Positions 1 through 59,292 of a stretch of 59,292 nucleotides of DNA are shown piece by piece. Numbering within the stretch: the stretch's first letter is position 1; each line of letters starts with the position of its first letter. Origin of the DNA: Xenococcaceae cyanobacterium MO_167.B27. Lineage in GTDB: Bacteria; Cyanobacteriota; Cyanobacteriia; Cyanobacteriales; Xenococcaceae. The translations under genes were made by a program, and so were the position numbers. The stretch spans positions 1 to 59,292 of the forward strand of contig JASJCP010000021.1 of NCBI GenBank assembly GCA_030065935.1, written 5' to 3'. The notes under the pieces were generated by a model. The model made no database searches. It saw only the letters and a program-made list of their open reading frames with translations, and was not told the origin of the DNA.

Positions 1-333
1 AACTCAATAGGTGTAGAATATAGAGACATCGCCAACGATGTTTATGACAGGGGAGACGCCTTGGATTGAACCGTCATAGTCTTACTTAATAAGACACCTT
101 TTTGGTTGGACGAAAACCCCAGGGTAATCTTGTCAGTAGAGATATTGATGAGACGGCTTAATTGCCATTCTATTGCCAGTAGCCAATCAAATAGTATTAA
201 TGGGAAGTCACCGATGTCCCGACCCTGTATATATAAGATTGTATAGGTTTTTAGTAGGTGAATTACCCCTACAATCAAGATTATAGATATTAGTCTATTA
301 ATTTTGAATAGGGGTTTTGCTTTGATGTCATAG

Positions 334-396
334 CTAATACCAATTCTTGCCCGCTAGCTAAATAGGTAGAAAGTTTGTTTTTATTAAGAAAAAATC
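334..396. repeat. dispersed repeat, copy 1 (second copy upstream of aroA)
   Basis: The block carrying GCTAAATAGGTAGAAAGTT followed by TTATTAAGAAAAAA recurs at 19940-20000, just before aroA. The two copies are direct and imperfect. The repeat has no coding potential and is a short interspersed element of unknown origin. Confidence 0.6.
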
Positions 397-440
397 ATCA
401 AACCCTTATTTGATCTATTACCTATTGCCCCTGAAAGGGG

Positions 441-505
441 ACTTAATATATCTAGGTATTGAACCGTGTCTAGATCGAATTTGTAATGATGTGTCCTTCC
501 AGCCC
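441..505. repeat. dispersed repeat, copy 1 (second copy at about 35972-36075)
   Basis: The 22 bases at 441-462 recur exactly at 35972-35993. Further right, TTTGTAATGA followed by a CTCCTTC/GTCCTTCC-like stretch also recurs. The second copy carries extra central sequence containing a strong hairpin, which this copy lacks. Confidence 0.6.
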
Positions 506-840
506 TATTGCCTTTGCCCGAACTCAAGTCTATTGTTACTTTTGAGAAATGGTGTAATTTTTTCCCTACTTTTTCCCTATTCTCTATTTTAATACACACA
601 AGTTATACCATTTCGATTCAAGTTTGGGTTCTGTATGACGCTCTGCTCCAGACGCTCCAGATGCTCTGGACAGGTCGAAATAGGTGTAGCAGTAATTTTT
701 GAAATTGGTATTAGCCAATGATCTTTTGCATTAATCGCTCATTTTAATCCTAATTAATTACATAGTGGGTCAGATTTTTCCACCTTGTGTAAGCTTGTGT
801 TTCAATCAACTAACTAAAAATTTAACTCACACCTTTGTTT

Positions 841-2227
841 ATGATGAACCTAGATTATCTCCTTAAGATTGTTGACCGCCAGCTAATTCAGAGCCAAAAT
901 CGCCCCCTTAATTCCACAGAAATTCTTATTATGCAGGGCATTTGGCAGTATAGAACTTATACGCAAATTGCGATAGAGGCTGGTTATAGTCCCGGCTACT
1001 TTACCAATGTCGTTGCCCCAGAATTGTATCAGCGACTCTCCAAGGTCATTGGTCAGCGGGTGAGCAAGAAAAACTGTCGGGTGCTGCTGGAGTCTTATGC
1101 CACCACTCAAGCAGCCCCAGAGACAAAACCTTTGAGGCAACATCAGGCGGAATTTCCCCAGGATGTTAACCAGGATACCTCACCTTGCTACCCCAGTGGC
1201 TCAGTCCCTCTCGACTCTTTTTGTTATCTGGAACGCTCTTCCATTGAGAAGCAAGTTTATCAAGAAATCAGGAAACCAGGAGCGTTAATCAAGATTAAAG
1301 CTCCTAGAGAAATGGGCAAAACCTCACTTCTGCTGAGGATTCTTGACTATGGGAACCGCCAGGGCTATCGCACTGTCAGCTTGAACCTGGAGCAAGTTGA
1401 CCAAGCAATCTTGAGCAATTTGAATCAATTTCTGCGCTGGCTGTGTGCCAACACCACCCGCCTACTTGAGCTTGAACCAAAATTAGATGATTATTGGGAT
1501 GAAGATTTGGGAAGCAAAATTAGCTCTACCCTTTATTTCCAAGACTATCTACTAGAGTCAATTAATACTCCCCTCGTCTTGGCTTTAGATGAAGTGAGTC
1601 AGATTTTTGAGCATCCCCAAACCGCAAAAGATTTTCTAGCTTTATTACGTTCTTGGTACGAAGAAGGGAAAAGACTGCCCATCTGGCAAAAGCTTCGTCT
1701 GATCGTGGTTCACTCAACGGAAATTTATGCTCCTCTAAAGTTGAACCAGTCCCTATTAAATGTGGGGCTGCCGATTCAGATAGACGAATTCAGCCAGGAA
1801 GAGGTGCAGCAGTTAGCCCAACGCTACGGACTTGATTGGGCAGATGGGGAAGAAGCCAGACAACTAATGTCTGTGGTAGGAGGACATCCCGCACTGGTAA
1901 ACCTAGCACTCTATCATCTTAGTCGGAGGGAGATAAGTCTGTTGCAACTGCTAGAAACTGCTCCCACTGCTAGCGGAATTTACTCTCATCATTTGCAGCG
2001 TCATTGCGCAACATTAAAAAAAACAGCCTGAATAGCACAAGCTCTTAAAACCGTTCTGAATGCCACTAAACCTGTTTTCTGAGCTTCCCGTCCAGGCTTA
2101 CAAGCTAAATGGTATGGGGGTAATTAAGCAATTAGGAGAGCAAGCGATCGCAGGTTGTGAATTATATCGGCGGTATTTTACGAACAAGCAAGAGCAACAT
2201 TTCCTTTACACAAAAGCTACCTTGTAG
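841..2227 (+). pseudogene. vMAP/AAA_35-type ATPase, C-terminus frameshifted
   Basis: The open frame runs from ATG 841 (an in-frame TTG lies at 835) to TGA 2029-2031. The N-terminal ~90 residues resemble the winged-helix-like module seen before AAA_35 domains in cyanobacterial effector-associated proteins. An ATPase domain follows, with a P-loop variant (KAPREMGKTSLLLRI) near residue 155 and an acidic ALDEVS Walker B. After the stop, the frame still reads AQALKTVLNATKPV. A second shift near 2080 then gives an aligned tail, YKLNGMGVIK and CELYRRYF, ending at 2227. This tail matches the usual end of the family, so the gene looks broken by a stop and a frameshift near a poly-A run. Such proteins are thought to be signalling NTPases. 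A sequencing error in the A-tract is the alternative. Confidence 0.65.
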
Positions 2228-2706
2228 CTGAATCATTACGGAGTTATTAAAGTCTATGATTTGCAGAGATCTGAAAATAGTTTAGTAATTTCCCAAGAAG
2301 AATTTGACCCGCCCGATTTTGGATTTTGGATTGAAGCAAAACGATTATAGACGGTCACGAATTTGTGACTTTTTTTGAGGAAAATACGCACATTTGTGGT
2401 TCATAAAATCAATAATAAAGTAATTTTTTAATCAACAATACCGCTCGCTTCCTTCTTTTAAGGAAATCCAAAATCCCAAATAAAGTTGACGATGAATCTT
2501 TAAAATTATTAATTGCAGATTTGCTTGGAAATAATTAATTTCTCTTGTTTGCCCTCAAACACCCTGAAATTTGAGCTTATCTTCACTCTGGTCAAACGAA
2601 GGCAGAAGATAGAAGGGCAATTTATCCAAGACTGTCCAACGCAAGTCATATTTTTTTGTAACCCGTCACGCCGATGCCCTCTGCCCTCACACCATAGGAC
2701 GAAGTC
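2228..2706. other. intergenic, possible short coding remnant
   Basis: Directly after the AAA tail, an in-frame stretch at 2228-2350 translates to about 40 residues with ordinary composition (it includes EEFDPPDFGFWIEAKR), but it has no start codon. It may be the end of a lost gene. I do not recognise it. The rest is AT-rich and has no visible gene. Confidence 0.3.
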
Positions 2707-2797
2707 CTGGTCATATTATCCACAAAGATATTAAGCCTGATTTTTTCCTGGGATTTACTGTTATTTTCTAAAGCTAATAATTGGATAATATGACCAG
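2707..2797. repeat. 91-bp element bounded by perfect 16-bp inverted repeats
   Basis: CTGGTCATATTATCCA at 2707-2722 is exactly reverse-complemented at 2782-2797. The interior is AT-rich and non-coding. It lies about 220 bases before the first FMO-like gene. It could be a small non-autonomous element or a hairpin in the leader or promoter region of the metabolite locus. Confidence 0.6.
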
Positions 2798-3018
2798 ATA
2801 ATAAAACCAGACTTTTTTTATGAGTTTTTTTATGAGTTTTAGAATGAGTTTTATGAGATTAAGATACTAAGAAACAAGCTAATATTAATATCAAAGATAG
2901 ATACTAGACAGCCAAGGATAACTAATATATTGAGAGTCAAAAAAATTCAACATAATCGGTTGAAGCACTTTCTTAAATCGGTCTAGTAAGTAACTTAGTA
3001 ATAAAGAGGTAAATTCCC

Positions 3019-4608
3019 ATGTTAGATTGCATTGTGATTGGAGCAGGACCCGGAGGTCTGGTTTGTACAAAAGAATTACTTGAGCAAGGTCTGCGCGAGG
3101 TTGTTTGTTTGGAACAAGCTAAGGATGTAGGAGGGGTTTTTGCTAATACTTATGACAGTTTAATATTGACTTCCTCTGCCACCATGAGTATGTTTTCGGA
3201 TTTTTGGATCGGCGATGGAAACCAGCACAAATTCTGGACTAAGAAAGAAGCAGTTGATTACTGGAAGAGGTACGCCAAACATTTTGGGGTTCTTGATCGC
3301 ATCCGTTTTAACTCTAAAGTAGTGGCTGTAGTTCCACAAGGCAGTGAAGGCTGGCAGGTTGAGCTAGCATCTGGAGAGACTTTGCTCTCAAAACGGATAG
3401 CACTGGCAATTGGTAACAACACTATTCCTAAGTATCCAGCTTGGAAGGAATTATTAACTGACGTTGAGTACTCCCATTCCAAAGACTACCGTAACGCTGA
3501 CAATATGTTAGGCAAGAACGTGTTAGTAGTCGGAGGAGGCGAGTCTGGTTCTGACGTAGCACTAGAAGCATCCCGCGTAGGGAACAATTGCTGGGTGAGC
3601 CTTCGTGAAACCACAGGCTGGGTAGCACCACGCAAAAGAGGTATATACGCTGCCGACATTTCAACCCATCGGGGCGTGTGGGGTCTTCCTCGCGATTATG
3701 GAGCAGCTTTAAGTGAAGCTATAGATGAAGCCGAGTTGAGCCAGAATGATCCAGTTCATGCTACGGCAGTCGAACTCAACAAAAAGATTAAGGCTCGAAA
3801 GCGTGTCTGGGGAATCTATGGAACTAAAACTTTCTCATTACCCAAAGCGATAGTGCATCACGGCTGTAAAGTTGTTGGTGAAATAGTGAAAGTGGAAGAT
3901 GGCGGAAGGACATTAATTACCGCAGATGGAGAAATTCTATCAGATATAGATCACATCGTCTTTTCTACCGGCTACAAAAACTATGTGCCTTTCCTTCCAG
4001 AGCAACTCAGGGAAACTGATCCCCGCAGTCTTTACAAACATATGTTCCATCCCAAGTATCGGGACAAAATAGTTTGGATTGGCTGGGCAAGACCTAGCTT
4101 CGGAAGCCAGTTTCCCATTATGGAAATGCAAGCGCGGTTGTTTGCGTCGATATGTACTGAAGAAAAAACCCTTCCTGAACCTGCACAAATGGAGAGAGTT
4201 ACCTGTGTAGATCGAGTTAATTACTTAGAGCAGTTCGAGCATAATGCTCACCGAGTCCGTAGCTTGGTGGATTATCATCGCTACATGGATGACATGGCTG
4301 GTTTGATAGGTTGCGAACCACCATTGTGGAAGTACTTTTTCTTACACCCCCGCATCTGGCTACGTATGGTATATGGTGCTACCCAGGCTACCCAGTTTCG
4401 ACTGCGAGGTCCTGGCAATAAGAAATCCTTGGCTCAAAAGCTGCTGATGAAACTACCTGTGAGTAAACCTACTCATATTGTCAAAGCTGGTCTAAAAGGG
4501 CGTTTGATTTATGCCTTCAAGTCTCTAATCCCCAAATTTGGCTTTTTTGGTCTTAAAGATGGTCAAAATTCCTCTTCTGTGGCAGTTTCTAGGGTTTCAT
4601 CTGTCTGA
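3019..4608 (+). CDS. FMO-like flavin-dependent monooxygenase/halogenase candidate (copy 1)
   Basis: This 529-residue flavoprotein has an N-terminal FAD Rossmann motif GAGPGG at residues 8-13, a second NADPH-type motif GGGESG at 172-177, and the FSTGYKN segment at 315-321 that corresponds to the conserved ATGY-like element of the family. The class-B FMO fingerprint FxGxxxHxxxY is only half kept: H153 and Y157 remain, but the F and G positions read T147 and V149. Ordinary FMOs oxygenate soft nucleophiles. The single-component phenol halogenases that decarboxylate 4-hydroxybenzoate (Bmp5 group) share this overall two-Rossmann plan, and the chorismate lyase in the same locus makes that reading attractive. 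The start is ATG with AAAGAGG upstream. The nearest relative is the copy at 6249, with which it shares its leader. Flavoprotein identity is firm; the reaction is inference. Confidence 0.75.
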   Translation: MLDCIVIGAGPGGLVCTKELLEQGLREVVCLEQAKDVGGVFANTYDSLILTSSATMSMFSDFWIGDGNQHKFWTKKEAVDYWKRYAKHFGVLDRIRFNSKVVAVVPQGSEGWQVELASGETLLSKRIALAIGNNTIPKYPAWKELLTDVEYSHSKDYRNADNMLGKNVLVVGGGESGSDVALEASRVGNNCWVSLRETTGWVAPRKRGIYAADISTHRGVWGLPRDYGAALSEAIDEAELSQNDPVHATAVELNKKIKARKRVWGIYGTKTFSLPKAIVHHGCKVVGEIVKVEDGGRTLITADGEILSDIDHIVFSTGYKNYVPFLPEQLRETDPRSLYKHMFHPKYRDKIVWIGWARPSFGSQFPIMEMQARLFASICTEEKTLPEPAQMERVTCVDRVNYLEQFEHNAHRVRSLVDYHRYMDDMAGLIGCEPPLWKYFFLHPRIWLRMVYGATQATQFRLRGPGNKKSLAQKLLMKLPVSKPTHIVKAGLKGRLIYAFKSLIPKFGFFGLKDGQNSSSVAVSRVSSV

Positions 4609-4682
4609 TTTTACCCACCTTATCTGTTGATAATCCTTTTTGTTTAGAATACCTGTTCCCTATTTAGCTCCCGAAAGTAGTT

Positions 4683-6155
4683 ATGGTTTTACAACAATCA
4701 GCCGACCTAAAGTTAAACATAAACAAGATTGCTCTTCCAGGACCGCCTCCACTACCTTTTGTCGATATGTTGCCTTTTTTCAGTAAGCACTTACATATAA
4801 AATTGTATCAACTCGGCAAAAAGTACGGTAATATCTTTCAGCTTTCCGTAAGTGGTAAAAAGTTAGTTGTATTAAATAAGCTTGAGACTGTCAAAGAAGC
4901 TTTATTAAAGCAGTCGGATAGCTTTAACGCTAGGGCAGATTTTGATGTCTTTCAGCAACCACCTCAACGTCACTTTCTGGAACTGAAGAGTGGTGAGAAC
5001 TGGAAAAAACACCATAGTATTGTAGGTAAAGCCATGCATACGTTTGTGGTGAAACAATCAGACAGTCTTGAAAGTTGGGCTGTTGAACAAGCAGAAGACT
5101 TGGCAAATACGCTCTTAAAATTTGGCAGCCAACCTGTTGACCCTGATTTATATGTACCTCTAGCCACCTCAAATTTTATCCAAAGACTAATCTTTAATAA
5201 AAAACTTAGTATTGAGGATGTCAAAAAGGATACTGTATTTACTGAATATGCGTATGGTTTAAGGTATATTCCCTGCGTTATCGAGGGGGTTAAATTAGAG
5301 TTTGTCCCAGGATTTTGGCAACTTATCTTCAAATTATCCCGTGCGACCATAGTACCGAAGTTTCTCAAAGGTTTAGCTGCACTGGAAAAGTATGTTTCCA
5401 AAAACGTAGAACAGCATCGAGAGTCCTTTGATCCAGAGAATTTGCAAGACGTTACCGATGGACTTTTACAAGCTAGTAGCGAACTAACTGAGTCAGATAG
5501 AAACGAGCTTGGGTTAGGCGACAATGACATTGTTAATGGATCATTGATGCAGTTTGCGGGAGCTGGTGGAGGACTTCCCAGTTTTATATTACGCTGGGGT
5601 TTGCTTTACATGATTACTCACCCAGATATTCAGACTCAAATCCAAAAAGAACTGGATGAAGTAGTTGGTAGAGAACAACAACCACGCTTAGAACATCGTG
5701 GTAAATTACCATTCATCGAAGCTTGTATTAACGAAATCTTGCGCCATTCTTCTCTTACTACTATGCCCCCCATCAACTACGCTACTAGTGCTGATACCAC
5801 TTTGGAGGGTTACTTTATTCCCAAAAATACTCCTTTAGTTATCAATTACTATGCTCTAACCCGTGATGAGCGCTATTGGGAAGAACCTGAAAAATTTAAC
5901 CCGTATCGGTTTTTAGATGAAAACGGCAAACTTAGAAATAACCTTGCTGATAAGTTTTATCCTTTTGGAATGGGATCCCGTAGGTGCATAGGAGAGTATT
6001 TAGGACGTTTGATGGTATTTATATTCTTCACTAACCTCATGCATAAATGCAAATTTGAAAAAGTTTCTGGAGAAAAATTGAGTTTTGAGTCTCCACTAGG
6101 AGGAGTTTTCGCAACTCCACAGGATTTTAAAGTTGTAGTAAAACCTCGCTTGTAG
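4683..6155 (+). CDS. cytochrome P450 with degenerate I-helix (eukaryote-like clan)
   Basis: This 490-residue P450 has a proline-rich N-terminal hinge (LPGPPPLPF), ExxR (EILR), a FNPYRF segment and the haem loop FGMGSRRCIG with the ligand at Cys435. Its overall style is that of microsomal CYP1/CYP2-clan enzymes rather than CYP110, but no membrane anchor is seen. In helix I the usual AGxD/ET reads A294-G-G-G297-L298, so both the acid and the alcohol used for O2 activation are missing. That is seen in P450s that rearrange peroxides or otherwise do not need the normal proton relay. In this locus a radical coupling or rearrangement step is a reasonable guess. It sits between the two FMO-like genes, 74 bases after the first, and is probably co-transcribed. 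Confidence 0.85.
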   Translation: MVLQQSADLKLNINKIALPGPPPLPFVDMLPFFSKHLHIKLYQLGKKYGNIFQLSVSGKKLVVLNKLETVKEALLKQSDSFNARADFDVFQQPPQRHFLELKSGENWKKHHSIVGKAMHTFVVKQSDSLESWAVEQAEDLANTLLKFGSQPVDPDLYVPLATSNFIQRLIFNKKLSIEDVKKDTVFTEYAYGLRYIPCVIEGVKLEFVPGFWQLIFKLSRATIVPKFLKGLAALEKYVSKNVEQHRESFDPENLQDVTDGLLQASSELTESDRNELGLGDNDIVNGSLMQFAGAGGGLPSFILRWGLLYMITHPDIQTQIQKELDEVVGREQQPRLEHRGKLPFIEACINEILRHSSLTTMPPINYATSADTTLEGYFIPKNTPLVINYYALTRDERYWEEPEKFNPYRFLDENGKLRNNLADKFYPFGMGSRRCIGEYLGRLMVFIFFTNLMHKCKFEKVSGEKLSFESPLGGVFATPQDFKVVVKPRL

Positions 6156-6248
6156 TTTCTAGGATTTGAATTTTGAGTAGGTGGCGAGATATCACTCAGT
6201 AGTAATTTATTAAGTAACTTACCAATAAAAATAAAGAGGTGAACTTTC

Positions 6249-7868
6249 ATGTTAGATTGCATTGTGATTGGGGCCGGACCTGGGGGTCTAGTTTGTACAA
6301 AAGAATTACTTGAGCAAGGTGTGCGCGAGGTTGTCTGTTTGGAACAAGCTTCTGATGTAGGAGGCGTTTTTGCCAATACTTACGACAATTTAGTGTTGAC
6401 TTCCTCTACTACGATCAGTATGTTTTCGGATTTCTGGATCGGCGATGGAAACCAGCACAAGTTCTGGACTAAGGACGAAGCAGTTGACTATTGGAAGAGG
6501 TACGCAAAACATTTTGGTGTTTTAGAACGCATCCGTTTCAACTCCAAAGTAGTGGCTGTGATTCCACAAGAGAGTGAAGGCTGGCAAGTTCAGCTAGCAT
6601 CTGGAGATACTTTGGTCTCAAAACGGGTCGCACTGGCTATTGGGAACAATGCTATCCCTAAATATCCAGCCTGGAAGGACTTATTAACTGAGGTTGAGTA
6701 TTTTCATTCAAAGGAGTACCGTAACGCTGACAAATTTGTAGGCAAAAATGTGTTGGCAGTTGGGGGAGGTGAGTCTGGCTCGGACGTAGCACTAGAAACA
6801 TCTCGCGTAGCTTCTAACTGCTGGGTGAGTCTTCGTGACACAGCAGGATGGCTGGCAGACCGCTGGAGAGGCAAAGAAGCTGCCGATGCTTTTGTAAATC
6901 GGGTGATATGGGGTATTCCTCGCAATTGGGGAGAATTTTTCAGCAAAGTTATCCATCGAGCCAGGTTGATAGATAAAGATCCAGCTAATAAGGATTTTAA
7001 TGCAGTTAATAAGATCGTAGTCGAACTCAACAAAAAGAATAAGGCTCGAAATGTCGTTTGGGGAAGCTTCGGAACTAAGACTTATTCATTACCCAAAGCA
7101 ATCGTGCGGCACGGCTGTAAAGTTGTTGGTGAAATAGTGAAGGTGGAAGATGGAGGAAAGACATTACATACAGCGGATGGAGAAACCCTGCGAAATGTCG
7201 ATGCCGTCGTCTTTTCTACTGGATACAAAAACCACGTGTCCTTCCTGCCAGAGGAACTTAAGGAAACTGACCCCCGCAGTCTTTACAAACATATGTTTCA
7301 TCCCAAGTATAGGGACAAATTAGTTTGGATTGGTTGGGCACGCCCTAACCTTGGGAGCCAGTTTCCCATTATGGAAATGCAGGCGCGTTTGTTTGCAATG
7401 ATCTGCACTGGGGAACGAAGCCTTCCTGCTCCCGCAGAAATGGAAAGAGTTACATGTGCAGATCGAGCTGCCTGGTTAGAACAGTTCGACCATAATGCTC
7501 ACCGAGTACGAAGCTTAGTGGATTATCGTATCTATCTGGATGATATCGCTAGTGTGATTGGGTGCGAGCCTCCACTGTGGAAGTACCTTTTCTTGCACCC
7601 CCGCCTCTGGAGGCACATAGTATTCGGTGGTACTCAGGCTACCCAGTTCCGACTGCAAGGTCCTGGCAATAAGGAATCCTTGGCTCAAGAGATACTGCTT
7701 AAAATACCTCCACACAGTTTAGCTGCTCCTGTCTTCAAAGCTCTTGTAATAAGTATTGTAGTAGAGCCTTTAAATTATATATTCAAGGCTCTACTGCCTG
7801 ACACAAGTGCCTTAAAGCCTTCCAAGTTGAAAAAGCAATCTCCTATGACCAGTAATCAAAATGTTTGA
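6249..7868 (+). CDS. FMO-like flavin-dependent monooxygenase/halogenase candidate (copy 2)
   Basis: This 539-residue paralogue of the protein at 3019 is near-identical over the first ~180 residues and over most of the C-terminal half. It keeps GAGPGG, GGGESG and the STGYKN segment. It shows the same altered FMO fingerprint (T/V in place of F/G before the HxxxY). The stretch of about residues 200-265 differs strongly and is longer by several residues (ending ...VVELNKKN), as do the last ~50 residues. The ~40 bases before both start codons are also conserved (AAGTAACTTA...AATAAAGAGGT). The duplication therefore included the translation signal, and divergence is focused on what is probably a substrate-facing segment. 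It is likely a second flavin-dependent tailoring enzyme acting on a related substrate. Confidence 0.75.
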   Translation: MLDCIVIGAGPGGLVCTKELLEQGVREVVCLEQASDVGGVFANTYDNLVLTSSTTISMFSDFWIGDGNQHKFWTKDEAVDYWKRYAKHFGVLERIRFNSKVVAVIPQESEGWQVQLASGDTLVSKRVALAIGNNAIPKYPAWKDLLTEVEYFHSKEYRNADKFVGKNVLAVGGGESGSDVALETSRVASNCWVSLRDTAGWLADRWRGKEAADAFVNRVIWGIPRNWGEFFSKVIHRARLIDKDPANKDFNAVNKIVVELNKKNKARNVVWGSFGTKTYSLPKAIVRHGCKVVGEIVKVEDGGKTLHTADGETLRNVDAVVFSTGYKNHVSFLPEELKETDPRSLYKHMFHPKYRDKLVWIGWARPNLGSQFPIMEMQARLFAMICTGERSLPAPAEMERVTCADRAAWLEQFDHNAHRVRSLVDYRIYLDDIASVIGCEPPLWKYLFLHPRLWRHIVFGGTQATQFRLQGPGNKESLAQEILLKIPPHSLAAPVFKALVISIVVEPLNYIFKALLPDTSALKPSKLKKQSPMTSNQNV

Positions 7869-8124
7869 AGATGTAAGTCCTACATCCTCAGTCGGTGACA
7901 TTCAGGTGGCTCTTGCACCATAGATGCGTCTCCATCACGACATTGGGGTTCTCATTGCGCTTACCCTAATTCTTCAGCTGGTAAGCGTGGTTTTCTAAGA
8001 AGCACAAAACAAGAGATTGTTGGTTCACAAGAACTGATTTGTCTTACCGAAAACTCCATAACTAAATCATTATTCATTTTCTCGAATAGAACCAAATCAA
8101 AGCTTGACAAGGAGTTAGAACATC
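7869..8124. other. spacer with a possible transporter remnant
   Basis: Within the spacer, 7924-7998 (+) reads MRLHHDIGVLIALTLILQLV and stops soon after. It looks faintly like the last transmembrane helix of an RND/MMPL-type exporter. It is too short to be sure. There is no other gene here. Confidence 0.25.
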
Positions 8125-9507
8125 ATGAGTAAAACTCTACCAAAGTTAAAACAACATCCACTACAGCAAGGATTTACATGGATTGCTGAACCTATAAAAT
8201 ATATGGAGACAGCTGTTAAAGATTATCCCGATCTGTTCTTAGCAAACGTCGTTGGGGAAGGTGGTCCAATAGTTTTTGTCCACCATCCTGAAGGTGTCCA
8301 AAAAATCTTAACAGGTGATGGTTTTATCGCTACAGGAAAAAGCCATCTTCTACGACCAATATTAGGCAATAATTCTATATTAGGACTAGAAGGCGATCGC
8401 CACGTAAAGCGTCGTAAGTTACTCCTACCCCCTTTTCACGGAGAGAGGATGAAAGCTTATGGTCAGTTGATTTGCGATCTGACGAGGCAAATTTTTGAGC
8501 AATTTACCCCCAATCAAGTTTTTACAGCAAGAACAGCATGTCAAGATATCTCTATGCAAGTCATCTTAGAAGCTGTGTATGGCTTAAACGACCGCTCTCA
8601 AAAATTGCGCCAATTAGTTTCTGAAATAGCTGAAATCTTTCAATCTCCTCTCAATGTCTCTCTTCTATTTATTGAATGGTTACAAAAAGATCTAGGTCCT
8701 TGGAGTCCTTGGGGTCGTTTTCTCCGACAACGAGAAGCAGTCGATAGTGCGATTTACAAAGAAATAGAAGTGAGGAAGGCTAATCCTGATGTTTCCCGTG
8801 AAGATATCCTGTCTCTATTAATCTCTGCTAAAGATGAAGCAGGAAATTCTCTGACTTTACCTGAACTACGAGATGAGTTGATGGCTCTGACATTTGCAGG
8901 GCATGAAACTACTGCCATTTCTATGTCTTGGGCTTTGTATTGGATTCATCACTTACCAGAAGTTAAGAGAAAATTACTCGCAGAAATCGCTACCTTAGGA
9001 AAATCTCCTGACCCTGTGGAGATCGCAAAATTGCCCTATCTCAATGCAGTGTGTAAAGAAGCTCTCCGTATTTATCCTGTAGGAATGTTAACTTTACCGA
9101 GAGTAGTGCAGAAAAAAACAGAAGTATTAGGGTATGAACTAGAACCAGGACAGTTAGTAGCAGGATGTATTTATCTGTTGCATCAAAGGGAAGATATTTA
9201 TCCTGATGCCAAACTGTTTAAACCAGAACGCTTTTTAAAGCGTCAGTTTTCTCCCTACGAATTTATTCCCTTTGGTGGTGGTCAGCGTGCCTGTGTTGGT
9301 CAGGCTTTAGCCCAATTTGAAATGAAACTTGCGATCGCCACAATTTTGACTAATTATGACCTCGCCCTAGCAGACAATAAACCTGAATTACCCAAACGTG
9401 GAGGTGCTCGCCTAGCTCCAGCTAGAGGAGTCCAGATGGTTTTTAACGGAAAAAGAAATAAGTCGGGCTTGCTGAAAAATTCGACTTTGGAGCAATTAGT
9501 TGCTTAA
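8125..9507 (+). CDS. cytochrome P450, CYP110-like
   Basis: This 460-residue P450 is of the kind common in cyanobacteria (CYP110 family by overall look: PFHGERMKAYG and the R-rich region before it). The oxygen-binding helix is canonical, A258-G-H-E261-T262-T263. The ExxR is EALR, and the haem loop is PFGGGQRACVG with ligand Cys390. It starts at ATG with AAGGAG upstream. CYP110 members hydroxylate fatty acids, alkanes and terpenes or couple phenols, so the substrate cannot be read from sequence. It contrasts with the other P450 of the locus, whose helix I is degraded. A P450 remnant follows directly downstream, suggesting that a third copy once lay here. Confidence 0.88.
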   Translation: MSKTLPKLKQHPLQQGFTWIAEPIKYMETAVKDYPDLFLANVVGEGGPIVFVHHPEGVQKILTGDGFIATGKSHLLRPILGNNSILGLEGDRHVKRRKLLLPPFHGERMKAYGQLICDLTRQIFEQFTPNQVFTARTACQDISMQVILEAVYGLNDRSQKLRQLVSEIAEIFQSPLNVSLLFIEWLQKDLGPWSPWGRFLRQREAVDSAIYKEIEVRKANPDVSREDILSLLISAKDEAGNSLTLPELRDELMALTFAGHETTAISMSWALYWIHHLPEVKRKLLAEIATLGKSPDPVEIAKLPYLNAVCKEALRIYPVGMLTLPRVVQKKTEVLGYELEPGQLVAGCIYLLHQREDIYPDAKLFKPERFLKRQFSPYEFIPFGGGQRACVGQALAQFEMKLAIATILTNYDLALADNKPELPKRGGARLAPARGVQMVFNGKRNKSGLLKNSTLEQLVA

Positions 9508-9539
9508 GTTAGTTCTGTTGCGACAAACAAGGTCAGCCA

Positions 9540-9710
9540 ATGACTGAAGCAGAATTGCGGGATGAATTAATGACGCTGATGTTTGGTGGAAACAAAGCCC
9601 TAAAGCTTATCCTCTCATGCAAAAATCCTGTGATGTACTTCATCAAATGCCAGCGACAGCGTTATTTTTGGGAAGCGCGATCGCGCTTTTCGAGCCTGCC
9701 ATTCGTCTAA
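9540..9710 (+). pseudogene. cytochrome P450 helix-I remnant
   Basis: ATG 9540 opens a frame reading TEAELRDELMTLMFGGN, which matches the residues leading into helix I of CYP110 proteins (LPELRDELMALTFAGHE in the intact neighbour). The similarity then stops, and the frame ends at TAA 9708. This is a fragment of a P450 gene, distinct in sequence from the neighbour, and it has no haem loop. Confidence 0.55.
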
Positions 9711-9752
9711 AACTCTCGTTCATAGCTCATTTAGGATTACTATCAATCTCTC

Positions 9753-9842
9753 ATAGCGGTTTTCACATGAGTGTACCGATCATCAGTTACTGAACCTGAC
9801 TCAACTGAGAATTCTGTTTTTCATCCAATTGAAAACCGCTAT
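9753..9842. repeat. 90-bp element with 13-bp inverted repeats
   Basis: ATAGCGGTTTTCA at 9753-9765 is exactly reverse-complemented at 9830-9842. It lies 44 bases before the chorismate lyase start. ATAGCGGTTTTCA-type ends are seen in small dispersed cyanobacterial repeats. The element may be a MITE, or it may fold in the leader. Confidence 0.55.
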
Positions 9843-9886
9843 CAACTTTACCCAAAAAAGACCAAACCATAAAAGGAGATTTACAA

Positions 9887-10495
9887 ATGTCTATCAATTA
9901 TACGGAAGCTTTTATCCCCCACAAAAAAGACCAGACCATCAGAGGTAATTTACAACCATCTACCCATTCCAAAACAAGAAATAATTTAAATGGGTTTCAG
10001 AGGATGTTAATGAAAGCTAATGGCACCGTTACAGCTATGTTAGAAGCTTACTTATCTGAGCCAATTCAAGTAGTTAAACTCTCAGAAAATATAGCCACAA
10101 TGAAACTTGAATTTCCCAACATTAAATTGAATTCAGAAGAGCAAGTTATTGCCAGAAAAGTCCTCCTTCAAGGAAAGATGAGCGGTGGTAATTTTATCTA
10201 TGCTGATTCGCTTATCCTGATTAATAACCTAGATGAACGATTTAGAAATCAATTACTGAACACCAATATACCAATTGGTAAGCTCTGGACAGAGCACAAA
10301 GTTGAAACTTTCAAAGAAATCATAGAATCTGGCATAGAGCCAGCCAATGAATTGTCAAATTATTTCTGTATTGATCCCAAGGAAAATTTACTTTTCCGTA
10401 CCTATTCTGTGTCCTCTCAAGGAAAAATCAACATGATTATTACTGAAAAGTTTCCTGAGAGTTATTTTTCGCCACAAGTTACATTAGCGTCTTAA
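9887..10495 (+). CDS. chorismate lyase, DUF98/UbiC-like
   Basis: This 202-residue protein resembles the DUF98 chorismate pyruvate-lyases (as in mycobacterial phenolic glycolipid synthesis and cyanobacterial quinone synthesis). It has the N-terminal block FQRMLMKANGTVTAMLEAYL, the strand ARKVLLQGK followed by FIYADSLI, the PIGKLWTEHKVETFKEI block and the C-terminal MIITEKFP with the expected glutamate. The reaction is chorismate to 4-hydroxybenzoate plus pyruvate. It has a clear ribosome site (AAAGGAGA). The first ~30 residues are not conserved and are probably disordered. This gene links the shikimate genes of the locus to a phenol product. The genome presumably carries another copy for plastoquinone, which cannot be checked here. 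Confidence 0.8.
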   Translation: MSINYTEAFIPHKKDQTIRGNLQPSTHSKTRNNLNGFQRMLMKANGTVTAMLEAYLSEPIQVVKLSENIATMKLEFPNIKLNSEEQVIARKVLLQGKMSGGNFIYADSLILINNLDERFRNQLLNTNIPIGKLWTEHKVETFKEIIESGIEPANELSNYFCIDPKENLLFRTYSVSSQGKINMIITEKFPESYFSPQVTLAS

Positions 10496-10899
10496 GATTG
10501 AATAACTTGTGGGTTCACTATCCCCTATCAGCGATCCTCAGAACGAGGACGGAAGCATTGTGAGTAGCTACGTTAGAGTAAGGGATTTAGGTTACGTCGA
10601 ATTCAGGTAATCGCGATCTCGTTTTGGTAAGCCACTAAGGCTTTCACTCTCAAGAAATTTCCTATTACCGATATATTTTCAAGCTTTGTTGCTTGCGTTA
10701 CTTCAGGTAGCTAAGGGGTCTTATTTCTTCTCGGAGCTAGCGATAGCAAAACTAACAGACCCTTGATGATGACCGTTATTACTGATTGTTTTAAAGCCCA
10801 GAGCTTGGATATTTCATCCCTTAATTTAGCAAGGCTGAGTTCATGGTAACTCTCAAATATCTTTGCTAATCAAAAACGTCAACTTACGTAAAAATAAGT
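10496..10899. other. 404-bp spacer with hairpin before the permease gene
   Basis: No gene is visible. At 10826-10869 an imperfect hairpin forms (TTAGCAA with TTGCTAA, plus an inner GAGTT/AACTC pair), ending 30 bases before the permease start. It could be a leader structure. Confidence 0.35.
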
Positions 10900-11991
10900 A
10901 TGTTCAACCAAAAATCAGCTCTAAAGACAAAAAAACGCAACATAAACAGCCAGAGCCAATTTATCTCCAAATTTTTCAAACTTGCTGCTAGGAATGTGTT
11001 TTCTCAACACTTTATTGGCATCAGCATACTAGTTGCTGTCACTGTCTGGATTGTCTGGTTGACTCTAATTGGTCCTACCCGCGCTCTTTCTAATCTGATT
11101 GTTAACTGGGAGGCTGCCGTAACTATGATTTTTGGTTCTATGGTAGCAGGGGGTACGAGCATGGGTGGGGGAGCAGTTGCTTTTCCAGTTTTCACCAAGG
11201 TGCTGCACGTTCCGCCAACCGAGGCAAAGGTATTTTCTCTAGCCATTCAAAGTATCGGGATGAGTGCAGCGTCATTGACCATTGTGGCAATGAAAACCAA
11301 GGTAGAGTGGCGGTTCATCCGTTGGGCAAGTCTTGGAGGTGTTCCTGGCATTATCTTAGGTTCAGTCTTTTTAGCCCCAGTTTTGCCCCCAGATTTAATC
11401 AAGTTTTCTTTCACGATGATGACCTGTAGTTTTGCTATGGTTCTGTTCGCTTTAAATCGCACAAGAAGAAATCCGCATTTAGCTATCCCTTCTTGGGGGA
11501 AAAGAGAACGAGTTTTCTCTCTAATAGCAGGACTTTGGGGAGGAATCGTTAGCGGTTTAGTAGGCAGTGGTATGGATATTATTGGTTTTTCCATAATGGT
11601 GTTACTGTTTGGCTTGTGCGAAAAGGTAAGCACTCCGACCTCCGTTATTTTGATGGCTATCAATGCTGTGGTTGGTTTTATCCTTCATCAATACTTTATT
11701 GGTGACTTTGTCGAGCCTATAACTAATTATTGGCTAGCAGCAGTACCAGTAGTTGTAGTTGGTGCCCCAACAGGTGCTATATTGTGCAATTTGATGAAAC
11801 GAAAAACCATTAGCAGGATGCTTATTGGTCTAATCTTAAACGAGTCAGTTAGTTCTTTTTTCCTTATTCCTTTAACTGCCAAGCTCCTCTGTTATTCTCT
11901 CGTCGTATTTGCCATCTTCTTATCAATTTATTACTGGATGTACAAAAGCCGAATCTATGTCGCTCCCAGTTTTATTCGTGAAAGATACTGA
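10900..11991 (+). CDS. TauE/SafE-family membrane permease
   Basis: This 363-residue polytopic membrane protein (about eight or nine hydrophobic segments) begins with a basic cytoplasmic tail of ~35 residues. The internally duplicated glycine-rich motif of TauE/SafE proteins is visible (GSMVAGGTSMGGGAVAFP near residue 80, and GLWGGIVSGLVGSGMDIIG near 215). The family moves sulfite, sulfonates, sulfolactate and related anions across the inner membrane. With the sulfotransferase 1.6 kb downstream, either sulfur anion supply or removal of a sulfated product is possible; the sequence cannot decide. Its last 37 codons are repeated downstream (12076-12186). Confidence 0.75.
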   Translation: MFNQKSALKTKKRNINSQSQFISKFFKLAARNVFSQHFIGISILVAVTVWIVWLTLIGPTRALSNLIVNWEAAVTMIFGSMVAGGTSMGGGAVAFPVFTKVLHVPPTEAKVFSLAIQSIGMSAASLTIVAMKTKVEWRFIRWASLGGVPGIILGSVFLAPVLPPDLIKFSFTMMTCSFAMVLFALNRTRRNPHLAIPSWGKRERVFSLIAGLWGGIVSGLVGSGMDIIGFSIMVLLFGLCEKVSTPTSVILMAINAVVGFILHQYFIGDFVEPITNYWLAAVPVVVVGAPTGAILCNLMKRKTISRMLIGLILNESVSSFFLIPLTAKLLCYSLVVFAIFLSIYYWMYKSRIYVAPSFIRERY

Positions 11992-12026
11992 TATTTTTGC
12001 TCAACTCTAAATGTTTAGGGATATCC

Positions 12027-12055
12027 ATTTTTTATCTTGAAATTTGATAAAAAAT
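12027..12055. terminator. AT-rich hairpin after the permease gene
   Basis: ATTTTTTATC and GATAAAAAAT form a perfect 10-bp stem around a 9-nt loop, 36 bases after the permease stop. The stem is weak in GC, so it may be a processing or terminator-like signal rather than a strong terminator. Confidence 0.35.
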
Positions 12056-12075
12056 AGAAAATTCCTTTAAATGCC

Positions 12076-12186
12076 AACCTCTTCTGTTTTTCTCTCTTCT
12101 TGTTTGCCATCTTCTCATCAATTTATTACTGGATGTACAAAAGCCAAATTTATGTCGCTCCCAGTTTTATTCGTGAGAGATACTGA
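12076..12186 (+). pseudogene. duplicated 3' end of the TauE/SafE gene
   Basis: These 111 bases align without gaps to 11881-11991, the last 37 codons (including stop) of the permease. They still read in frame as ...IYYWMYKSQIYVAPSFIRERY. Only the tail of a second permease copy is left, so either a tandem paralogue was deleted or only the end was duplicated. Confidence 0.75.
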
Positions 12187-12248
12187 CATTTTTTACCAAC
12201 CCTAAATATTTTCTGATAATTTCCCAATCCTTAAGGAGGTTTAAGCCA

Positions 12249-13346
12249 ATGATTGTAGTAATGAAAACTGATACCCCTAACTTAGAAATTCAACGAATTA
12301 TCCAAGAATTACAAAGTGAAAGTATTACACCCGAAAAAATTGTCGGTAAACACAAAGTCATAATTGGTTTAGTAGGAGATACTGCCGGTCTCAATCCTCA
12401 GCACCTTCAACAACTAAGTCCTTTTATTGAAAAGGTGATGCGAGTTGATAAGCCTTTTAAAAGAGCTAGTTTAGAATTTCGTCATGGAGAACCCACAGAA
12501 GTCTCTGTCCCTACTCCCAATGGAGTTGTGGTTTTCGGTCAAAATCATCCTATCGTTACTGTAGCTGGTCCCTGTTCTGTAGAAAATGAAGAAATGATCG
12601 TTGAGACAGCTCGGCGAGTGAAGGCAGCAGGAGCTCAGTTGTTGCGAGGTGGAGCTTATAAGCCTAGAACTTCTCCCTATTCTTTCCAAGGACATGGTGA
12701 GAGTGCTTTAGGTTTGCTAGCTAAAGCTCGCGAGGTTACAGGCTTGGGTATCGTCACTGAACTAATGGATCCAGCCGATCTAGCTAAAGTTGCGGAGGTA
12801 GCTGACATAATCCAAATTGGGGCTCGTAATATGCAGAATTTCTCACTTTTGAAACAATTAGGAGCAATTAATAAGCCAATTTTACTCAAACGAGGAATGG
12901 CAGCCACCATTGAAGATTGGCTGATGTCTGCGGAGTACATTTTGGCAGCAGGGAACCCAAATGTGATTTTGTGCGAGCGAGGAATTCGCACCTTTGACCG
13001 TAAGTATACCCGTAATACTCTCGATCTTTCTGCTGTTCCCGTCCTGCGAACTCTCACTCACTTACCCATTATGGTCGATCCTAGCCATGGTACAGGAAAA
13101 GCAGAGTATGTCCCAACGATGGCTAAAGCTGCGATCGTGGCTGGAGCAGATTCTCTAATGATTGAGGTTCACCCCAATCCAACCAAGGCTCTCTCAGATG
13201 GACCACAGTCTCTAACACTAGAAGGATTCGACCAGTTAATGCAGCAGATGGCTCTTATTGGTCAAGCTGTTGGTCGTTGGTCGAAAAAATTTTCGATATC
13301 GACAGCCACCCCTGCTTCACAGAAACCTCTAACTGCCAAAGCTTAG
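12249..13346 (+). CDS. aroF: DAHP synthase (AroF/AroA-I-beta type, with N-terminal ferredoxin-like domain)
   Basis: 3-Deoxy-7-phosphoheptulonate synthase condenses PEP and erythrose-4-phosphate, the first shikimate step. The 365 residues comprise an N-terminal ferredoxin-like regulatory domain (~1-85) and the TIM barrel. Barrel motifs seen are AGPCSVE, LRGGAYKPRTSPYSFQG, LLKRGM, ILCERGIRTF and PIMVDPSHGTGK, which carry the expected PEP/E4P and metal ligands. The start at 12249 follows an AAGGAGG site. Type I-beta enzymes with this extra domain are feedback-inhibited by tyrosine or phenylalanine in other bacteria; whether this copy is released from control cannot be read from sequence. It lies between the permease and the sulfotransferase, apart from the aroA-B group. 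Confidence 0.92.
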   Translation: MIVVMKTDTPNLEIQRIIQELQSESITPEKIVGKHKVIIGLVGDTAGLNPQHLQQLSPFIEKVMRVDKPFKRASLEFRHGEPTEVSVPTPNGVVVFGQNHPIVTVAGPCSVENEEMIVETARRVKAAGAQLLRGGAYKPRTSPYSFQGHGESALGLLAKAREVTGLGIVTELMDPADLAKVAEVADIIQIGARNMQNFSLLKQLGAINKPILLKRGMAATIEDWLMSAEYILAAGNPNVILCERGIRTFDRKYTRNTLDLSAVPVLRTLTHLPIMVDPSHGTGKAEYVPTMAKAAIVAGADSLMIEVHPNPTKALSDGPQSLTLEGFDQLMQQMALIGQAVGRWSKKFSISTATPASQKPLTAKA

Positions 13347-13353
13347 CCAAATT

Positions 13354-13500
13354 CGCAGCTAGGATATGTCTGCAAAGTCAATTTTGTTAAGATTTGGAAT
13401 AAAAAACAATACGGTGCGTAAAAAGGTCAACTTAACCCCGATAAGTATTTAGCAGATCAAAACCAAAGATTTTTCACTTTGCAGATATTTTGTAGCTGCG
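13354..13500. repeat. 147-bp element with 25-nt imperfect inverted ends
   Basis: CGCAGCTA...TCTGCAAAGT at 13354-13378 is mirrored by ACTTTGCAGA...TAGCTGCG at 13476-13500, with only a few mismatches. It fills most of the gap between the DAHP synthase and sulfotransferase genes. It is a likely MITE-like insertion or a long-range hairpin. Confidence 0.5.
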
Positions 13501-13598
13501 TAGGAAAGATATTCAATTTTCCTTATTGACAGGATTTGAAAATGAGCAAAACATACAATCTAAATCAAAAATCAGACTTATTTTGAGGTATAGATATC

Positions 13599-14573
13599 AT
13601 GAAAAACGTAGTAGAATCCAACATCAAAAAAATGGCGTTTCAAGTTGCCAGAAACACTTTTTTTAAAGAATATCCAGAGCATTTTAAAGATTTATGTGAA
13701 CGAGCACTGAATACCTCTAAAACTAAGGAAATACCTTTCCTTCACTCCAAGGTAAACGGGTTGATCTTGCCACCTTATATGACAGAAGAACAAGTGAGGA
13801 TTTATACTACATTCCAAACTCGTCCTGGAGATGTTTTTTTGGTCACTTATCCCAAGTCAGGAACCACATGGCTCGCAGAAATCATCCGTTGCATTGCTCA
13901 GCCAAAAGAATCCGACAAGGAAAATCTTATTGGTGGTCCAGTACCTACGTTTGATATGGCTACTCAAGAGCAACTAGAAGCTGTACCCTCCCCACGCTAT
14001 ATGTCTACCCATTTACCATTTTCTCTATTGCCGCGCAGCAGCGAACATGAAGTGAAGTATATCTATCTTGCTCGCAATCCAAAAGATGTGGCTGTTTCTT
14101 ACTTTCACTTCAGCTCGATGCCATTTCTCAACTTTGACGGCACATGGGAAGAATTTCTACAATATTTCATGAAGGGAAATATTCCTGGAGGTTCATACTT
14201 TGACCATGTTTTGGAATGGTGGTCGCACCAGGATGATGAAAATATTCTTTTTCTCAAGTATGAAGATCTCAAAAAAGATCTTAAAAGTCAGGTCAAAATT
14301 ATCGCCGAATTCCTTGGCTTCAAATTCTCAGATGAGGAGGCAAAAGCTGTGGTAAAACAATGTACCTTCCAAGCCATGAAGTCAAATTCCAATCAAGACA
14401 TTAGTAAATTCGTGGATAAATTATTTAAAAAAGGTTCGCACTTGCGCAAGGGAATTGTAGGCGACTGGAAAAACCATTTCTCGGATGAGCAATTAGAAGA
14501 ATTCGATAAATTGTACCAATCCCGCCTGAATGGAACTGGTCTTAAGTTTGAATTTCAATCTGTAGCTGAATAG
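13599..14573 (+). CDS. PAPS-dependent sulfotransferase, cytosolic SULT type
   Basis: This 324-residue protein transfers sulfate from PAPS to a hydroxyl or amine. The 5'-phosphosulfate loop TYPKSGTTW lies at residues 83-91, the catalytic histidine is H138 (STHLPFSLLP), the 3'-phosphate site is LARNPKDVAVSYFHF with R159 and S167, and the C-terminal RKGIVGDWKNHF loop lies near 286. The overall plan is that of animal-type phenol/alcohol sulfotransferases rather than carbohydrate or PKS-fused ones. About 40 extra N-terminal residues precede the fold. With a chorismate lyase in the locus, a phenolic acceptor is the simplest guess. It has its own ~250-base upstream gap. Confidence 0.88.
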   Translation: MKNVVESNIKKMAFQVARNTFFKEYPEHFKDLCERALNTSKTKEIPFLHSKVNGLILPPYMTEEQVRIYTTFQTRPGDVFLVTYPKSGTTWLAEIIRCIAQPKESDKENLIGGPVPTFDMATQEQLEAVPSPRYMSTHLPFSLLPRSSEHEVKYIYLARNPKDVAVSYFHFSSMPFLNFDGTWEEFLQYFMKGNIPGGSYFDHVLEWWSHQDDENILFLKYEDLKKDLKSQVKIIAEFLGFKFSDEEAKAVVKQCTFQAMKSNSNQDISKFVDKLFKKGSHLRKGIVGDWKNHFSDEQLEEFDKLYQSRLNGTGLKFEFQSVAE

Positions 14574-15064
14574 TAGGCAAGTAGGTAGTTAGAGAGAATT
14601 TTCAAGGATTTTGGCTGATGCCACAGGTTCACAAATCTACCCTGAAAGCCTTGAAAGTTTAGGATTTATAGCACCACGTATGTAGGGAACGGACATTTTT
14701 AAACAAGCTCACTTGCTACTTGCTTGTACCGACGTTCTGTCAGAACCTCCTCTACGCTACTTGCTACTTGCTACAGAAGAACCAATAACTTGACTTGTCC
14801 TAATCTAATTTTGTACGGCTATATTATCCCGAAAGTTAACTCCCTCAATCTCTTGTAGCTACATTTACGCTGGCTATCGATAGCCAGTATAAACCAAAGA
14901 TGACGGACGGCAACACTCTTCCCCCGATATGAATTCGGGGGTCGCATCCTCACGATTAATACTTTTGACGCTTAAGTAGGTAGGCATAAAAAACTACAAA
15001 ACTTATTACCAGATGAGCTGTTGCCTTCTTTTACTATTTTCTATCTAATTTTACCCAGCTACTT
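14574..15064. other. 491-bp spacer with palindromes and short tandem repeats
   Basis: No gene is seen. It contains CTTGCTACTTGCTAC-type heptamer repeats near 14700-14775 and a perfect 18-bp palindrome CTGGCTATCGATAGCCAG at 14870-14887. It also has a stem CCCCCGA/TCGGGGG with a 7-nt loop at 14921-14941. The palindrome could be an operator for the ppsA gene. Confidence 0.45.
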
Positions 15065-17515
15065 ATGTACACTCAAATCGCCAACCTTTATACCAAACCC
15101 GCTAATGCTAATGTCTACACTCGTTCTTTGACAAGCCTTAGCCTCAAAGACCTCCCTCTTGTCGGAGGAAAAAATGCTTCTTTAGGGGAAATGATGCAGG
15201 CTCTTAAACAAGAAGGAATTGGGATCCCCAATGGTTTTGCCATCACAGTAGATGCCTATCGAGATTACCTCAAAGCCAATAACTTGACTGAAAAAATTAA
15301 GTTCTATCTCACAGACCTAGAAAAGGGCAATATTTCCCTGGAACAAGCGGGAACAGTCATACGCAGACTCTTCTATCAGTCTTCCCTCCCAGAGACAATT
15401 CAAGCGGAAATTACCAATGCCTATACCGAATTATGTCGCTTGTATAACACCGAAAAAGTTGACGTTGCGGTCAGAAGTAGTGCTACTGCAGAAGATTTAC
15501 CCGATGCCAGTTTTGCTGGTCAACAGGAATCTTATCTTAATGTTAGCGGTATTGCAGAAGTTCTCGAAGCTTGTCGCAAGTGCTATGCTTCTCTATTTAC
15601 AGACCGCGCTATTAGCTATCGTAATACCCAAGGCTTTGACCATCTCGAAGTAAGCCTCTCCATCGGGATTCAGAAGATGGTACGGTCTGACTTAGCTAGT
15701 GCAGGGGTAATGTTTTCTATCGATCCAGAAACTGGATTCAATAACATTATTTTGATTACAGGTGCGTGGGGATTGGGGGAAAATGTAGTTCAAGGCACTG
15801 TCAACCCAGATGAATTCCGTGTCTTTAAACCTTTGTTAAATCAACCATCACTGCAACCTATTGTCGAGAAAACCCCTGGTTCCAAGGAAAAAAAGCTGAT
15901 TTATGCCCAAGGAACAAATCAACAGACTCGTCAGGTGGAAACCTCTCCTGCTGAACGCCAATCTTTAATTCTGAGAGATTCGGAAATTCTGCAATTGGCA
16001 CAATGGGCAAAACGCATTGAATCTCATTACGGTAGACCAATGGATATTGAGTGGGCAAAAGATGGTACTACAGGAGAGTTATTTATTGTCCAAGCTAGAC
16101 CAGAAACTGTCCAGTCTCGCCAGGGAGTAGGAATTCTCAAAACCTATGCACTCAAGCAGTCTAATAAACCAATATTAACTGGATTGAGTGTCGGAGCAGC
16201 GATCGCAACAGGTAAGATTTGTTTAATTGAAAGTGCCGAACAGATTGACCAATTTGAAGATGGGGCAATCTTAGTTACAAAAATGACTGACCCTGACTGG
16301 GTTCCTGTAATGAAACGAGCAGCAGGTATTGTTACCGATTCTGGAGGACGCACCTGTCATGCTGCTATTATCAGTCGTGAATTAGGAATTCCCGCAGTTG
16401 TCGGGACGCTCCGAGCAACCCAATTATTGCAACAGCATCAGGAGATTACCATTTCTTGTGCGGAAGGAGATAGAGGACACATTTATAATGGCATTTTAGA
16501 ATACGAGCAATCAGAAGTCAGTTTAGAGGGCATCCCAGAAACTAAGACTCGTATCATGATGAATATTGCCAGTCCTGCAACAGCTTTTAAATGGTGGAAG
16601 TTACCAGTTAATGGTATTGGTTTAGCGCGGATGGAATTTATCATTAATAACCTGATTAAGATTCATCCTCTCGCCTTAATTCATTTCGAGCAGCTAAAAG
16701 ATCGAGAAGCCAAGCAGCAAATTCGTGCTATAACCCAGGGATATAAAGATAAAAAAGCCTATTTTGTAGATTTGTTGGCGCAGGGAATTGCCAAGATTGC
16801 TGCTTCTCAGTATCCTGAACCAGTAATTGTCAGGATGAGTGATTTTAAAACTAATGAATATGCGGATTTAATTGGGGGAAGACAATTCGAGCCATCGGAA
16901 GCCAACCCAATGCTAGGATTTCGCGGTGCTTCTCGTTATTACAGTCCTCGTTATCGGGAAGGATTTGCTCTAGAGTGCCAAGCAATTAAGCGGGTACGGG
17001 AGGTAATTGGTTTGGATAATGTGATTATTATGATTCCCTTCTGTCGTCGCTTGCAGGAAGCCGATCGAGTGTTGGAAGTTTTGGCGGAAAATGGACTAAC
17101 ACGGGGAGAAAATGGCTTACAAGTTTATGTCATGTGCGAAGTTCCCTCCAATGTGGAGTTAGCAGCCGAATTTTCTCAACGGTTTGATGGTTTTTCCATC
17201 GGTACTAATGACTTGACCCAGTTAGTGTTAGGCATAGACCGAGATTCTGAAGAGTTGGCAGAATTATTTGACGAGCGGGATTTAGCAGTCAAGCGGATGA
17301 TTCGTCGCCTAATTAAAACGGCTCATGAGCAAGGTCGTAAAGTGGGCATTTGTGGTCAAGCTCCTTCCGATCATCCCGATTTTGCCACTTTTTTGGTGGA
17401 AGCAGGAATTGACTCAATTTCCCTGAATCCTGATAGTGCGATCGCAGTCAAACAGCAAGTAGCGCAGACGGAAGCGAAGCTAGAGAACAGGCTGATTCCA
17501 CGTCGGGCTGCGTGA
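15065..17515 (+). CDS. ppsA: phosphoenolpyruvate synthase
   Basis: PEP synthase (pyruvate, water dikinase) makes PEP from pyruvate and ATP. The 816 residues show the ATP-grasp domain (LVGGKNASLGEM, VAVRSSATAEDLPDASFAGQ), the phospho-carrier domain with GGRTCHAAIISREL, where H432 is the phosphorylated histidine, and the C-terminal PEP barrel with the catalytic Cys763 (GICGQAPSD). Its length fits the family, and no active-site residue I can check is missing. Here it fits as a PEP feeder: two PEP are used per chorismate, and the chorismate lyase upstream returns one pyruvate. It begins at ATG without an obvious ribosome site. Confidence 0.92.
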   Translation: MYTQIANLYTKPANANVYTRSLTSLSLKDLPLVGGKNASLGEMMQALKQEGIGIPNGFAITVDAYRDYLKANNLTEKIKFYLTDLEKGNISLEQAGTVIRRLFYQSSLPETIQAEITNAYTELCRLYNTEKVDVAVRSSATAEDLPDASFAGQQESYLNVSGIAEVLEACRKCYASLFTDRAISYRNTQGFDHLEVSLSIGIQKMVRSDLASAGVMFSIDPETGFNNIILITGAWGLGENVVQGTVNPDEFRVFKPLLNQPSLQPIVEKTPGSKEKKLIYAQGTNQQTRQVETSPAERQSLILRDSEILQLAQWAKRIESHYGRPMDIEWAKDGTTGELFIVQARPETVQSRQGVGILKTYALKQSNKPILTGLSVGAAIATGKICLIESAEQIDQFEDGAILVTKMTDPDWVPVMKRAAGIVTDSGGRTCHAAIISRELGIPAVVGTLRATQLLQQHQEITISCAEGDRGHIYNGILEYEQSEVSLEGIPETKTRIMMNIASPATAFKWWKLPVNGIGLARMEFIINNLIKIHPLALIHFEQLKDREAKQQIRAITQGYKDKKAYFVDLLAQGIAKIAASQYPEPVIVRMSDFKTNEYADLIGGRQFEPSEANPMLGFRGASRYYSPRYREGFALECQAIKRVREVIGLDNVIIMIPFCRRLQEADRVLEVLAENGLTRGENGLQVYVMCEVPSNVELAAEFSQRFDGFSIGTNDLTQLVLGIDRDSEELAELFDERDLAVKRMIRRLIKTAHEQGRKVGICGQAPSDHPDFATFLVEAGIDSISLNPDSAIAVKQQVAQTEAKLENRLIPRRAA

Positions 17516-17600
17516 CGAAATCCCGACCAATTGGGATTTGATATTAATACAGACAAGTTAACCAACGAGACAACAGTTTAGTTCAAAAAGGATTCTACTA

Positions 17601-17996
17601 ATGCAAGATGCAAAAGCTAATTATGCTAAATCTTCCCAGACCTCTGTCAGTTATTTCAGTGCGCTTTTTACTACCTTAATACTAATAATCGGGGGAATTA
17701 CTGCTTATAGTCTCTGGCAATTGTCTCAAACTGAAGTGGAATCAAATCCAGTCCCAACCTTACCAGAAATAAAAACAGTAACGGCTTTAGGACATTTAGA
17801 ACCTAGTGGTGAGGTAATACAAGTTTCTGCCTCCTCTTCTACTGAGCGAGTAGAAGAATTGCTAGTTAAAAAAGGCGATCGCGTAGCCAAAGGTCAAATA
17901 ATTGCCATTTTAAATAGTCGCAATCGCCTACAAGCTGCCTTCAAATTTCATTTAATCTCTCGTGACTATGATCGACGCTTCAGACACAAAGATTGA
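17601..17996 (+). CDS. truncated HlyD/DevB-family adaptor
   Basis: This 131-residue protein has an N-terminal membrane helix (FSALFTTLILIIGGITAYSL) and then the first lipoyl/biotinyl half of a DevB-type membrane-fusion protein (TALGHLEPSGEVIQVSA...VKKGDRVAKGQIIAIL). Family members are 400-470 residues. The coiled-coil, second lipoyl half and beta-barrel are gone, and after about residue 115 the tail is unrelated. In another frame, 17964-17999 reads VTMIDASDTKIDV, reminiscent of a DevB beta-barrel piece. An internal deletion with frameshift is therefore likely. It is still followed at close range by intact devC and devA, whose exporter would need an adaptor from elsewhere. Confidence 0.7.
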   Translation: MQDAKANYAKSSQTSVSYFSALFTTLILIIGGITAYSLWQLSQTEVESNPVPTLPEIKTVTALGHLEPSGEVIQVSASSSTERVEELLVKKGDRVAKGQIIAILNSRNRLQAAFKFHLISRDYDRRFRHKD

Positions 17997-18033
17997 TGTA
18001 TAGCAATCCTACAGGAAAATTAGTACAACAACA

Positions 18034-19203
18034 ATGATATTCAAAGTCTTAAAAAATAGAACTCCTTTGGGTTGGCTACAACTCAAGCACGATAAGATGC
18101 GCTTGCTAACTGCACTATCAGGAATTGCTTTTGCAGATATTCTAATCTTTATGCAGTTAGGATTTAAAGATGCTCTTTATACAACTAATACTCAGTATCC
18201 TCGACAAATTCAGGGAGATATTGTTGTTCTCAGTAGTCAAGCAACTAATTTTAATAAACTATCTACTTTTCCGCGACGACGACTTTATCAGGCGATGGAT
18301 ATTCCTGGAGTGAAATCGGCAGAAGCTGTTTATCTTGGTTCTTTAGATTGGCGCAATCCTCAAACTAGAAAGAAAACCTCGATGATGGTAATTGGATTCG
18401 ATCCAGATCGACCCGTTTTCGATCTACCAGAAGTTAACCGTCAATTAGATAAAGTCAAGATACCTAATACGGTTTTATTAGATCAAGCATCCAGGGGAGA
18501 ATATCAAGAAGTTATTTCCCAAATCCAACAGGGTAAAACTTTAACCACAGAAATCGACAGAAACACAGTTACTATTACTGGTTTATTTCAAGTAGGTGCT
18601 TCTTTCCAAGATGATGGTGCATTAATTACCAGTGCTCAAAATTTTTTGCAGTTGTTTCCTAGAAGACAAGTAGGAACAGTTAGTTTAGGAGTAATTAACC
18701 TAAAAGACGGGTACAATCTTGAAGATGTGAGAACTTATTTAAACGCCTATCTGCCCCAAGACATTCGTGCTTTTACTTATCAAGAATATGTAGAGTTTGA
18801 GCTTAATTATATCCAAACTAGTTCAGCGATTGGCTTTATTTTTGGTCTGGGTACTGCCGTAGGTTTGATTGTCGGCATTGTAATTGTTTATCAAGTGCTT
18901 TCTACCGATGTCAACGATCATATGGCAGAATATGCCACATTTAAAGCGATGGGCTACCGAAACTTCTATTTACTTGGTGTGGTGTTTGAAGAAGCGATTA
19001 TCTTAGCTTTTATCGGATTTGTTCCTAGTGTAGCGATCGCTTCAGGACTATATCGCTTAACGGCAATAGCGACAGCTTTACCCTTAGTCATGCCAGTATC
19101 TAGAGTCATTTTAGTACTGATCTTAACCATTATGATGTGTACTGTTTCAGGTGCGATCGCCACCCGCAAACTTCACTCAGCCGATCCAGCAGATATTTTC
19201 TAA
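18034..19203 (+). CDS. devC: DevC-type ABC exporter permease
   Basis: The 389-residue DevC/FtsX-like permease has an N-terminal helix after a short amphipathic start (RTPLGWLQL), a large periplasmic domain at about residues 50-260, and three C-terminal helices (from IGFIFGLGTAVGLIVGIVIV on). In heterocyst-forming and other cyanobacteria DevBCA-type pumps export glycolipids or other products with an outer-membrane TolC. Its neighbours are the shortened devB and the intact devA (16 bases after the stop). The position between ppsA and aroA, on the same strand, suggests product export for the locus. Confidence 0.85.
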   Translation: MIFKVLKNRTPLGWLQLKHDKMRLLTALSGIAFADILIFMQLGFKDALYTTNTQYPRQIQGDIVVLSSQATNFNKLSTFPRRRLYQAMDIPGVKSAEAVYLGSLDWRNPQTRKKTSMMVIGFDPDRPVFDLPEVNRQLDKVKIPNTVLLDQASRGEYQEVISQIQQGKTLTTEIDRNTVTITGLFQVGASFQDDGALITSAQNFLQLFPRRQVGTVSLGVINLKDGYNLEDVRTYLNAYLPQDIRAFTYQEYVEFELNYIQTSSAIGFIFGLGTAVGLIVGIVIVYQVLSTDVNDHMAEYATFKAMGYRNFYLLGVVFEEAIILAFIGFVPSVAIASGLYRLTAIATALPLVMPVSRVILVLILTIMMCTVSGAIATRKLHSADPADIF

Positions 19204-19219
19204 ACAGGACAGAGTTATC

Positions 19220-19936
19220 ATGCAAAATTCTACTAACCAAAAACCAGTTATCTCTATCCACTATCTCAACCACTATTTTGGTCAAGGACAACTCCGCAAA
19301 CAAGTGTTATTTGATATTAATTTAGAAATTGCTGCTGGCGAGATTGTAATTATGACTGGTCCTTCAGGTTCTGGTAAAACTACTCTACTCACTTTAGTAA
19401 GCGGTTTGCGTTCGACCCAGTCAGGTAGTATGAGAATACTCGGACAAGAACTCTGTGGAGCAACGAATGAACAGTTAATACAAGCCAGACGACACAACGG
19501 TTACATTTTTCAAGCTCATAATCTGCACAGAAGCTTAACCGCCTTACAAAACGTGCAAATGGGTTTAGAAGTACAAAGTAAATTTTCTCGCCCAGAAATG
19601 GAGGAATGCGCTACTGCAATGCTAGAACAAGTAGGTTTGGGCAATCGCCTTAATTACTATCCCGAAAATCTTTCTGGCGGACAAAAACAAAGAGTCGCCA
19701 TCGCTCGTGCTTTAGTCTCCCATCCTGCTATCGTCTTAGCTGATGAACCTACCGCCGCCTTAGACAGTAAATCTGGTCGAGATGTCGTTAATTTGATGCA
19801 AAAACTAGCCAAGGAACAGAAAAGCACAATTCTCTTGGTTACTCACGACAATCGCATTTTAGACATTGCCGATCGCATTGTACATATGGAAGACGGAAAA
19901 CTGGTGAATAACTCGACCATGAGTATGGCAGCATGA
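19220..19936 (+). CDS. devA: DevA-type ABC exporter ATPase
   Basis: This 238-residue ATPase has Walker A GPSGSGKTTLL (residues 47-57), signature LSGGQKQRVAIA, Walker B IVLADEPTAALD and the H-loop VTHD, as in LolD/MacB/DevA ATPases. I start it at ATG 19220, in the expected position 16 bases after devC. An in-frame ATG at 19151 would overlap devC by 53 bases and add residues without similarity. It powers the DevC permease at the inner face of the membrane. Confidence 0.88.
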   Translation: MQNSTNQKPVISIHYLNHYFGQGQLRKQVLFDINLEIAAGEIVIMTGPSGSGKTTLLTLVSGLRSTQSGSMRILGQELCGATNEQLIQARRHNGYIFQAHNLHRSLTALQNVQMGLEVQSKFSRPEMEECATAMLEQVGLGNRLNYYPENLSGGQKQRVAIARALVSHPAIVLADEPTAALDSKSGRDVVNLMQKLAKEQKSTILLVTHDNRILDIADRIVHMEDGKLVNNSTMSMAA

Positions 19937-19939
19937 TAA

Positions 19940-20002
19940 CTAATACCAATTCTCGTGCATTTGCTAAATAGGTAGAAAGTTATTTGTTATTAAGAAAAAA
20001 CT
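19940..20002. repeat. dispersed repeat, copy 2, before aroA
   Basis: This copy matches the block at 334-396, including GCTAAATAGGTAGAAAGTT and TTATTAAGAAAAAA. It occupies the whole devA-aroA gap up to about 28 bases before the aroA start, so it is part of the aroA leader or promoter. Confidence 0.6.
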
Positions 20003-20029
20003 CTCAAATATATTTAAAAGGTAAAACTC

Positions 20030-21379
20030 ATGCTCAACCCAACTATCAATCCAATCGAGTCTAATAATCAAATTGACTTAACTATTCAACCTGCTGCTTC
20101 AGGACTCTGTTTACGAGGTTCGCTTTCAATCCCAGGAGATAAATCCATATCTCACCGCGCCTTAATGTTAGGTGCATTAGCCCAAGGAGAAACGAAGATT
20201 CAGGGACTATTACTAGGAGAAGATGTAATTAGCACAGCTAACTGTTTGCGATCGCTTGGTGGAGAAATTTCCGATCTCACCGCCCCAGAAATTTTAGTAA
20301 AAGGACAAGGTTTAGGACAATTTCAAGAACCCTTAGATGTGCTGAATGCTGGTAACTCTGGTACTACCATGCGGTTGATGTTAGGAATTTTAGCAGCGAG
20401 AGATAACCACTTCTTTACTTTAACAGGCGATCGCTCTTTGCGTTCTCGTCCGATGTCTCGCGTAGTCAAGCCCTTAACTCAAATGGGTGCAGAAATTTGG
20501 GGAAGACAAAATAACAATTTAGCTCCTTTGGCGATTAAAGGCAAAAAATTACGCCCAATTCACTATGATTCTCCTGTAGCTTCGGCTCAAGTCAAGTCTT
20601 GTATTCTCTTAGCTGGATTAATGAGTGAAGGACAAACTACGGTAACAGAACCAGCAAAATCAAGAGATCATAGCGAAAGAATGCTGAAAGCCTTTGGCGC
20701 AGATATCCATACTGACTCCGAAACCAATAGCGTTACTATCACTGGTGGTAATACCTTGCAAGGACAATCAGTAATTGTACCAGGGGATATTAGTTCAGCA
20801 TCCTTTTGGTTAGTAGCTGGTTCTGTCGTACCAGATTCGGAACTAAAACTAAAAGATGTAGGTATTAACCCCACAAGATCGGGAATTTTAGATGTTTTAA
20901 ACCTGATGGGAGCAAATATTACCATTGAAAAGGAAAGAATTGTTGCAGGAGAACCCATTGCTGATTTGTGGGTTCGCTCTAGTCGCCTTGAAGGATGCGA
21001 AATTGCTGGAGAACTAACCCTGCGTTGTATTGATGAAATTCCGATTATTGTCGTAGCAGCAGCCTTGGCGAAAGGAACAACTATCATCAAAGATGCAGCT
21101 GAACTAAGAATTAAAGAATGCGATCGCTTGTCGGTAATGGCTACTCAACTAAGTCGTATGGGTGCAAAAATTACTGAACATCCCGATGGCTTAGAAATTC
21201 AAGGGGGACATCCTTTATCTGGTGCAGAAGTAGCAAGTCACTCAGATCATCGCATTGCCATGAGTTTAGCAGTAGCAGCTTTACGAGCTTCAGGAAAAAC
21301 CACAATCGAAGAAGCAACAGCCTCCAATATTTCTTACCCTAACTTTTTTGACAGTCTTCAACAGGTTTGTTGTTGGTGA
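20030..21379 (+). CDS. aroA: EPSP synthase (3-phosphoshikimate 1-carboxyvinyltransferase)
   Basis: EPSP synthase joins PEP and shikimate-3-phosphate. The 449 residues show [49 protein letters not shown], the IDEIPII segment with the catalytic acid, and the C-terminal [14 protein letters not shown]. The RPMxRVxxPLxxMG pattern is that of class II-like enzymes common in cyanobacteria. It is the first of four consecutive shikimate genes (aroA, aroC, aroK, aroB). Such grouping is unusual in cyanobacteria, where these genes are generally scattered, so this set may be an additional pathway-specific one. Confidence 0.95.
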
Positions 21380-21425
21380 GGGCGATTTGCCAATCGCCCA
21401 TAAATTATTTACAGGAGAATAAATC

Positions 21426-22514
21426 ATGGGAAACACATTCGGACATTTATTTCGCATCACGACTTTTGGGGAATCACACGGCGGTGGGGTTGGTGTAGTT
21501 ATTGATGGTTGTCCACCAAAACTCAAAATATCTGAAGCAGAAATTCAAGTAGAATTAGACCGAAGACGACCAGGACAAAGTAAAATTACTACACCCAGGA
21601 AAGAAAGTGATACTTGTGAAATCATCTCTGGCGTATTTCAAGGCAAAACATTAGGCACTCCCATTGCCATTTTAGTGAGAAATAAAGATGCTCGTTCTCA
21701 AGATTATGATGAAATGGCAATCAAATATCGTCCTTCTCACGCAGATGCTACCTATGATGCTAAATATGGCATTCGGAACTGGCAAGGTGGGGGGCGTTCC
21801 TCAGCTAGAGAAACCATTGGTAGAGTAGCAGCAGGCGCGATCGCAAAAAAAATCCTCAAGCAAGTTGCTGGTGTCGAAATAGTTGCTTACGTTAAACGCA
21901 TTAAAGATAAAGATGCAGTAGTAGATTCTAATACCGTTACTCTAGAACAAGTTGAAAGCAATATCGTTCGCTGTCCCGATAGTGAATGTGCAGAAAGGAT
22001 GATTGAATTAATCGATCGCGCTCTTAAGGACAAAGACTCTCTTGGCGGTGTGGTCGAATGTGTCGCCCGTAATGTTCCCAAAGGTTTAGGCGAACCAGTC
22101 TTCGATAAATTAGAAGCAGATTTAGCTAAAGGTGTAATGTCCTTACCAGCTACTAAAGGTTTTGAAATTGGTTCTGGTTTTGCTGGAACGATCATGACAG
22201 GAAGCGAACATAATGACGAATATTGTATCGATGAAAACGGCAATATTTGTACCGCAACCAATCGTTCGGGAGGTATCCAAGGAGGTATTGCTAACGGCGA
22301 AAATATTATGATTAGAGCTGCTTTTAAACCAACTGCAACTGTCGGTAAAGAACAGCGTACCGTTACTAAAACAGGTGAAGAAACCGTTTTGGCAGCTAAA
22401 GGCAGACATGATCCTTGCGTGTTACCCAGAGCCGTACCTATGGTAGAAGCGATGGTAGCTCTGGTTTTGTGCGATCATCTGCTGCGCCATCAGGCTCAAT
22501 GCCAATTAATTTAG
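21426..22514 (+). CDS. aroC: chorismate synthase
   Basis: Chorismate synthase removes phosphate from EPSP with reduced FMN. The 362-residue protein has the expected start ([18 protein letters not shown]), the [16 protein letters not shown] block, [22 protein letters not shown], and a C-terminal [19 protein letters not shown] block with the conserved RHDPC. It lies 46 bases after aroA with an AGGAGAA ribosome site. Its product is the substrate of the chorismate lyase at 9887. Confidence 0.95.
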
Positions 22515-22585
22515 TTTTCTCATTAGATGCGTTATTTGTAGCAAATATGAGCGCAATTTGAGATAAGTTGAGAGAAATTTTGTTT

Positions 22586-23122
22586 ATGGATAGACCATTA
22601 CAAGAAAGCAACATTTATCTAATTGGCATGATGGGGTCGGGTAAAACTACTGTTGGTAAGTTACTAGCAGAGAAATTAAACTATCGTTTTTTCGATACTG
22701 ACGATTACATTGAACAATTAGCCCAAAAAACTATTTCAGAGATTTTTGCTACCGAGGGAGAAGCAAGGTTTCGTGAACTAGAAAGCCAAGTTCTGAGAAA
22801 GTTGTCTGCTTATGACAGAAGCGCGTTCACCCAAGGTGAGTTTGCAGCGATCGCCACTGGGGGCGGTATCGTTCAAAGATCGGAAAACTGGAGTTGTCTG
22901 CGTCAAGGCTTGATCGTTTGGCTGGATGCGGACTTAAATTTACTCAATCGAAGACTGGCTGGAGATAACAATAGACCTCTAGTAGGTCAACTCGAATCGT
23001 TACTAGCAACTCGCCGTTCTCTTTATGCCCAAGCGGATTTACATATTGTAATCGAGCCAGAACAAACTCCAGAAGATATTGTCACTCAGATTATCAATTT
23101 AGCTCATCAAAGAGCCATTTAA
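22586..23122 (+). CDS. aroK: shikimate kinase
   Basis: This 178-residue kinase phosphorylates shikimate. It shows the P-loop GMMGSGKTTVGKLLA, the shikimate-binding DTDDYIEQ and RFRELE segments, GGGIVQ and the lid NRPLVGQ. I use ATG 22586. An upstream TTG at 22568 is in frame but has no ribosome site, and the added residues are not family-like. It is third in the aroA-C-K-B run. Confidence 0.93.
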   Translation: MDRPLQESNIYLIGMMGSGKTTVGKLLAEKLNYRFFDTDDYIEQLAQKTISEIFATEGEARFRELESQVLRKLSAYDRSAFTQGEFAAIATGGGIVQRSENWSCLRQGLIVWLDADLNLLNRRLAGDNNRPLVGQLESLLATRRSLYAQADLHIVIEPEQTPEDIVTQIINLAHQRAI

Positions 23123-23181
23123 TTCGGCAATCCTACCTAGAGAATTGGAGCTAACTACCGAAAGCAATTTATCTATTTATA

Positions 23182-24267
23182 ATGAACAAGATTACAGTCA
23201 ACTTACCCCAAGATTCCTATCAAATTACTATAGCGGGTGGTAGCCTTTCCCAGATAGGTAATCAAATCGCCAAGCTTAATTTAGGACGAAAAGTTTTACT
23301 GGTTTCCAATCCAGAAATTTTTAGTTACTACGGAGCAACAGCGATCACCTCTTTAAAAACTGCTGGTTTTGAAGTTTACACTCATTTAATTGAGGCTGGG
23401 GAACCTTATAAAACTTTGAAATACGTTCAACAAATTTACGATATTGCCTTAAAAAATCATTTCGAGCGTTCTTCTACTTTTATCGCTTTAGGCGGTGGAG
23501 TTATTGGCGATGTGACAGGCTTTGCTGCTGCTACCTGGTTGCGAGGCGTAAACTTCGTCCAAGTACCTACTTCTCTTCTAGCAATGGTTGATGCTGCTAT
23601 TGGTGGCAAAACTGGAGTCAATCATCCCCAAGGAAAAAATCTGATTGGTGCTTTTTATCAACCAAAATTAGTAATGATCGACCCTAATGTCTTAAAAACT
23701 CTGCCAAAAAGAGAATTTCGGGCGGGAATGGCAGAAGTAATTAAATACGGCATTATTTGGGATGCAGATTTATTTGCTAAATTAGAGCGAGCAGAAGCAA
23801 TTGATAGTTTTGAAAAGATCGATCCCAAATTACTACAGATAATTTTAGTACGCTCTGCCAAAGCTAAAGCAGATGTAGTCAGTAAAGATGAAAAAGAAGC
23901 AGGACTAAGAGCAATTTTAAATTATGGTCATACAATTGCTCATGCTGTGGAAAGTTTAACTAATTACCAATGTTTCGTTCACGGAGAAGCCGTAGCAATG
24001 GGAATGGTTGCAGCAGGGAAAATTGCCGTAGTAATGGGAAATTGGAGTGAGCAAGAAGCCAAACGCCAAGATAAGCTGATTGAAAAAGCTGGATTACCAC
24101 TAAAAATTCCGTCTCAATTGAACAAACAAGCAATTATCGACGCTTTACAAAGGGATAAAAAAGTAAAAGCAGGAAAAGTCCGCTTTGTAATTCCCACTCA
24201 CATTGGACTAGCCACAATTACCGATAAAGTGACTACTAGAGTAATTGAAAAAGCAATTTATAGTTAG
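23182..24267 (+). CDS. aroB: 3-dehydroquinate synthase
   Basis: AroB cyclises DAHP to dehydroquinate with NAD and a divalent metal. In the 361 residues one sees the NAD loop [41 protein letters not shown], the EVIKYGII segment with its glutamate ligand, and the metal histidines in [12 protein letters not shown] and [10 protein letters not shown]. It ends the plus-strand block; a hairpin follows immediately. Genes for dehydroquinate dehydratase and shikimate dehydrogenase are not in the window, so those two steps would depend on enzymes encoded elsewhere. Confidence 0.95.
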
Positions 24268-24286
24268 TAAGATATTTATTTCTTAC
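24267..24286. terminator. bidirectional hairpin between aroB and the pentapeptide gene
   Basis: GTAAGA and TCTTAC pair around an 8-nt AT loop between two convergent stop codons. It is the simplest candidate for a shared terminator and marks the right end of the metabolite block. The stem is only 6 bp. Confidence 0.4.
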
Positions 24287-24289
24287 CTC

Positions 24290-24925
24290 TTACTTATCTG
24301 ATAACTCGACTCCTAGAGTACAAGCTTGTTCTAAATTCGCTCCCTGGAAGTTTGTTCCTTCTACTTCAGCACACAAGAGATTAGCTCCTGATAAATTAGC
24401 ACCAGCCAGATTAGCACCCCGTAAGTCAGCTTCTTCAAGATTGGCTTCACTAAGATTAGCTCCTTGTAAATCAGCTTGTACCAGATTAGCTCCTTTGAGA
24501 TTGGCACTATTAAGATTAGCACCCCGTAAATCTGCTCCTCGTAAATCTATACCCCGAAGATTTACCCCTGTGAGATTAGCACCACTAAGAAATGCTCCTG
24601 CGAAAGAGGATTGAAGTAGTTTTGCTCCCATGAGATTCGCGCCACGGAGGTTAGCACCTCGTAAGTCCGCTTTACTCAAGTCAGCTTGCATTAAATTAGC
24701 ACCTAATAGGTTAGCTCTGAGATCGCAAGATTGGAATTGCGCCCCCAAAAGGTTAGCACCGTCTAATTTTGCTCCTTTGAGGTTGGATTGAGAAAAATCC
24801 GTACCTACTAAAGTTGCTCCAGCCAGATTAATTCTTTCTAACTCACAGTGAGCCAAATTTTCATCTTCTAAGTTTATGCCTGGAAAATCTTTTTCTTGTC
24901 CTTTTTTAATAGTTTCGATATTCAT
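24290..24925 (-). CDS. pentapeptide-repeat protein
   Basis: This 211-residue protein consists almost entirely of A(D/N)Lxx repeats (for example ANLRGANLMGA, ADLRGANLNSA) from about residue 40 to 205. These fold as a right-handed beta-helix. A short N-terminal lead (MNIETIKKGQEKDF) precedes them. There is no signal peptide and no partner domain. The family is abundant in cyanobacteria and mostly of unknown function. It runs in the same direction as the DICT-domain gene, 10 bases upstream, and probably shares its transcript. Confidence 0.88.
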   Translation of the reverse strand: MNIETIKKGQEKDFPGINLEDENLAHCELERINLAGATLVGTDFSQSNLKGAKLDGANLLGAQFQSCDLRANLLGANLMQADLSKADLRGANLRGANLMGAKLLQSSFAGAFLSGANLTGVNLRGIDLRGADLRGANLNSANLKGANLVQADLQGANLSEANLEEADLRGANLAGANLSGANLLCAEVEGTNFQGANLEQACTLGVELSDK

Positions 24926-24935
24926 TTATCAATTA

Positions 24936-26282
24936 TTAATTATCAATAAGCCACATTCCTGAAGCAATTTTAGGTTGATAGATTTGAATGTTCATCCCTT
25001 GCTGCATTGCCATTACCAATAAGTTTAGGGCTTCTACTAATTTAGGATCGTAGGAAATCCCCGATTCTTGTTGACATTCGGTAAATGCTTTGATTATGGC
25101 ATTGCTTTGGGTTGATTCTAGATTATATTGTGTTACTTTTTGTTGAAAATCTGCCACCAAACGCAGAATTCTTGATTCTAGAGGAATATTATCATAGGCT
25201 AAACCAGAGGGTTTTCCTGAACCATCCCACTGTTCTGTTTGATGAGTCAGAATTTTGGCGATCGCCTGGAGTTGGGGCATAATCCGCAAGAGTTTGGCTT
25301 TGGGTAACTCCTCTTGATGTTCTAAGGCTTTTTGCTGTACAGGAGATTTTTTGGCTTGAATTTCTGTAATTTGGGATAATGAGCCAAGACGATGTAATAA
25401 TCCTGCTAATTTCAGTCTTTTAATCTGCCATGCGGGTAAATCCAGCAATTGTCCCATAGCTTCGGCTAAAGAAGATACTTCTGTCGCGCCCATTGGGTTT
25501 TGAGTATCAGTGCGATCGATGATTTGAGCCATTCTTAAAAAGGCTTGCATCTCATTAGAGAGAATATTATCATCTAAGGCTTGGAAAAAATTAAAGTTAG
25601 TTGTTTCTTGGGGTTGATGGAGAATTTCTTGACAACTCTGTAGATAGTTAACTACTTTTGTCACTACTGCAACTAGATCTTCTTGTTGATGCTTTTTCTG
25701 GTGGGTATTTATCTGCTCTATTTGAGTTTTGAGACTCTGGGCTAAATCGCGATCGTAAGTTTCGATGTGAGATACAGCTAATTCTACAGTTTCTAGGACT
25801 AAATCTGGCTCAAAAGTCCAAAATCCGTAAAATTTACGTTCTAAATCTTCTTTAGGTTGTCCTCCTACCCCATAGTCTGCTTCTGATAACTCTTGACACA
25901 ATACCATTGCTGTATAAGTAGGAGATAAAATCATCAAGTGCCATTCTTGAGCAACAGGATCATCAGGAGTAAGCTTTACTAAAGCAACATTGGATTTCTT
26001 GCTAGTAGGATGGCTATCAAAACCAGCATCAGATGTTGCCATAATCCCTATCTGCTCGGATTTTGCTGCTAAATCTCCATAACGCTCTGCTTCTTGGAGA
26101 TACCATTTACCCCTTTGAAAAGCTGTGATCACTAATGGCTTACTATCTGTCTCTAAAATAAAATCTTCTAGAGCATGACAAAGAGCGACTAAGGTATTTT
26201 TATAATAAACCCCTAAATTTAAGGGTTTATTGCTATTTTGATGATTTACGGTTAACTTTTGTAATATAGAGCCTTTAAGCAT
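24936..26282 (-). CDS. DICT sensory domain with degenerate HD-GYP module
   Basis: The 448 residues comprise an N-terminal DICT domain (about residues 15-190) and a C-terminal HD-GYP-like half (about 240-440). In the latter, the HD dyad region reads AGLLHRLGSL and the GYP signature reads DGSGKPSGL. The GYP tyrosine is replaced by lysine and the HD pair appears lost, so phosphodiesterase activity is doubtful. DICT domains often sit in light- or c-di-GMP-linked regulators of cyanobacteria. It is likely a sensor or scaffold and is probably co-transcribed with the pentapeptide gene. Confidence 0.75.
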   Translation of the reverse strand: MLKGSILQKLTVNHQNSNKPLNLGVYYKNTLVALCHALEDFILETDSKPLVITAFQRGKWYLQEAERYGDLAAKSEQIGIMATSDAGFDSHPTSKKSNVALVKLTPDDPVAQEWHLMILSPTYTAMVLCQELSEADYGVGGQPKEDLERKFYGFWTFEPDLVLETVELAVSHIETYDRDLAQSLKTQIEQINTHQKKHQQEDLVAVVTKVVNYLQSCQEILHQPQETTNFNFFQALDDNILSNEMQAFLRMAQIIDRTDTQNPMGATEVSSLAEAMGQLLDLPAWQIKRLKLAGLLHRLGSLSQITEIQAKKSPVQQKALEHQEELPKAKLLRIMPQLQAIAKILTHQTEQWDGSGKPSGLAYDNIPLESRILRLVADFQQKVTQYNLESTQSNAIIKAFTECQQESGISYDPKLVEALNLLVMAMQQGMNIQIYQPKIASGMWLIDN

Positions 26283-26387
26283 AATAGAATTTTCAGTTAA
26301 GTAGTATAAATATTCAAAAAGTCAATTAGACTTCTTACATTAGATGACCCATAGATAAACCCAGATAGATTTATAGCAGAATCTACC

Positions 26388-27065
26388 TCACTCTTTAAGA
26401 TATTTAATGCGAAATCTTCTCACTGGAGGAGTTTGACTATCTATATAGTCTTCTAAAGCAACTTTTGTTAGCCCTAGGGTTTCGATGAAAGCTAACTCTT
26501 CTTTTGTTAAAGGATAAGGGGGATATTTACCCTGATCCTCTGATTTATTACGCCCCCGACAAATAATTAATAGAGTTCCTCCTGGTGCAAGATATTCTAC
26601 TATTGTTTCTATTACCTGTTTTCTGGTAGAGCTAGGAAGAGATTGCAAAGTGTAAGATTCAAGTATGAAATCAAAGCTTTGTTGCCAAGATTGCTCTAGT
26701 TTTAGTGCATCGGAGACAAGATAATTAACCTCAGAATCAGGAAATCTTTGCTTACACCAGGCTATTGCACTAGCAGAAATATCAAAACCCGTTACAGCAA
26801 AACCTTGTTTAGACAAAGCTTCTGCATCATCTCCCAAGCCACAACCCACAACTAAGGCTTTTTTTCCCTCTGCTTGAATCTGATTGTTTTCTAACCACTC
26901 AGATAAATTAGGATTGACCCTTAAATCCGCCCAGGGAATTTGGGATGTATCCCCTTTTGCTTGAGAATACAAAACTTCAAACCATCCCGTAGGATTGTTT
27001 TGTTGGAGAAATCGATCAGCTAGTTCTTTGGTTCTAGTTCTAGCTGTTACTAATTCATCGTTCAT
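26388..27065 (-). CDS. class I SAM-dependent methyltransferase (TPMT-like)
   Basis: This protein of about 225 residues starts at ATG 27065 (a GTG at 27071 is possible). It has PWADLRVNPNLSEWL before motif I (VVGCGLGDDAEALSKQG), then TGFDISASAIAWCK and a post-motif APGGTLLII. The layout is that of the TPMT/halide-thiol methyltransferase-like branch. The substrate is unknown. With halogenation suspected in the neighbouring locus, a halide or phenol acceptor is a thought only; it lies outside the block on the other strand. Confidence 0.75.
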   Translation of the reverse strand: MNDELVTARTRTKELADRFLQQNNPTGWFEVLYSQAKGDTSQIPWADLRVNPNLSEWLENNQIQAEGKKALVVGCGLGDDAEALSKQGFAVTGFDISASAIAWCKQRFPDSEVNYLVSDALKLEQSWQQSFDFILESYTLQSLPSSTRKQVIETIVEYLAPGGTLLIICRGRNKSEDQGKYPPYPLTKEELAFIETLGLTKVALEDYIDSQTPPVRRFRIKYLKE

Positions 27066-27217
27066 CGTCACTTATAGTAGCATTATCAGGTAGGGTGGGC
27101 AGTACGGTGGGCAATGTCTATGGTGATTATCTGTCATAAACATGGACATTTTAGGAACATTGTTTGATGGGGTTGCATTATGAGGTATCCGCAATTCATA
27201 AATTGCGGATAGAATAT

Positions 27218-28777
27218 TTATACCTTCGCCAATTCTTTTACTGGCGCACTCAGAGCGGATTCTAGAGGAGCGCGACCTAACTTATCTTCTAATATTTGCA
27301 TAACTTCTCTTCCGAAATCATTAGGATTTTGTCGCCAAGCTTGTAAACATACTTCCCCAAAGAAAGAGCCTAAAGGTTCAGGATTCCAGAGGAGTTTTTT
27401 AGCTGTCCAAGGCATTAAACTCATAGGATCATATCCTGGTTTAAGAATGTTATTCTCGAAAGCATATTCTTCTAGGTGAGTATGAGGCTGTAAGCCAATA
27501 AAGAAGATTGCAGGTTCTACTTTATCTGCGCCAAAAATACTCTCTAGTTCTCGATGATAAGCAACTGTTTGACGAATGGTATCATAGGTTTCATCAATAA
27601 CATTGAAAGAGTAGTTTACAGAAACCAAATCGTTAAATCCTGCTGCTTTCAAGTCACGACAGTTTTGTAAGACAACACGGAGGTTATAGCCCATCCGCAT
27701 TTTCCTAACTAATTCTTGAGAACCACTAGTAATGCCGATCTCAAAGTAATTCATTCCTGTTTTAACCATCAACTCGCACAATTCAGGAGTCAAGTTATCC
27801 GCACGGATATAAGAAGCCCAATGGATGTCTTTCATTCCCGAATCGAGAATTTTTTGTAAAAGTTCTATCGCATCAGGAATAAATCTTTTTGCAGGAATAA
27901 ATTGAGCGTCAGTAAACCAGAAATTAAGAATTCCCCGATCATACAGCTGGCGCATCTCGTCAACTACTTCATCAGCAGGATTAATCCGCACCTTCTTACC
28001 TTCTACTACTGTATAGATACAGTAGCAGCAGTTGTGGGGACAGCCTCTTTTAGTTTGTACCCCGATGTAAAAATCGTTTTCTTGGAAGTAATAGTCAAAA
28101 TCTGACCAAATACTCTGGATATAATCGTAATTACAAGCAGTTTTCTCTAAAGGACTAGGCTGCTCATGGATCATTCTCTGTCTAGGTTCAGTTTCCCCCA
28201 CCACATAACAACGCTCGTCGCTAAAGTCTTGACCCCGTAGGAGTTTTTCTAATAATTGTTCCCCTTCTCCTACCGAAACAATTGTTCCTGTGGGTAATTG
28301 CTTTTGTAATTGCTCATAAAAAACACTAACAGCACCACCACCAACTACTGCACGAGCTTGGGGACAATATTGTCGCGCTCTGGTGAGTCCTCGACGAATT
28401 AGACCTTTATTACGCCATAATTCCCCATAATAGGCAGTAGTAACTTTTAAACCACCCAATGCACCTTTTAATTTAACCAGAGGGTTACGAGCATAGTAAA
28501 ATTCAAAAGCATTTTGTAAAGGATTACCCCCTCTACCACCTACAGGAGCATAGATCTGAATATCACGCCAGGAAAAGACCAGTAAAGTCGGCTGAAATTC
28601 ATCTATGCAACGGTCTAAAGCAGAATTGAAGTCTAAAGGCGGGATTGTCCCCAAATCAAAAATTTTCTGCTCTATTTCAGGAAATAGTTTATGAATATGA
28701 TCCGATAAATAAACTACTCCAATGGGGAATATGGGATTACAGGGGAGGCGAACGTATAAAATTTTTTCGTTCATCAT
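27218..28777 (-). CDS. radical SAM protein with B12-binding-type N-terminal domain (high-light acclimation type)
   Basis: This 519-residue protein has an N-terminal Rossmann domain of the cobalamin-binding kind (GVVYLSDHIHKLFPEIEQKI) lacking a clear DxHxxG. The radical SAM cluster motif CPHNCCYC (CxxxCxxC) lies near residue 245 in the TIM barrel. The cyanobacterial set described as photosystem II high-light acclimation radical SAM proteins begins in much the same way (SFSWRDIQIYAPVGG-like segment). The substrate is unknown. Divergent to it is another methyltransferase gene. Confidence 0.7.
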   Translation of the reverse strand: MMNEKILYVRLPCNPIFPIGVVYLSDHIHKLFPEIEQKIFDLGTIPPLDFNSALDRCIDEFQPTLLVFSWRDIQIYAPVGGRGGNPLQNAFEFYYARNPLVKLKGALGGLKVTTAYYGELWRNKGLIRRGLTRARQYCPQARAVVGGGAVSVFYEQLQKQLPTGTIVSVGEGEQLLEKLLRGQDFSDERCYVVGETEPRQRMIHEQPSPLEKTACNYDYIQSIWSDFDYYFQENDFYIGVQTKRGCPHNCCYCIYTVVEGKKVRINPADEVVDEMRQLYDRGILNFWFTDAQFIPAKRFIPDAIELLQKILDSGMKDIHWASYIRADNLTPELCELMVKTGMNYFEIGITSGSQELVRKMRMGYNLRVVLQNCRDLKAAGFNDLVSVNYSFNVIDETYDTIRQTVAYHRELESIFGADKVEPAIFFIGLQPHTHLEEYAFENNILKPGYDPMSLMPWTAKKLLWNPEPLGSFFGEVCLQAWRQNPNDFGREVMQILEDKLGRAPLESALSAPVKELAKV

Positions 28778-28968
28778 CTAAAGCTATTGCTATTGTGAGG
28801 TTTGTAATGTTTTATGAGTATTAAAAAGGCTTAATCGAGTATTTATCTCATAATTTGTTGATATAACTTAACTTTAACTATATTATTCTTTTAGGATCAA
28901 CCGCAGCGTGTTATTTGTAAAAACCAGGCAACAAATAGTAGTTAATTATTGCAACTATAAAAAACACC

Positions 28969-29928
28969 GTGATAGCAGATACCGATAAACTCAAGCCAGA
29001 TTGGGCAGGAAATGACCCTTTATCCCGTTTTGTCAACTTTCTTATTGGGATTAAGCCAATTTATGGCATTATGAAAAGCCAAGCCAGACAGGTACTAATT
29101 AAAACAGCAGAAAAAAACGGTATTCCCTGGCGCAAAAACTATCAGGAGTTAGATAGTTCAACAGTAAGAGAATTATTAGATGCGATCGCAGACCCCAATT
29201 TAATTTATCCTGATTACTATCGTGTACCTTTCCATGCTTACGACGAAGGCAATTTATGCTGGAATGCAGCCTTTGAAGCAGAATCAGCTACTTATTCTAT
29301 GGGGTTGCGAGTCTGGAAGAATGAACCTTTAACTTGGCAAGAAGCCCAAAAAAGACTCAGAGAAAGTTTTTATCAAGTGTTAGATACTTATATTCCCAAT
29401 ACTATTACAGACATCCTCGATATCGGTTGTTCTGTAGGAATTTCCACCACCAATCTACATCGCTATTATCAACAAAAACAAGAAACACCAATTAATACTA
29501 TAGGCTTAGATTTATCCCCCTATATGCTTGCTGTCGCCAAAATGAGGGATACAAAGCAAGAGATTCAACAATGGGTTCATGGGAAAGGAGAAGATACACC
29601 ATTTACCGATAATTCCTTCGATTTAATAACGCTTCAGTTTGTAATACACGAACTACCCAGAAACGCCACCCAAGCAATTTTCCGAGAAGCATTCCGTATT
29701 TTGCGCCCAGGAGGAATTATTGCTATCACCGACAATAACCCTACTTCTCCTGTAATTCAAAATCTTCCTCCAGTCTTATTCACTCTCATGAAAAGTACTG
29801 AGCCTTGGAGCGATGATTACTATACTTTTAATGTAGAAAATGCCCTTAAACAAACAGGATTTAACTATCAAAAAACTGTAGCCTGTGATCCGCGTCATCG
29901 TGCTATTGTTGCTGCTAAACCTGAATAA
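28969..29928 (+). CDS. class I SAM-dependent methyltransferase
   Basis: This 319-residue protein starts at GTG 28969. The N-terminal ~145 residues are a helical domain (LSRFVNFLIGIKPIYGIM). The Rossmann fold follows, with motif I DILDIGCSVGISTTNL, acidic TIGLDLSPYML and the post-motif RPGGIIAITDNNP. The substrate is unknown. It is divergently arranged with the radical SAM gene, about 190 bases apart, so the two may be co-regulated. Confidence 0.75.
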   Translation: MIADTDKLKPDWAGNDPLSRFVNFLIGIKPIYGIMKSQARQVLIKTAEKNGIPWRKNYQELDSSTVRELLDAIADPNLIYPDYYRVPFHAYDEGNLCWNAAFEAESATYSMGLRVWKNEPLTWQEAQKRLRESFYQVLDTYIPNTITDILDIGCSVGISTTNLHRYYQQKQETPINTIGLDLSPYMLAVAKMRDTKQEIQQWVHGKGEDTPFTDNSFDLITLQFVIHELPRNATQAIFREAFRILRPGGIIAITDNNPTSPVIQNLPPVLFTLMKSTEPWSDDYYTFNVENALKQTGFNYQKTVACDPRHRAIVAAKPE

Positions 29929-29975
29929 GAGGTTAGGCAAAATATGACGCGAGAGTTGAGATAAGCAATAGGTAT

Positions 29976-31457
29976 TTATCCTCCCTCATCCTTCATTTGC
30001 TCTAATATTTGGGATAGTTTCAAAATACCTTGCTCTATTTCCGATTCTTCTAGTTGAGCATAGCCGAAGATAAACTCTCCTTGATGTTGAGGAGGTTGCA
30101 AATAGTAACCTCTAGCACTAATTAAACCGATTCCTGCTGCTGCTGCTTTTTCAATGACAATATCATCTGGTAAAACAGTTTCGATTTTTACCATCAGATG
30201 AATACCCGCATTTTCCCCAAAGATAGTGACTCGCGAGCCAAAATATTCCTTGAGAGCTTTTACTAAAGTTTGGCGACGCAGATCGTAAATGTGACGCATT
30301 CGCCGAATATGTCTTTCAAAATGTCCTTCCCCCATCCAATCAGTAAGGGCGTACTGTTCCAAAATCGGGGAAAAGCGATCGCATAACCATTTAGCAGTAG
30401 TCACAAGAGATATCAATGAGGGCGGTACAACCAAATAACCAATTCGCAAAGAGGGAAAGAGAATCTTAGAAAAAGTACCAATATAAATTACAGACTGGCT
30501 TCGATCCATTCCTTGTAAAGCAGGAATCGGTTGTTCTCCGTAACGATACTCACTGTCATAGTCATCTTCGATAATCAGACTGTCTGTTTTTTGCGCCCAT
30601 TGCAGAAGTGCTATTCTCTGGGGTAACGACATAGTAACCCCTGTGGGGAATTGATGGGATGGTGTGACATGAACTAGTTTAAACTTTTGATGATATTGAC
30701 TCAGAACTTCTACATCTAAACCATCTGAGTTCACTGCTATAGGTTGTAAATTAGCGCATTGTCCCATAAAGCAGTGACGTGCGCCAAGATAACCAGGGTC
30801 TTCCATTGCTACCCAATCCCCTGAATCTAATATTCCGCGTGCAATCAAGTCTAATGCTTGCTGAGAACCGTTAACAATAATAACTTGTTCTGGAGTACAT
30901 CGAACTGCGCGAGAACGTCCCAAATAGTTAGCTATTTCTACTCTCAAGGGGAAATATCCAGCAGCATCAGCAGCATAATTTAGCAAAGCTGGAGAGTTTT
31001 GACAATGACGAGCCAGAATCTTACGCCATTGTTCCATAGGGAAATATTTGCTAGCAGGATTGCCATAACTAAAGCTAATTGCATAATCTGGTTCTGAGAG
31101 TTCTAAACTTTCTATAGAGATTAAACTTTTGCCCAATTGAGACAGAGTAGAAGCCTTGGCTATTTTGCTTGTTACAGGCTCGATAGGCTGTGATTTTAAC
31201 CATTCATCGGGTATTTGATGACAGACATAAGTACCTGAACCATGGCGAGTTTCTAAATATCCCTCACTTTCTAACTGTTCGTAGCTTTGAGTTACTGTAG
31301 AGCGAGAAATAGTTAAAGACTTTGCCAAACTCCGAGATGAAGGTAATTTTTGGTTGGGTTTGAGTCTTCCTTCTAATACAGCACCACGAATTTTCTCCGT
31401 CAGTTGTTGATACAAAGGAATTTTGGAAGTGGAATCTAAATGGATAGCTAAGTCCAT
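29976..31457 (-). CDS. MocR/PdxR-type GntR regulator with aminotransferase domain
   Basis: The 493 residues comprise a GntR winged helix (about 10-80; KLPSSRSLAKSLTISRSTV and YLETRHGSGTYV) and a fold-type I PLP aminotransferase domain. The lysine that would bind PLP is in YIGTFSKILFPSLRIGYLV, and the IIEDDYDSEYRY segment is present. Such regulators sense PLP or amino-acid aldimines and usually control the divergent neighbour. That neighbour is a split-barrel flavin-type protein (31724), consistent with B6- or GABA-like control, but its target is not proven. Confidence 0.87.
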   Translation of the reverse strand: MDLAIHLDSTSKIPLYQQLTEKIRGAVLEGRLKPNQKLPSSRSLAKSLTISRSTVTQSYEQLESEGYLETRHGSGTYVCHQIPDEWLKSQPIEPVTSKIAKASTLSQLGKSLISIESLELSEPDYAISFSYGNPASKYFPMEQWRKILARHCQNSPALLNYAADAAGYFPLRVEIANYLGRSRAVRCTPEQVIIVNGSQQALDLIARGILDSGDWVAMEDPGYLGARHCFMGQCANLQPIAVNSDGLDVEVLSQYHQKFKLVHVTPSHQFPTGVTMSLPQRIALLQWAQKTDSLIIEDDYDSEYRYGEQPIPALQGMDRSQSVIYIGTFSKILFPSLRIGYLVVPPSLISLVTTAKWLCDRFSPILEQYALTDWMGEGHFERHIRRMRHIYDLRRQTLVKALKEYFGSRVTIFGENAGIHLMVKIETVLPDDIVIEKAAAAGIGLISARGYYLQPPQHQGEFIFGYAQLEESEIEQGILKLSQILEQMKDEGG

Positions 31458-31659
31458 AATTAATTGGACGAAATTGAATTTACTGGTTAGGGAATGGGAA
31501 TTGGGGACTTGGGTACTTAGGGACTTGGGGACTTAGGGACTGGTGGTTGATTATTACTTATTACTTATTACTTTTTTCTGAGTCCTTCATGCTTCATCCT
31601 TAAGAATAAGTGACTACTGGCTACTTAAAAATTGGACTGGTCTAAAAGATAAAAAGTGG

Positions 31660-31699
31660 CTCTTGAATCATACCAATATTCTTTTTATTTTGGTAAGAG
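31660..31699. promoter_or_regulatory. inverted repeat in the MocR-type divergent intergenic region
   Basis: CTCTT...TACCAA and TTGGTAAGAG form an imperfect inverted repeat across 40 bases, just before the divergent gene at 31724. It is a plausible operator for the MocR-type regulator. The intergenic region also holds ACTTAGGGACTTGGGG and TTATTACTTA tandem repeats. Confidence 0.4.
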
Positions 31700-31723
31700 A
31701 AAAACAACTACAAAAATAGACTG

Positions 31724-32389
31724 ATGTCTGATTCCAATAATCTTCAAGTAACTCAAAGGAGTAAAATTAGACGCTTACCACAACGGGGAAGTCAAGAGCG
31801 AGAACTAATATACGACATCTTAGATGAAGCACTGATAGCTCATGTGGGATTTATTGCTGATAACCAACCCTTTGTGATTCCGATGGCATATGGGAGAGAA
31901 GGCGATCGCTTGTACTTCCATGGCTCTTCTGTAACCCGCTTACTCAAAACCCTACAAGAAGGTGTTGATGTTTGTTGCACTGTGACACTATTGGATGGAT
32001 TAGTGATTGGACGCTCTTTATTTCATCACTCCATGAATTATCGCTCTGTAGTTTTGTTTGGTAAAGCAACTCTGGTAGAAAGCGAAACTGAAAAAATGAA
32101 CGCGCTACGAGTTTTTACAGAACACATGATCCCTGGACGCTGGCTTGAAGCAAGAATCCCTAATTCTCAAGAATTAAAAGCCACAACTGTTCTTTCTTTC
32201 CCTATTGAAGAAGGTTCGGCTAAAGTGCGCACTGGCGCACCTAATGATGATGCAAAAGACTATAGTTTACCAGTTTGGGCGGGGGAATTACCTTTGAAAT
32301 TAACACCAGGAGTTTTAATTCGGGATTCAAAGCTTACTGGTGAGATTAAACCATCGGAAAACCTAACCAATTATCGTCGAGGAAAATAG
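31724..32389 (+). CDS. pyridoxamine 5'-phosphate oxidase-like split-barrel flavin-binding protein
   Basis: This 221-residue protein has the FMN-binding split-barrel pattern of the PNPOx-like (NimA-type) family: IAHVGFIADNQPFVIPMAYGREGDRLYFHGS, then VCCTVTLLDGLVIGRSLFHHSMNYRSVVLFGKA. The reaction is unknown. It is 4 bases upstream of a class I amidotransferase gene and divergent from the MocR-type gene, so the three probably form one functional unit. Confidence 0.78.
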   Translation: MSDSNNLQVTQRSKIRRLPQRGSQERELIYDILDEALIAHVGFIADNQPFVIPMAYGREGDRLYFHGSSVTRLLKTLQEGVDVCCTVTLLDGLVIGRSLFHHSMNYRSVVLFGKATLVESETEKMNALRVFTEHMIPGRWLEARIPNSQELKATTVLSFPIEEGSAKVRTGAPNDDAKDYSLPVWAGELPLKLTPGVLIRDSKLTGEIKPSENLTNYRRGK

Positions 32390-32393
32390 TGCC

Positions 32394-33131
32394 ATGAAAT
32401 TTTTAGTGATTAAACACCTTGTAGTAGAAGGATTAGGAAGCTTTGCCGAATTTTTCGAGCAGGCTGATATTACGGTAGATATTGTGGAATTAGAAAAAGG
32501 AGATCCCTTTCCTGAATCTCTAGAAGATTATTCTGCTTTATGGGTTATGGGAGGTTCGATGAATGTAGCTGATGAAAATGAATATTCTTGGTTAAGAGAA
32601 GAAAAACAACTCATCCGCGAAGCAGCGAGAGTAATCAAGTTGCCTTACATGGGAATTTGTCTAGGGGCGCAGTTATTAGCAGATGCTTTGGGTGGAACAG
32701 TTGCACCCATGACCAAGCCAGAAGTGGGACTATTACCGATACATCTTAGGGAAGTTGGTCGCAATCATCCACTAACCGCAGGGCTATCAGAATCATTTAA
32801 AGTTCTACAATGGCACGGTCAAGAAATAACACAATTACCCCAAAACACAACTATTCTCGCTTCATCCGATCACTGTCAGGTACAAGCCTATGCTTTTGGA
32901 GATAGGGCTTTTGGGCTACAATTTCACAGCGAAGTTACTGATGTAACAGTAGAAGACTGGAGCAAAATACCTTCTTACCGAGCAGATTTAGAAGTAACCC
33001 TAGGTCAAACAGGGTGTGAAGACCTAAAACAAGCTGTTGATGCTAGACTCCCCATCATGAATCGTGAAGCTAGAATTCTCTGGCAAAATTTCCTAAATAT
33101 TATCAAAAATAGTCAGATTCCTCATTGCTAA
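32394..33131 (+). CDS. class I glutamine amidotransferase (GuaA-like)
   Basis: This 245-residue protein has the class I nucleophile elbow YMGICLGAQLLADAL, with cysteine near residue 85, and the second triad part in FGLQFHSEVT (His). It resembles stand-alone GMP-synthase-like amidotransferases involved in amine or gamma-glutamyl degradation. It is translationally coupled to the split-barrel gene, with a stop-to-start gap of 4 bases. Confidence 0.82.
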   Translation: MKFLVIKHLVVEGLGSFAEFFEQADITVDIVELEKGDPFPESLEDYSALWVMGGSMNVADENEYSWLREEKQLIREAARVIKLPYMGICLGAQLLADALGGTVAPMTKPEVGLLPIHLREVGRNHPLTAGLSESFKVLQWHGQEITQLPQNTTILASSDHCQVQAYAFGDRAFGLQFHSEVTDVTVEDWSKIPSYRADLEVTLGQTGCEDLKQAVDARLPIMNREARILWQNFLNIIKNSQIPHC

Positions 33132-33287
33132 TTGTTGATTGTTAGTTGTTAGTTGTTAGTTGTTAGTTGCTACTTGCTACTCGCTACTAGCGCTCTTGCC
33201 AATCCCCCAATTCCCCAATTCCCCAATCCCCCAATCCCCCAGTCCCCCAGTCTCCCAACTCTCCTAGTCTCCCAGTCCCCCCTAATG
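33132..33287. repeat. short tandemly repeated repeats (STRR)
   Basis: TTAGTTG heptamers, TTGCTAC units and CCCCAAT/CCCCAGT units follow one another, as is typical in intergenic regions of many filamentous cyanobacteria. No coding signal is seen. Confidence 0.75.
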
Positions 33288-33755
33288 TCAAAAACGCTTC
33301 ATTGCTCTAGCCATATCCCGAGCATCTTGACGACGTTTTACAGATTCTCGCTTGTCGTGAAGTTTCTTACCCTTAGCTAAACCAATACTGACTTTAATCC
33401 AACCATTCTTAAAATACATTTTCAAAGGAATTAAAGTTAGTCCTTTTTGTTCAATTTGTCCAATGAGTTTATTAATTTCACGACGATGCAATAATAGCTT
33501 GCGATCTCGTCGAGGCTCATGATTAAAATAATCTCCTCCTGCATTGTAAGGAGAAATATGAACATTAACTAACTTCGCTTCTCCATTCCGTATTAGACAA
33601 TAACCATCTCTCAGATTTACCTTTCCTTGTCTGATAGATTTAACCTCTGTTCCTACTAACTGTATTCCTGCTTCATAGGTTTCAAGGATTTCATAGAGAT
33701 AGCGAGCTTGTCGATTATCACTGACTATTTTTATACCGCCATTTTTATCACTCAT
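33288..33755 (-). CDS. smpB: SsrA-binding protein SmpB
   Basis: This 155-residue partner of tmRNA in trans-translation shows the conserved [22 protein letters not shown] stretch, [40 protein letters not shown] and a basic tail ([14 protein letters not shown]). I use ATG 33755; a TTG at 33761 is also open. The ssrA RNA gene is not in the window. Confidence 0.95.
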
Positions 33756-33902
33756 TCTCAATACTGTTTGGGTTAAGCTCTCAACAATGCCCCAATTTGT
33801 TTCGGATTTACCATTATATCATTAGAGTTAGGAGGTAATTAAGCAAATAAACCTCTACAATAAAACTTAGCAACAATCAACAGTATATTTGATTATATTT
33901 TT

Positions 33903-34250
33903 ATGTCGCAATTTCTACTGACCTGGTTGGCAACTGCTGTTTCTATATTGATTACGGCTTGGATCGTACCTGGGTTAAATATTACAGGCTTTACTGCTGC
34001 TGCGATTGGCGCGATCGCTCTAGGATTTGTTAACGCTATTGTTAAACCGATATTGGTAATTTTTACCTTACCTCTAACTATTTTGACTTTAGGGTTATTT
34101 TTGCTGGTAGTAAACGCGATCGCCTTTGGTTTAGTAGGATATTTAACTCCAGGTTTTGAGGTGAATGGTTTTTTTCCTGCGATATTCGGTTCAATCGTAC
34201 TTTCTTTAGTTTCAGGAGTTATCAGTCAGTTTTTCCAGGTTAACGATTAG
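33903..34250 (+). CDS. phage-holin-like (YvlD family) small membrane protein
   Basis: This 115-residue protein has four transmembrane segments, glycine/alanine-rich, with the GFVNAIVKPILVIFTLPLTILTLG stretch typical of the superfamily-IV holin-like proteins. It is chromosomal and probably not a phage lysis gene. Its stop codon TAG coincides with the first three bases of the MITE that follows, so the reading frame was probably longer before insertion. Confidence 0.75.
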   Translation: MSQFLLTWLATAVSILITAWIVPGLNITGFTAAAIGAIALGFVNAIVKPILVIFTLPLTILTLGLFLLVVNAIAFGLVGYLTPGFEVNGFFPAIFGSIVLSLVSGVISQFFQVND

Positions 34251-34412
34251 GGCGTGTCATCAATTAGAAAAAAAGGTCTTTTTTTGCTCTTTTCGCGACC
34301 TACTGCGTCGAAAAATAACCTCCGTAGCGGTGCTACGCAGAACATTTTTCTTCTTGTATCTCGCAAAAATACCTTCCAAAGCCTCTTTCCCTCCAAATGA
34401 TGACACGCCCTA
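34248..34412. mobile_element. 165-bp MITE with 15-bp terminal inverted repeats
   Basis: TAGGGCGTGTCATCA at 34248-34262 is exactly mirrored by TGATGACACGCCCTA at 34398-34412. The interior has no complete gene, although one antisense frame is open. The size and ends are those of a non-autonomous element; a TA-type target cannot be told apart from the element's end. It abuts the holin-like gene and its left end creates that gene's stop codon. Confidence 0.75.
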
Positions 34413-34463
34413 GCCAAACTGTGAATAATTAAACTCAAATTAATTATCGAGGACACAACAATC

Positions 34464-35777
34464 ATGAAAAGATTTCAAGAGATACCTGCTTTTTGGCGTT
34501 ACTTTGGTGCTAGATTTAAACCTTTTACTAGACCAATGTTCTTAGGTTCTGTAGGATTTCTCACTCTATCAGGAGTAGCTTTCTATCAATATTGGCATCA
34601 TCCAGATTGGTTACACAATAGTATTGAAAAACCTCTAGAAGCTGTATTTAGTTCGAGAAATAATCAAGAAATTCCTCAAATACCAGAAGAAGACTTAGCC
34701 AAAGTAGCAGATATAGATAATATAGATTTACTTCTTGAAGAAATAGGGGAAAATCAAGCTGCAACTCCCTATATTGCATACCCTGAACCTAACAGAAGAA
34801 GGAGGAGAAAAAACTCTTCTGATGCAGCTTTAACCCGCTTCCAAGAAAATGAATCGACCAAGACTAGTATTTCTAATTATGGTGATATAAAGACTAACAA
34901 TAATGCTTTAGATAACTTATTAAAGCCACCTACTTTTACTAATTATAATTCTCCCATATCAAAACAAGCTAACGAAAACTTAATTTCTAACGGCTCTAAT
35001 TCCCAAGTTATCCCTAATCCCGTAGGAAGACTATATAAGTCTAATGGACAATCCTCTTTGAGTAGCAATATCCCCAGGTCGAATTATTCACCTAATAGCC
35101 AGACAAATCCTTTATTAAAGTTAGGCGATCGCTCTGGAAATATTAATCTTAGGCAGCAAGTGGGAAATAGGGTAGGAACAAGTAATACCTTCGATGCTGC
35201 TGGTAATGCTACTAATGAAACCAGAGTAGAAAACCCTAATACCCCATTGAATCAGCCAACAAATACCAATAATAGTGGCTCAATTCCCACAGCTTCTACT
35301 AGTCAGTTTCAACCTTCTGCGTCAGGAATTAATAATGTCCCAAGTTCTTTCTCTCCCTATAATACTTCAGGAAATATTAATCGGGTAAATCCTCAGATAA
35401 ATAGTAGTAATTTAAATAGTAATAATGTCCAATTAACTAACCCTAATATTTATTCCAGACCAACTTTTAATTATAATCAGTCTGTTCCTGGTAGCTATCA
35501 ATTGCAACCAGGAAATTTTGGACAACAAAACCCCAGGAATTCTAATCAGCTAAACCCTCTAAACTCTAATCCTTTAGGGAACTCTCTGCAAACAACTAAT
35601 CAATTCAATAGGAATAATACGTTATCTAGTCCACTTCAAAATCAACAATTGAACAATAATTTACTACCCAGTTCAAATCAAACTAGACAATTCAATAATC
35701 AACTCATTACTAACAGAGCTTTTACTCCAACTCTGCAACCAGCAAGCCCTTTATATAGTACTCCTATAGCGAGATAA
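34464..35777 (+). CDS. Asn/Ser/Pro-rich membrane-anchored protein of unknown function
   Basis: This 437-residue protein has a short N-terminus with one transmembrane helix (about residues 28-46). A segment with acidic runs follows (IPEEDLAKVADIDNIDLLLE) up to about 110, and then more than 300 residues are rich in N, S, P and Q without a recognisable domain. The composition suggests disorder; the topology is probably N-in with the tail outside. No signal cleavage site is evident. The tail is low complexity and could be expanding. It is not similar to anything I can name. Confidence 0.6.
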   Translation: MKRFQEIPAFWRYFGARFKPFTRPMFLGSVGFLTLSGVAFYQYWHHPDWLHNSIEKPLEAVFSSRNNQEIPQIPEEDLAKVADIDNIDLLLEEIGENQAATPYIAYPEPNRRRRRKNSSDAALTRFQENESTKTSISNYGDIKTNNNALDNLLKPPTFTNYNSPISKQANENLISNGSNSQVIPNPVGRLYKSNGQSSLSSNIPRSNYSPNSQTNPLLKLGDRSGNINLRQQVGNRVGTSNTFDAAGNATNETRVENPNTPLNQPTNTNNSGSIPTASTSQFQPSASGINNVPSSFSPYNTSGNINRVNPQINSSNLNSNNVQLTNPNIYSRPTFNYNQSVPGSYQLQPGNFGQQNPRNSNQLNPLNSNPLGNSLQTTNQFNRNNTLSSPLQNQQLNNNLLPSSNQTRQFNNQLITNRAFTPTLQPASPLYSTPIAR

Positions 35778-35971
35778 GCAATTACTTATCTAAGAATTAA
35801 AGTCCGTCTTATAGGACTTATAGAAATACTGTTCGTTTAACACGTGATGAATATTTAGGGAAGTAGGGAAGTAGGGGGGTGGGGAAAGTAGGGAAGATAG
35901 GGATTTAGGGAAGATAGGGGGGTGGGGAAGAGTTCCCCAATTCCCCAAGCCCCAAGTCCCCCCGAGAGGAA

Positions 35972-36075
35972 ACTTAATATATCTAGGTATTGAAGCCAAA
36001 AGAGGAGGACACGGGTGAGCCGTGCGACGGCTCACCGTAAGATATCCGTATCGACTTTGTAATGAAGTCTCCTTC
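35972..36075. repeat. dispersed repeat, copy 2, with inserted hairpin cassette
   Basis: The 22-base core at 35972-35993 and TTTGTAATGA at about 36056-36065 are shared with the copy at 441. Between them this copy carries extra DNA, including GGTGAGCCGT-GCG-ACGGCTCACC (36014-36036), a perfect 10-bp hairpin. The spacer before it (35850-35960) is G-rich with GGGAAGTAGGG units. Confidence 0.6.
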
Positions 36076-36145
36076 GGTGCCCCAAGTCCCCAAGTCCCCC
36101 TCTAACCTATTCCTATATAATTAACCTTAAAAAATACTATCAAAA

Positions 36146-36598
36146 ATGCCAGACTCTAATACAACTCAGTTAAGTGTAAAAGAAGCCGTTTCATTGCTAA
36201 AAAAATATAGTTGTAATTCTGTAGCAACAATTGATTCTACTTCGGAAAGAGAGCAAGTACGTCAAGGATTATTATTAGTTACTAGCTTATCTGAATGGGA
36301 AAACTTTGGGATTTGTGCTGATAACAAAACCCAGGGGGTGATGGCTCTTGAAAGTTATCTTCAGGCTTTAGGATATAAATCAAAGTTAGAATCATACAGT
36401 AGCCAAGATATTCGCGAGCAGAAAGCAGAAGAAACAGAAAATTCCGCAGTGTATATTAAATTTAATACTCAAAAATTATCTTATTATATAGATTCTTATG
36501 TAGGAGAATACCGTGGCGTTTTGGTAGCCATTCAAGGAGAAGATGACCAGATTGTGGGGACTTATGGTTATTTTCCTTTAGATTTATTTACTAAATAG
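36146..36598 (+). CDS. DUF1824-family protein
   Basis: This 150-residue cyanobacterial protein has the DUF1824 pattern: WENFGICADN..GVMALESYLQALGY, AVYIKFN, and YIDSYVGEYRGVLVAIQ before GTYGYFPLDLF. Function is unknown. It converges with the RibD-like gene, the two 3' ends overlapping by about 31 bases. Confidence 0.8.
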   Translation: MPDSNTTQLSVKEAVSLLKKYSCNSVATIDSTSEREQVRQGLLLVTSLSEWENFGICADNKTQGVMALESYLQALGYKSKLESYSSQDIREQKAEETENSAVYIKFNTQKLSYYIDSYVGEYRGVLVAIQGEDDQIVGTYGYFPLDLFTK

Positions 36599-37269
36599 TG
36601 TAAAAAAACCTCTTGCTCAATTTGTACAACTTCTAGTAGTTGTAATTTAATTCCTTGAGATTGGAAAAAACCGATTCCTGCTACTGGTGTAGGGGAATTT
36701 TCTCCACCCAAAATCAGGGGACATATTGTTAGCCATAATTCATCAATTAAATTTTCCTGAAATAGAGAAGCTATTAATTGTCCTCCTCCTAAAATAGCTA
36801 ACTTGTTAAGACCGAGTTGTTTAAGTCTGTTAAGAGTTACTTCCCAATGATGATGATTCGGTTTGGTATTAGATAAATCTGTGACTAAAATTCTGTCAAA
36901 TTCTGGTTGATGTTGCCACAATTTAGCACCAGTTTCAGTGGTGATTAACCAACGGGGTATGGGTTGGTGAAAAAATTGGAGTTGGGGGTCAAACTTTCCT
37001 GAAACAGAACAAACAAGATGAACTGGTTGAAGGGGTTTTTGTTGTGCTTGTCTGTTGTGCAATAATTCAGGATTGGTAATAGGTAAACTTGTACCGTAAG
37101 CTCGTAGTGTTCTGGCTCCGAAGATTACGCCATCGGCTAAAGCTATTTGTTTTTCGAGATGCTTTTTATCTGCTATTGAACCAAATCGGGCTGCTGAACC
37201 CTTTTTATCAGCAATTTTGCCATCAGCAGTCATAGCGATAATAACAGTGGTTTGGGGTCTTTCTTTCAT
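36568..37269 (-). CDS. RibD C-terminal-type (deaminase-less) reductase
   Basis: This protein of about 233 residues has the dihydrofolate-reductase-like fold of RibD/RibG C-terminal domains: VIIAMTADGKIADKKGSAA, ADGVIFGARTLRAY, LAILGGGQLIASLF and DELWLTICPLILGG. It lacks the cytidine-deaminase-like domain, so it is a single-domain member and either completes a split RibD or reduces another substrate. I prefer ATG 37269; a TTG at 37293 would add 8 residues. Confidence 0.78.
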   Translation of the reverse strand: MKERPQTTVIIAMTADGKIADKKGSAARFGSIADKKHLEKQIALADGVIFGARTLRAYGTSLPITNPELLHNRQAQQKPLQPVHLVCSVSGKFDPQLQFFHQPIPRWLITTETGAKLWQHQPEFDRILVTDLSNTKPNHHHWEVTLNRLKQLGLNKLAILGGGQLIASLFQENLIDELWLTICPLILGGENSPTPVAGIGFFQSQGIKLQLLEVVQIEQEVFLHYLVNKSKGK

Positions 37270-37346
37270 ATATCTTTCTATTTGCTTGGGCAAATATGGA
37301 TATTATTGAATAAAGTGGAGATAGATTCAACGGTAAAGCCTTTGTT

Positions 37347-39443
37347 ATGGCATTTGGTCAATCATCTTTTCGTCGCATACTGCTTTCACGCTTACTTTTG
37401 TTAAGTGTACCAGTACTGTTGATGGGAGTTTATGTTACTTACAGAAAAGCTCGTTCCGCTTTTTTGGAAACTGCTAGAAAAAATTTAACTGAAAGTGCAA
37501 TTCTCAAAGGAGAAAGTATTTCCCAGTCTATTGAAGCTCTAAAAACTAATTTGGCGAATGCTAGTGATGCGGAAGCTTTACAATCTGATTCTTTAGAAGA
37601 GCGTTTGACTTTTGTAGCTCAACTTAAAGAAGTCTTACCAACAAATATTTTATGCACTCAATTGACTGATTTAGTAACAAATAATATTGTCATTAATACC
37701 TGTGGCGAAACGGCGGACTTAACCGACAGTTCTTGGCATAGTCAAAGACAAGACCTAATAAGAAATTTACAACAGATAGATATTGATTTTATTTTACCTT
37801 CTCAGAATGTATCTGCTCAAGGGAGGAGTAATCAAAGGAGATTATCCAAGAATCAGCTTGTATTGTGGTTAAGTGCGCCTGTATATGACCATCAAGGTAA
37901 TTTACGTTATGCCTTGAGCGTCAAGTCTTCTATTTTAAGCCAAGAAAGAGTTAAACCGGGTTCTTTTGAGGGTTATTCTGTAGTTATTGACCAAGAAGGA
38001 GTGATTCTGGCTCATCCTTCCCTTCAGCGAGTAGGCTTAAATATTCGCCAGATGCCAGATGCTCAACGATTATCTAGTTTATTACGAAATGCGATCGCTG
38101 GAGAATCAGATTTTCTACATTTATTTTATTTAGAAAAAGATGGGGTGGAGTTAGTAGCAGGATACAGTTCTATTGATAGTCCAATTGGCAATAATGAAGC
38201 GGAAAAATGGGTGATTTTGGCTGTAGCTCCTTTGGACACGGCTTTGTTTCCTCTCAAGGATATTCGTCAGGTTTTAGTGGTAATGACAGTGGGTTTGATT
38301 GTAGCAAGCTCCTGTGCCAATTTATATATATCTAGGGAGTTGGCTCGCCCCCTGGAGCTAATTCGCGATTATGCTTTAAAAGAAGAGCATTTGCAATCAA
38401 GTGATCGCCTACCCGATAATTTTCAGATTCGTGAGTTTAATCAACTGGCTGTAGCAATTAACGAAATGGTAGCAAGATTAAGATCTTGGGGAGATGAAAT
38501 TCTGACAGCTTGGAAGGAAGCTAAAAATGCTAATCAACTAAAAAGTGAGTTTCTCGCTACAACTTCCCATGAGCTAAGAACTCCTCTTAATGGCATTATT
38601 AATTGTATTCGAGTTGTTAAAGATGGTTATTGTGATGATAGAGAAGAAGAACTAGATTTTTTAAATCAAGCAGATGAAGCTGCTATTCATCTTTTAGGAA
38701 TTATTAACGATGTTTTAGATATTTCCAAGATTGAAGCAGGAAGATTATCTGTAGTTTTAGAAAAAGTTGAGTTAGGAAAATTAATCAGCGAAGTAGTAGA
38801 TTTACAAATAGTTCCAATTCAGCATAAAGGTTTGAGTTGCAAAACTCCTAATTTATCAAATAAAATTTATGTTCAAGCAGATAGGGCTAAACTTAAACAA
38901 GTTTTAATTAATGTAATTGGGAATGCAGTTAAATTTACTGAGTCTGGCTATATCGAAATTAAAGTAGCAATAGATTCAGGATATAAACAAGCTAAAGCTC
39001 CTGTAGATATCTTATCCAATTATGAAAACTATTCTGTTTCTTATAATGAAAATAATTATAATAATTCCCATCAAAATATCACGGGAGAATACATTTATAC
39101 AGAAGATAATCGCAAAGTCTTTTTAAAGAAAGACAACTTTTCTAAAAATGGTTATTCCCTCAAGAAGTTTGAAACAGCACCGAAAAAAATGGGGGCAAAA
39201 AAAGTAATAATTACTATCCAAGATACAGGAATTGGTATTGAGCCGAGTCAACAAGATAAGTTATTTCGTCCTTTTGTGATGGTGGACGGTTCAAAAACTA
39301 GAAAATTTGGTGGTACAGGTTTAGGTTTAGCTATTTCTCGAAATTTGATCGAATTAATGAATGGTGAAATTAGTCTAAATAGTAAAGGTTTGGGTAAAGG
39401 TACAACAATAACTATTGTCATACCTGTAGCAGAGAATATTTAA
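37347..39443 (+). CDS. membrane histidine kinase with Cache-like sensor and HAMP
   Basis: The 698-residue kinase has a transmembrane helix near residue 15, a periplasmic Cache-like domain to about 310, a second helix (VLVVMTVGLIVASSCANLYI), HAMP and HisKA with SHELRTPLNG (H408). The ATPase domain shows NAVKFTESG, DTGIGIEPS and GTGLGLAISRNLIE. Between the N box and the G1 box lies an insertion of about 75 residues (roughly 550-625) rich in N, Y and K. No receiver domain is fused and no response-regulator gene is adjacent, so the partner is elsewhere. Confidence 0.87.
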   Translation: MAFGQSSFRRILLSRLLLLSVPVLLMGVYVTYRKARSAFLETARKNLTESAILKGESISQSIEALKTNLANASDAEALQSDSLEERLTFVAQLKEVLPTNILCTQLTDLVTNNIVINTCGETADLTDSSWHSQRQDLIRNLQQIDIDFILPSQNVSAQGRSNQRRLSKNQLVLWLSAPVYDHQGNLRYALSVKSSILSQERVKPGSFEGYSVVIDQEGVILAHPSLQRVGLNIRQMPDAQRLSSLLRNAIAGESDFLHLFYLEKDGVELVAGYSSIDSPIGNNEAEKWVILAVAPLDTALFPLKDIRQVLVVMTVGLIVASSCANLYISRELARPLELIRDYALKEEHLQSSDRLPDNFQIREFNQLAVAINEMVARLRSWGDEILTAWKEAKNANQLKSEFLATTSHELRTPLNGIINCIRVVKDGYCDDREEELDFLNQADEAAIHLLGIINDVLDISKIEAGRLSVVLEKVELGKLISEVVDLQIVPIQHKGLSCKTPNLSNKIYVQADRAKLKQVLINVIGNAVKFTESGYIEIKVAIDSGYKQAKAPVDILSNYENYSVSYNENNYNNSHQNITGEYIYTEDNRKVFLKKDNFSKNGYSLKKFETAPKKMGAKKVIITIQDTGIGIEPSQQDKLFRPFVMVDGSKTRKFGGTGLGLAISRNLIELMNGEISLNSKGLGKGTTITIVIPVAENI

Positions 39444-39468
39444 AATTTATCCTTAAATAAAAACGGTA

Positions 39469-42400
39469 TTAAGTATCTTCATCTATGATGCTGTCTCGGT
39501 CTAGTAGTAAAAGACTCCGCAATTGATTAGTGTCTAACTTAGTCAACCATTGTTCTCCTGCGTCAATGGTTTGTTCTGCTAGCTCTTGTTTGCTTTCAAT
39601 AATGTCATTAATTCTTTCTTCTAAAGTTCCGCTACAAACAAATTTATGAACTTGGACATTGCGTTTTTGTCCAATACGAAAAGCTCTATCAGTAGCTTGA
39701 TTTTCTACAGCAGGATTCCACCAACGATCTACATGAAACACATGATTAGCTCTGGTTAAATTTAGTCCTGTACCACCAGCTTTGAGAGATAAGATAAATA
39801 TTTGAGGTGCATTAGGATCATGTTGGAAACGGTCAATCATTTCTTGTCTTTGTTGACGGCGAGTTGCTCCATATAAAAAGAAAACTTCTTGATTTAAAGT
39901 ATTTTCTAGATAAAATTTTAGCAGTTTACCCCACTCAGAAAATTGGGTAAAAATAAGAGCATGATTTCCTTCTTGAATAATCTCATCGAGCATTTCTGTA
40001 AGTCGCATTAGTTTACCAGAACGATGACAAAATTCATGGACATCTGTAATTAATTTGTTAGCTTTACTAGTTTTAGTTTTACTAGATATTAGTAGAGGAT
40101 GATTGCAGAGTTGTTTAAGCCGTAGAAGCAAGGTCAAAATTAACCCATGACGCTTAATTCCTTCAGACTCTTCTATTTTAATTAAAGATTCATCGACCAA
40201 CTTTTGATAAAATTCTGCTTGTTCTTCTGAGAGTCCACAAAAAACGTTCATTTCTTGTTTTTCGGGTAAATCTTGAATAATGTTTTTATCTGTTTTAAGA
40301 CGACGCAGAATAAAAGGTTGAACTAGAGAACGTAAAATATTTAAAGAATCGCGATCGCCGTATTTTTCTATGGGATTAGCAAATCTTTTCTGGAAAAAAG
40401 TCCTATTTCCTAAGAAGCCAGGATTGAGAAAATCTAAAATTGACCATAATTCTGATAAACGATTTTCTACGGGAGTTCCTGTTAAGGCAATACGAAAATC
40501 TGCTGGTATTTGTCTGACTGCTTGGGATTGTTTTGCGGAAGGATTTTTGATGTTTTGCGCTTCATCTAATACTATTCCTTGCCACTTGACCCGATTTAAA
40601 GTTTTACTATCTCGATGCACTAAGGAGTAACTGGTAATTACTATATGTTTTTTACTTACTTCGTTAATAAAAGTTTTTCCTTTACTTCTGGTGTCTCCAT
40701 GATGAATAAAAGCGGACAAAGTAGGAGCAAATTTTTTAACTTCTCGTTCCCAATTATTTAATACAGAAGTAGGGCAAATAACCAGAGTAGGCTTACTAAT
40801 TAAATCTTGATTTTTGAGATGTAAAATAAAACTAATTAGTTGCAAAGTTTTTCCCAAACCCATGTCATCTGCGAGACAAGCACCTAAACTCCACTTTTCT
40901 AAAAAAGCTAACCAACCAACACCGCGAGCTTGATAGGGTCTTAATGTTCCGTTTAAATCTTCAATATTAGTAATTGCTTCTACAGATTTATTTTCAGTTA
41001 AGTTACTAATTAATTCTTGTAAAACTCCTTCCGCTTCAAATTTTACTACAGGCAATTTTACTAAAGTTTTAGTGTCACCAGTTGATAGTCGTAGCGCGTC
41101 TTCTACAGATAAGTTTAATTGTTCGTTAGATTGATTTAAAACTGCTTGGGATGCTCTAACATCCGCAGGTTGTAGGGATAACCATTTGCCATTAATTTCT
41201 ACTATGGGAGACTGTTGCTCTAAGAGTTTTTCAAAGTCTTTTTTAGAAATTGTGGTATCTCCGACAGTGATAGAAAGTTTATATTTTAAGAGGCTTTTTA
41301 AACTTAATCTTTCTCCTTTCTTTTGGATAACTTCAGCATTAATTCTCACCCCTAATCTTTGTTCATTTTCTCCTGAAGCTAAACCAGGAGGCAAAATCAC
41401 ACCTAAACCATTATTTTGTAGTTGCCAAGCAATAGAGCGGAGAAATTCATATACTTGAATTGGATTTAGTTGACAATTAATAGGATTACTTTGTTCTAAG
41501 CTTTCTGCCATAGGAGAGTAAATACGAGCAGCTAAACCTAAACCTTTTAAAAGAATTTCTTGGGCTTGTTCAATAATTCTACTTCCATGATGTAATACTG
41601 ATTCTGTATTTTGCCAAATGAGTTGTGAGTCAACAAGAAATTCAGAATCATCTAAAGCTTGCAAATAATATTTTAATTCCCAATCTCCTTGAGGTTGTTG
41701 CTTATTGATTACGGGAGGCTCAAGAGAAAAAGCAACACGATAGCTATTTTGTCCTAGGTTTTTATTATCTTCATTTACTAAATATTCCTGTATTGGCAAG
41801 CTCCAATTATAGAGAGCATTTTGGATTTTTTGCAGATTCTTATTGTCTTTAGTAAATAAAGCCCTATCTTCTGAAGAAGTAGCAAGCGATCGCAACCAAG
41901 GCGCGATCGAAACTGAGCGAGTATAATTAATATTGGGTTCTATACTGTTTCGCAGACAAACATCTAAAATTTTGGCTAAAAACTGCAACAATAGTTCTTG
42001 AGAAGATAAGCTGTTTTCTTCTGTATCCTGGTTATAAGCTAAACAAACTTCAGGCATCAATTGACTAAATTTAGCCAACCGAGTCAAGTCAATATCACTA
42101 TCTAATAAAGGTTGCCAAATACTGTAAGATTTATCTTCAATAATCTCGACTCCAGGTAAAAATTTACCTCTATTGATTAAATCTAAAACCCAACGATAAA
42201 TCTGATGCCAAAAAGAGATATCCGCCCCTAGATAGCTAATATTTAGATTATTGAGAGGTACAGCCTGAAAAAATGCTACTGCTTGCTCAGGAGTCAAACT
42301 TAATCCTGATACTTGCCAAGGATACATCTGTAACACTGAACTATCAGTTATCTCTAAAGATGTCAAGTTCTGGGAGAAAATAGGGACTAAATCTTTCCCT

Positions 42401-42660
42401 TTCGCCGATTTTTGGCTAGGAATAGTAATAGACTGTTTAGTCCAAACAGAATCTATATTTGTCTTGAGAAAACCCTCATCAATCAATTGATGCTTTCTTA
42501 ACAAATCAACTAATTCTGTCGAATTCAAGCAAAAAGGGTGTTGTAATTGATTATTATCGGGAGTTATTTCCTGATTAACTAGAGAACGCCAAGTTTCTCC
42601 CCAAACAAAAAAAACCTCACTATTTGAATAGACAATCCAACTACCATGAAGAATAGACAT
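39469..42660 (-). CDS. SNF2-family helicase (HepA-like)
   Basis: This 1063-residue protein has an N-terminal region of about 550 residues typical of the bacterial SNF2/HepA subfamily. The ATPase core follows: LADDMGLGKTLQLISFIL (Walker A), LDEAQNIKNP (DEXH-type box), RIALTGTPVENRLSELWSI, and a helicase C half with IFILSLKAGGTGLNLTRA and HVDRWWNPAVENQATDRAFRIGQ. It is likely an ATP-dependent DNA or nucleoprotein remodeller. No nuclease or methylase partner is adjacent. Confidence 0.9.
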   Translation of the reverse strand: MSILHGSWIVYSNSEVFFVWGETWRSLVNQEITPDNNQLQHPFCLNSTELVDLLRKHQLIDEGFLKTNIDSVWTKQSITIPSQKSAKGKDLVPIFSQNLTSLEITDSSVLQMYPWQVSGLSLTPEQAVAFFQAVPLNNLNISYLGADISFWHQIYRWVLDLINRGKFLPGVEIIEDKSYSIWQPLLDSDIDLTRLAKFSQLMPEVCLAYNQDTEENSLSSQELLLQFLAKILDVCLRNSIEPNINYTRSVSIAPWLRSLATSSEDRALFTKDNKNLQKIQNALYNWSLPIQEYLVNEDNKNLGQNSYRVAFSLEPPVINKQQPQGDWELKYYLQALDDSEFLVDSQLIWQNTESVLHHGSRIIEQAQEILLKGLGLAARIYSPMAESLEQSNPINCQLNPIQVYEFLRSIAWQLQNNGLGVILPPGLASGENEQRLGVRINAEVIQKKGERLSLKSLLKYKLSITVGDTTISKKDFEKLLEQQSPIVEINGKWLSLQPADVRASQAVLNQSNEQLNLSVEDALRLSTGDTKTLVKLPVVKFEAEGVLQELISNLTENKSVEAITNIEDLNGTLRPYQARGVGWLAFLEKWSLGACLADDMGLGKTLQLISFILHLKNQDLISKPTLVICPTSVLNNWEREVKKFAPTLSAFIHHGDTRSKGKTFINEVSKKHIVITSYSLVHRDSKTLNRVKWQGIVLDEAQNIKNPSAKQSQAVRQIPADFRIALTGTPVENRLSELWSILDFLNPGFLGNRTFFQKRFANPIEKYGDRDSLNILRSLVQPFILRRLKTDKNIIQDLPEKQEMNVFCGLSEEQAEFYQKLVDESLIKIEESEGIKRHGLILTLLLRLKQLCNHPLLISSKTKTSKANKLITDVHEFCHRSGKLMRLTEMLDEIIQEGNHALIFTQFSEWGKLLKFYLENTLNQEVFFLYGATRRQQRQEMIDRFQHDPNAPQIFILSLKAGGTGLNLTRANHVFHVDRWWNPAVENQATDRAFRIGQKRNVQVHKFVCSGTLEERINDIIESKQELAEQTIDAGEQWLTKLDTNQLRSLLLLDRDSIIDEDT

Positions 42661-43370
42661 GAGACACCTTTAGTTAATCTTTCCCGAAAAGTAAAATTAT
42701 GGGTAAAATCGTCCAGCTATAAAAAGAATTTTTGCTGTGATTTTTGAGCTTTTAGCTGCTTTCTTTATAAGCTCTAGCCCTTTAATCCAGAGATTTTGAG
42801 AGTTAGTTTAAGAGCAATTATTAATTAACTATATAACCAGAAATTACTGAAAGGGTAGAGAAATTTATTACGAAACAGCGATATACTAGCCATTAAAATG
42901 CGAAAAGTAATCTTGAGTAGTCGGTAAAACGGAGCAATTCGTAGTTAATCGGAATCCCCCCTTAATAAGGGGGGAACTAAAGGGGGGATCGGCTACACCA
43001 GAGGGACGTACCTAGGTACTACGCTTTTTAGGTCATGACCTTAATAGGGTTCGCTAGCTCTAAGCGGTCAGAGTCGGAACATTAACTGATTTACCCAGGA
43101 GAAAAACCGAACTCGCTATCAAGCCTCTAAAGCATTGTCGAAGCTAACCTTACTCCCAAAAGGAGAAGCTGTTAATGAGCGCAATAATGAGAAAACTGTA
43201 GCCTTTGACTACCGTTTTCTCCCTATTTACCCGCTAGTTATTGGTAGCTTGCCCCCAAAAATGTCCGTTTTATCCAGTTTGGCTATGTTTTACTCCAAAA
43301 TAATGCTACCTAATTGCTTGACGCAAAAACTTAAACTTAAGACTAGATTAACTCGATACCGTAAACAAAC
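42661..43370. other. 710-bp spacer before ndhA
   Basis: No convincing gene is seen. It contains a CCCCCCTTAATAAGGGGGG palindrome-type repeat at about 42955-42976 and the 12-bp palindrome GTACCTAGGTAC at 43008-43019. A long leader lies before ndhA. A frame open from 43135 ends at the ndhA start but has no similarity or ribosome site. A structured RNA is possible. Confidence 0.4.
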
Positions 43371-44489
43371 ATGAATTCAGGAATCGACCTACAAGGCAGT
43401 TTTATCGAAACCCTAACGGGGTTCGGACTTCCACCAGGCTTGGCAAAAACAATTTGGCTACCCTTACCTATGCTACTGATGATTATCGGGGCAACAGTGG
43501 GAGTTTTAGTTGTAGTGTGGCTAGAGAGAAAAATCTCTGCTGCTGCTCAACAGCGCATTGGTCCAGAATATGCGGGTCCTTTGGGAGTTTTACAACCTGT
43601 GGCAGACGGCATCAAATTGGTGTTTAAAGAGGATGTAATTCCTGGCAAGTCTGACCCCTGGCTCTTTACTTTAGGTCCAGTTTTGGTGGTTGTTCCAGTA
43701 TTCTTGTCCTATCTTATTGTTCCTTTTGGGCAGAATTTGAATATTACCGATTTGAATGTCGGGATTTTTCTGTGGATCTCCCTATCCAGTATTGCTCCTA
43801 TCGGGTTGTTGATGTCTGGCTATGCTTCCAACAACAAATACTCTCTCTTAGGGGGTTTGAGGGCTGCTGCTCAATCTATCAGCTATGAAATTCCTTTAGC
43901 ATTAGCAGTACTTGCGATCGCCATGATGTCTAATAGTCTCAGTACAGTTGACATAGTAGAGCAACAATCTGGGTACGGCATACTAGGCTGGAATGTGTGG
44001 CGACAACCCGCAGGTTTTATGATCTTTTGGATTTCAGCACTAGCAGAATGTGAGCGTCTTCCTTTTGACCTTCCTGAAGCAGAAGAAGAACTTGTTGCAG
44101 GGTATCAAACAGAATATGCAGGGATGAAATTTGCTCTGTTTTATCTAGGTTCTTACATTAACTTAGTACTATCTGCTTTAGTATTTGCAGTTCTCTATCT
44201 TGGTGGTTGGGAATTTATCGTTCCTTTAGACAGTCTAGCTAACTGGCTAGGAGTAAGTGAGACTACTCCCTGGTTACAAGTTTTGACTGGTTCTCTAGGA
44301 ATTTTGATGACCCTTATTAAAGCTTATTTCTTAGTATTTTTGGCGATTTTACTGCGTTGGACTGTACCTCGTGTTCGTATCGACCAATTACTAAATCTAG
44401 GATGGAAATTCTTACTACCAGTAGCTTTAGCTAACTTATTGCTCACCGCAGCATTAAAACTAGCTTTCCCCATAGCCTTTGGTGGATAA
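43371..44489 (+). CDS. ndhA: NAD(P)H-quinone oxidoreductase subunit 1 (NdhA)
   Basis: The 372-residue membrane subunit of NDH-1 (NuoH homologue) forms the quinone-chamber end of the membrane arm in the thylakoid. It has eight hydrophobic segments and family motifs [23 protein letters not shown] and [26 protein letters not shown]. It opens the run ndhA-ndhI-ndhG-ndhE, the usual cyanobacterial order. Confidence 0.96.
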
Positions 44490-44664
44490 GAGAATTTGGT
44501 ATTGCTGAAGTGGGGAGCATGAAGTTAAAGATCTAAGTAATAAGTCATGACTATTGCCTTATGCTTTCAAGATTATTTATACCCTGGTTCAGCAACACCA
44601 GAGATTTTTCAGGATAAAAATAGGGATGGGGGTTCTAAATCTTACTAAACATTTAACTTTCTTG

Positions 44665-44694
44665 GGGAATATTACCCTACTGGGTAATATTCCC
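44665..44694. terminator. strong hairpin between ndhA and ndhI
   Basis: GGGAATATTACCC and GGGTAATATTCCC form a perfect 13-bp stem around a 4-nt loop. It sits mid-way in the 311-bp gap. It may attenuate or stabilise the ndhA part of the transcript. Confidence 0.55.
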
Positions 44695-44800
44695 TTCTAC
44701 AAGAGCAGATTAAAAGTTTTCAATCTATGAGATTGACAAAGATTTAAGACCCCTAAACGCCAAACAAAAACAAAAAATTAGCTATTAGCCTTTAACCAAA

Positions 44801-45385
44801 ATGTTTAAAGTACTCAAACAGGTTCAAGAATACGCTAAAGAAAGCGTCCAAGCAGCTAAATTCATTGGTCAAGGTTTATCTGTAACTTTTGACCACATGA
44901 AACGCCGACCCATTACCGTTCAGTATCCTTACGAAAAACTGATTCCTTCAGAACGTTATCGCGGTAGAATTCACTATGAATTTGACAAGTGCATTTCTTG
45001 TGAAGTTTGTGTTCGAGTCTGCCCGATTAATCTTCCTGTGGTAGATTGGGAATTTGACAAAAAAGCGAAAAAGAAAAAACTCAAGCACTACAGTATTGAC
45101 TTTGGAGTCTGTATCTTCTGTGGTAATTGTGTAGAATATTGTCCTACTAATTGCCTTTCTATGACAGAAGAATATGAGCTAGCATCCTATGACCGTCATG
45201 AATTGAACTATGACAACGTAGCTTTAGGAAGATTACCCTACAAAGTTACTCAAGACCCTGCTGTTACTCCTCTAAGAGAACTATCTTACTTACCCAAAGG
45301 AGTAATGAAACCTCATGATCTTCCTGCTGGTTCACAAAGACCTGGTAAACGTCCTGAAGAACTTGTAGAGTCAGAAAAGGAATAA
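44801..45385 (+). CDS. ndhI: NAD(P)H-quinone oxidoreductase subunit I (NdhI)
   Basis: This 194-residue iron-sulfur subunit of NDH-1 carries two [4Fe-4S] motifs, [12 protein letters not shown] and [12 protein letters not shown], which pass electrons to the quinone site. The C-terminal ~60 residues are a cyanobacterial extension. It lies on the same strand as ndhA but separated by 311 bases. Confidence 0.96.
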
Positions 45386-45591
45386 GGGATATAAAAGGGA
45401 TGAGGGATAAAAGATGAGGATTGGTATTAAGGGACATTCCTATAGGGATAAAGGAGCAGAAAATATCAATAGACTTCAACTAGGGTCACTCCGTAGTTTC
45501 TTTCTCCTCATCCCTTATAATTTATCCCTTGACAGTAGTATTCAATAGCCCCTAACTTTTTTGTGTCCAGTGATTTTGAGAGGAGAATAAA

Positions 45592-46209
45592 GTGAATTTA
45601 GCAGAAGGAGTACAGATAGTATCCTTTGGAATTTTAGCAGTTATGATGTTGGCAGCAGCTTTAGGAGTTGTGCTGTTATCTAACATTGTTCACTCTGCTT
45701 TTTTATTAGCAGGGGTATTTCTCAGTATCTCTGGTTTATACATCCTACTCAATGGAGATTTTGTAGCTGCTGCTCAAATTTTGATCTATGTGGGTGCAGT
45801 AAACGTACTAATCTTATTTGCCATCATGTTGGTAAATAAACAGGAAAATTTCTCTGAGATTCCTGGGAGTAAGTTTCGGAAAATAGCAACAGCAGTAGTT
45901 TGTATAGGATTATTTGTTCTTTTAGGAACAATGATTTTAGTCACCCCTTGGGCTTTAGATTCTACTTCTCCAGCAGTAATTGAAAATACTATTATTGCTC
46001 TTGGAGAACACTTTTTCAGTGATTACTTATTGCCTTTCGAGTTAGCTTCTGTTTTGTTGTTGATGGCAATGGTAGGAGCAATTATTTTGGCTCGTCGTGA
46101 TTTAATTCCTGAAATTGCTGACACCACAGACACTGTTAGTACTAGACTAACTTTACCCGAAAGACCAAGGGAATTAACTTCTATTGGTAATGTTGAGGAA
46201 ATTAATTAG
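45592..46209 (+). CDS. ndhG: NAD(P)H-quinone oxidoreductase subunit 6 (NdhG)
   Basis: This 205-residue NuoJ homologue has five membrane segments, including LIYVGAVNVLILFAIMLVN. It begins at GTG 45592, supported by an AGGAGAATAA site. It is followed 22 bases later by ndhE. Confidence 0.94.
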   Translation: MNLAEGVQIVSFGILAVMMLAAALGVVLLSNIVHSAFLLAGVFLSISGLYILLNGDFVAAAQILIYVGAVNVLILFAIMLVNKQENFSEIPGSKFRKIATAVVCIGLFVLLGTMILVTPWALDSTSPAVIENTIIALGEHFFSDYLLPFELASVLLLMAMVGAIILARRDLIPEIADTTDTVSTRLTLPERPRELTSIGNVEEIN

Positions 46210-46231
46210 ATATAGTAGAGGATTTTTTTAA

Positions 46232-46537
46232 GTGCAACTGGAATATTTTTTAGTAATAGCTGCTGCTCTTTTCTGCATTGGAATTTATGGTTTGATTACT
46301 AGTCGTAATGCGGTAAGAGTTTTAATGTCAATTGAGTTAATGCTAAATGCGGTTAACCTCAACTTGATGGGATTTTCTAATTATCTCGATCCTTCAGCTA
46401 TTAAGGGTCAAGTATTTACGGTATTTGTGATCACAGTAGCAGCAGCAGAAGCAGCAGTTGGTCTGGCAATTGTGTTAGCTATTTATCGTAATCGCGAGAC
46501 TATTGATATGGAACAGTTTAATCTGTTGAAGTGGTAA
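46232..46537 (+). CDS. ndhE: NAD(P)H-quinone oxidoreductase subunit 4L (NdhE)
   Basis: This 101-residue NuoK homologue has three membrane helices and the conserved glutamates in [15 protein letters not shown] and [12 protein letters not shown]. It starts at GTG 46232 and closes the ndhA-I-G-E group. Confidence 0.95.
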
Positions 46538-46643
46538 CTATATCACTTGTAATAAATTTTAATTTGTGAGTAGGGGTAATTGTTTAATTGCCCCTACAAT
46601 GTTTTTTATATACAATCGCTTTTGACTCTTGGTCTTAACTGGT

Positions 46644-47066
46644 ATGGAATTAGCACTTCAGTCTTTAACCCATCATTGGATTGAACAACACCCAAGAATA
46701 CTTTGGTTGCTACAACATCCAGTTACTACTCTAGTGGGTATTTTAATCAGCATTATTTTATTCAGCAGACTTTTAGCTGCTATTGCCTATCTTATAGACA
46801 GAATTTGGCTCTGGATTATTAAAGCTCCTTGGTTATTAGTTAAATCTCTGTTGGGAATCAAAAATCAGACTTCAGAAGCAGTAGGACAGACAATCAATTA
46901 TGAACTAGCAGTTAATCCTGAACAACTTACAAAAATTGTCAATCAGCTAGAAAAAATCGAAAAACAGCAACAGCAAATATTGCAGGATGTAGCTATTTTA
47001 AAGCAGCAATCCCAAACTATTAATACCCAAAAGTCGGTAGCGAGTTTACCAGAAGAAAAATCTTAA
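46644..47066 (+). CDS. small membrane protein of unknown function
   Basis: This 140-residue protein (ATG 46644; TTG 46629 is also open) has two close hydrophobic segments (LVGILISIILFSRLLAAIAY and IWLWIIKAPWLLVKSLL). The C-terminal ~50 residues are a coiled-coil rich in K, E and Q (LEKIEKQQQQILQDVAILKQ). It sits just after ndhE and overlaps the convergent TPR gene by about 4 bases. I do not recognise it. Confidence 0.55.
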   Translation: MELALQSLTHHWIEQHPRILWLLQHPVTTLVGILISIILFSRLLAAIAYLIDRIWLWIIKAPWLLVKSLLGIKNQTSEAVGQTINYELAVNPEQLTKIVNQLEKIEKQQQQILQDVAILKQQSQTINTQKSVASLPEEKS

Positions 47067-47926
47067 TTATTAATGATGTAGTTATACTTTTGGCTTTTAT
47101 TTTGTACTAGAAGCATAAATCCTGTTTGGTTCTTCAAAGTTTCCCATACAGGGTCACTAATTGCTAAATCTAAATACTTTCTCGGATAGAGGTCGATCGC
47201 TTTTTCTAGATAAATAATTCCCAAGTTAACTTGGTTTTGACAAGCATAACAACAAGCCTGACGATAAGATAAAGTATCAGAATTGGGTCTATTTATTTCA
47301 GCCTGTTGGTAACAATTAATCGCTGCCGAAAAATTGCCCAACTTTTCTAGAATAACGCCTTTTTGATAATGCGCCCAATAGTCTTGGGGTTTAATAGCCA
47401 AAGCTAAATCATAATTAGCTAAAGCTTCATCCCATTTTTCCCATTGCTCGAAGGCTTCTGCTTTGCGATAACAAGCCCAATAATCATTAGGACGTAATTT
47501 TATTGCTTGCTCAAAATAAAAAATAGCTTGATCGTACTCTTTATGCTTACGATAGGCTTCTCCCAACCGATAGGTCACCCAGTAATCTTTCCGCTTTCTT
47601 GCTAAAGCGTTAGTAAAACAGGCGATCGCATTTTCGTATTGTGCTAATTCATCAAGACAGATACAACCCTGTTCATACCAAGCCCAATAATTATCTGGTT
47701 TAATAGTTGCAGCTTGGGCATAACTTTCTATAGCCTCACGATAGCGTCCTAATTCTTCCAATACCCCTGCTTTACGATACCATGCCCAATAATCGTGGGG
47801 ATGATATTCAATGGCTTTAGTGTAACTCACTAAGGCTTCTTGATAATAACCTTTTTTTTGTAGGCTATTTCCTTGTTCATACCATCCTTGATAGCTGTCG
47901 GGTCTGCATTCTAGTGTTCTAAACAT
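47063..47926 (-). CDS. tetratricopeptide-repeat protein
   Basis: The 287 residues are made almost wholly of TPR units (about seven; e.g. YWAWYRKAGVLEELGRYREA, DYWAHYQKGVILEKLGNFSA) with a consistent DYWA motif. There is no signal peptide. It is a scaffold-type protein and its partner is unknown. Confidence 0.85.
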   Translation of the reverse strand: MFRTLECRPDSYQGWYEQGNSLQKKGYYQEALVSYTKAIEYHPHDYWAWYRKAGVLEELGRYREAIESYAQAATIKPDNYWAWYEQGCICLDELAQYENAIACFTNALARKRKDYWVTYRLGEAYRKHKEYDQAIFYFEQAIKLRPNDYWACYRKAEAFEQWEKWDEALANYDLALAIKPQDYWAHYQKGVILEKLGNFSAAINCYQQAEINRPNSDTLSYRQACCYACQNQVNLGIIYLEKAIDLYPRKYLDLAISDPVWETLKNQTGFMLLVQNKSQKYNYIINN

Positions 47927-47997
47927 TTCTATTGACTCAGTAAACAGTTATCTAATATCAATTATTAATTATTAGTTATCAACGATCAATTCTAATT

Positions 47998-49218
47998 ATG
48001 CTTCCTTCTGATCTCTTAATTTATCGGCAAAATGGCGAAACCGTAGTACCGAAAAAGTTATCAATCGATCGCAGGAATCTCAGTCTAGCCAGCGATCGCA
48101 TTGACTGTTTTCAAGAATATGTGGGTAAAACTCAGGGGGAATTAGACGCTAAATTAGCCCAAATGGAAGGGGATAGTCCTGACTATCGGGTAAGAAGAGG
48201 ATTAGCACACATCTTAAAAAATAGTTTTTCTACCTTTGAGATTATCAGTCCTCTTGAGCCTCAAACCTTAAGACAAAAAGTATTTGCTGAAGCTGCTGCG
48301 ACTGGTAGTTTACCCCGTCATCGTAGCGTGACTCTAGACGCGATCTCCGATAATTTAACTACCGAATTAAATCGTAAAGTTTCCCGCACCGAAATCGAAA
48401 AAGGTTTATACGCGGACTTACAAGAGAATCGTATCTTAACAGAGTTTGACCCTCCCATTGCTGATGCTTTAATTCATCGTTATAACTTATCTCAAGTCCA
48501 GGGTATTTTCTATCGTGCTAGTAATATAGTTATTAACGCCCATCGCAACGATCCAGGGGAATATAAATTACTGTTTCGCTATCTCAAATTGTTTCAATTA
48601 ATGGCATATATTGAGGGAGACTCTGACACTGGTTTTACTATTACTATAGATGGTCCTGTCAGTCTCTTTAAAGCTAGTACTCGTTATGGTTTAGCTTTAG
48701 CCAAAATGATACCTGCATTACTTCATGTCAGTAAATGGAGTTTGCAAGCAACATTGCAACAAAAAGACCCATATTCAGGGAATATAAAAACAGGAAGATT
48801 TGCCTTAGAAAGCGATCGCTGTAATTTAGTAACTCACTATCCACCAGGTAAACCCTATGACAGTATGTTAGAGGCTTCTTTTGCTAAAAGTTGGGCAAAA
48901 AAGAAAACTGAATGGCGATTAGAAAGAGAAGTTGATTTAGTACCTCTCCCTGGTAGTGTCATGATTCCAGACTTCCGTTTAGTGCATCCTGATGGCAGAG
49001 ATTTTTTATTAGAAATTGTAGGTTATTGGCGACCAGAATACCTCAAGAAAAAGTTTTACCAAGTCCGCAATTCTGATGTTAATAACTTGATTTTAGCAGT
49101 ATCCGAAAGATTGAATTTAGAAAAAGCAGGAGTTAAGTTTACCGATTTACCTAATAGAGTAGTTTGGTTTAAAAACAAGCTACAACCGAAGGCAATACTA
49201 GAACTTATCGAAACTTAA
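47998..49218 (+). CDS. DUF790-family nuclease (Bax1-like)
   Basis: This 406-residue protein has the DUF790 start MLPSDLLIYRQNGETVVPK and the C-terminal nuclease-like block (VMIPDFRLVHPDGRDFLLEIVGYW...), which contains spaced acidic residues like a PD-(D/E)xK core. Archaeal Bax1 is a nuclease partner of XPB helicase; no XPB gene lies next to it here. It overlaps nothing. Confidence 0.8.
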   Translation: MLPSDLLIYRQNGETVVPKKLSIDRRNLSLASDRIDCFQEYVGKTQGELDAKLAQMEGDSPDYRVRRGLAHILKNSFSTFEIISPLEPQTLRQKVFAEAAATGSLPRHRSVTLDAISDNLTTELNRKVSRTEIEKGLYADLQENRILTEFDPPIADALIHRYNLSQVQGIFYRASNIVINAHRNDPGEYKLLFRYLKLFQLMAYIEGDSDTGFTITIDGPVSLFKASTRYGLALAKMIPALLHVSKWSLQATLQQKDPYSGNIKTGRFALESDRCNLVTHYPPGKPYDSMLEASFAKSWAKKKTEWRLEREVDLVPLPGSVMIPDFRLVHPDGRDFLLEIVGYWRPEYLKKKFYQVRNSDVNNLILAVSERLNLEKAGVKFTDLPNRVVWFKNKLQPKAILELIET

Positions 49219-49248
49219 ACATTTTATAAATGATAAATGATAAATGGG

Positions 49249-49629
49249 TTAGCGGATTATTTTACTATAGTCTAAACTCCAGCTATCAGTAGATTTATTA
49301 ATATTAAGAGATGGTTGAAACTCATCAATATAATATTGTTCTCTTTCTTTAGGTTTATCGGTAATGTCTAAAATAGCAAACTCAAATCCTGCATCGCCGT
49401 ATTCTTGCCAAAATTGATGAAATATTTTTGATACTGATTTATGTTTGCTCCTAGAATGTTTGCGAATCTCTTTCCATCTTTGTCGAAATCTTCTATTAGT
49501 GCTACCAATATATTCTTGTCCTGTGGGAACACATCTTATCAGATACACTGCGCTATATTGTAATTCCTCAATGGCTTGATTAACTTGTAGTTCTTGCACA
49601 GAATAAAACTTCAATGGGTATAAAATCAT
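49249..49629 (-). CDS. GIY-YIG-domain protein
   Basis: This 126-residue stand-alone GIY-YIG nuclease-like domain has VYLIRCVPTGQEYIGST with Y..R at the end of the first helix (RRFRQRWKEIRKHSRSKH) and a C-terminal REQYYIDEFQPSLN with the expected acid and asparagine. It is probably a remnant or small form of homing/repair nucleases. It lies opposite in strand to the DUF790 gene, 30 bases from its end. Confidence 0.65.
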   Translation of the reverse strand: MILYPLKFYSVQELQVNQAIEELQYSAVYLIRCVPTGQEYIGSTNRRFRQRWKEIRKHSRSKHKSVSKIFHQFWQEYGDAGFEFAILDITDKPKEREQYYIDEFQPSLNINKSTDSWSLDYSKIIR

Positions 49630-49735
49630 AATTCGCTTTAGTTATCAAAATTTTTTCTATGTCACCTCAAGTAACCAACTTTCTTACAAGATAGGAGCTA
49701 CCTGCATAATCTCAATCTATTGCAACCTATACAAG

Positions 49736-49948
49736 ATGAGAAGTCAGGATAATCATAGCAGTAGTATGATGTTATTTATTGCTCTAGTCATGATACTTGC
49801 GGGTAATTATTTCAGACATAAGCTGACTGAAGAAATAGAATCTTTATCCGCTACCATAATAGCCTGTATTGGTCTTTTACTTTTTGTCTTTTTTGCTCCA
49901 TTAGTAATTAAGTTATTGTTATTTGCTTGGTTATTAATCATCAAATAA
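49736..49948 (+). CDS. small two-helix membrane protein
   Basis: This 70-residue protein has two hydrophobic segments (MMLFIALVMILAGNYF and TIIACIGLLLFVFFAPLVIK). It has no recognisable family. The start has no strong ribosome site, so this is only a likely small gene. Confidence 0.4.
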   Translation: MRSQDNHSSSMMLFIALVMILAGNYFRHKLTEEIESLSATIIACIGLLLFVFFAPLVIKLLLFAWLLIIK

Positions 49949-50115
49949 AAAAAGCGATTTTCACGCCTGAAATAAATTTCTTGGCGCTTTACAGAAAATT
50001 CCTCTTAATTCTACTCTTATGTAGTTTTAATAACAGTTATAGTCTATTTTAATAGACTTATTTTATAATACGCGAAACTTCAGTTTTAGATAGAAAAGAG
50101 TATTTGTTTTCACTG

Positions 50116-50892
50116 TCAACTAAAACATTGGGCTTGTTTTGACAATATTACAGAATTCTCTGATTCAGAACCCAAATTTTCCGAATCTTCCTGCCAAATT
50201 CGTCCTTTTTCAAGGTAATATAGCCTATTAATATCGGTTTGCAAAAGGTGTGAATTCTCACTACTAATGAAAAAGTTGAGCATTATCGTTAGCAACTCCA
50301 CAATGGATAAACCTCTTTCCGCAGCTTCTCGATGAATAACCTCATGAAGAAAAGCTGGTATAGCAATTGTGGCAACTTCTTTATCTGATTCTGTTGGGGG
50401 AAAAAGTAAATTGCGAATGTTTTTGGCGGTTATTTTATCTAGAGGAAGAGTATTAATTACGCTGTGCCATTTTTCGACTAATTCTTGTCCTGTTAGCTTG
50501 GCTAGAGTTATGGCTTGAGAAACATTAGTCGGTAAAATTTCAAACCCCGCATACATTAACTCTAAAACCACTCTGGCAGCCCGAATTGTATCGTTAATCT
50601 GCCAGCGTTGTTTTCTTAATTGTTCTCTACAAAACGAGGCAAAAGTACCGTCGCCATAGTTTTTGTATAACTTGAGAAATTTGATTTTAGCCAGCAGCAA
50701 GCCGTTACGAACGAATCCAAGCTGATTATAGGCAAACTCGAAGCTTAGGTATTTTAAGTCGAAATCTCCTTCTATTTGGTCTTCTAAACCTCTGGCGTAT
50801 TCGTCTAATTCTTTAATCTCAGGCTTATCGCTTAACAGGATATCGTCTTGATATAGAGCGTCGAAAGGATTGAGCAGGTATTTTTTAGTCAT
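50116..50892 (-). CDS. unrecognised DNA-binding-like protein (plasmid-style)
   Basis: This 258-residue protein has a central helical part (FLKLYKNYGDGTFASFCREQ, RWQINDTIRAARVVLEL, then ITLAKLTGQELVEKWHSVI). It reads like the replication/partition-linked proteins common on cyanobacterial plasmids. The C-terminal 90 residues include a basic helix (HEVIHREAAERGLSIVELL). I do not assign a function. It is divergent from a 68-residue protein 240 bases away. Confidence 0.5.
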   Translation of the reverse strand: MTKKYLLNPFDALYQDDILLSDKPEIKELDEYARGLEDQIEGDFDLKYLSFEFAYNQLGFVRNGLLLAKIKFLKLYKNYGDGTFASFCREQLRKQRWQINDTIRAARVVLELMYAGFEILPTNVSQAITLAKLTGQELVEKWHSVINTLPLDKITAKNIRNLLFPPTESDKEVATIAIPAFLHEVIHREAAERGLSIVELLTIMLNFFISSENSHLLQTDINRLYYLEKGRIWQEDSENLGSESENSVILSKQAQCFS

Positions 50893-51131
50893 CGCATTTC
50901 ACCTTAAATATTGTTTTGGAGTTTGGTTTTTAAAGCTATTACGTCTAGATTGGATTGATGTACAATATAGTTACTCATTTTGATTCAATTCAATGGTTAT
51001 TAATTGATTCGATATGAGCTAAAGAGGCAAAGCTAAGTTTTCCAGGCTGAGGTTGCCTCTTAAATTTCCTGTAACAATATTATCATTGTTTGGATACCCA
51101 AAGAATATATTAATTAATAAGTTTTGTAAAG

Positions 51132-51338
51132 ATGGCTAATCCTAATCCAAAAATAGAAAATCTCAAACCAAATAAGCCTCTAGGAGAAAAAGCTTTAAGC
51201 AGAAAATCTATTGGTGTAAAATTAGAGCCTGAATATTACGAAATGTATATGAAACTCCCTGCAAAAACTAGAGGGAGCTTTGTTCGGAAAATTCTTCAAG
51301 AAGCTATTAGGGAAGAAATTAAAAAACAATCTGTGTGA
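51132..51338 (+). CDS. small ribbon-helix-helix-like protein
   Basis: This 68-residue basic protein has the core SRKSIGVKLEPEYYEMYM then TRGSFVRKILQEAIREEI, which resembles a ribbon-helix-helix DNA-binding monomer. It is divergent from the gene at 50116. The pair could be a small regulatory or partition module. No toxin-like partner is visible. Confidence 0.5.
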   Translation: MANPNPKIENLKPNKPLGEKALSRKSIGVKLEPEYYEMYMKLPAKTRGSFVRKILQEAIREEIKKQSV

Positions 51339-51491
51339 AAAGTAATCTATCTAAACAAAGATATTTCAGTAGATTCAAGTTTCAATGATGTTGGGGATGA
51401 AAACGCGCTACCATTCCCTACAAGAGGGGGCGATCATTAGTCATAGAGTCTGCTATGTCAGATAACTAGGCAATTTATTCTACTTTTAGAA

Positions 51492-52973
51492 TTACTCATC
51501 AAAATCAGTGTTTTGATTTCTTTCTGAAGGAATTGCAGAAATAATAGCATCAATGACTTTAGAAATATAAATAACTTCCAATCCTATATCATCAGGGAGA
51601 CTTTGACCTTTAGGAACGATCGCCCGTTTAAAGCCGAGTTTTGCTGCTTCCTTCAGACGCAATTCCATTTGGGATACTAGGCGTACTTGTCCCCCTAAAC
51701 CCACTTCCCCAATTAATACGGTACGAGGATCGACAGTGCGATCGCGGAAACTAGCGACAAGAGCGATCGCAATCCCTAGATCGGCTGCTGGTTCAGTGAC
51801 AGTTAAACCTCCAGCAGAAGCCATATAAGCATCAAGTTTGGATAGGGGAATACCGACTCTTTTTTCTAGTACTGCTAAAATTTGCTGTAAGCGGTTCAGA
51901 TCCACTCCTGTAGTGGAACGACGGGGAGATGTATAGCTAGTAGGACTGACCAAAGCTTGCAACTCTACCACAATAGGGCGTGTACCTTCACAGGCGACAA
52001 CTGTAGATGTTCCTGGGGCGAGTTCGTCTCGATTTCCTAAAAACAATTCTGAGGGGTTTTCTACTTCTATTAAGCCCTTATCCGCCATTTCAAAGATACC
52101 AATTTCGTGAGTCGCTCCAAAACGATTTTTTACCGAACGCAACAGACGATGGGAAGCATAGCGATCGCCTTCAAAGTATAATACAGTATCAACTAAATGT
52201 TCTAATACCCTAGGTCCCGCGATCGCCCCTTCTTTAGTAACATGACCTACAATAAGTAAGGTAATATTTTCCCTTTTTCCTACTTGCATCAGTGCGGAAG
52301 TACATTCTCTGACTTGGGCGACTGAACCAGGAGCGGAAGTTAAAGCAGCAAAGTGTAAAGTTTGAATACTGTCAATAATAGCGACTTGGGGCTTTAAAGA
52401 CTCTAATTCCCGTAATATTTCCTCTAAATCTGTTTCTGGCATCACATAGAGAGAATTATCAGGTATAGAAGCTTTTTTACCATTGCTATTTTCGGTAGAA
52501 TCCCCATTTGTTCCCTCTACTCCCAAACGAGAGGCGCGTAACTTTACTTGTTGTCCCGACTCCTCTGCGGAAACATAGAGAATACGGGGTAATCGTATAG
52601 ATAATTGATTAGCTACTTGTAGCAAGAGAGTCGATTTACCGATACCTGGATCTCCTCCAATCAGTACTAGAGAACCAGGAACAATCCCTCCTCCCAAAAC
52701 TCGGTCTAACTCCTTATAACCTGAAGGAAAACGAGCTTGTTCATCATTGTTGATATCGGTAAATTTTACTGATACTCTGGGTTTTGCAGGACTTTTAATT
52801 TTAGTAGTTTTATTGCCAGACTGCCATCCTCCACGACTAAACCCGCCGTTAGATAGTTCAATTGGTTCTTCAGAAATTGTGCCAAACTCGTTGCATTCTT
52901 TACACAAGCCAAACCATTGGCTATATTCTGCGCCACATTCACTACAAACGTAAATTTGCTTTGATTTTGCCAT
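51492..52973 (-). CDS. radA: DNA repair protein RadA
   Basis: The 493-residue RadA (branch-migration ATPase in recombination) has an N-terminal zinc finger with C10, C13, C24 and C27. A RecA-like domain follows with GGDPGIGKSTLLLQVA, a KNRFG motif (SVKNRFGATHEIG), and a Lon-like C-terminal domain ending in the IGEVGLGGQVR block. An insert of about 20 low-complexity residues lies near 155. It starts at ATG; no operon partner is seen. Confidence 0.95.
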   Translation of the reverse strand: MAKSKQIYVCSECGAEYSQWFGLCKECNEFGTISEEPIELSNGGFSRGGWQSGNKTTKIKSPAKPRVSVKFTDINNDEQARFPSGYKELDRVLGGGIVPGSLVLIGGDPGIGKSTLLLQVANQLSIRLPRILYVSAEESGQQVKLRASRLGVEGTNGDSTENSNGKKASIPDNSLYVMPETDLEEILRELESLKPQVAIIDSIQTLHFAALTSAPGSVAQVRECTSALMQVGKRENITLLIVGHVTKEGAIAGPRVLEHLVDTVLYFEGDRYASHRLLRSVKNRFGATHEIGIFEMADKGLIEVENPSELFLGNRDELAPGTSTVVACEGTRPIVVELQALVSPTSYTSPRRSTTGVDLNRLQQILAVLEKRVGIPLSKLDAYMASAGGLTVTEPAADLGIAIALVASFRDRTVDPRTVLIGEVGLGGQVRLVSQMELRLKEAAKLGFKRAIVPKGQSLPDDIGLEVIYISKVIDAIISAIPSERNQNTDFDE

Positions 52974-53214
52974 TTTATTATTTTTAAAAAAATATTAAGA
53001 AAGTTATAGAAAATAGTCAATCCATAGGTACAACTCTTAAAGAATGACAAAGTAGCTCAAAGATCAAATAAATCTGAAAAAACCCTAAAATTACTGGAAT
53101 TGACGGGAGGTTCACACTAATTAAGTACCATGAAAGAGATATTCTAGATACTATGACAAGAAAAATTTAACTTAAACTTCAGTAACCTAATTTAAATAAG
53201 GAGTGCAGACTAAC

Positions 53215-53943
53215 TTGGAAACTCATAAAGAAAAAATTTTAGTAGTAGATGACGAAGCTAGTATCCGTCGTATTTTAGAAACTCGTTTATCCATGATTGG
53301 TTATGATGTGGTTACTGCTGCCGATGGGGAAGAAGCTTTAGAGACTTTTCGCGTATCCGAACCTGATTTAGTAGTTTTAGATGTGATGATGCCTAAGCTT
53401 GACGGTTACGGAGTATGTCAAGAATTGCGAAAAGAGTCTGATATACCCATCATTATGTTAACGGCTTTAGGAGATGTAGCAGACCGCATTACTGGCTTAG
53501 AATTGGGAGCAGACGACTATGTAGTAAAACCCTTCTCTCCTAAAGAGTTAGAAGCCCGCATTCGTTCAGTGTTGCGTCGAGTTGAAAAGAATGGCGCGCC
53601 TGGTATTCCTAGTTCAGGAGTAATTCACGTTAGTTCCATCAAAATTGATACTAACAAGCGACAAGTTTATAAAGGAGATGAGCGTATTCGTCTTACAGGA
53701 ATGGAGTTTAGCTTGCTAGAGTTATTAGTAAGCCGTTCTGGTGAACCTTTTTCTCGTTCTGAAATTTTACAAGAAGTTTGGGGTTACACTCCTGAACGTC
53801 ATGTAGATACCCGTGTTGTAGATGTCCATATTTCTCGTCTCCGCGCCAAATTGGAAGACGATCCAAGTAATCCAGAATTGATATTAACCGCTAGAGGTAC
53901 TGGCTATCTGTTTCAGAGGATACTAGAACCAGGAGAAGATTAG
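53215..53943 (+). CDS. rpaB: RpaB-type OmpR-family response regulator
   Basis: This regulator of 242 residues has a receiver domain (ILVVDDEASIRRILETRL; phosphorylation site in VVLDVMMPKLDGYG; K in VVKPFSPKELEAR) and a winged-helix DNA-binding domain. RpaB controls light-dependent photosystem genes. I take TTG 53215 as the start because the protein then begins ETHKEKILVVDDE, as in RpaB relatives, and because AAGGAG lies 11 bases before it. A GTG at 53203 is the alternative but would overlap the ribosome site. The gene is isolated. Confidence 0.82.
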   Translation: METHKEKILVVDDEASIRRILETRLSMIGYDVVTAADGEEALETFRVSEPDLVVLDVMMPKLDGYGVCQELRKESDIPIIMLTALGDVADRITGLELGADDYVVKPFSPKELEARIRSVLRRVEKNGAPGIPSSGVIHVSSIKIDTNKRQVYKGDERIRLTGMEFSLLELLVSRSGEPFSRSEILQEVWGYTPERHVDTRVVDVHISRLRAKLEDDPSNPELILTARGTGYLFQRILEPGED

Positions 53944-54124
53944 GGTTTGTTTCTGATGGAATGTTGACTCGGCAGAGGGATGGGGAGGTAGCGGAAGCGC
54001 ACCTTTGGTGGGGGGATGGGAAGAGAGAAAGAGAGAGAAGAAAAAAAACACCAGAAGAGTTAGGGAGGTCAAAAAATAGGATTCTTAACCCACCTCATCA
54101 GTTATCAACAATTAACCATCACTA

Positions 54125-54784
54125 ATGAGCAAATCAGATTCTAATCTAGTAATACGTTTATTGCCGATCGCCGTTGGGGGATTGGCAGGTACTTTACTGT
54201 TAATTAATCGCTTACTAACAGTATCTCTAACTGATTCTCAAGCCCGTTCAGATGCTTTGGGCATCATAGAAGGTGCAGTATTACTATTAGTAGGAGTATT
54301 GTGGCAACAAATTCAACCGCGATCGCCCGATACAGTGGCTTTAATTGGGAACTCAGGTTTTGAATTAGCACCAGAATTACCAGACAGCGTTAAAACCGAA
54401 TTAGCTTGGGCTTCTCATCTTTTATTAACTAATACAGTGACGCGATCGCTTGTAGTTTATTATGATGGTAAAACTCTGATGCGCCGAGGTGTCTTAGGTA
54501 AAAACGAAACAGTCAAACCTGGTGCGATCATACAAAGAGTTTTAAAGAATCAAAAACCTGTATATCTAGTCAATCTCAACCTGTACCCAGGGAAAGTAGA
54601 ATTTGATTATTTACCCGAAAATACCCAAGGAATTATTTGTCAGCCCATAGGAGATAAAGGAGTCTTAATTTTAGGGGCTAATGCTCCCAGAAGTTACACT
54701 AAACAGGATGAAAACTGGATCGCAGGAATTGGAGATAAGTTAGCAGACACTTGTAAAATTCTGAACTTCACTAACCAGTCCTAA
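54125..54784 (+). CDS. cofactor-assembly of complex C subunit B (CCB-like)
   Basis: This 219-residue protein has two N-terminal membrane helices (LLPIAVGGLAGTLLLINRLL; AVLLLVGVLWQQIQPRS) and a soluble part. In chloroplasts CCB2/CCB4-type proteins help attach haem c(i) to cytochrome b6 of the b6f complex. The assignment rests on overall resemblance. Confidence 0.7.
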   Translation: MSKSDSNLVIRLLPIAVGGLAGTLLLINRLLTVSLTDSQARSDALGIIEGAVLLLVGVLWQQIQPRSPDTVALIGNSGFELAPELPDSVKTELAWASHLLLTNTVTRSLVVYYDGKTLMRRGVLGKNETVKPGAIIQRVLKNQKPVYLVNLNLYPGKVEFDYLPENTQGIICQPIGDKGVLILGANAPRSYTKQDENWIAGIGDKLADTCKILNFTNQS

Positions 54785-54890
54785 ATAATTACCAAGGGCA
54801 AAATTATTTGTACAACTAGCTCATTCCCTACTTGCTACTTGCTACTCCCTATCTCAACTACCACTCTTAATGAGTAAATCGACTACTTAT

Positions 54891-55178
54891 CTAAATATCT
54901 CCTTTCCAGTCGGGACAAGGAGTAGTTGCAGACCAACCATAGGGATGAAAACCGCATACTAAGGTAGTGCGAGTAGCTAGAGTTTGTCCATAAGCTTTTC
55001 CGTGGTAATGAATGCAGCCAATACAAGAAGAGGGGCGAGAACTTTTAAGACCATTGAACCCTAATTGAGTTCTTAATATGTAGCTTTGAGATTGGTGACG
55101 ATGCCAAAGTCGGTAAGCATTTTGTCGTCCAATTAAATTAGCTTTCTGTAAAATCGAGCTTGGGGGAGCATTGAACAT
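54891..55178 (-). CDS. small cyanobacterial protein with CxxC...HPYGW motifs
   Basis: This 95-residue protein has IGCIHYHGKAYG with a cysteine pair, and LVCGFHPYGW and CPDW motifs. The spaced Cys and His suggest metal binding. I know of similar uncharacterised proteins in cyanobacteria. Its N-terminal ~20 residues may be unreliable because other in-frame starts are possible. It ends 107 bases after the CCB-like gene. Confidence 0.6.
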   Translation of the reverse strand: MFNAPPSSILQKANLIGRQNAYRLWHRHQSQSYILRTQLGFNGLKSSRPSSCIGCIHYHGKAYGQTLATRTTLVCGFHPYGWSATTPCPDWKGDI

Positions 55179-55199
55179 TGATCATTTAACATTGAACAT

Positions 55200-55335
55200 T
55201 TATCATCTTCCTTAATATTGACACTCCGCGGATTAAAAATGACGCGGATTCTCGGTTCGCAGACAAAACTTACTCTAACAGGTGGGGAAGGGGGGAAATA
55301 TCCAGAGATTAACTGGTTCGCTGCCAAAAGACAAC
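55200..55335 (-). other. IS200/IS605 right end with possible guide-RNA scaffold
   Basis: Downstream of the tnpB remnant stop, the minus strand reads ...GAATCCGCGTCATTTTTAAT followed by CCGCGGAGTGTC near 55220-55245. It can fold as CCGCG/CGCGG. In active TnpB systems this position holds the right end and the omega-RNA. Whether RNA is made is unknown. Confidence 0.5.
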
Positions 55336-55779
55336 TTAAAATCCCCCCTTTCCCCCACCAGCTAAAATAGCGGTTTCATCTCCCCAAGCTTTAGTTCCCG
55401 TATGCCCTACGGTACTTAATCCAATTGAGAGTATATTTTTAGCTGCATTCTCATCTCTGTCTAAAACACAGCCACACTTGCACTTGTGAGTTCTAGTGCT
55501 AAGAGTTTTAGTTACCTTTGCTCCACACTCAGAACATTTGACTGAGGTGTATTGAGGTGGGACGGCAACTGTTATTTTGCCAAACTTACCTCCAAAATAC
55601 TCCAGCCAAACTCTAAATTGATACCACCCCGCATCGGTTATGGACTTAGCCAAGTTATGGTTTTTAACTACATATTTTATTTGGAAAACATTGCCTAAAA
55701 AAGTCCAAACTAGGCAATGTTTATATAAAAAATTTCGATTTAAAATGGCTTCAAATGGGGTTGACAAGTGTGACATCAT
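55336..55779 (-). pseudogene. tnpB: TnpB (IS200/IS605 OrfB) C-terminal remnant
   Basis: Only the C-terminal part remains: VAVPPQYTSVKCSECGAKV, KCKCGCVLDRDENAAKNIL (zinc finger and RuvC-III aspartate), then VGHTGTKAWGDE. The first ~40 residues of the open frame are not TnpB-like, and the bridge helix and other RuvC motifs are absent. No TnpA is seen nearby, so the element is inactive as a transposon. Confidence 0.75.
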
Positions 55780-55843
55780 TTCACCTTGCCCCTGGTTACA
55801 CGAACCTTCTATTTAGGCCGAGTACAAAAGCTAAATCGGAACT

Positions 55844-56695
55844 TTATATGTCTGCGTGGCACTTCATGGTAGCTACTCTAGCATTACGCCGACTAGCAAA
55901 TCTCGAAGAAGACTGCTGTTTGAGTATGGGGGTAGTTACCGATAAAACGAGGTCTAGCAGCCAGGGTGTAAAACGCTGACACAATAAAGCTAGATAACTC
56001 TGCCACCCCACACAAATTTCTTCTTGATCTCGCTTCAATCCCTCTATCAAAGCCGAAGCCACTTTCTGGGCAGTCATCGGTTGGACGAAACGAAATAGTT
56101 TGAGTCCTTTAACCATATCGGTATCCGTTAAAGAAGGCAGCAAGGCGACAACTCGCACATTTTCAGGAGCTAATTCTGCTCTCAAAGCTTGAGTAAATCC
56201 TACTAAAGCAAATTTGGTAGCCGAATAAGTAGCCATAGTAGGAGCAGCAATTTTGCCCATCAGGCTGGAAACATTGACGATAGTTCCTTCTTGTCGATGA
56301 ACCATCCGTTTGGCGATCAAACGAGTGATGTTATAAGTTCCCATTAGGTTCAGGGAAACTTCGGCTTCTATGTGAGACGGATTGGTTTGCAAAAATGTAT
56401 TTTGGTGTGCCACTCCCGCACAATTGATTAGTAACTGAATTGGACCTTCTTCACGCATCGCCTTGATTAAGGTAATACTCACATCCTTGATTTGAGTTAT
56501 GTCTAAGGGTAGAACAACAACTTTGATGCTGGGATTAAAAGATTTAATTTCTGTTGCCAATTCTGCTAATTTATCCGCATTACGAGCTACTAAGAGTAGT
56601 GTTTTGAGGTCTTGTTGAGCTAGGGCAAGGGCGATCGCTCGTCCGATACCGCGAGAAGCTCCCGTGACCAGAGCAGTTTTCTGTGAAAATTTCAT
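55844..56695 (-). CDS. short-chain dehydrogenase/reductase
   Basis: This SDR of 283 residues has GASRGIGRA (NADP loop), NCAGVAHQN (NAG-like), catalytic S-Y-K with VNVSSLMGKIAAPTM and YSATKFALVG, and a C-terminal extension of about 60 residues. I start at ATG 56695, where MKFSQKTALVTGAS fits the family; an ATG at 56794 would add 33 residues that do not. The substrate is unknown. The stop is 64 bases past the TnpB remnant. Confidence 0.83.
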   Translation of the reverse strand: MKFSQKTALVTGASRGIGRAIALALAQQDLKTLLLVARNADKLAELATEIKSFNPSIKVVVLPLDITQIKDVSITLIKAMREEGPIQLLINCAGVAHQNTFLQTNPSHIEAEVSLNLMGTYNITRLIAKRMVHRQEGTIVNVSSLMGKIAAPTMATYSATKFALVGFTQALRAELAPENVRVVALLPSLTDTDMVKGLKLFRFVQPMTAQKVASALIEGLKRDQEEICVGWQSYLALLCQRFTPWLLDLVLSVTTPILKQQSSSRFASRRNARVATMKCHADI

Positions 56696-56819
56696 AAGCT
56701 TAAACTTTTGATTGATTATGGTTGCAATGTGCTGAAGAATCAAAGACGAAGTTAGTAAATTGTTGTAGAGAGATGAGCTAGAGGATTGAATCAAACTGAT
56801 GAGTTCACCAGTTGAGGAG

Positions 56820-56920
56820 TTATGGGAATTTGCCTCCGTTGGCAGAGTAAGTACGAGTCCCCATACCAGAGACTAAATACCAGCCTGAAAATAAAATGCC
56901 TTACTTGGTGCAATTATCAT
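56820..56920 (-). pseudogene. decayed copy of the 32-residue membrane ORF
   Basis: The minus strand carries the same leader and start (GAGGAGAAATATCATGATAA) as the ORF at 57306. After the fourth codon it drifts, and a 2-base excess before GGCTGG throws the frame to a stop. Past the shift it still reads GWYLVSGMGTRTYSANGG in the original alignment. It lies next to the SDR gene. Confidence 0.5.
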
Positions 56921-57235
56921 GATATTTCTCCTCGGTAAAGTACCGTACTCGAATTACATACACAACTTAACAAGTCTGTCGAGGGAATTTAACGTTTTTT
57001 AATGACGTGGACTGGTGTAAGTTAGACGATGGTACGGTAATTAATCTTGATTTAATTGAAGAATTCGAGTCGTAATAGTTTTTGGTCTTACCTCTCTTTT
57101 GTCACTCTAGGAAAATTTAACGAGTTTGCATTGTTTAAGCCAACGAGAAATTAAGGTTTTAACCTCTGACAGAAGAGAGTTACGCTCTTTACAATTTTCT
57201 GGTAGTCTTCTCCAGAGCGCGCACTCTGAAGCCAA

Positions 57236-57253
57236 GAAGAGCGCGCGCTCTTC
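57236..57253. terminator. 18-bp palindrome GAAGAGCGCGCGCTCTTC
   Basis: A perfect GC-rich palindrome lies about 50 bases past the stop of the 32-residue ORF (which runs on the minus strand), with a similar GAGCGCGC stretch at 57214. It is a candidate terminator or operator. Confidence 0.4.
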
Positions 57254-57305
57254 TCAAGAAAAAGAATAATTTTTTAATCTTTGAATCTCTAGATTCTTAG
57301 TGAAC

Positions 57306-57404
57306 TTATTTTAGGTTCGGTTCATTGGCAAAGTAAGCATAAGTGCCGATAGTAGCAGCTAAAAGCCAGCCTAGAAAGAAAACACTAATTAGTGCAATTA
57401 TCAT
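57306..57404 (-). CDS. 32-residue single-helix membrane micro-protein
   Basis: The ORF starts at ATG 57404, preceded by GAGGAG seven bases away, and encodes a single hydrophobic helix (ALISVFFLGWLLAATIGTYAYF) with a short polar end. The layout is like the small photosynthetic-complex subunits of cyanobacteria, but I do not recognise which one. A decayed copy with the same leader lies 0.5 kb away. The strong ribosome site and the copy make it a real gene. Confidence 0.6.
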   Translation of the reverse strand: MIIALISVFFLGWLLAATIGTYAYFANEPNLK

Positions 57405-58063
57405 GATGTTTCTCCTCAGTAAAATACTGATTGAGGTACCGTCATAATCTAGCAATTGTGTCAAGATTATTTCAGGTTTTTTAATAAAACTGGCAAATTG
57501 TCACATACTGTCATAAATTTCTCATATTTTTGATGGGATTGAGAATTCACTGTTGACTTCTTGTTATTTGGTCGCTCGCTTGTTATCAACAACTTTTTGA
57601 TATTAGATTATTTGTACTGTAACTCGGTTTTTATGAGAAAACACTTTATCATAATTGGGTTTTATGAGTTCGATGTATCAGCAGACTGAGAGCGAGTACT
57701 TTGACCTAGGTTCAAGCACAAAGAGTGTACGCCATAATTGGCTCTAGATGTTGCTTATTGAAGTAAAAATGTAGTGCTAATTATAGTACTTCAGATCTAT
57801 TAAATTGGCGATCTCCAATTGGCCAAAAAGCGATCACTGATAATCTCTCATATTACGAATAGAAGTATTACTGTAAGACAGTGTTTCGTACACATGATCT
57901 TCTAAAAAAGGCGGTCGCCAATATCTAAGGATGCGATCGCTTATTGTTAATATATTACTACTTGAAATAAAACTGGGCTCTCTCGAACCTGTGGTGATAA
58001 GTAAAAATTATACAAATAAGCAAGCTAATAGTTTTTCTCGTAAAGATTCAAATTTAATTTTAA
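57405..58063. other. 659-bp non-coding stretch
   Basis: No gene is seen. It is AT-rich, with GCGATCGC-like and ATTGGCGATC motifs near 57805-57950. Confidence 0.45.
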
Positions 58064-58249
58064 GGTATTAATATTCTTCCGTTTGGAGAATATTTAAGTT
58101 TAATAACAATATTTATAGGAATTTTATTAACTAGTTTATATTTTAAATCAGATCAATATCAACCAACAAGAATTGAATGTAATTCTCGTGGTTATCCTTG
58201 CAAACTTGTACCTATAGAATCTCCTTATCCTTCAGAAAAGCGAAAATAA
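58064..58249 (+). other. open frame without a conventional start
   Basis: From 58064 to the stop at 58247-58249 a frame encodes a hydrophobic helix (LITIFIGILLTSLYF) followed by IECNSRGYPCKLVPIESPYP with two cysteines. There is no ATG, GTG or TTG before the helix; only an ATT at 58067. It could be a small exported protein with a rare start, or a remnant. Confidence 0.3.
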
Positions 58250-58320
58250 ACTATCACAGTTCTTGAATATGGCTTAAGCTCTTAGTGGATTCATTCCAGA
58301 TCAAGTTAAAACCGTGATTA

Positions 58321-58500
58321 TTACTTCTTAACAGGATTATTACCATTTTCGGAATTGTCTTTTTCTTTAGTCAGCCTTTTTACAACCTTGTAACCAGCGA
58401 CTGCTCCAAGAACCATACCAGCTGGTGGAGCAACAAGCCAAACAATATCTTGAGCAACACCAACAAGGGGCAAAACTAGCGAAGCTGTTATGGGGGGCAA
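58321..58500 (-). CDS. small hydrophobic protein (possible)
   Basis: This 59-residue frame from TTG 58500 reads VAQDIVWLVAPPAGMVLGAV then AGYKVVKRLTKEKD, with a helix and a basic-to-polar tail (NSENGNNPVKK). The composition is protein-like. No ribosome site is seen, and an upstream stop (TAG) sits just before, so it may be the tail of a lost gene. Confidence 0.35.
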   Translation of the reverse strand: MPPITASLVLPLVGVAQDIVWLVAPPAGMVLGAVAGYKVVKRLTKEKDNSENGNNPVKK

Positions 58501-58547
58501 TAAGCGCTATCTACGCTTACCCTGTAAGGATTTCAAAATTAGATTTT

Positions 58548-58607
58548 AGCGATCGCGCAGCGCCAGGCTCCGCCTGTCCACGAAGTGCCTCGCTGTGCGA
58601 GATCGCT
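58548..58607. repeat. REP-like palindromic element
   Basis: AGCGATCGCGCAGCG and CGCTGTGCGAGATCGCT are partly complementary across a GC-rich centre (GGCTCCGCC). It is a dispersed palindromic cyanobacterial repeat. Confidence 0.55.
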
Positions 58608-58740
58608 ATATCGGAGTAATTTTTGCAGCCTTTGGGTAGTTACTGCAAAATCAGGAATTTTTCACAAAGTAAGTAAATTGCTGAATAATATATGCTGCAA
58701 GGATTGTAGAGATTTCTACTAATCAATGATTTTTACTATT

Positions 58741-58944
58741 TCAATCACTGAAAGCTGCAAAATTATTTAGATTGCCACTGATAGCAGCTTCGCTAGTTCT
58801 CCCCCTACTCAAAAAAAGACCGAGCTTAGTATCGCTAGTATAAGCGTTAAAAGTTTTCTCGGTTAATTCTGGCTGATTCCAGTAACGAGAAGCAACACTA
58901 TCGCCAGTTACCCAAATTTCTCCTACTTGGCGGAAATATAGGGT
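58741..58944 (-). pseudogene. fatty acyl-AMP ligase/adenylation-domain fragment
   Basis: Minus-strand frame YFRQVGEIWVTGDSVASRYW then NQPELTEKTFNAYTSDTK matches the C-terminal part of FAAL-type acyl-AMP ligases (GEIWVSG...YWNQPEET pattern). The TGD-type continuation is scrambled (LGLFLSRGRTSEAAISG), and a stop follows at 58741. No other part of the enzyme is present. Confidence 0.65.
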
Positions 58945-59012
58945 TCGTGCGACGAGGGGCAGCCTACCTCTGAAAACCTTATTCTACAAAGGATACAGCA
59001 ATTTTATTCTTG
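58941..59012. repeat. ~70-bp repeat, copy 1
   Basis: GGTTCGTGCGACGAGGGGCA...CTGAAAACC...ATACAGC recurs, imperfectly, at 59151-59220. The RND fragment lies between the two copies. Confidence 0.55.
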
Positions 59013-59031
59013 GCTGTTAAGCGATCGCCAT

Positions 59032-59106
59032 ATGTCGTTTCATCTTTCTGCTTGGTCTATTAAAAATCCGATTCCAGTAATTGTAGTGTTTTTAGTTTTT
59101 AGTTAA
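59032..59106 (+). pseudogene. N-terminal fragment of an RND efflux pump gene
   Basis: ATG 59032 encodes 24 residues, beginning MSFHLSAWSIKNPIPVIVVF, the typical first helix of RND (AcrB/HAE1-like) transporters. TAA at 59104-59106 then stops it. It is the tip of a gene that was cut off, bracketed by the two copies of the ~70-bp repeat. Confidence 0.6.
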
Positions 59107-59150
59107 AGCGCAAAAAAGAGAATTCAGACACTATTTAGGCGTAGATCGAA

Positions 59151-59220
59151 GGTTGGTGCGATATGGGGCAACCTGTCGCTGAAACCATTGCTGTACAATC
59201 AATACAGCGATCTGATTTTT
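59151..59220. repeat. ~70-bp repeat, copy 2
   Basis: This copy aligns to 58941-59012 (GGTTGGTGCGATATGGGGCA...CTGAAACCATTGCTG...ATACAGCGAT). It ends in a T-run (59216-59224) that resembles a terminator. Confidence 0.5.
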
Positions 59221-59292
59221 TTTTAATAGCGATTACCAAAATATAAGTTACATAAATGTTTTTAAAAACGCATCCATAGCAAAAAAACATTG

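Follow-up and report, generated by a model that had tools for sequence, protein, structure and literature searches.

A bmp-type cluster in a Xenococcaceae cyanobacterium with two probable single-component flavin halogenases and its own chorismate supply

Two flavoproteins, FMOa and FMOb, encoded in a 59,292-nucleotide stretch of Xenococcaceae cyanobacterium MO_167.B27 (contig JASJCP010000021.1; the whole stretch is referred to here as the window), are very probably NADPH-dependent single-component flavin halogenases, and sequence comparison places them in a bmp-type cluster equipped with chorismate-supply genes of its own (Table 1). The cluster extends to position 24267. Besides a chorismate lyase, the window holds six chorismate-supply genes (for the phosphoenolpyruvate, DAHP, EPSP, chorismate and 3-dehydroquinate synthases and for shikimate kinase), at least two of which are second genomic copies: another chorismate synthase lies on C72, and another 3-dehydroquinate synthase, of nearly equal score, on C58.

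Table 1. Genes of the cluster, with positions in the window and the basis of each assignment.
Gene product	Position	Strand	Basis
FMOa, probable Bmp5-type single-component flavin halogenase (hs_bmp5 counterpart)	3019..4608	+	PF00743; 78% to Hormoscilla GUM202 copy; K270, T51; Hormoscilla Bmp5 clade
P450a, putative phenol-coupling cytochrome P450 (hs_bmp7 counterpart)	4683..6155	+	PF00067; 86% to GUM202 and SP12CHS1 P450
FMOb, probable second single-component halogenase (hs_bmp18 position)	6249..7868	+	PF00743; 72% to GUM202 second copy; K277
P450b, cytochrome P450, putative hydroxylase (hs_bmp12 counterpart)	8125..9507	+	PF00067; 79% to Hormoscilla P450 in matching position
Chorismate lyase (hs_bmp6 counterpart)	9887..10495	+	PF01947, E 6.3e-16; 51% to Hormoscilla, 75% to Xenococcaceae MO_188.B29
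TauE/SafE-family transporter	10900..11991	+	PF01925; group recurs beside flavin halogenases
DAHP synthase	12249..13346	+	NF009933 above cut-off; also in related loci L030, L031, L042
Cytosolic phenol-type sulfotransferase, possible tailoring enzyme	13599..14573	+	PF00685; best PDB matches SULT1C2, SULT1B1, E ~1e-59
Phosphoenolpyruvate synthase	15065..17515	+	NF005057 and TIGR01418 above cut-off; also in L031, L042
DevC-like ABC exporter permease	18034..19203	+	PF02687; 64% to gene after Hormoscilla chorismate lyase in L035, L037
ABC exporter ATPase	19151..19936	+	PF00005; 74% to next Hormoscilla gene in L035
EPSP synthase	20030..21379	+	PF00275, E 3.4e-133
Chorismate synthase	21426..22514	+	PF01264, E 2.8e-142; one of two in genome
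Shikimate kinase	22568..23122	+	PF01202, E 6.4e-44
3-Dehydroquinate synthase	23182..24267	+	PF01761 and PF24621

The sequence-only reading had described two FMO-like flavoproteins between positions 3019 and 7868 that keep both Rossmann motifs and carry TxVxxxHxxxY in place of the FxGxxxHxxxY signature, and each element of this description was confirmed. Both reading frames are intact and full length (529 residues for FMOa, 539 for FMOb), and their products, 73% identical to one another, match the FMO-like profile PF00743 of Pfam (E 6.7e-54 and 5.6e-53, respectively). GxGxxG motifs are found in both proteins at residues 8-13 (GAGPGG) and 172-177 (GGGESG), such that the FAD and NADP Rossmann motifs of a class B fold reside in one chain, and fold matches span residues 1-480. 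Neither protein matches the Trp_halogenase profile PF04820 at E 1e-3, which rules out a two-component flavin halogenase, and no NCBIfam model scored above cut-off for either among the matches listed. Both genes are under purifying selection, with dN/dS values of ~0.11 for FMOa and ~0.28 for FMOb, each measured against its own Xenococcaceae counterpart.

Inspection of the fingerprint region (T147-x-V149-x-x-x-H153-x-x-x-Y157 in both proteins) indicates that the substitutions are not a chance feature of this pair, since F147 and G149 are absent from all 64 aligned clade members: position 147 is T in 45, S in 8 and another residue in 11, and position 149 is V in 42, I in 21 and P in 1. H153 is conserved in 64/64 of these sequences and Y157 in 62/64; F147 and G149 are both present in all 16 non-clade rows (14 ORFs and two ancestral FMOs). 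The altered signature had been taken as an argument against ordinary FMO function. This argument proved unsound, because four Microbulbifer-like loci encode Bmp5-type enzymes that retain FxGxxxHxxxY; we therefore dropped fingerprint loss as a sign of a halogenase, and the alignment identifies the change as the mark of one clade, not of halogenation.

Two other positions set the clade apart from the ancestral FMOs. The active-site Asn of FMOs stabilises the hydroperoxyflavin. FMOa has T51 where the ancestral FMOs carry this Asn, and Thr occupies the position in 63 of 63 clade rows and in 13 of the 14 other ORFs. In the same alignment, a lysine (K270 in FMOa, K277 in FMOb) lines up with the catalytic Lys of Bmp5; it is present in 64/64 clade rows and 13/14 other ORFs, corresponds to K279-286 in the four Microbulbifer-like rows, and is V or L in the two ancestral FMOs. 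According to passages of PMC10306068, Lys258 of the single-component tryptophan halogenase AetF is essential, its Bmp5 equivalent is Lys277, and ancestral FMOs lack this residue. By sequence alignment, with the Pseudoalteromonas Bmp5 sequence itself standing outside the alignment, K270 of FMOa would be the equivalent of Bmp5 Lys277.

A phylogenetic tree, proposed earlier as a check, placed FMOa and FMOb within the Hormoscilla Bmp5/Bmp18 clade to the exclusion of FMOs: together with cluster enzymes from Hormoscilla, Symploca, Pleurocapsa and Xenococcaceae they form one clade of nine rows (SH-aLRT 99), which a 16-row tree supports at 100/100. A structural comparison, likewise proposed, gave a divided answer, in that the FMOa model aligns with AetF along its whole length (Z 24.2, 464 residues, 4.5 A), but ancestral FMOs score higher (Z 33.9, 29% identity). 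Ancestral FMO5 and FMO2 head the sequence and fold searches, a ranking that, together with PF00743 membership, would be expected of ordinary class B monooxygenases that modify a phenolic product, whether as N/S-oxygenases or as Baeyer-Villiger enzymes. Against this reading stand the Asn-to-Thr change and the halogenase-position lysine, both invariant in the clade, the identity of the nearest relatives as Hormoscilla enzymes within a matching cluster, and a set of neighbours that suggests no amine or sulfide substrate. Residues, tree and synteny thus rule against an ordinary monooxygenase despite the first rank of ancestral FMOs in the searches, and we regard it as highly improbable.

The matching cluster is found in Hormoscilla GUM202, a sponge symbiont, whose expanded hs_bmp cluster is published as a source of polybrominated diphenyl ethers; as given in passages of PMC6520454, its core consists of Bmp5, Bmp6 and Bmp7, with hs_bmp12 and hs_bmp18 in a variable region between bmp6 and bmp7. 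The series FMOa-P450a-FMOb-P450b-chorismate lyase is collinear and in the same orientation with its GUM202 counterpart (RFFC02000007), at identities of 78, 86, 72, 79 and 51% in gene order. FMOa, the chorismate lyase and P450a accordingly provide counterparts of bmp5, bmp6 and bmp7 together, and between P450a and the lyase lie FMOb and then P450b, as in loci L037 and L052; orthology is defined here by position and identity, and gene functions in hs_bmp are those given in the same passages of PMC6520454. ABC exporter genes also follow in Hormoscilla loci (64% and 74% alike). The two systems differ in their hosts, the present one belonging to the family of Xenococcaceae MO_188.B29 and not to Hormoscilla, and in their sulfotransferases (PF17784 in GUM202, PF00685 in the window); TauE and DAHP synthase, both encoded in the window, were not found by profiles in the Hormoscilla stretches examined. 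With close relatives in Xenococcaceae, Pleurocapsa and Symploca genomes, the hs_bmp-like cluster is, as judged from sequence, not confined to Hormoscilla.

More widely, 25 of 74 distinct loci that encode an enzyme of this family have a chorismate lyase within 6 kb of it. In the Bacteroidota loci L094 and L067, an ORF of 172-177 residues precedes the flavoprotein and was not scored as a chorismate lyase because it has no Pfam match. Many clade members have different neighbourhoods, some lying next to NRPS-like genes and some lacking a recognised partner, and the family may therefore halogenate other substrates as well. Viral contigs yielded no relatives, and comparison with a library of viral structures gave nothing informative. 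Plasmid records contained six distant matches, and a chorismate lyase search of plasmids returned a single match, from Halorussus.

Among other known systems, Bmp5/BP608 of Pseudoalteromonas, Marinomonas and Microbulbifer are likewise single-component class B flavin enzymes with a lysine in the aligned place. The four Microbulbifer-like loci have a chorismate lyase and TauE nearby in every case, a P450 in three, and a DAHP synthase in both of the two that were scanned; unlike the window proteins their enzymes keep the FMO fingerprint, and they are only ~30% identical to FMOa and FMOb, the same as FMOs are. AetF, whose catalytic lysine falls in the corresponding region according to passages of PMC10306068, differs from FMOa in its tryptophan substrate, its greater length and an identity of 15%. 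MiuG, the miuraenamide tyrosine brominase, is described in PMC10051162 as a flavin halogenase for which Bmp5 is the nearest MIBiG entry; it differs in its 621 residues and in halogenating tyrosine for an NRPS.

Gene content, gene order, homology, residue conservation, purifying selection and the duplicate shikimate genes are direct observations, and the catalytic steps of the following route are inferred from homologues. The six supply enzymes would increase flux to chorismate, which the lyase would convert to 4-hydroxybenzoate. FMOa would reduce its own FAD with NADPH to form a flavin hydroperoxide, which would oxidize bromide (or chloride) to a hypohalous acid held by K270; halogenation of 4-hydroxybenzoate with loss of CO2 would then give a 2,4-dihalophenol. 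P450a would join two halophenols into a diphenyl ether (or biphenyl), P450b would hydroxylate the coupled product, and FMOb would halogenate the coupled or hydroxylated ring further. Sulfation of the phenol may fall to the sulfotransferase and export of the product to the ABC genes, and the TauE-type protein would move an anion, either halide inward or product outward. The likely products are hydroxylated, perhaps sulfated, polyhalogenated diphenyl ethers.

The earlier proposal of Bmp5-group halogenases in a chorismate-lyase locus is thus supported by hs_bmp collinearity, the tree, the lysine and the neighbours, whereas its label of decarboxylative halogenase for both proteins is too simple: FMOa is likely decarboxylative, in the role of Bmp5, but for FMOb a later, Bmp18-like step is more likely, with a ring that has already been coupled or hydroxylated as its substrate. 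FMOb and GUM202 Bmp18 may be separate duplications, since a free tree separates them, although a single clade is not rejected by an AU test (p 0.198). FMOb could instead be a redundant or decaying copy, as its longer branch (0.25 vs 0.046), its higher dN/dS, the replacement by NRV of the HRG triplet ~50 residues before the lysine, and remnants of such copies in Hormoscilla loci might suggest; yet the gene is intact and selection on it is purifying, its product retains K277 as well as the two Rossmann motifs, and a second copy sharing the NR pair is also present in Xenococcaceae MO_188.B29 and GUM202, so we consider decay quite improbable.

The same enzymes might make chlorinated, ambigol-like coupled phenols or halogenated biphenyls rather than brominated diphenyl ethers, given that sequence tells neither the halide nor the mode of coupling. 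The halogenase used in ambigol biosynthesis is a homologue of BP608, as stated in PMC10579414, and in Microbulbifer RZ01 a chorismate lyase, a Bmp5-type enzyme and a P450 serve to make a brominated biphenyl. The close identity of both P450s to those of Hormoscilla, however, favors the diphenyl ethers, and a glucosylglycerol-phosphate synthase in the genome (761 bits, above cut-off) fits a life in salt water, where bromide is available; we hold the alternative products to be rather unlikely.

The TauE/SafE group to which the gene at 10900-11991 belongs is often found next to flavin halogenases, both those of the single-component FMO type and the unrelated PF04820-type enzymes. It is not strictly halogenase-specific, as 27 of 48 loci lack any halogenase-type ORF at distances up to 6 kb. 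A TauE control gave 1 of 20 loci; an earlier set gave 0 of 28 at 1.5 kb, where flanks of only 1.5 kb cut neighbours off. We tentatively suggest, as a possibility still open to considerable doubt, that the group serves flavin-dependent halogenation generally, in the simplest case by importing bromide/chloride for a halogenase in the cytosol, or alternatively by exporting the acidic halophenols. A reading in terms of sulfur metabolism (TauE, sulfotransferase and FMO) was set aside because the group also occurs next to PF04820 enzymes.

Naturally occurring brominated diphenyl ethers are similar to synthetic flame retardants, and passages of PMC6520454 trace their cyanobacterial source to Hormoscilla, which lives in sponges and could not be brought into culture. 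If a pathway comes with additional copies of most chorismate-route genes, this would be a natural design for high flux and useful for heterologous production. The T51/K270 pair provides an easy way to pick out single-component halogenases from the many genes annotated as 'FMO'. A true transporter link would explain how halide or product passes the membrane in flavin halogenation.

Contig C125 of a 7.0 Mb cyanobacterial genome (G000, 98.55% complete) is the window in its entirety, and two flavoproteins, FMOa and FMOb, stand near the head of a run of genes that all lie on one strand; beyond 24267, the following two genes, for a pentapeptide-repeat protein and a sensor-type protein, occupy the opposite strand. 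The sequence-only reading of two flavoproteins that each carry both Rossmann motifs and a TxVxxxHxxxY signature is correct, with the addition of an intervening P450 gene that it had passed over. The genes, their order, homology and residues, and the duplicate supply genes are direct observations.

Genes of the window run (first nine, then last six, each in order) and features at other loci.
Locus	Feature	Coordinates	Strand
Window	Entire run	3019-24267	+
Window	FMOa, Bmp5-type flavoprotein	3019-4608	+
Window	P450a	4683-6155	+
Window	FMOb, second flavoprotein	6249-7868	+
Window	P450b	8125-9507	+
Window	Chorismate lyase	9887-10495	+
Window	TauE/SafE transporter	10900-11991	+
Window	DAHP synthase	12249-13346	+
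Window	Sulfotransferase	13599-14573	+
Window	PEP synthase	15065-17515	+
Window	ABC permease	at 18034	+
Window	ABC ATPase	at 19151	+
Window	EPSP synthase, chorismate synthase, shikimate kinase, dehydroquinate synthase	20030-24267	+
L037 (GUM202)	Sulfotransferase-family ORF (PF17784)	4630-5262	
L037 (GUM202)	Truncated flavoprotein piece	6813-7346	
L035 (SP12CHS1)	Truncated flavoprotein piece	4516-4830	
L008 (G270)	Flavoprotein between NRPS-like genes	12536-14047	
L094	ORF 5' of flavoprotein	7481-7999	
L067	ORF 5' of flavoprotein	7475-8008	
L068	ORF 5' of flavoprotein	7468-8004	
L010 (G000:C229:7000-26000)	FMO-like gene and partners	4337-17119	
L159 (G000:C51)	PF04820-type enzyme and TauE	1094-4009	

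Comparison with hs_bmp, the polybrominated diphenyl ether cluster of the sponge symbiont Hormoscilla GUM202 (L037/L052), reveals five shared genes in identical order, with identities to the window of 78% (flavoprotein), 86% (P450), 72% (flavoprotein), 79% (P450) and 51% (chorismate lyase); genes were paired by position and identity. Passages of that source place the Bmp5 brominase, Bmp6 chorismate lyase and Bmp7 coupling P450 in the expanded cluster, where hs_bmp12, for a hydroxylase, and hs_bmp18, for a putative second halogenase, lie between bmp6 and bmp7; they also describe ten brominated diphenyl ethers, the majority penta- and hexabrominated, from a sponge with hs_bmp, and the authors' suspicion that a dihydroxylated diphenyl ether is the substrate brominated by Bmp18 (PMC6520454). 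The three genes occur in tandem in the cyanobacterial genera Hormoscilla, Symploca, Nodularia and Leptolyngbya, according to passages of PMC10579414. By homology, each catalytic step of the window pathway would be that of the corresponding relative. As extras, the GUM202 cluster carries an ORF of a sulfotransferase family and a single truncated piece of flavoprotein; the truncated pieces, which lie between the two P450 genes in both GUM202 and SP12CHS1, are second-copy remnants. 3' of the chorismate lyase, Hormoscilla loci continue with TetR (scanned in L037), HlyD, FtsX and ABC genes, the FtsX and ABC genes being 64% and 74% alike to the window permease and ATPase (the ATPase seen in L035 only); in Xenococcaceae MO_188.B29, Pleurocapsa and Symploca, versions of the cluster are followed by TauE and DAHP synthase. 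The window flavoproteins join an already known enzyme group, and among the literature passages returned by a search on Xenococcaceae, Pleurocapsa and pathway terms, we met no report of such a cluster in either.

Lys258 is essential in AetF and corresponds to Lys277 of Bmp5, as passages of PMC10306068 describe, and this position aligns with K270 of FMOa and K277 of FMOb. All 64 clade rows have lysine at this site, as do 13 of the 14 other ORFs (a Pseudosulfitobacter FMO does not), and two ancestral FMOs have V or L there. Of the clade rows, 63 show a residue at the position of the FMO asparagine, and in every one of them, as in those same 13 ORFs, it is threonine. The altered fingerprint, which the sequence-only reading had taken as an argument against ordinary FMO function, is unsound as a sign of a halogenase, because four Microbulbifer-like enzymes retain FxGxxxHxxxY; the change is therefore a mark of the clade and not of halogenases. 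The loci of these four resemble the 4-BP cluster, in which passages of PMC10579414 place an HTH activator, DAHP synthase, flavoprotein, chorismate lyase and P450: chorismate lyase and TauE are present in all four and a P450 in three, and Pfam confirms DAHP synthase and an AraC-type activator in both loci scanned (L122, L125). Although the fingerprint reasoning is corrected, the halogenase assignment itself stands.

In a tree of 66 rows, the deep order of which is unsure owing to long branches, FMOa and FMOb share a nine-row clade (SH-aLRT 99) with the enzymes of Hormoscilla and of the Symploca, Pleurocapsa and Xenococcaceae clusters, and this clade is nested in a 50-row clade (100) that leaves ancestral FMOs and Microbulbifer-like enzymes outside. 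FMOb has the second copy from Xenococcaceae as its partner, and GUM202 Bmp18 groups with Hormoscilla Bmp5; a single clade of FMOb, its partner and Bmp18 is not rejected (AU test, p 0.198). The FMOa model (mean pLDDT 74.4, pTM 0.77) finds its top fold match in ancestral FMO5 (Z 33.9, 459 residues) and matches AetF at Z 24.2 (464 residues, 4.5 A); the predicted fold fits a class B enzyme, halogenase and oxygenase not being separable by fold alone. Measured against Xenococcaceae counterparts, dN/dS is ~0.11 for FMOa (dN 0.048/dS 0.419) and ~0.28 for FMOb (dN 0.146/dS 0.522); both genes are constrained, FMOb less so.

Strong flavoprotein matches (E 1e-60 or better) occur in 4 of 27 genomes of the family and 18 of 388 sampled from the order, and the gene is therefore accessory. 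A scan of named genomes yielded 61 loci, spread over cyanobacteria (Hormoscilla sponge symbionts, Xenococcaceae MO_188.B29, Pleurocapsa MO_192.B19, Symploca, Moorena, Crocosphaera and others) and Bacteroidota, Rhodobacteraceae, some gammaproteobacteria and one Acidimicrobiales. Within 6 kb of the flavoprotein at 74 distinct loci (93 less 19 duplicates), chorismate lyase appears at 25, TauE at 17 and a related P450 at nine. Alcanivorax DG881, Rhodobacteraceae KLH11 and a Thiotrichaceae MAG share the order chorismate lyase, flavoprotein, TauE, their TauE being a distant kind (17-20% identity to that of the window).

Other settings also occur. At L008, L033 and L047 the flavoprotein adjoins genes that read by eye as NRPS; the L008 protein, 56% identical and flanked by large NRPS-like genes, comes from a cyanobacterium belonging to the same class and is possibly the halogenase of a peptide. 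Several Flavobacteriaceae (L094, L067, L068) have an ORF of 172-178 aa immediately 5' of the flavoprotein, perhaps a divergent chorismate lyase; the two scanned gave no Pfam match. At two gammaproteobacterial loci (L119, L120), a pair of FMO-type genes flanks one for an aromatic amino acid lyase (scanned with Pfam in L119), and a TauE gene is also present; these are likely coumarate-fed halogenation clusters. Elsewhere in the MO_167.B27 genome, L010 joins a second FMO-like gene with halogenase-type T and K residues to a large PKS-like gene, a type III PKS, an ICMT-family methyltransferase, a PF01494 monooxygenase, TauE and two sulfotransferase-like genes, a candidate halogenated alkylresorcinol pathway.

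Used as query across 388 genomes of the order, the window TauE matched 51 places, spread over 42 of these genomes. A halogenase-type ORF (FMO-type, or matching the two-component halogenase profile PF04820) lies within 6 kb at 21 of 48 loci examined, versus 1 of 20 control loci with other TauE genes (L251, PF04820 at 76 bits), the controls having ~6 kb flanks, several cut by contig ends, and coming from five genomes of the order (12) and other bacteria (8). The difference (Fisher p 0.0015) persists minus six loci first found via the flavoprotein (15/42 vs 1/20, p 0.012), the loci in both comparisons not being independent of kinship. In the closest group (at least 66% identity) the proportion is 10 of 11, the eleventh locus lying on a contig of 5.5 kb that also carries chorismate lyase and P450; once the four first found via the flavoprotein are set aside, six of the remaining seven have such an ORF, in every case PF04820 (one only at E 1e-8). 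Against a link, 27 of the 48 loci, some on short contigs, have no such ORF in reach, and PF04820 membership is no proof of halogenation. The window TauE, from a group that turns up repeatedly next to two unrelated types of flavin halogenase, is a candidate halide importer or halophenol exporter; a literature search for 'sulfite exporter' together with 'halogenase' returned no paper with both terms. In the genome of the window itself, L159 sets a PF04820-type flavin enzyme, a candidate two-component halogenase, beside a TauE 67% identical to that of the window.

Sulfotransferase genes also adjoin the flavoprotein at L036 (Moorena) and, in partial form, at L032. That of the window is nearest to the human-type phenol sulfotransferases SULT1C2 and SULT1B1, and together with the GUM202 sulfotransferase, which belongs to a different family (PF17784), it suggests sulfated products. 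A glucosylglycerol-phosphate synthase scores over cut-off in the genome, which suggests salt-water life and hence, perhaps, bromide as the halide.

Besides chorismate lyase, six chorismate-supply enzymes lie in the window, DAHP and PEP synthase counted; the ORFs scanned did not include dehydroquinate dehydratase or shikimate dehydrogenase. In Pleurocapsa (L031) and Symploca (L042), too, the cluster is followed by DAHP synthase and PEP synthase; these stretches end shortly afterwards, and the remaining shikimate genes were not found in them. The impression from literature passages is that added shikimate genes are a novelty in clusters of this kind. A second genomic copy of chorismate synthase lies on C72, and dehydroquinate synthase has a copy of nearly equal score on C58 (weaker family members being on C43 and C31), indicating that these two window genes are extra copies. 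With at least two of the six supply genes duplicated elsewhere in the genome, the run is a candidate private shikimate route that would feed the halogenases.
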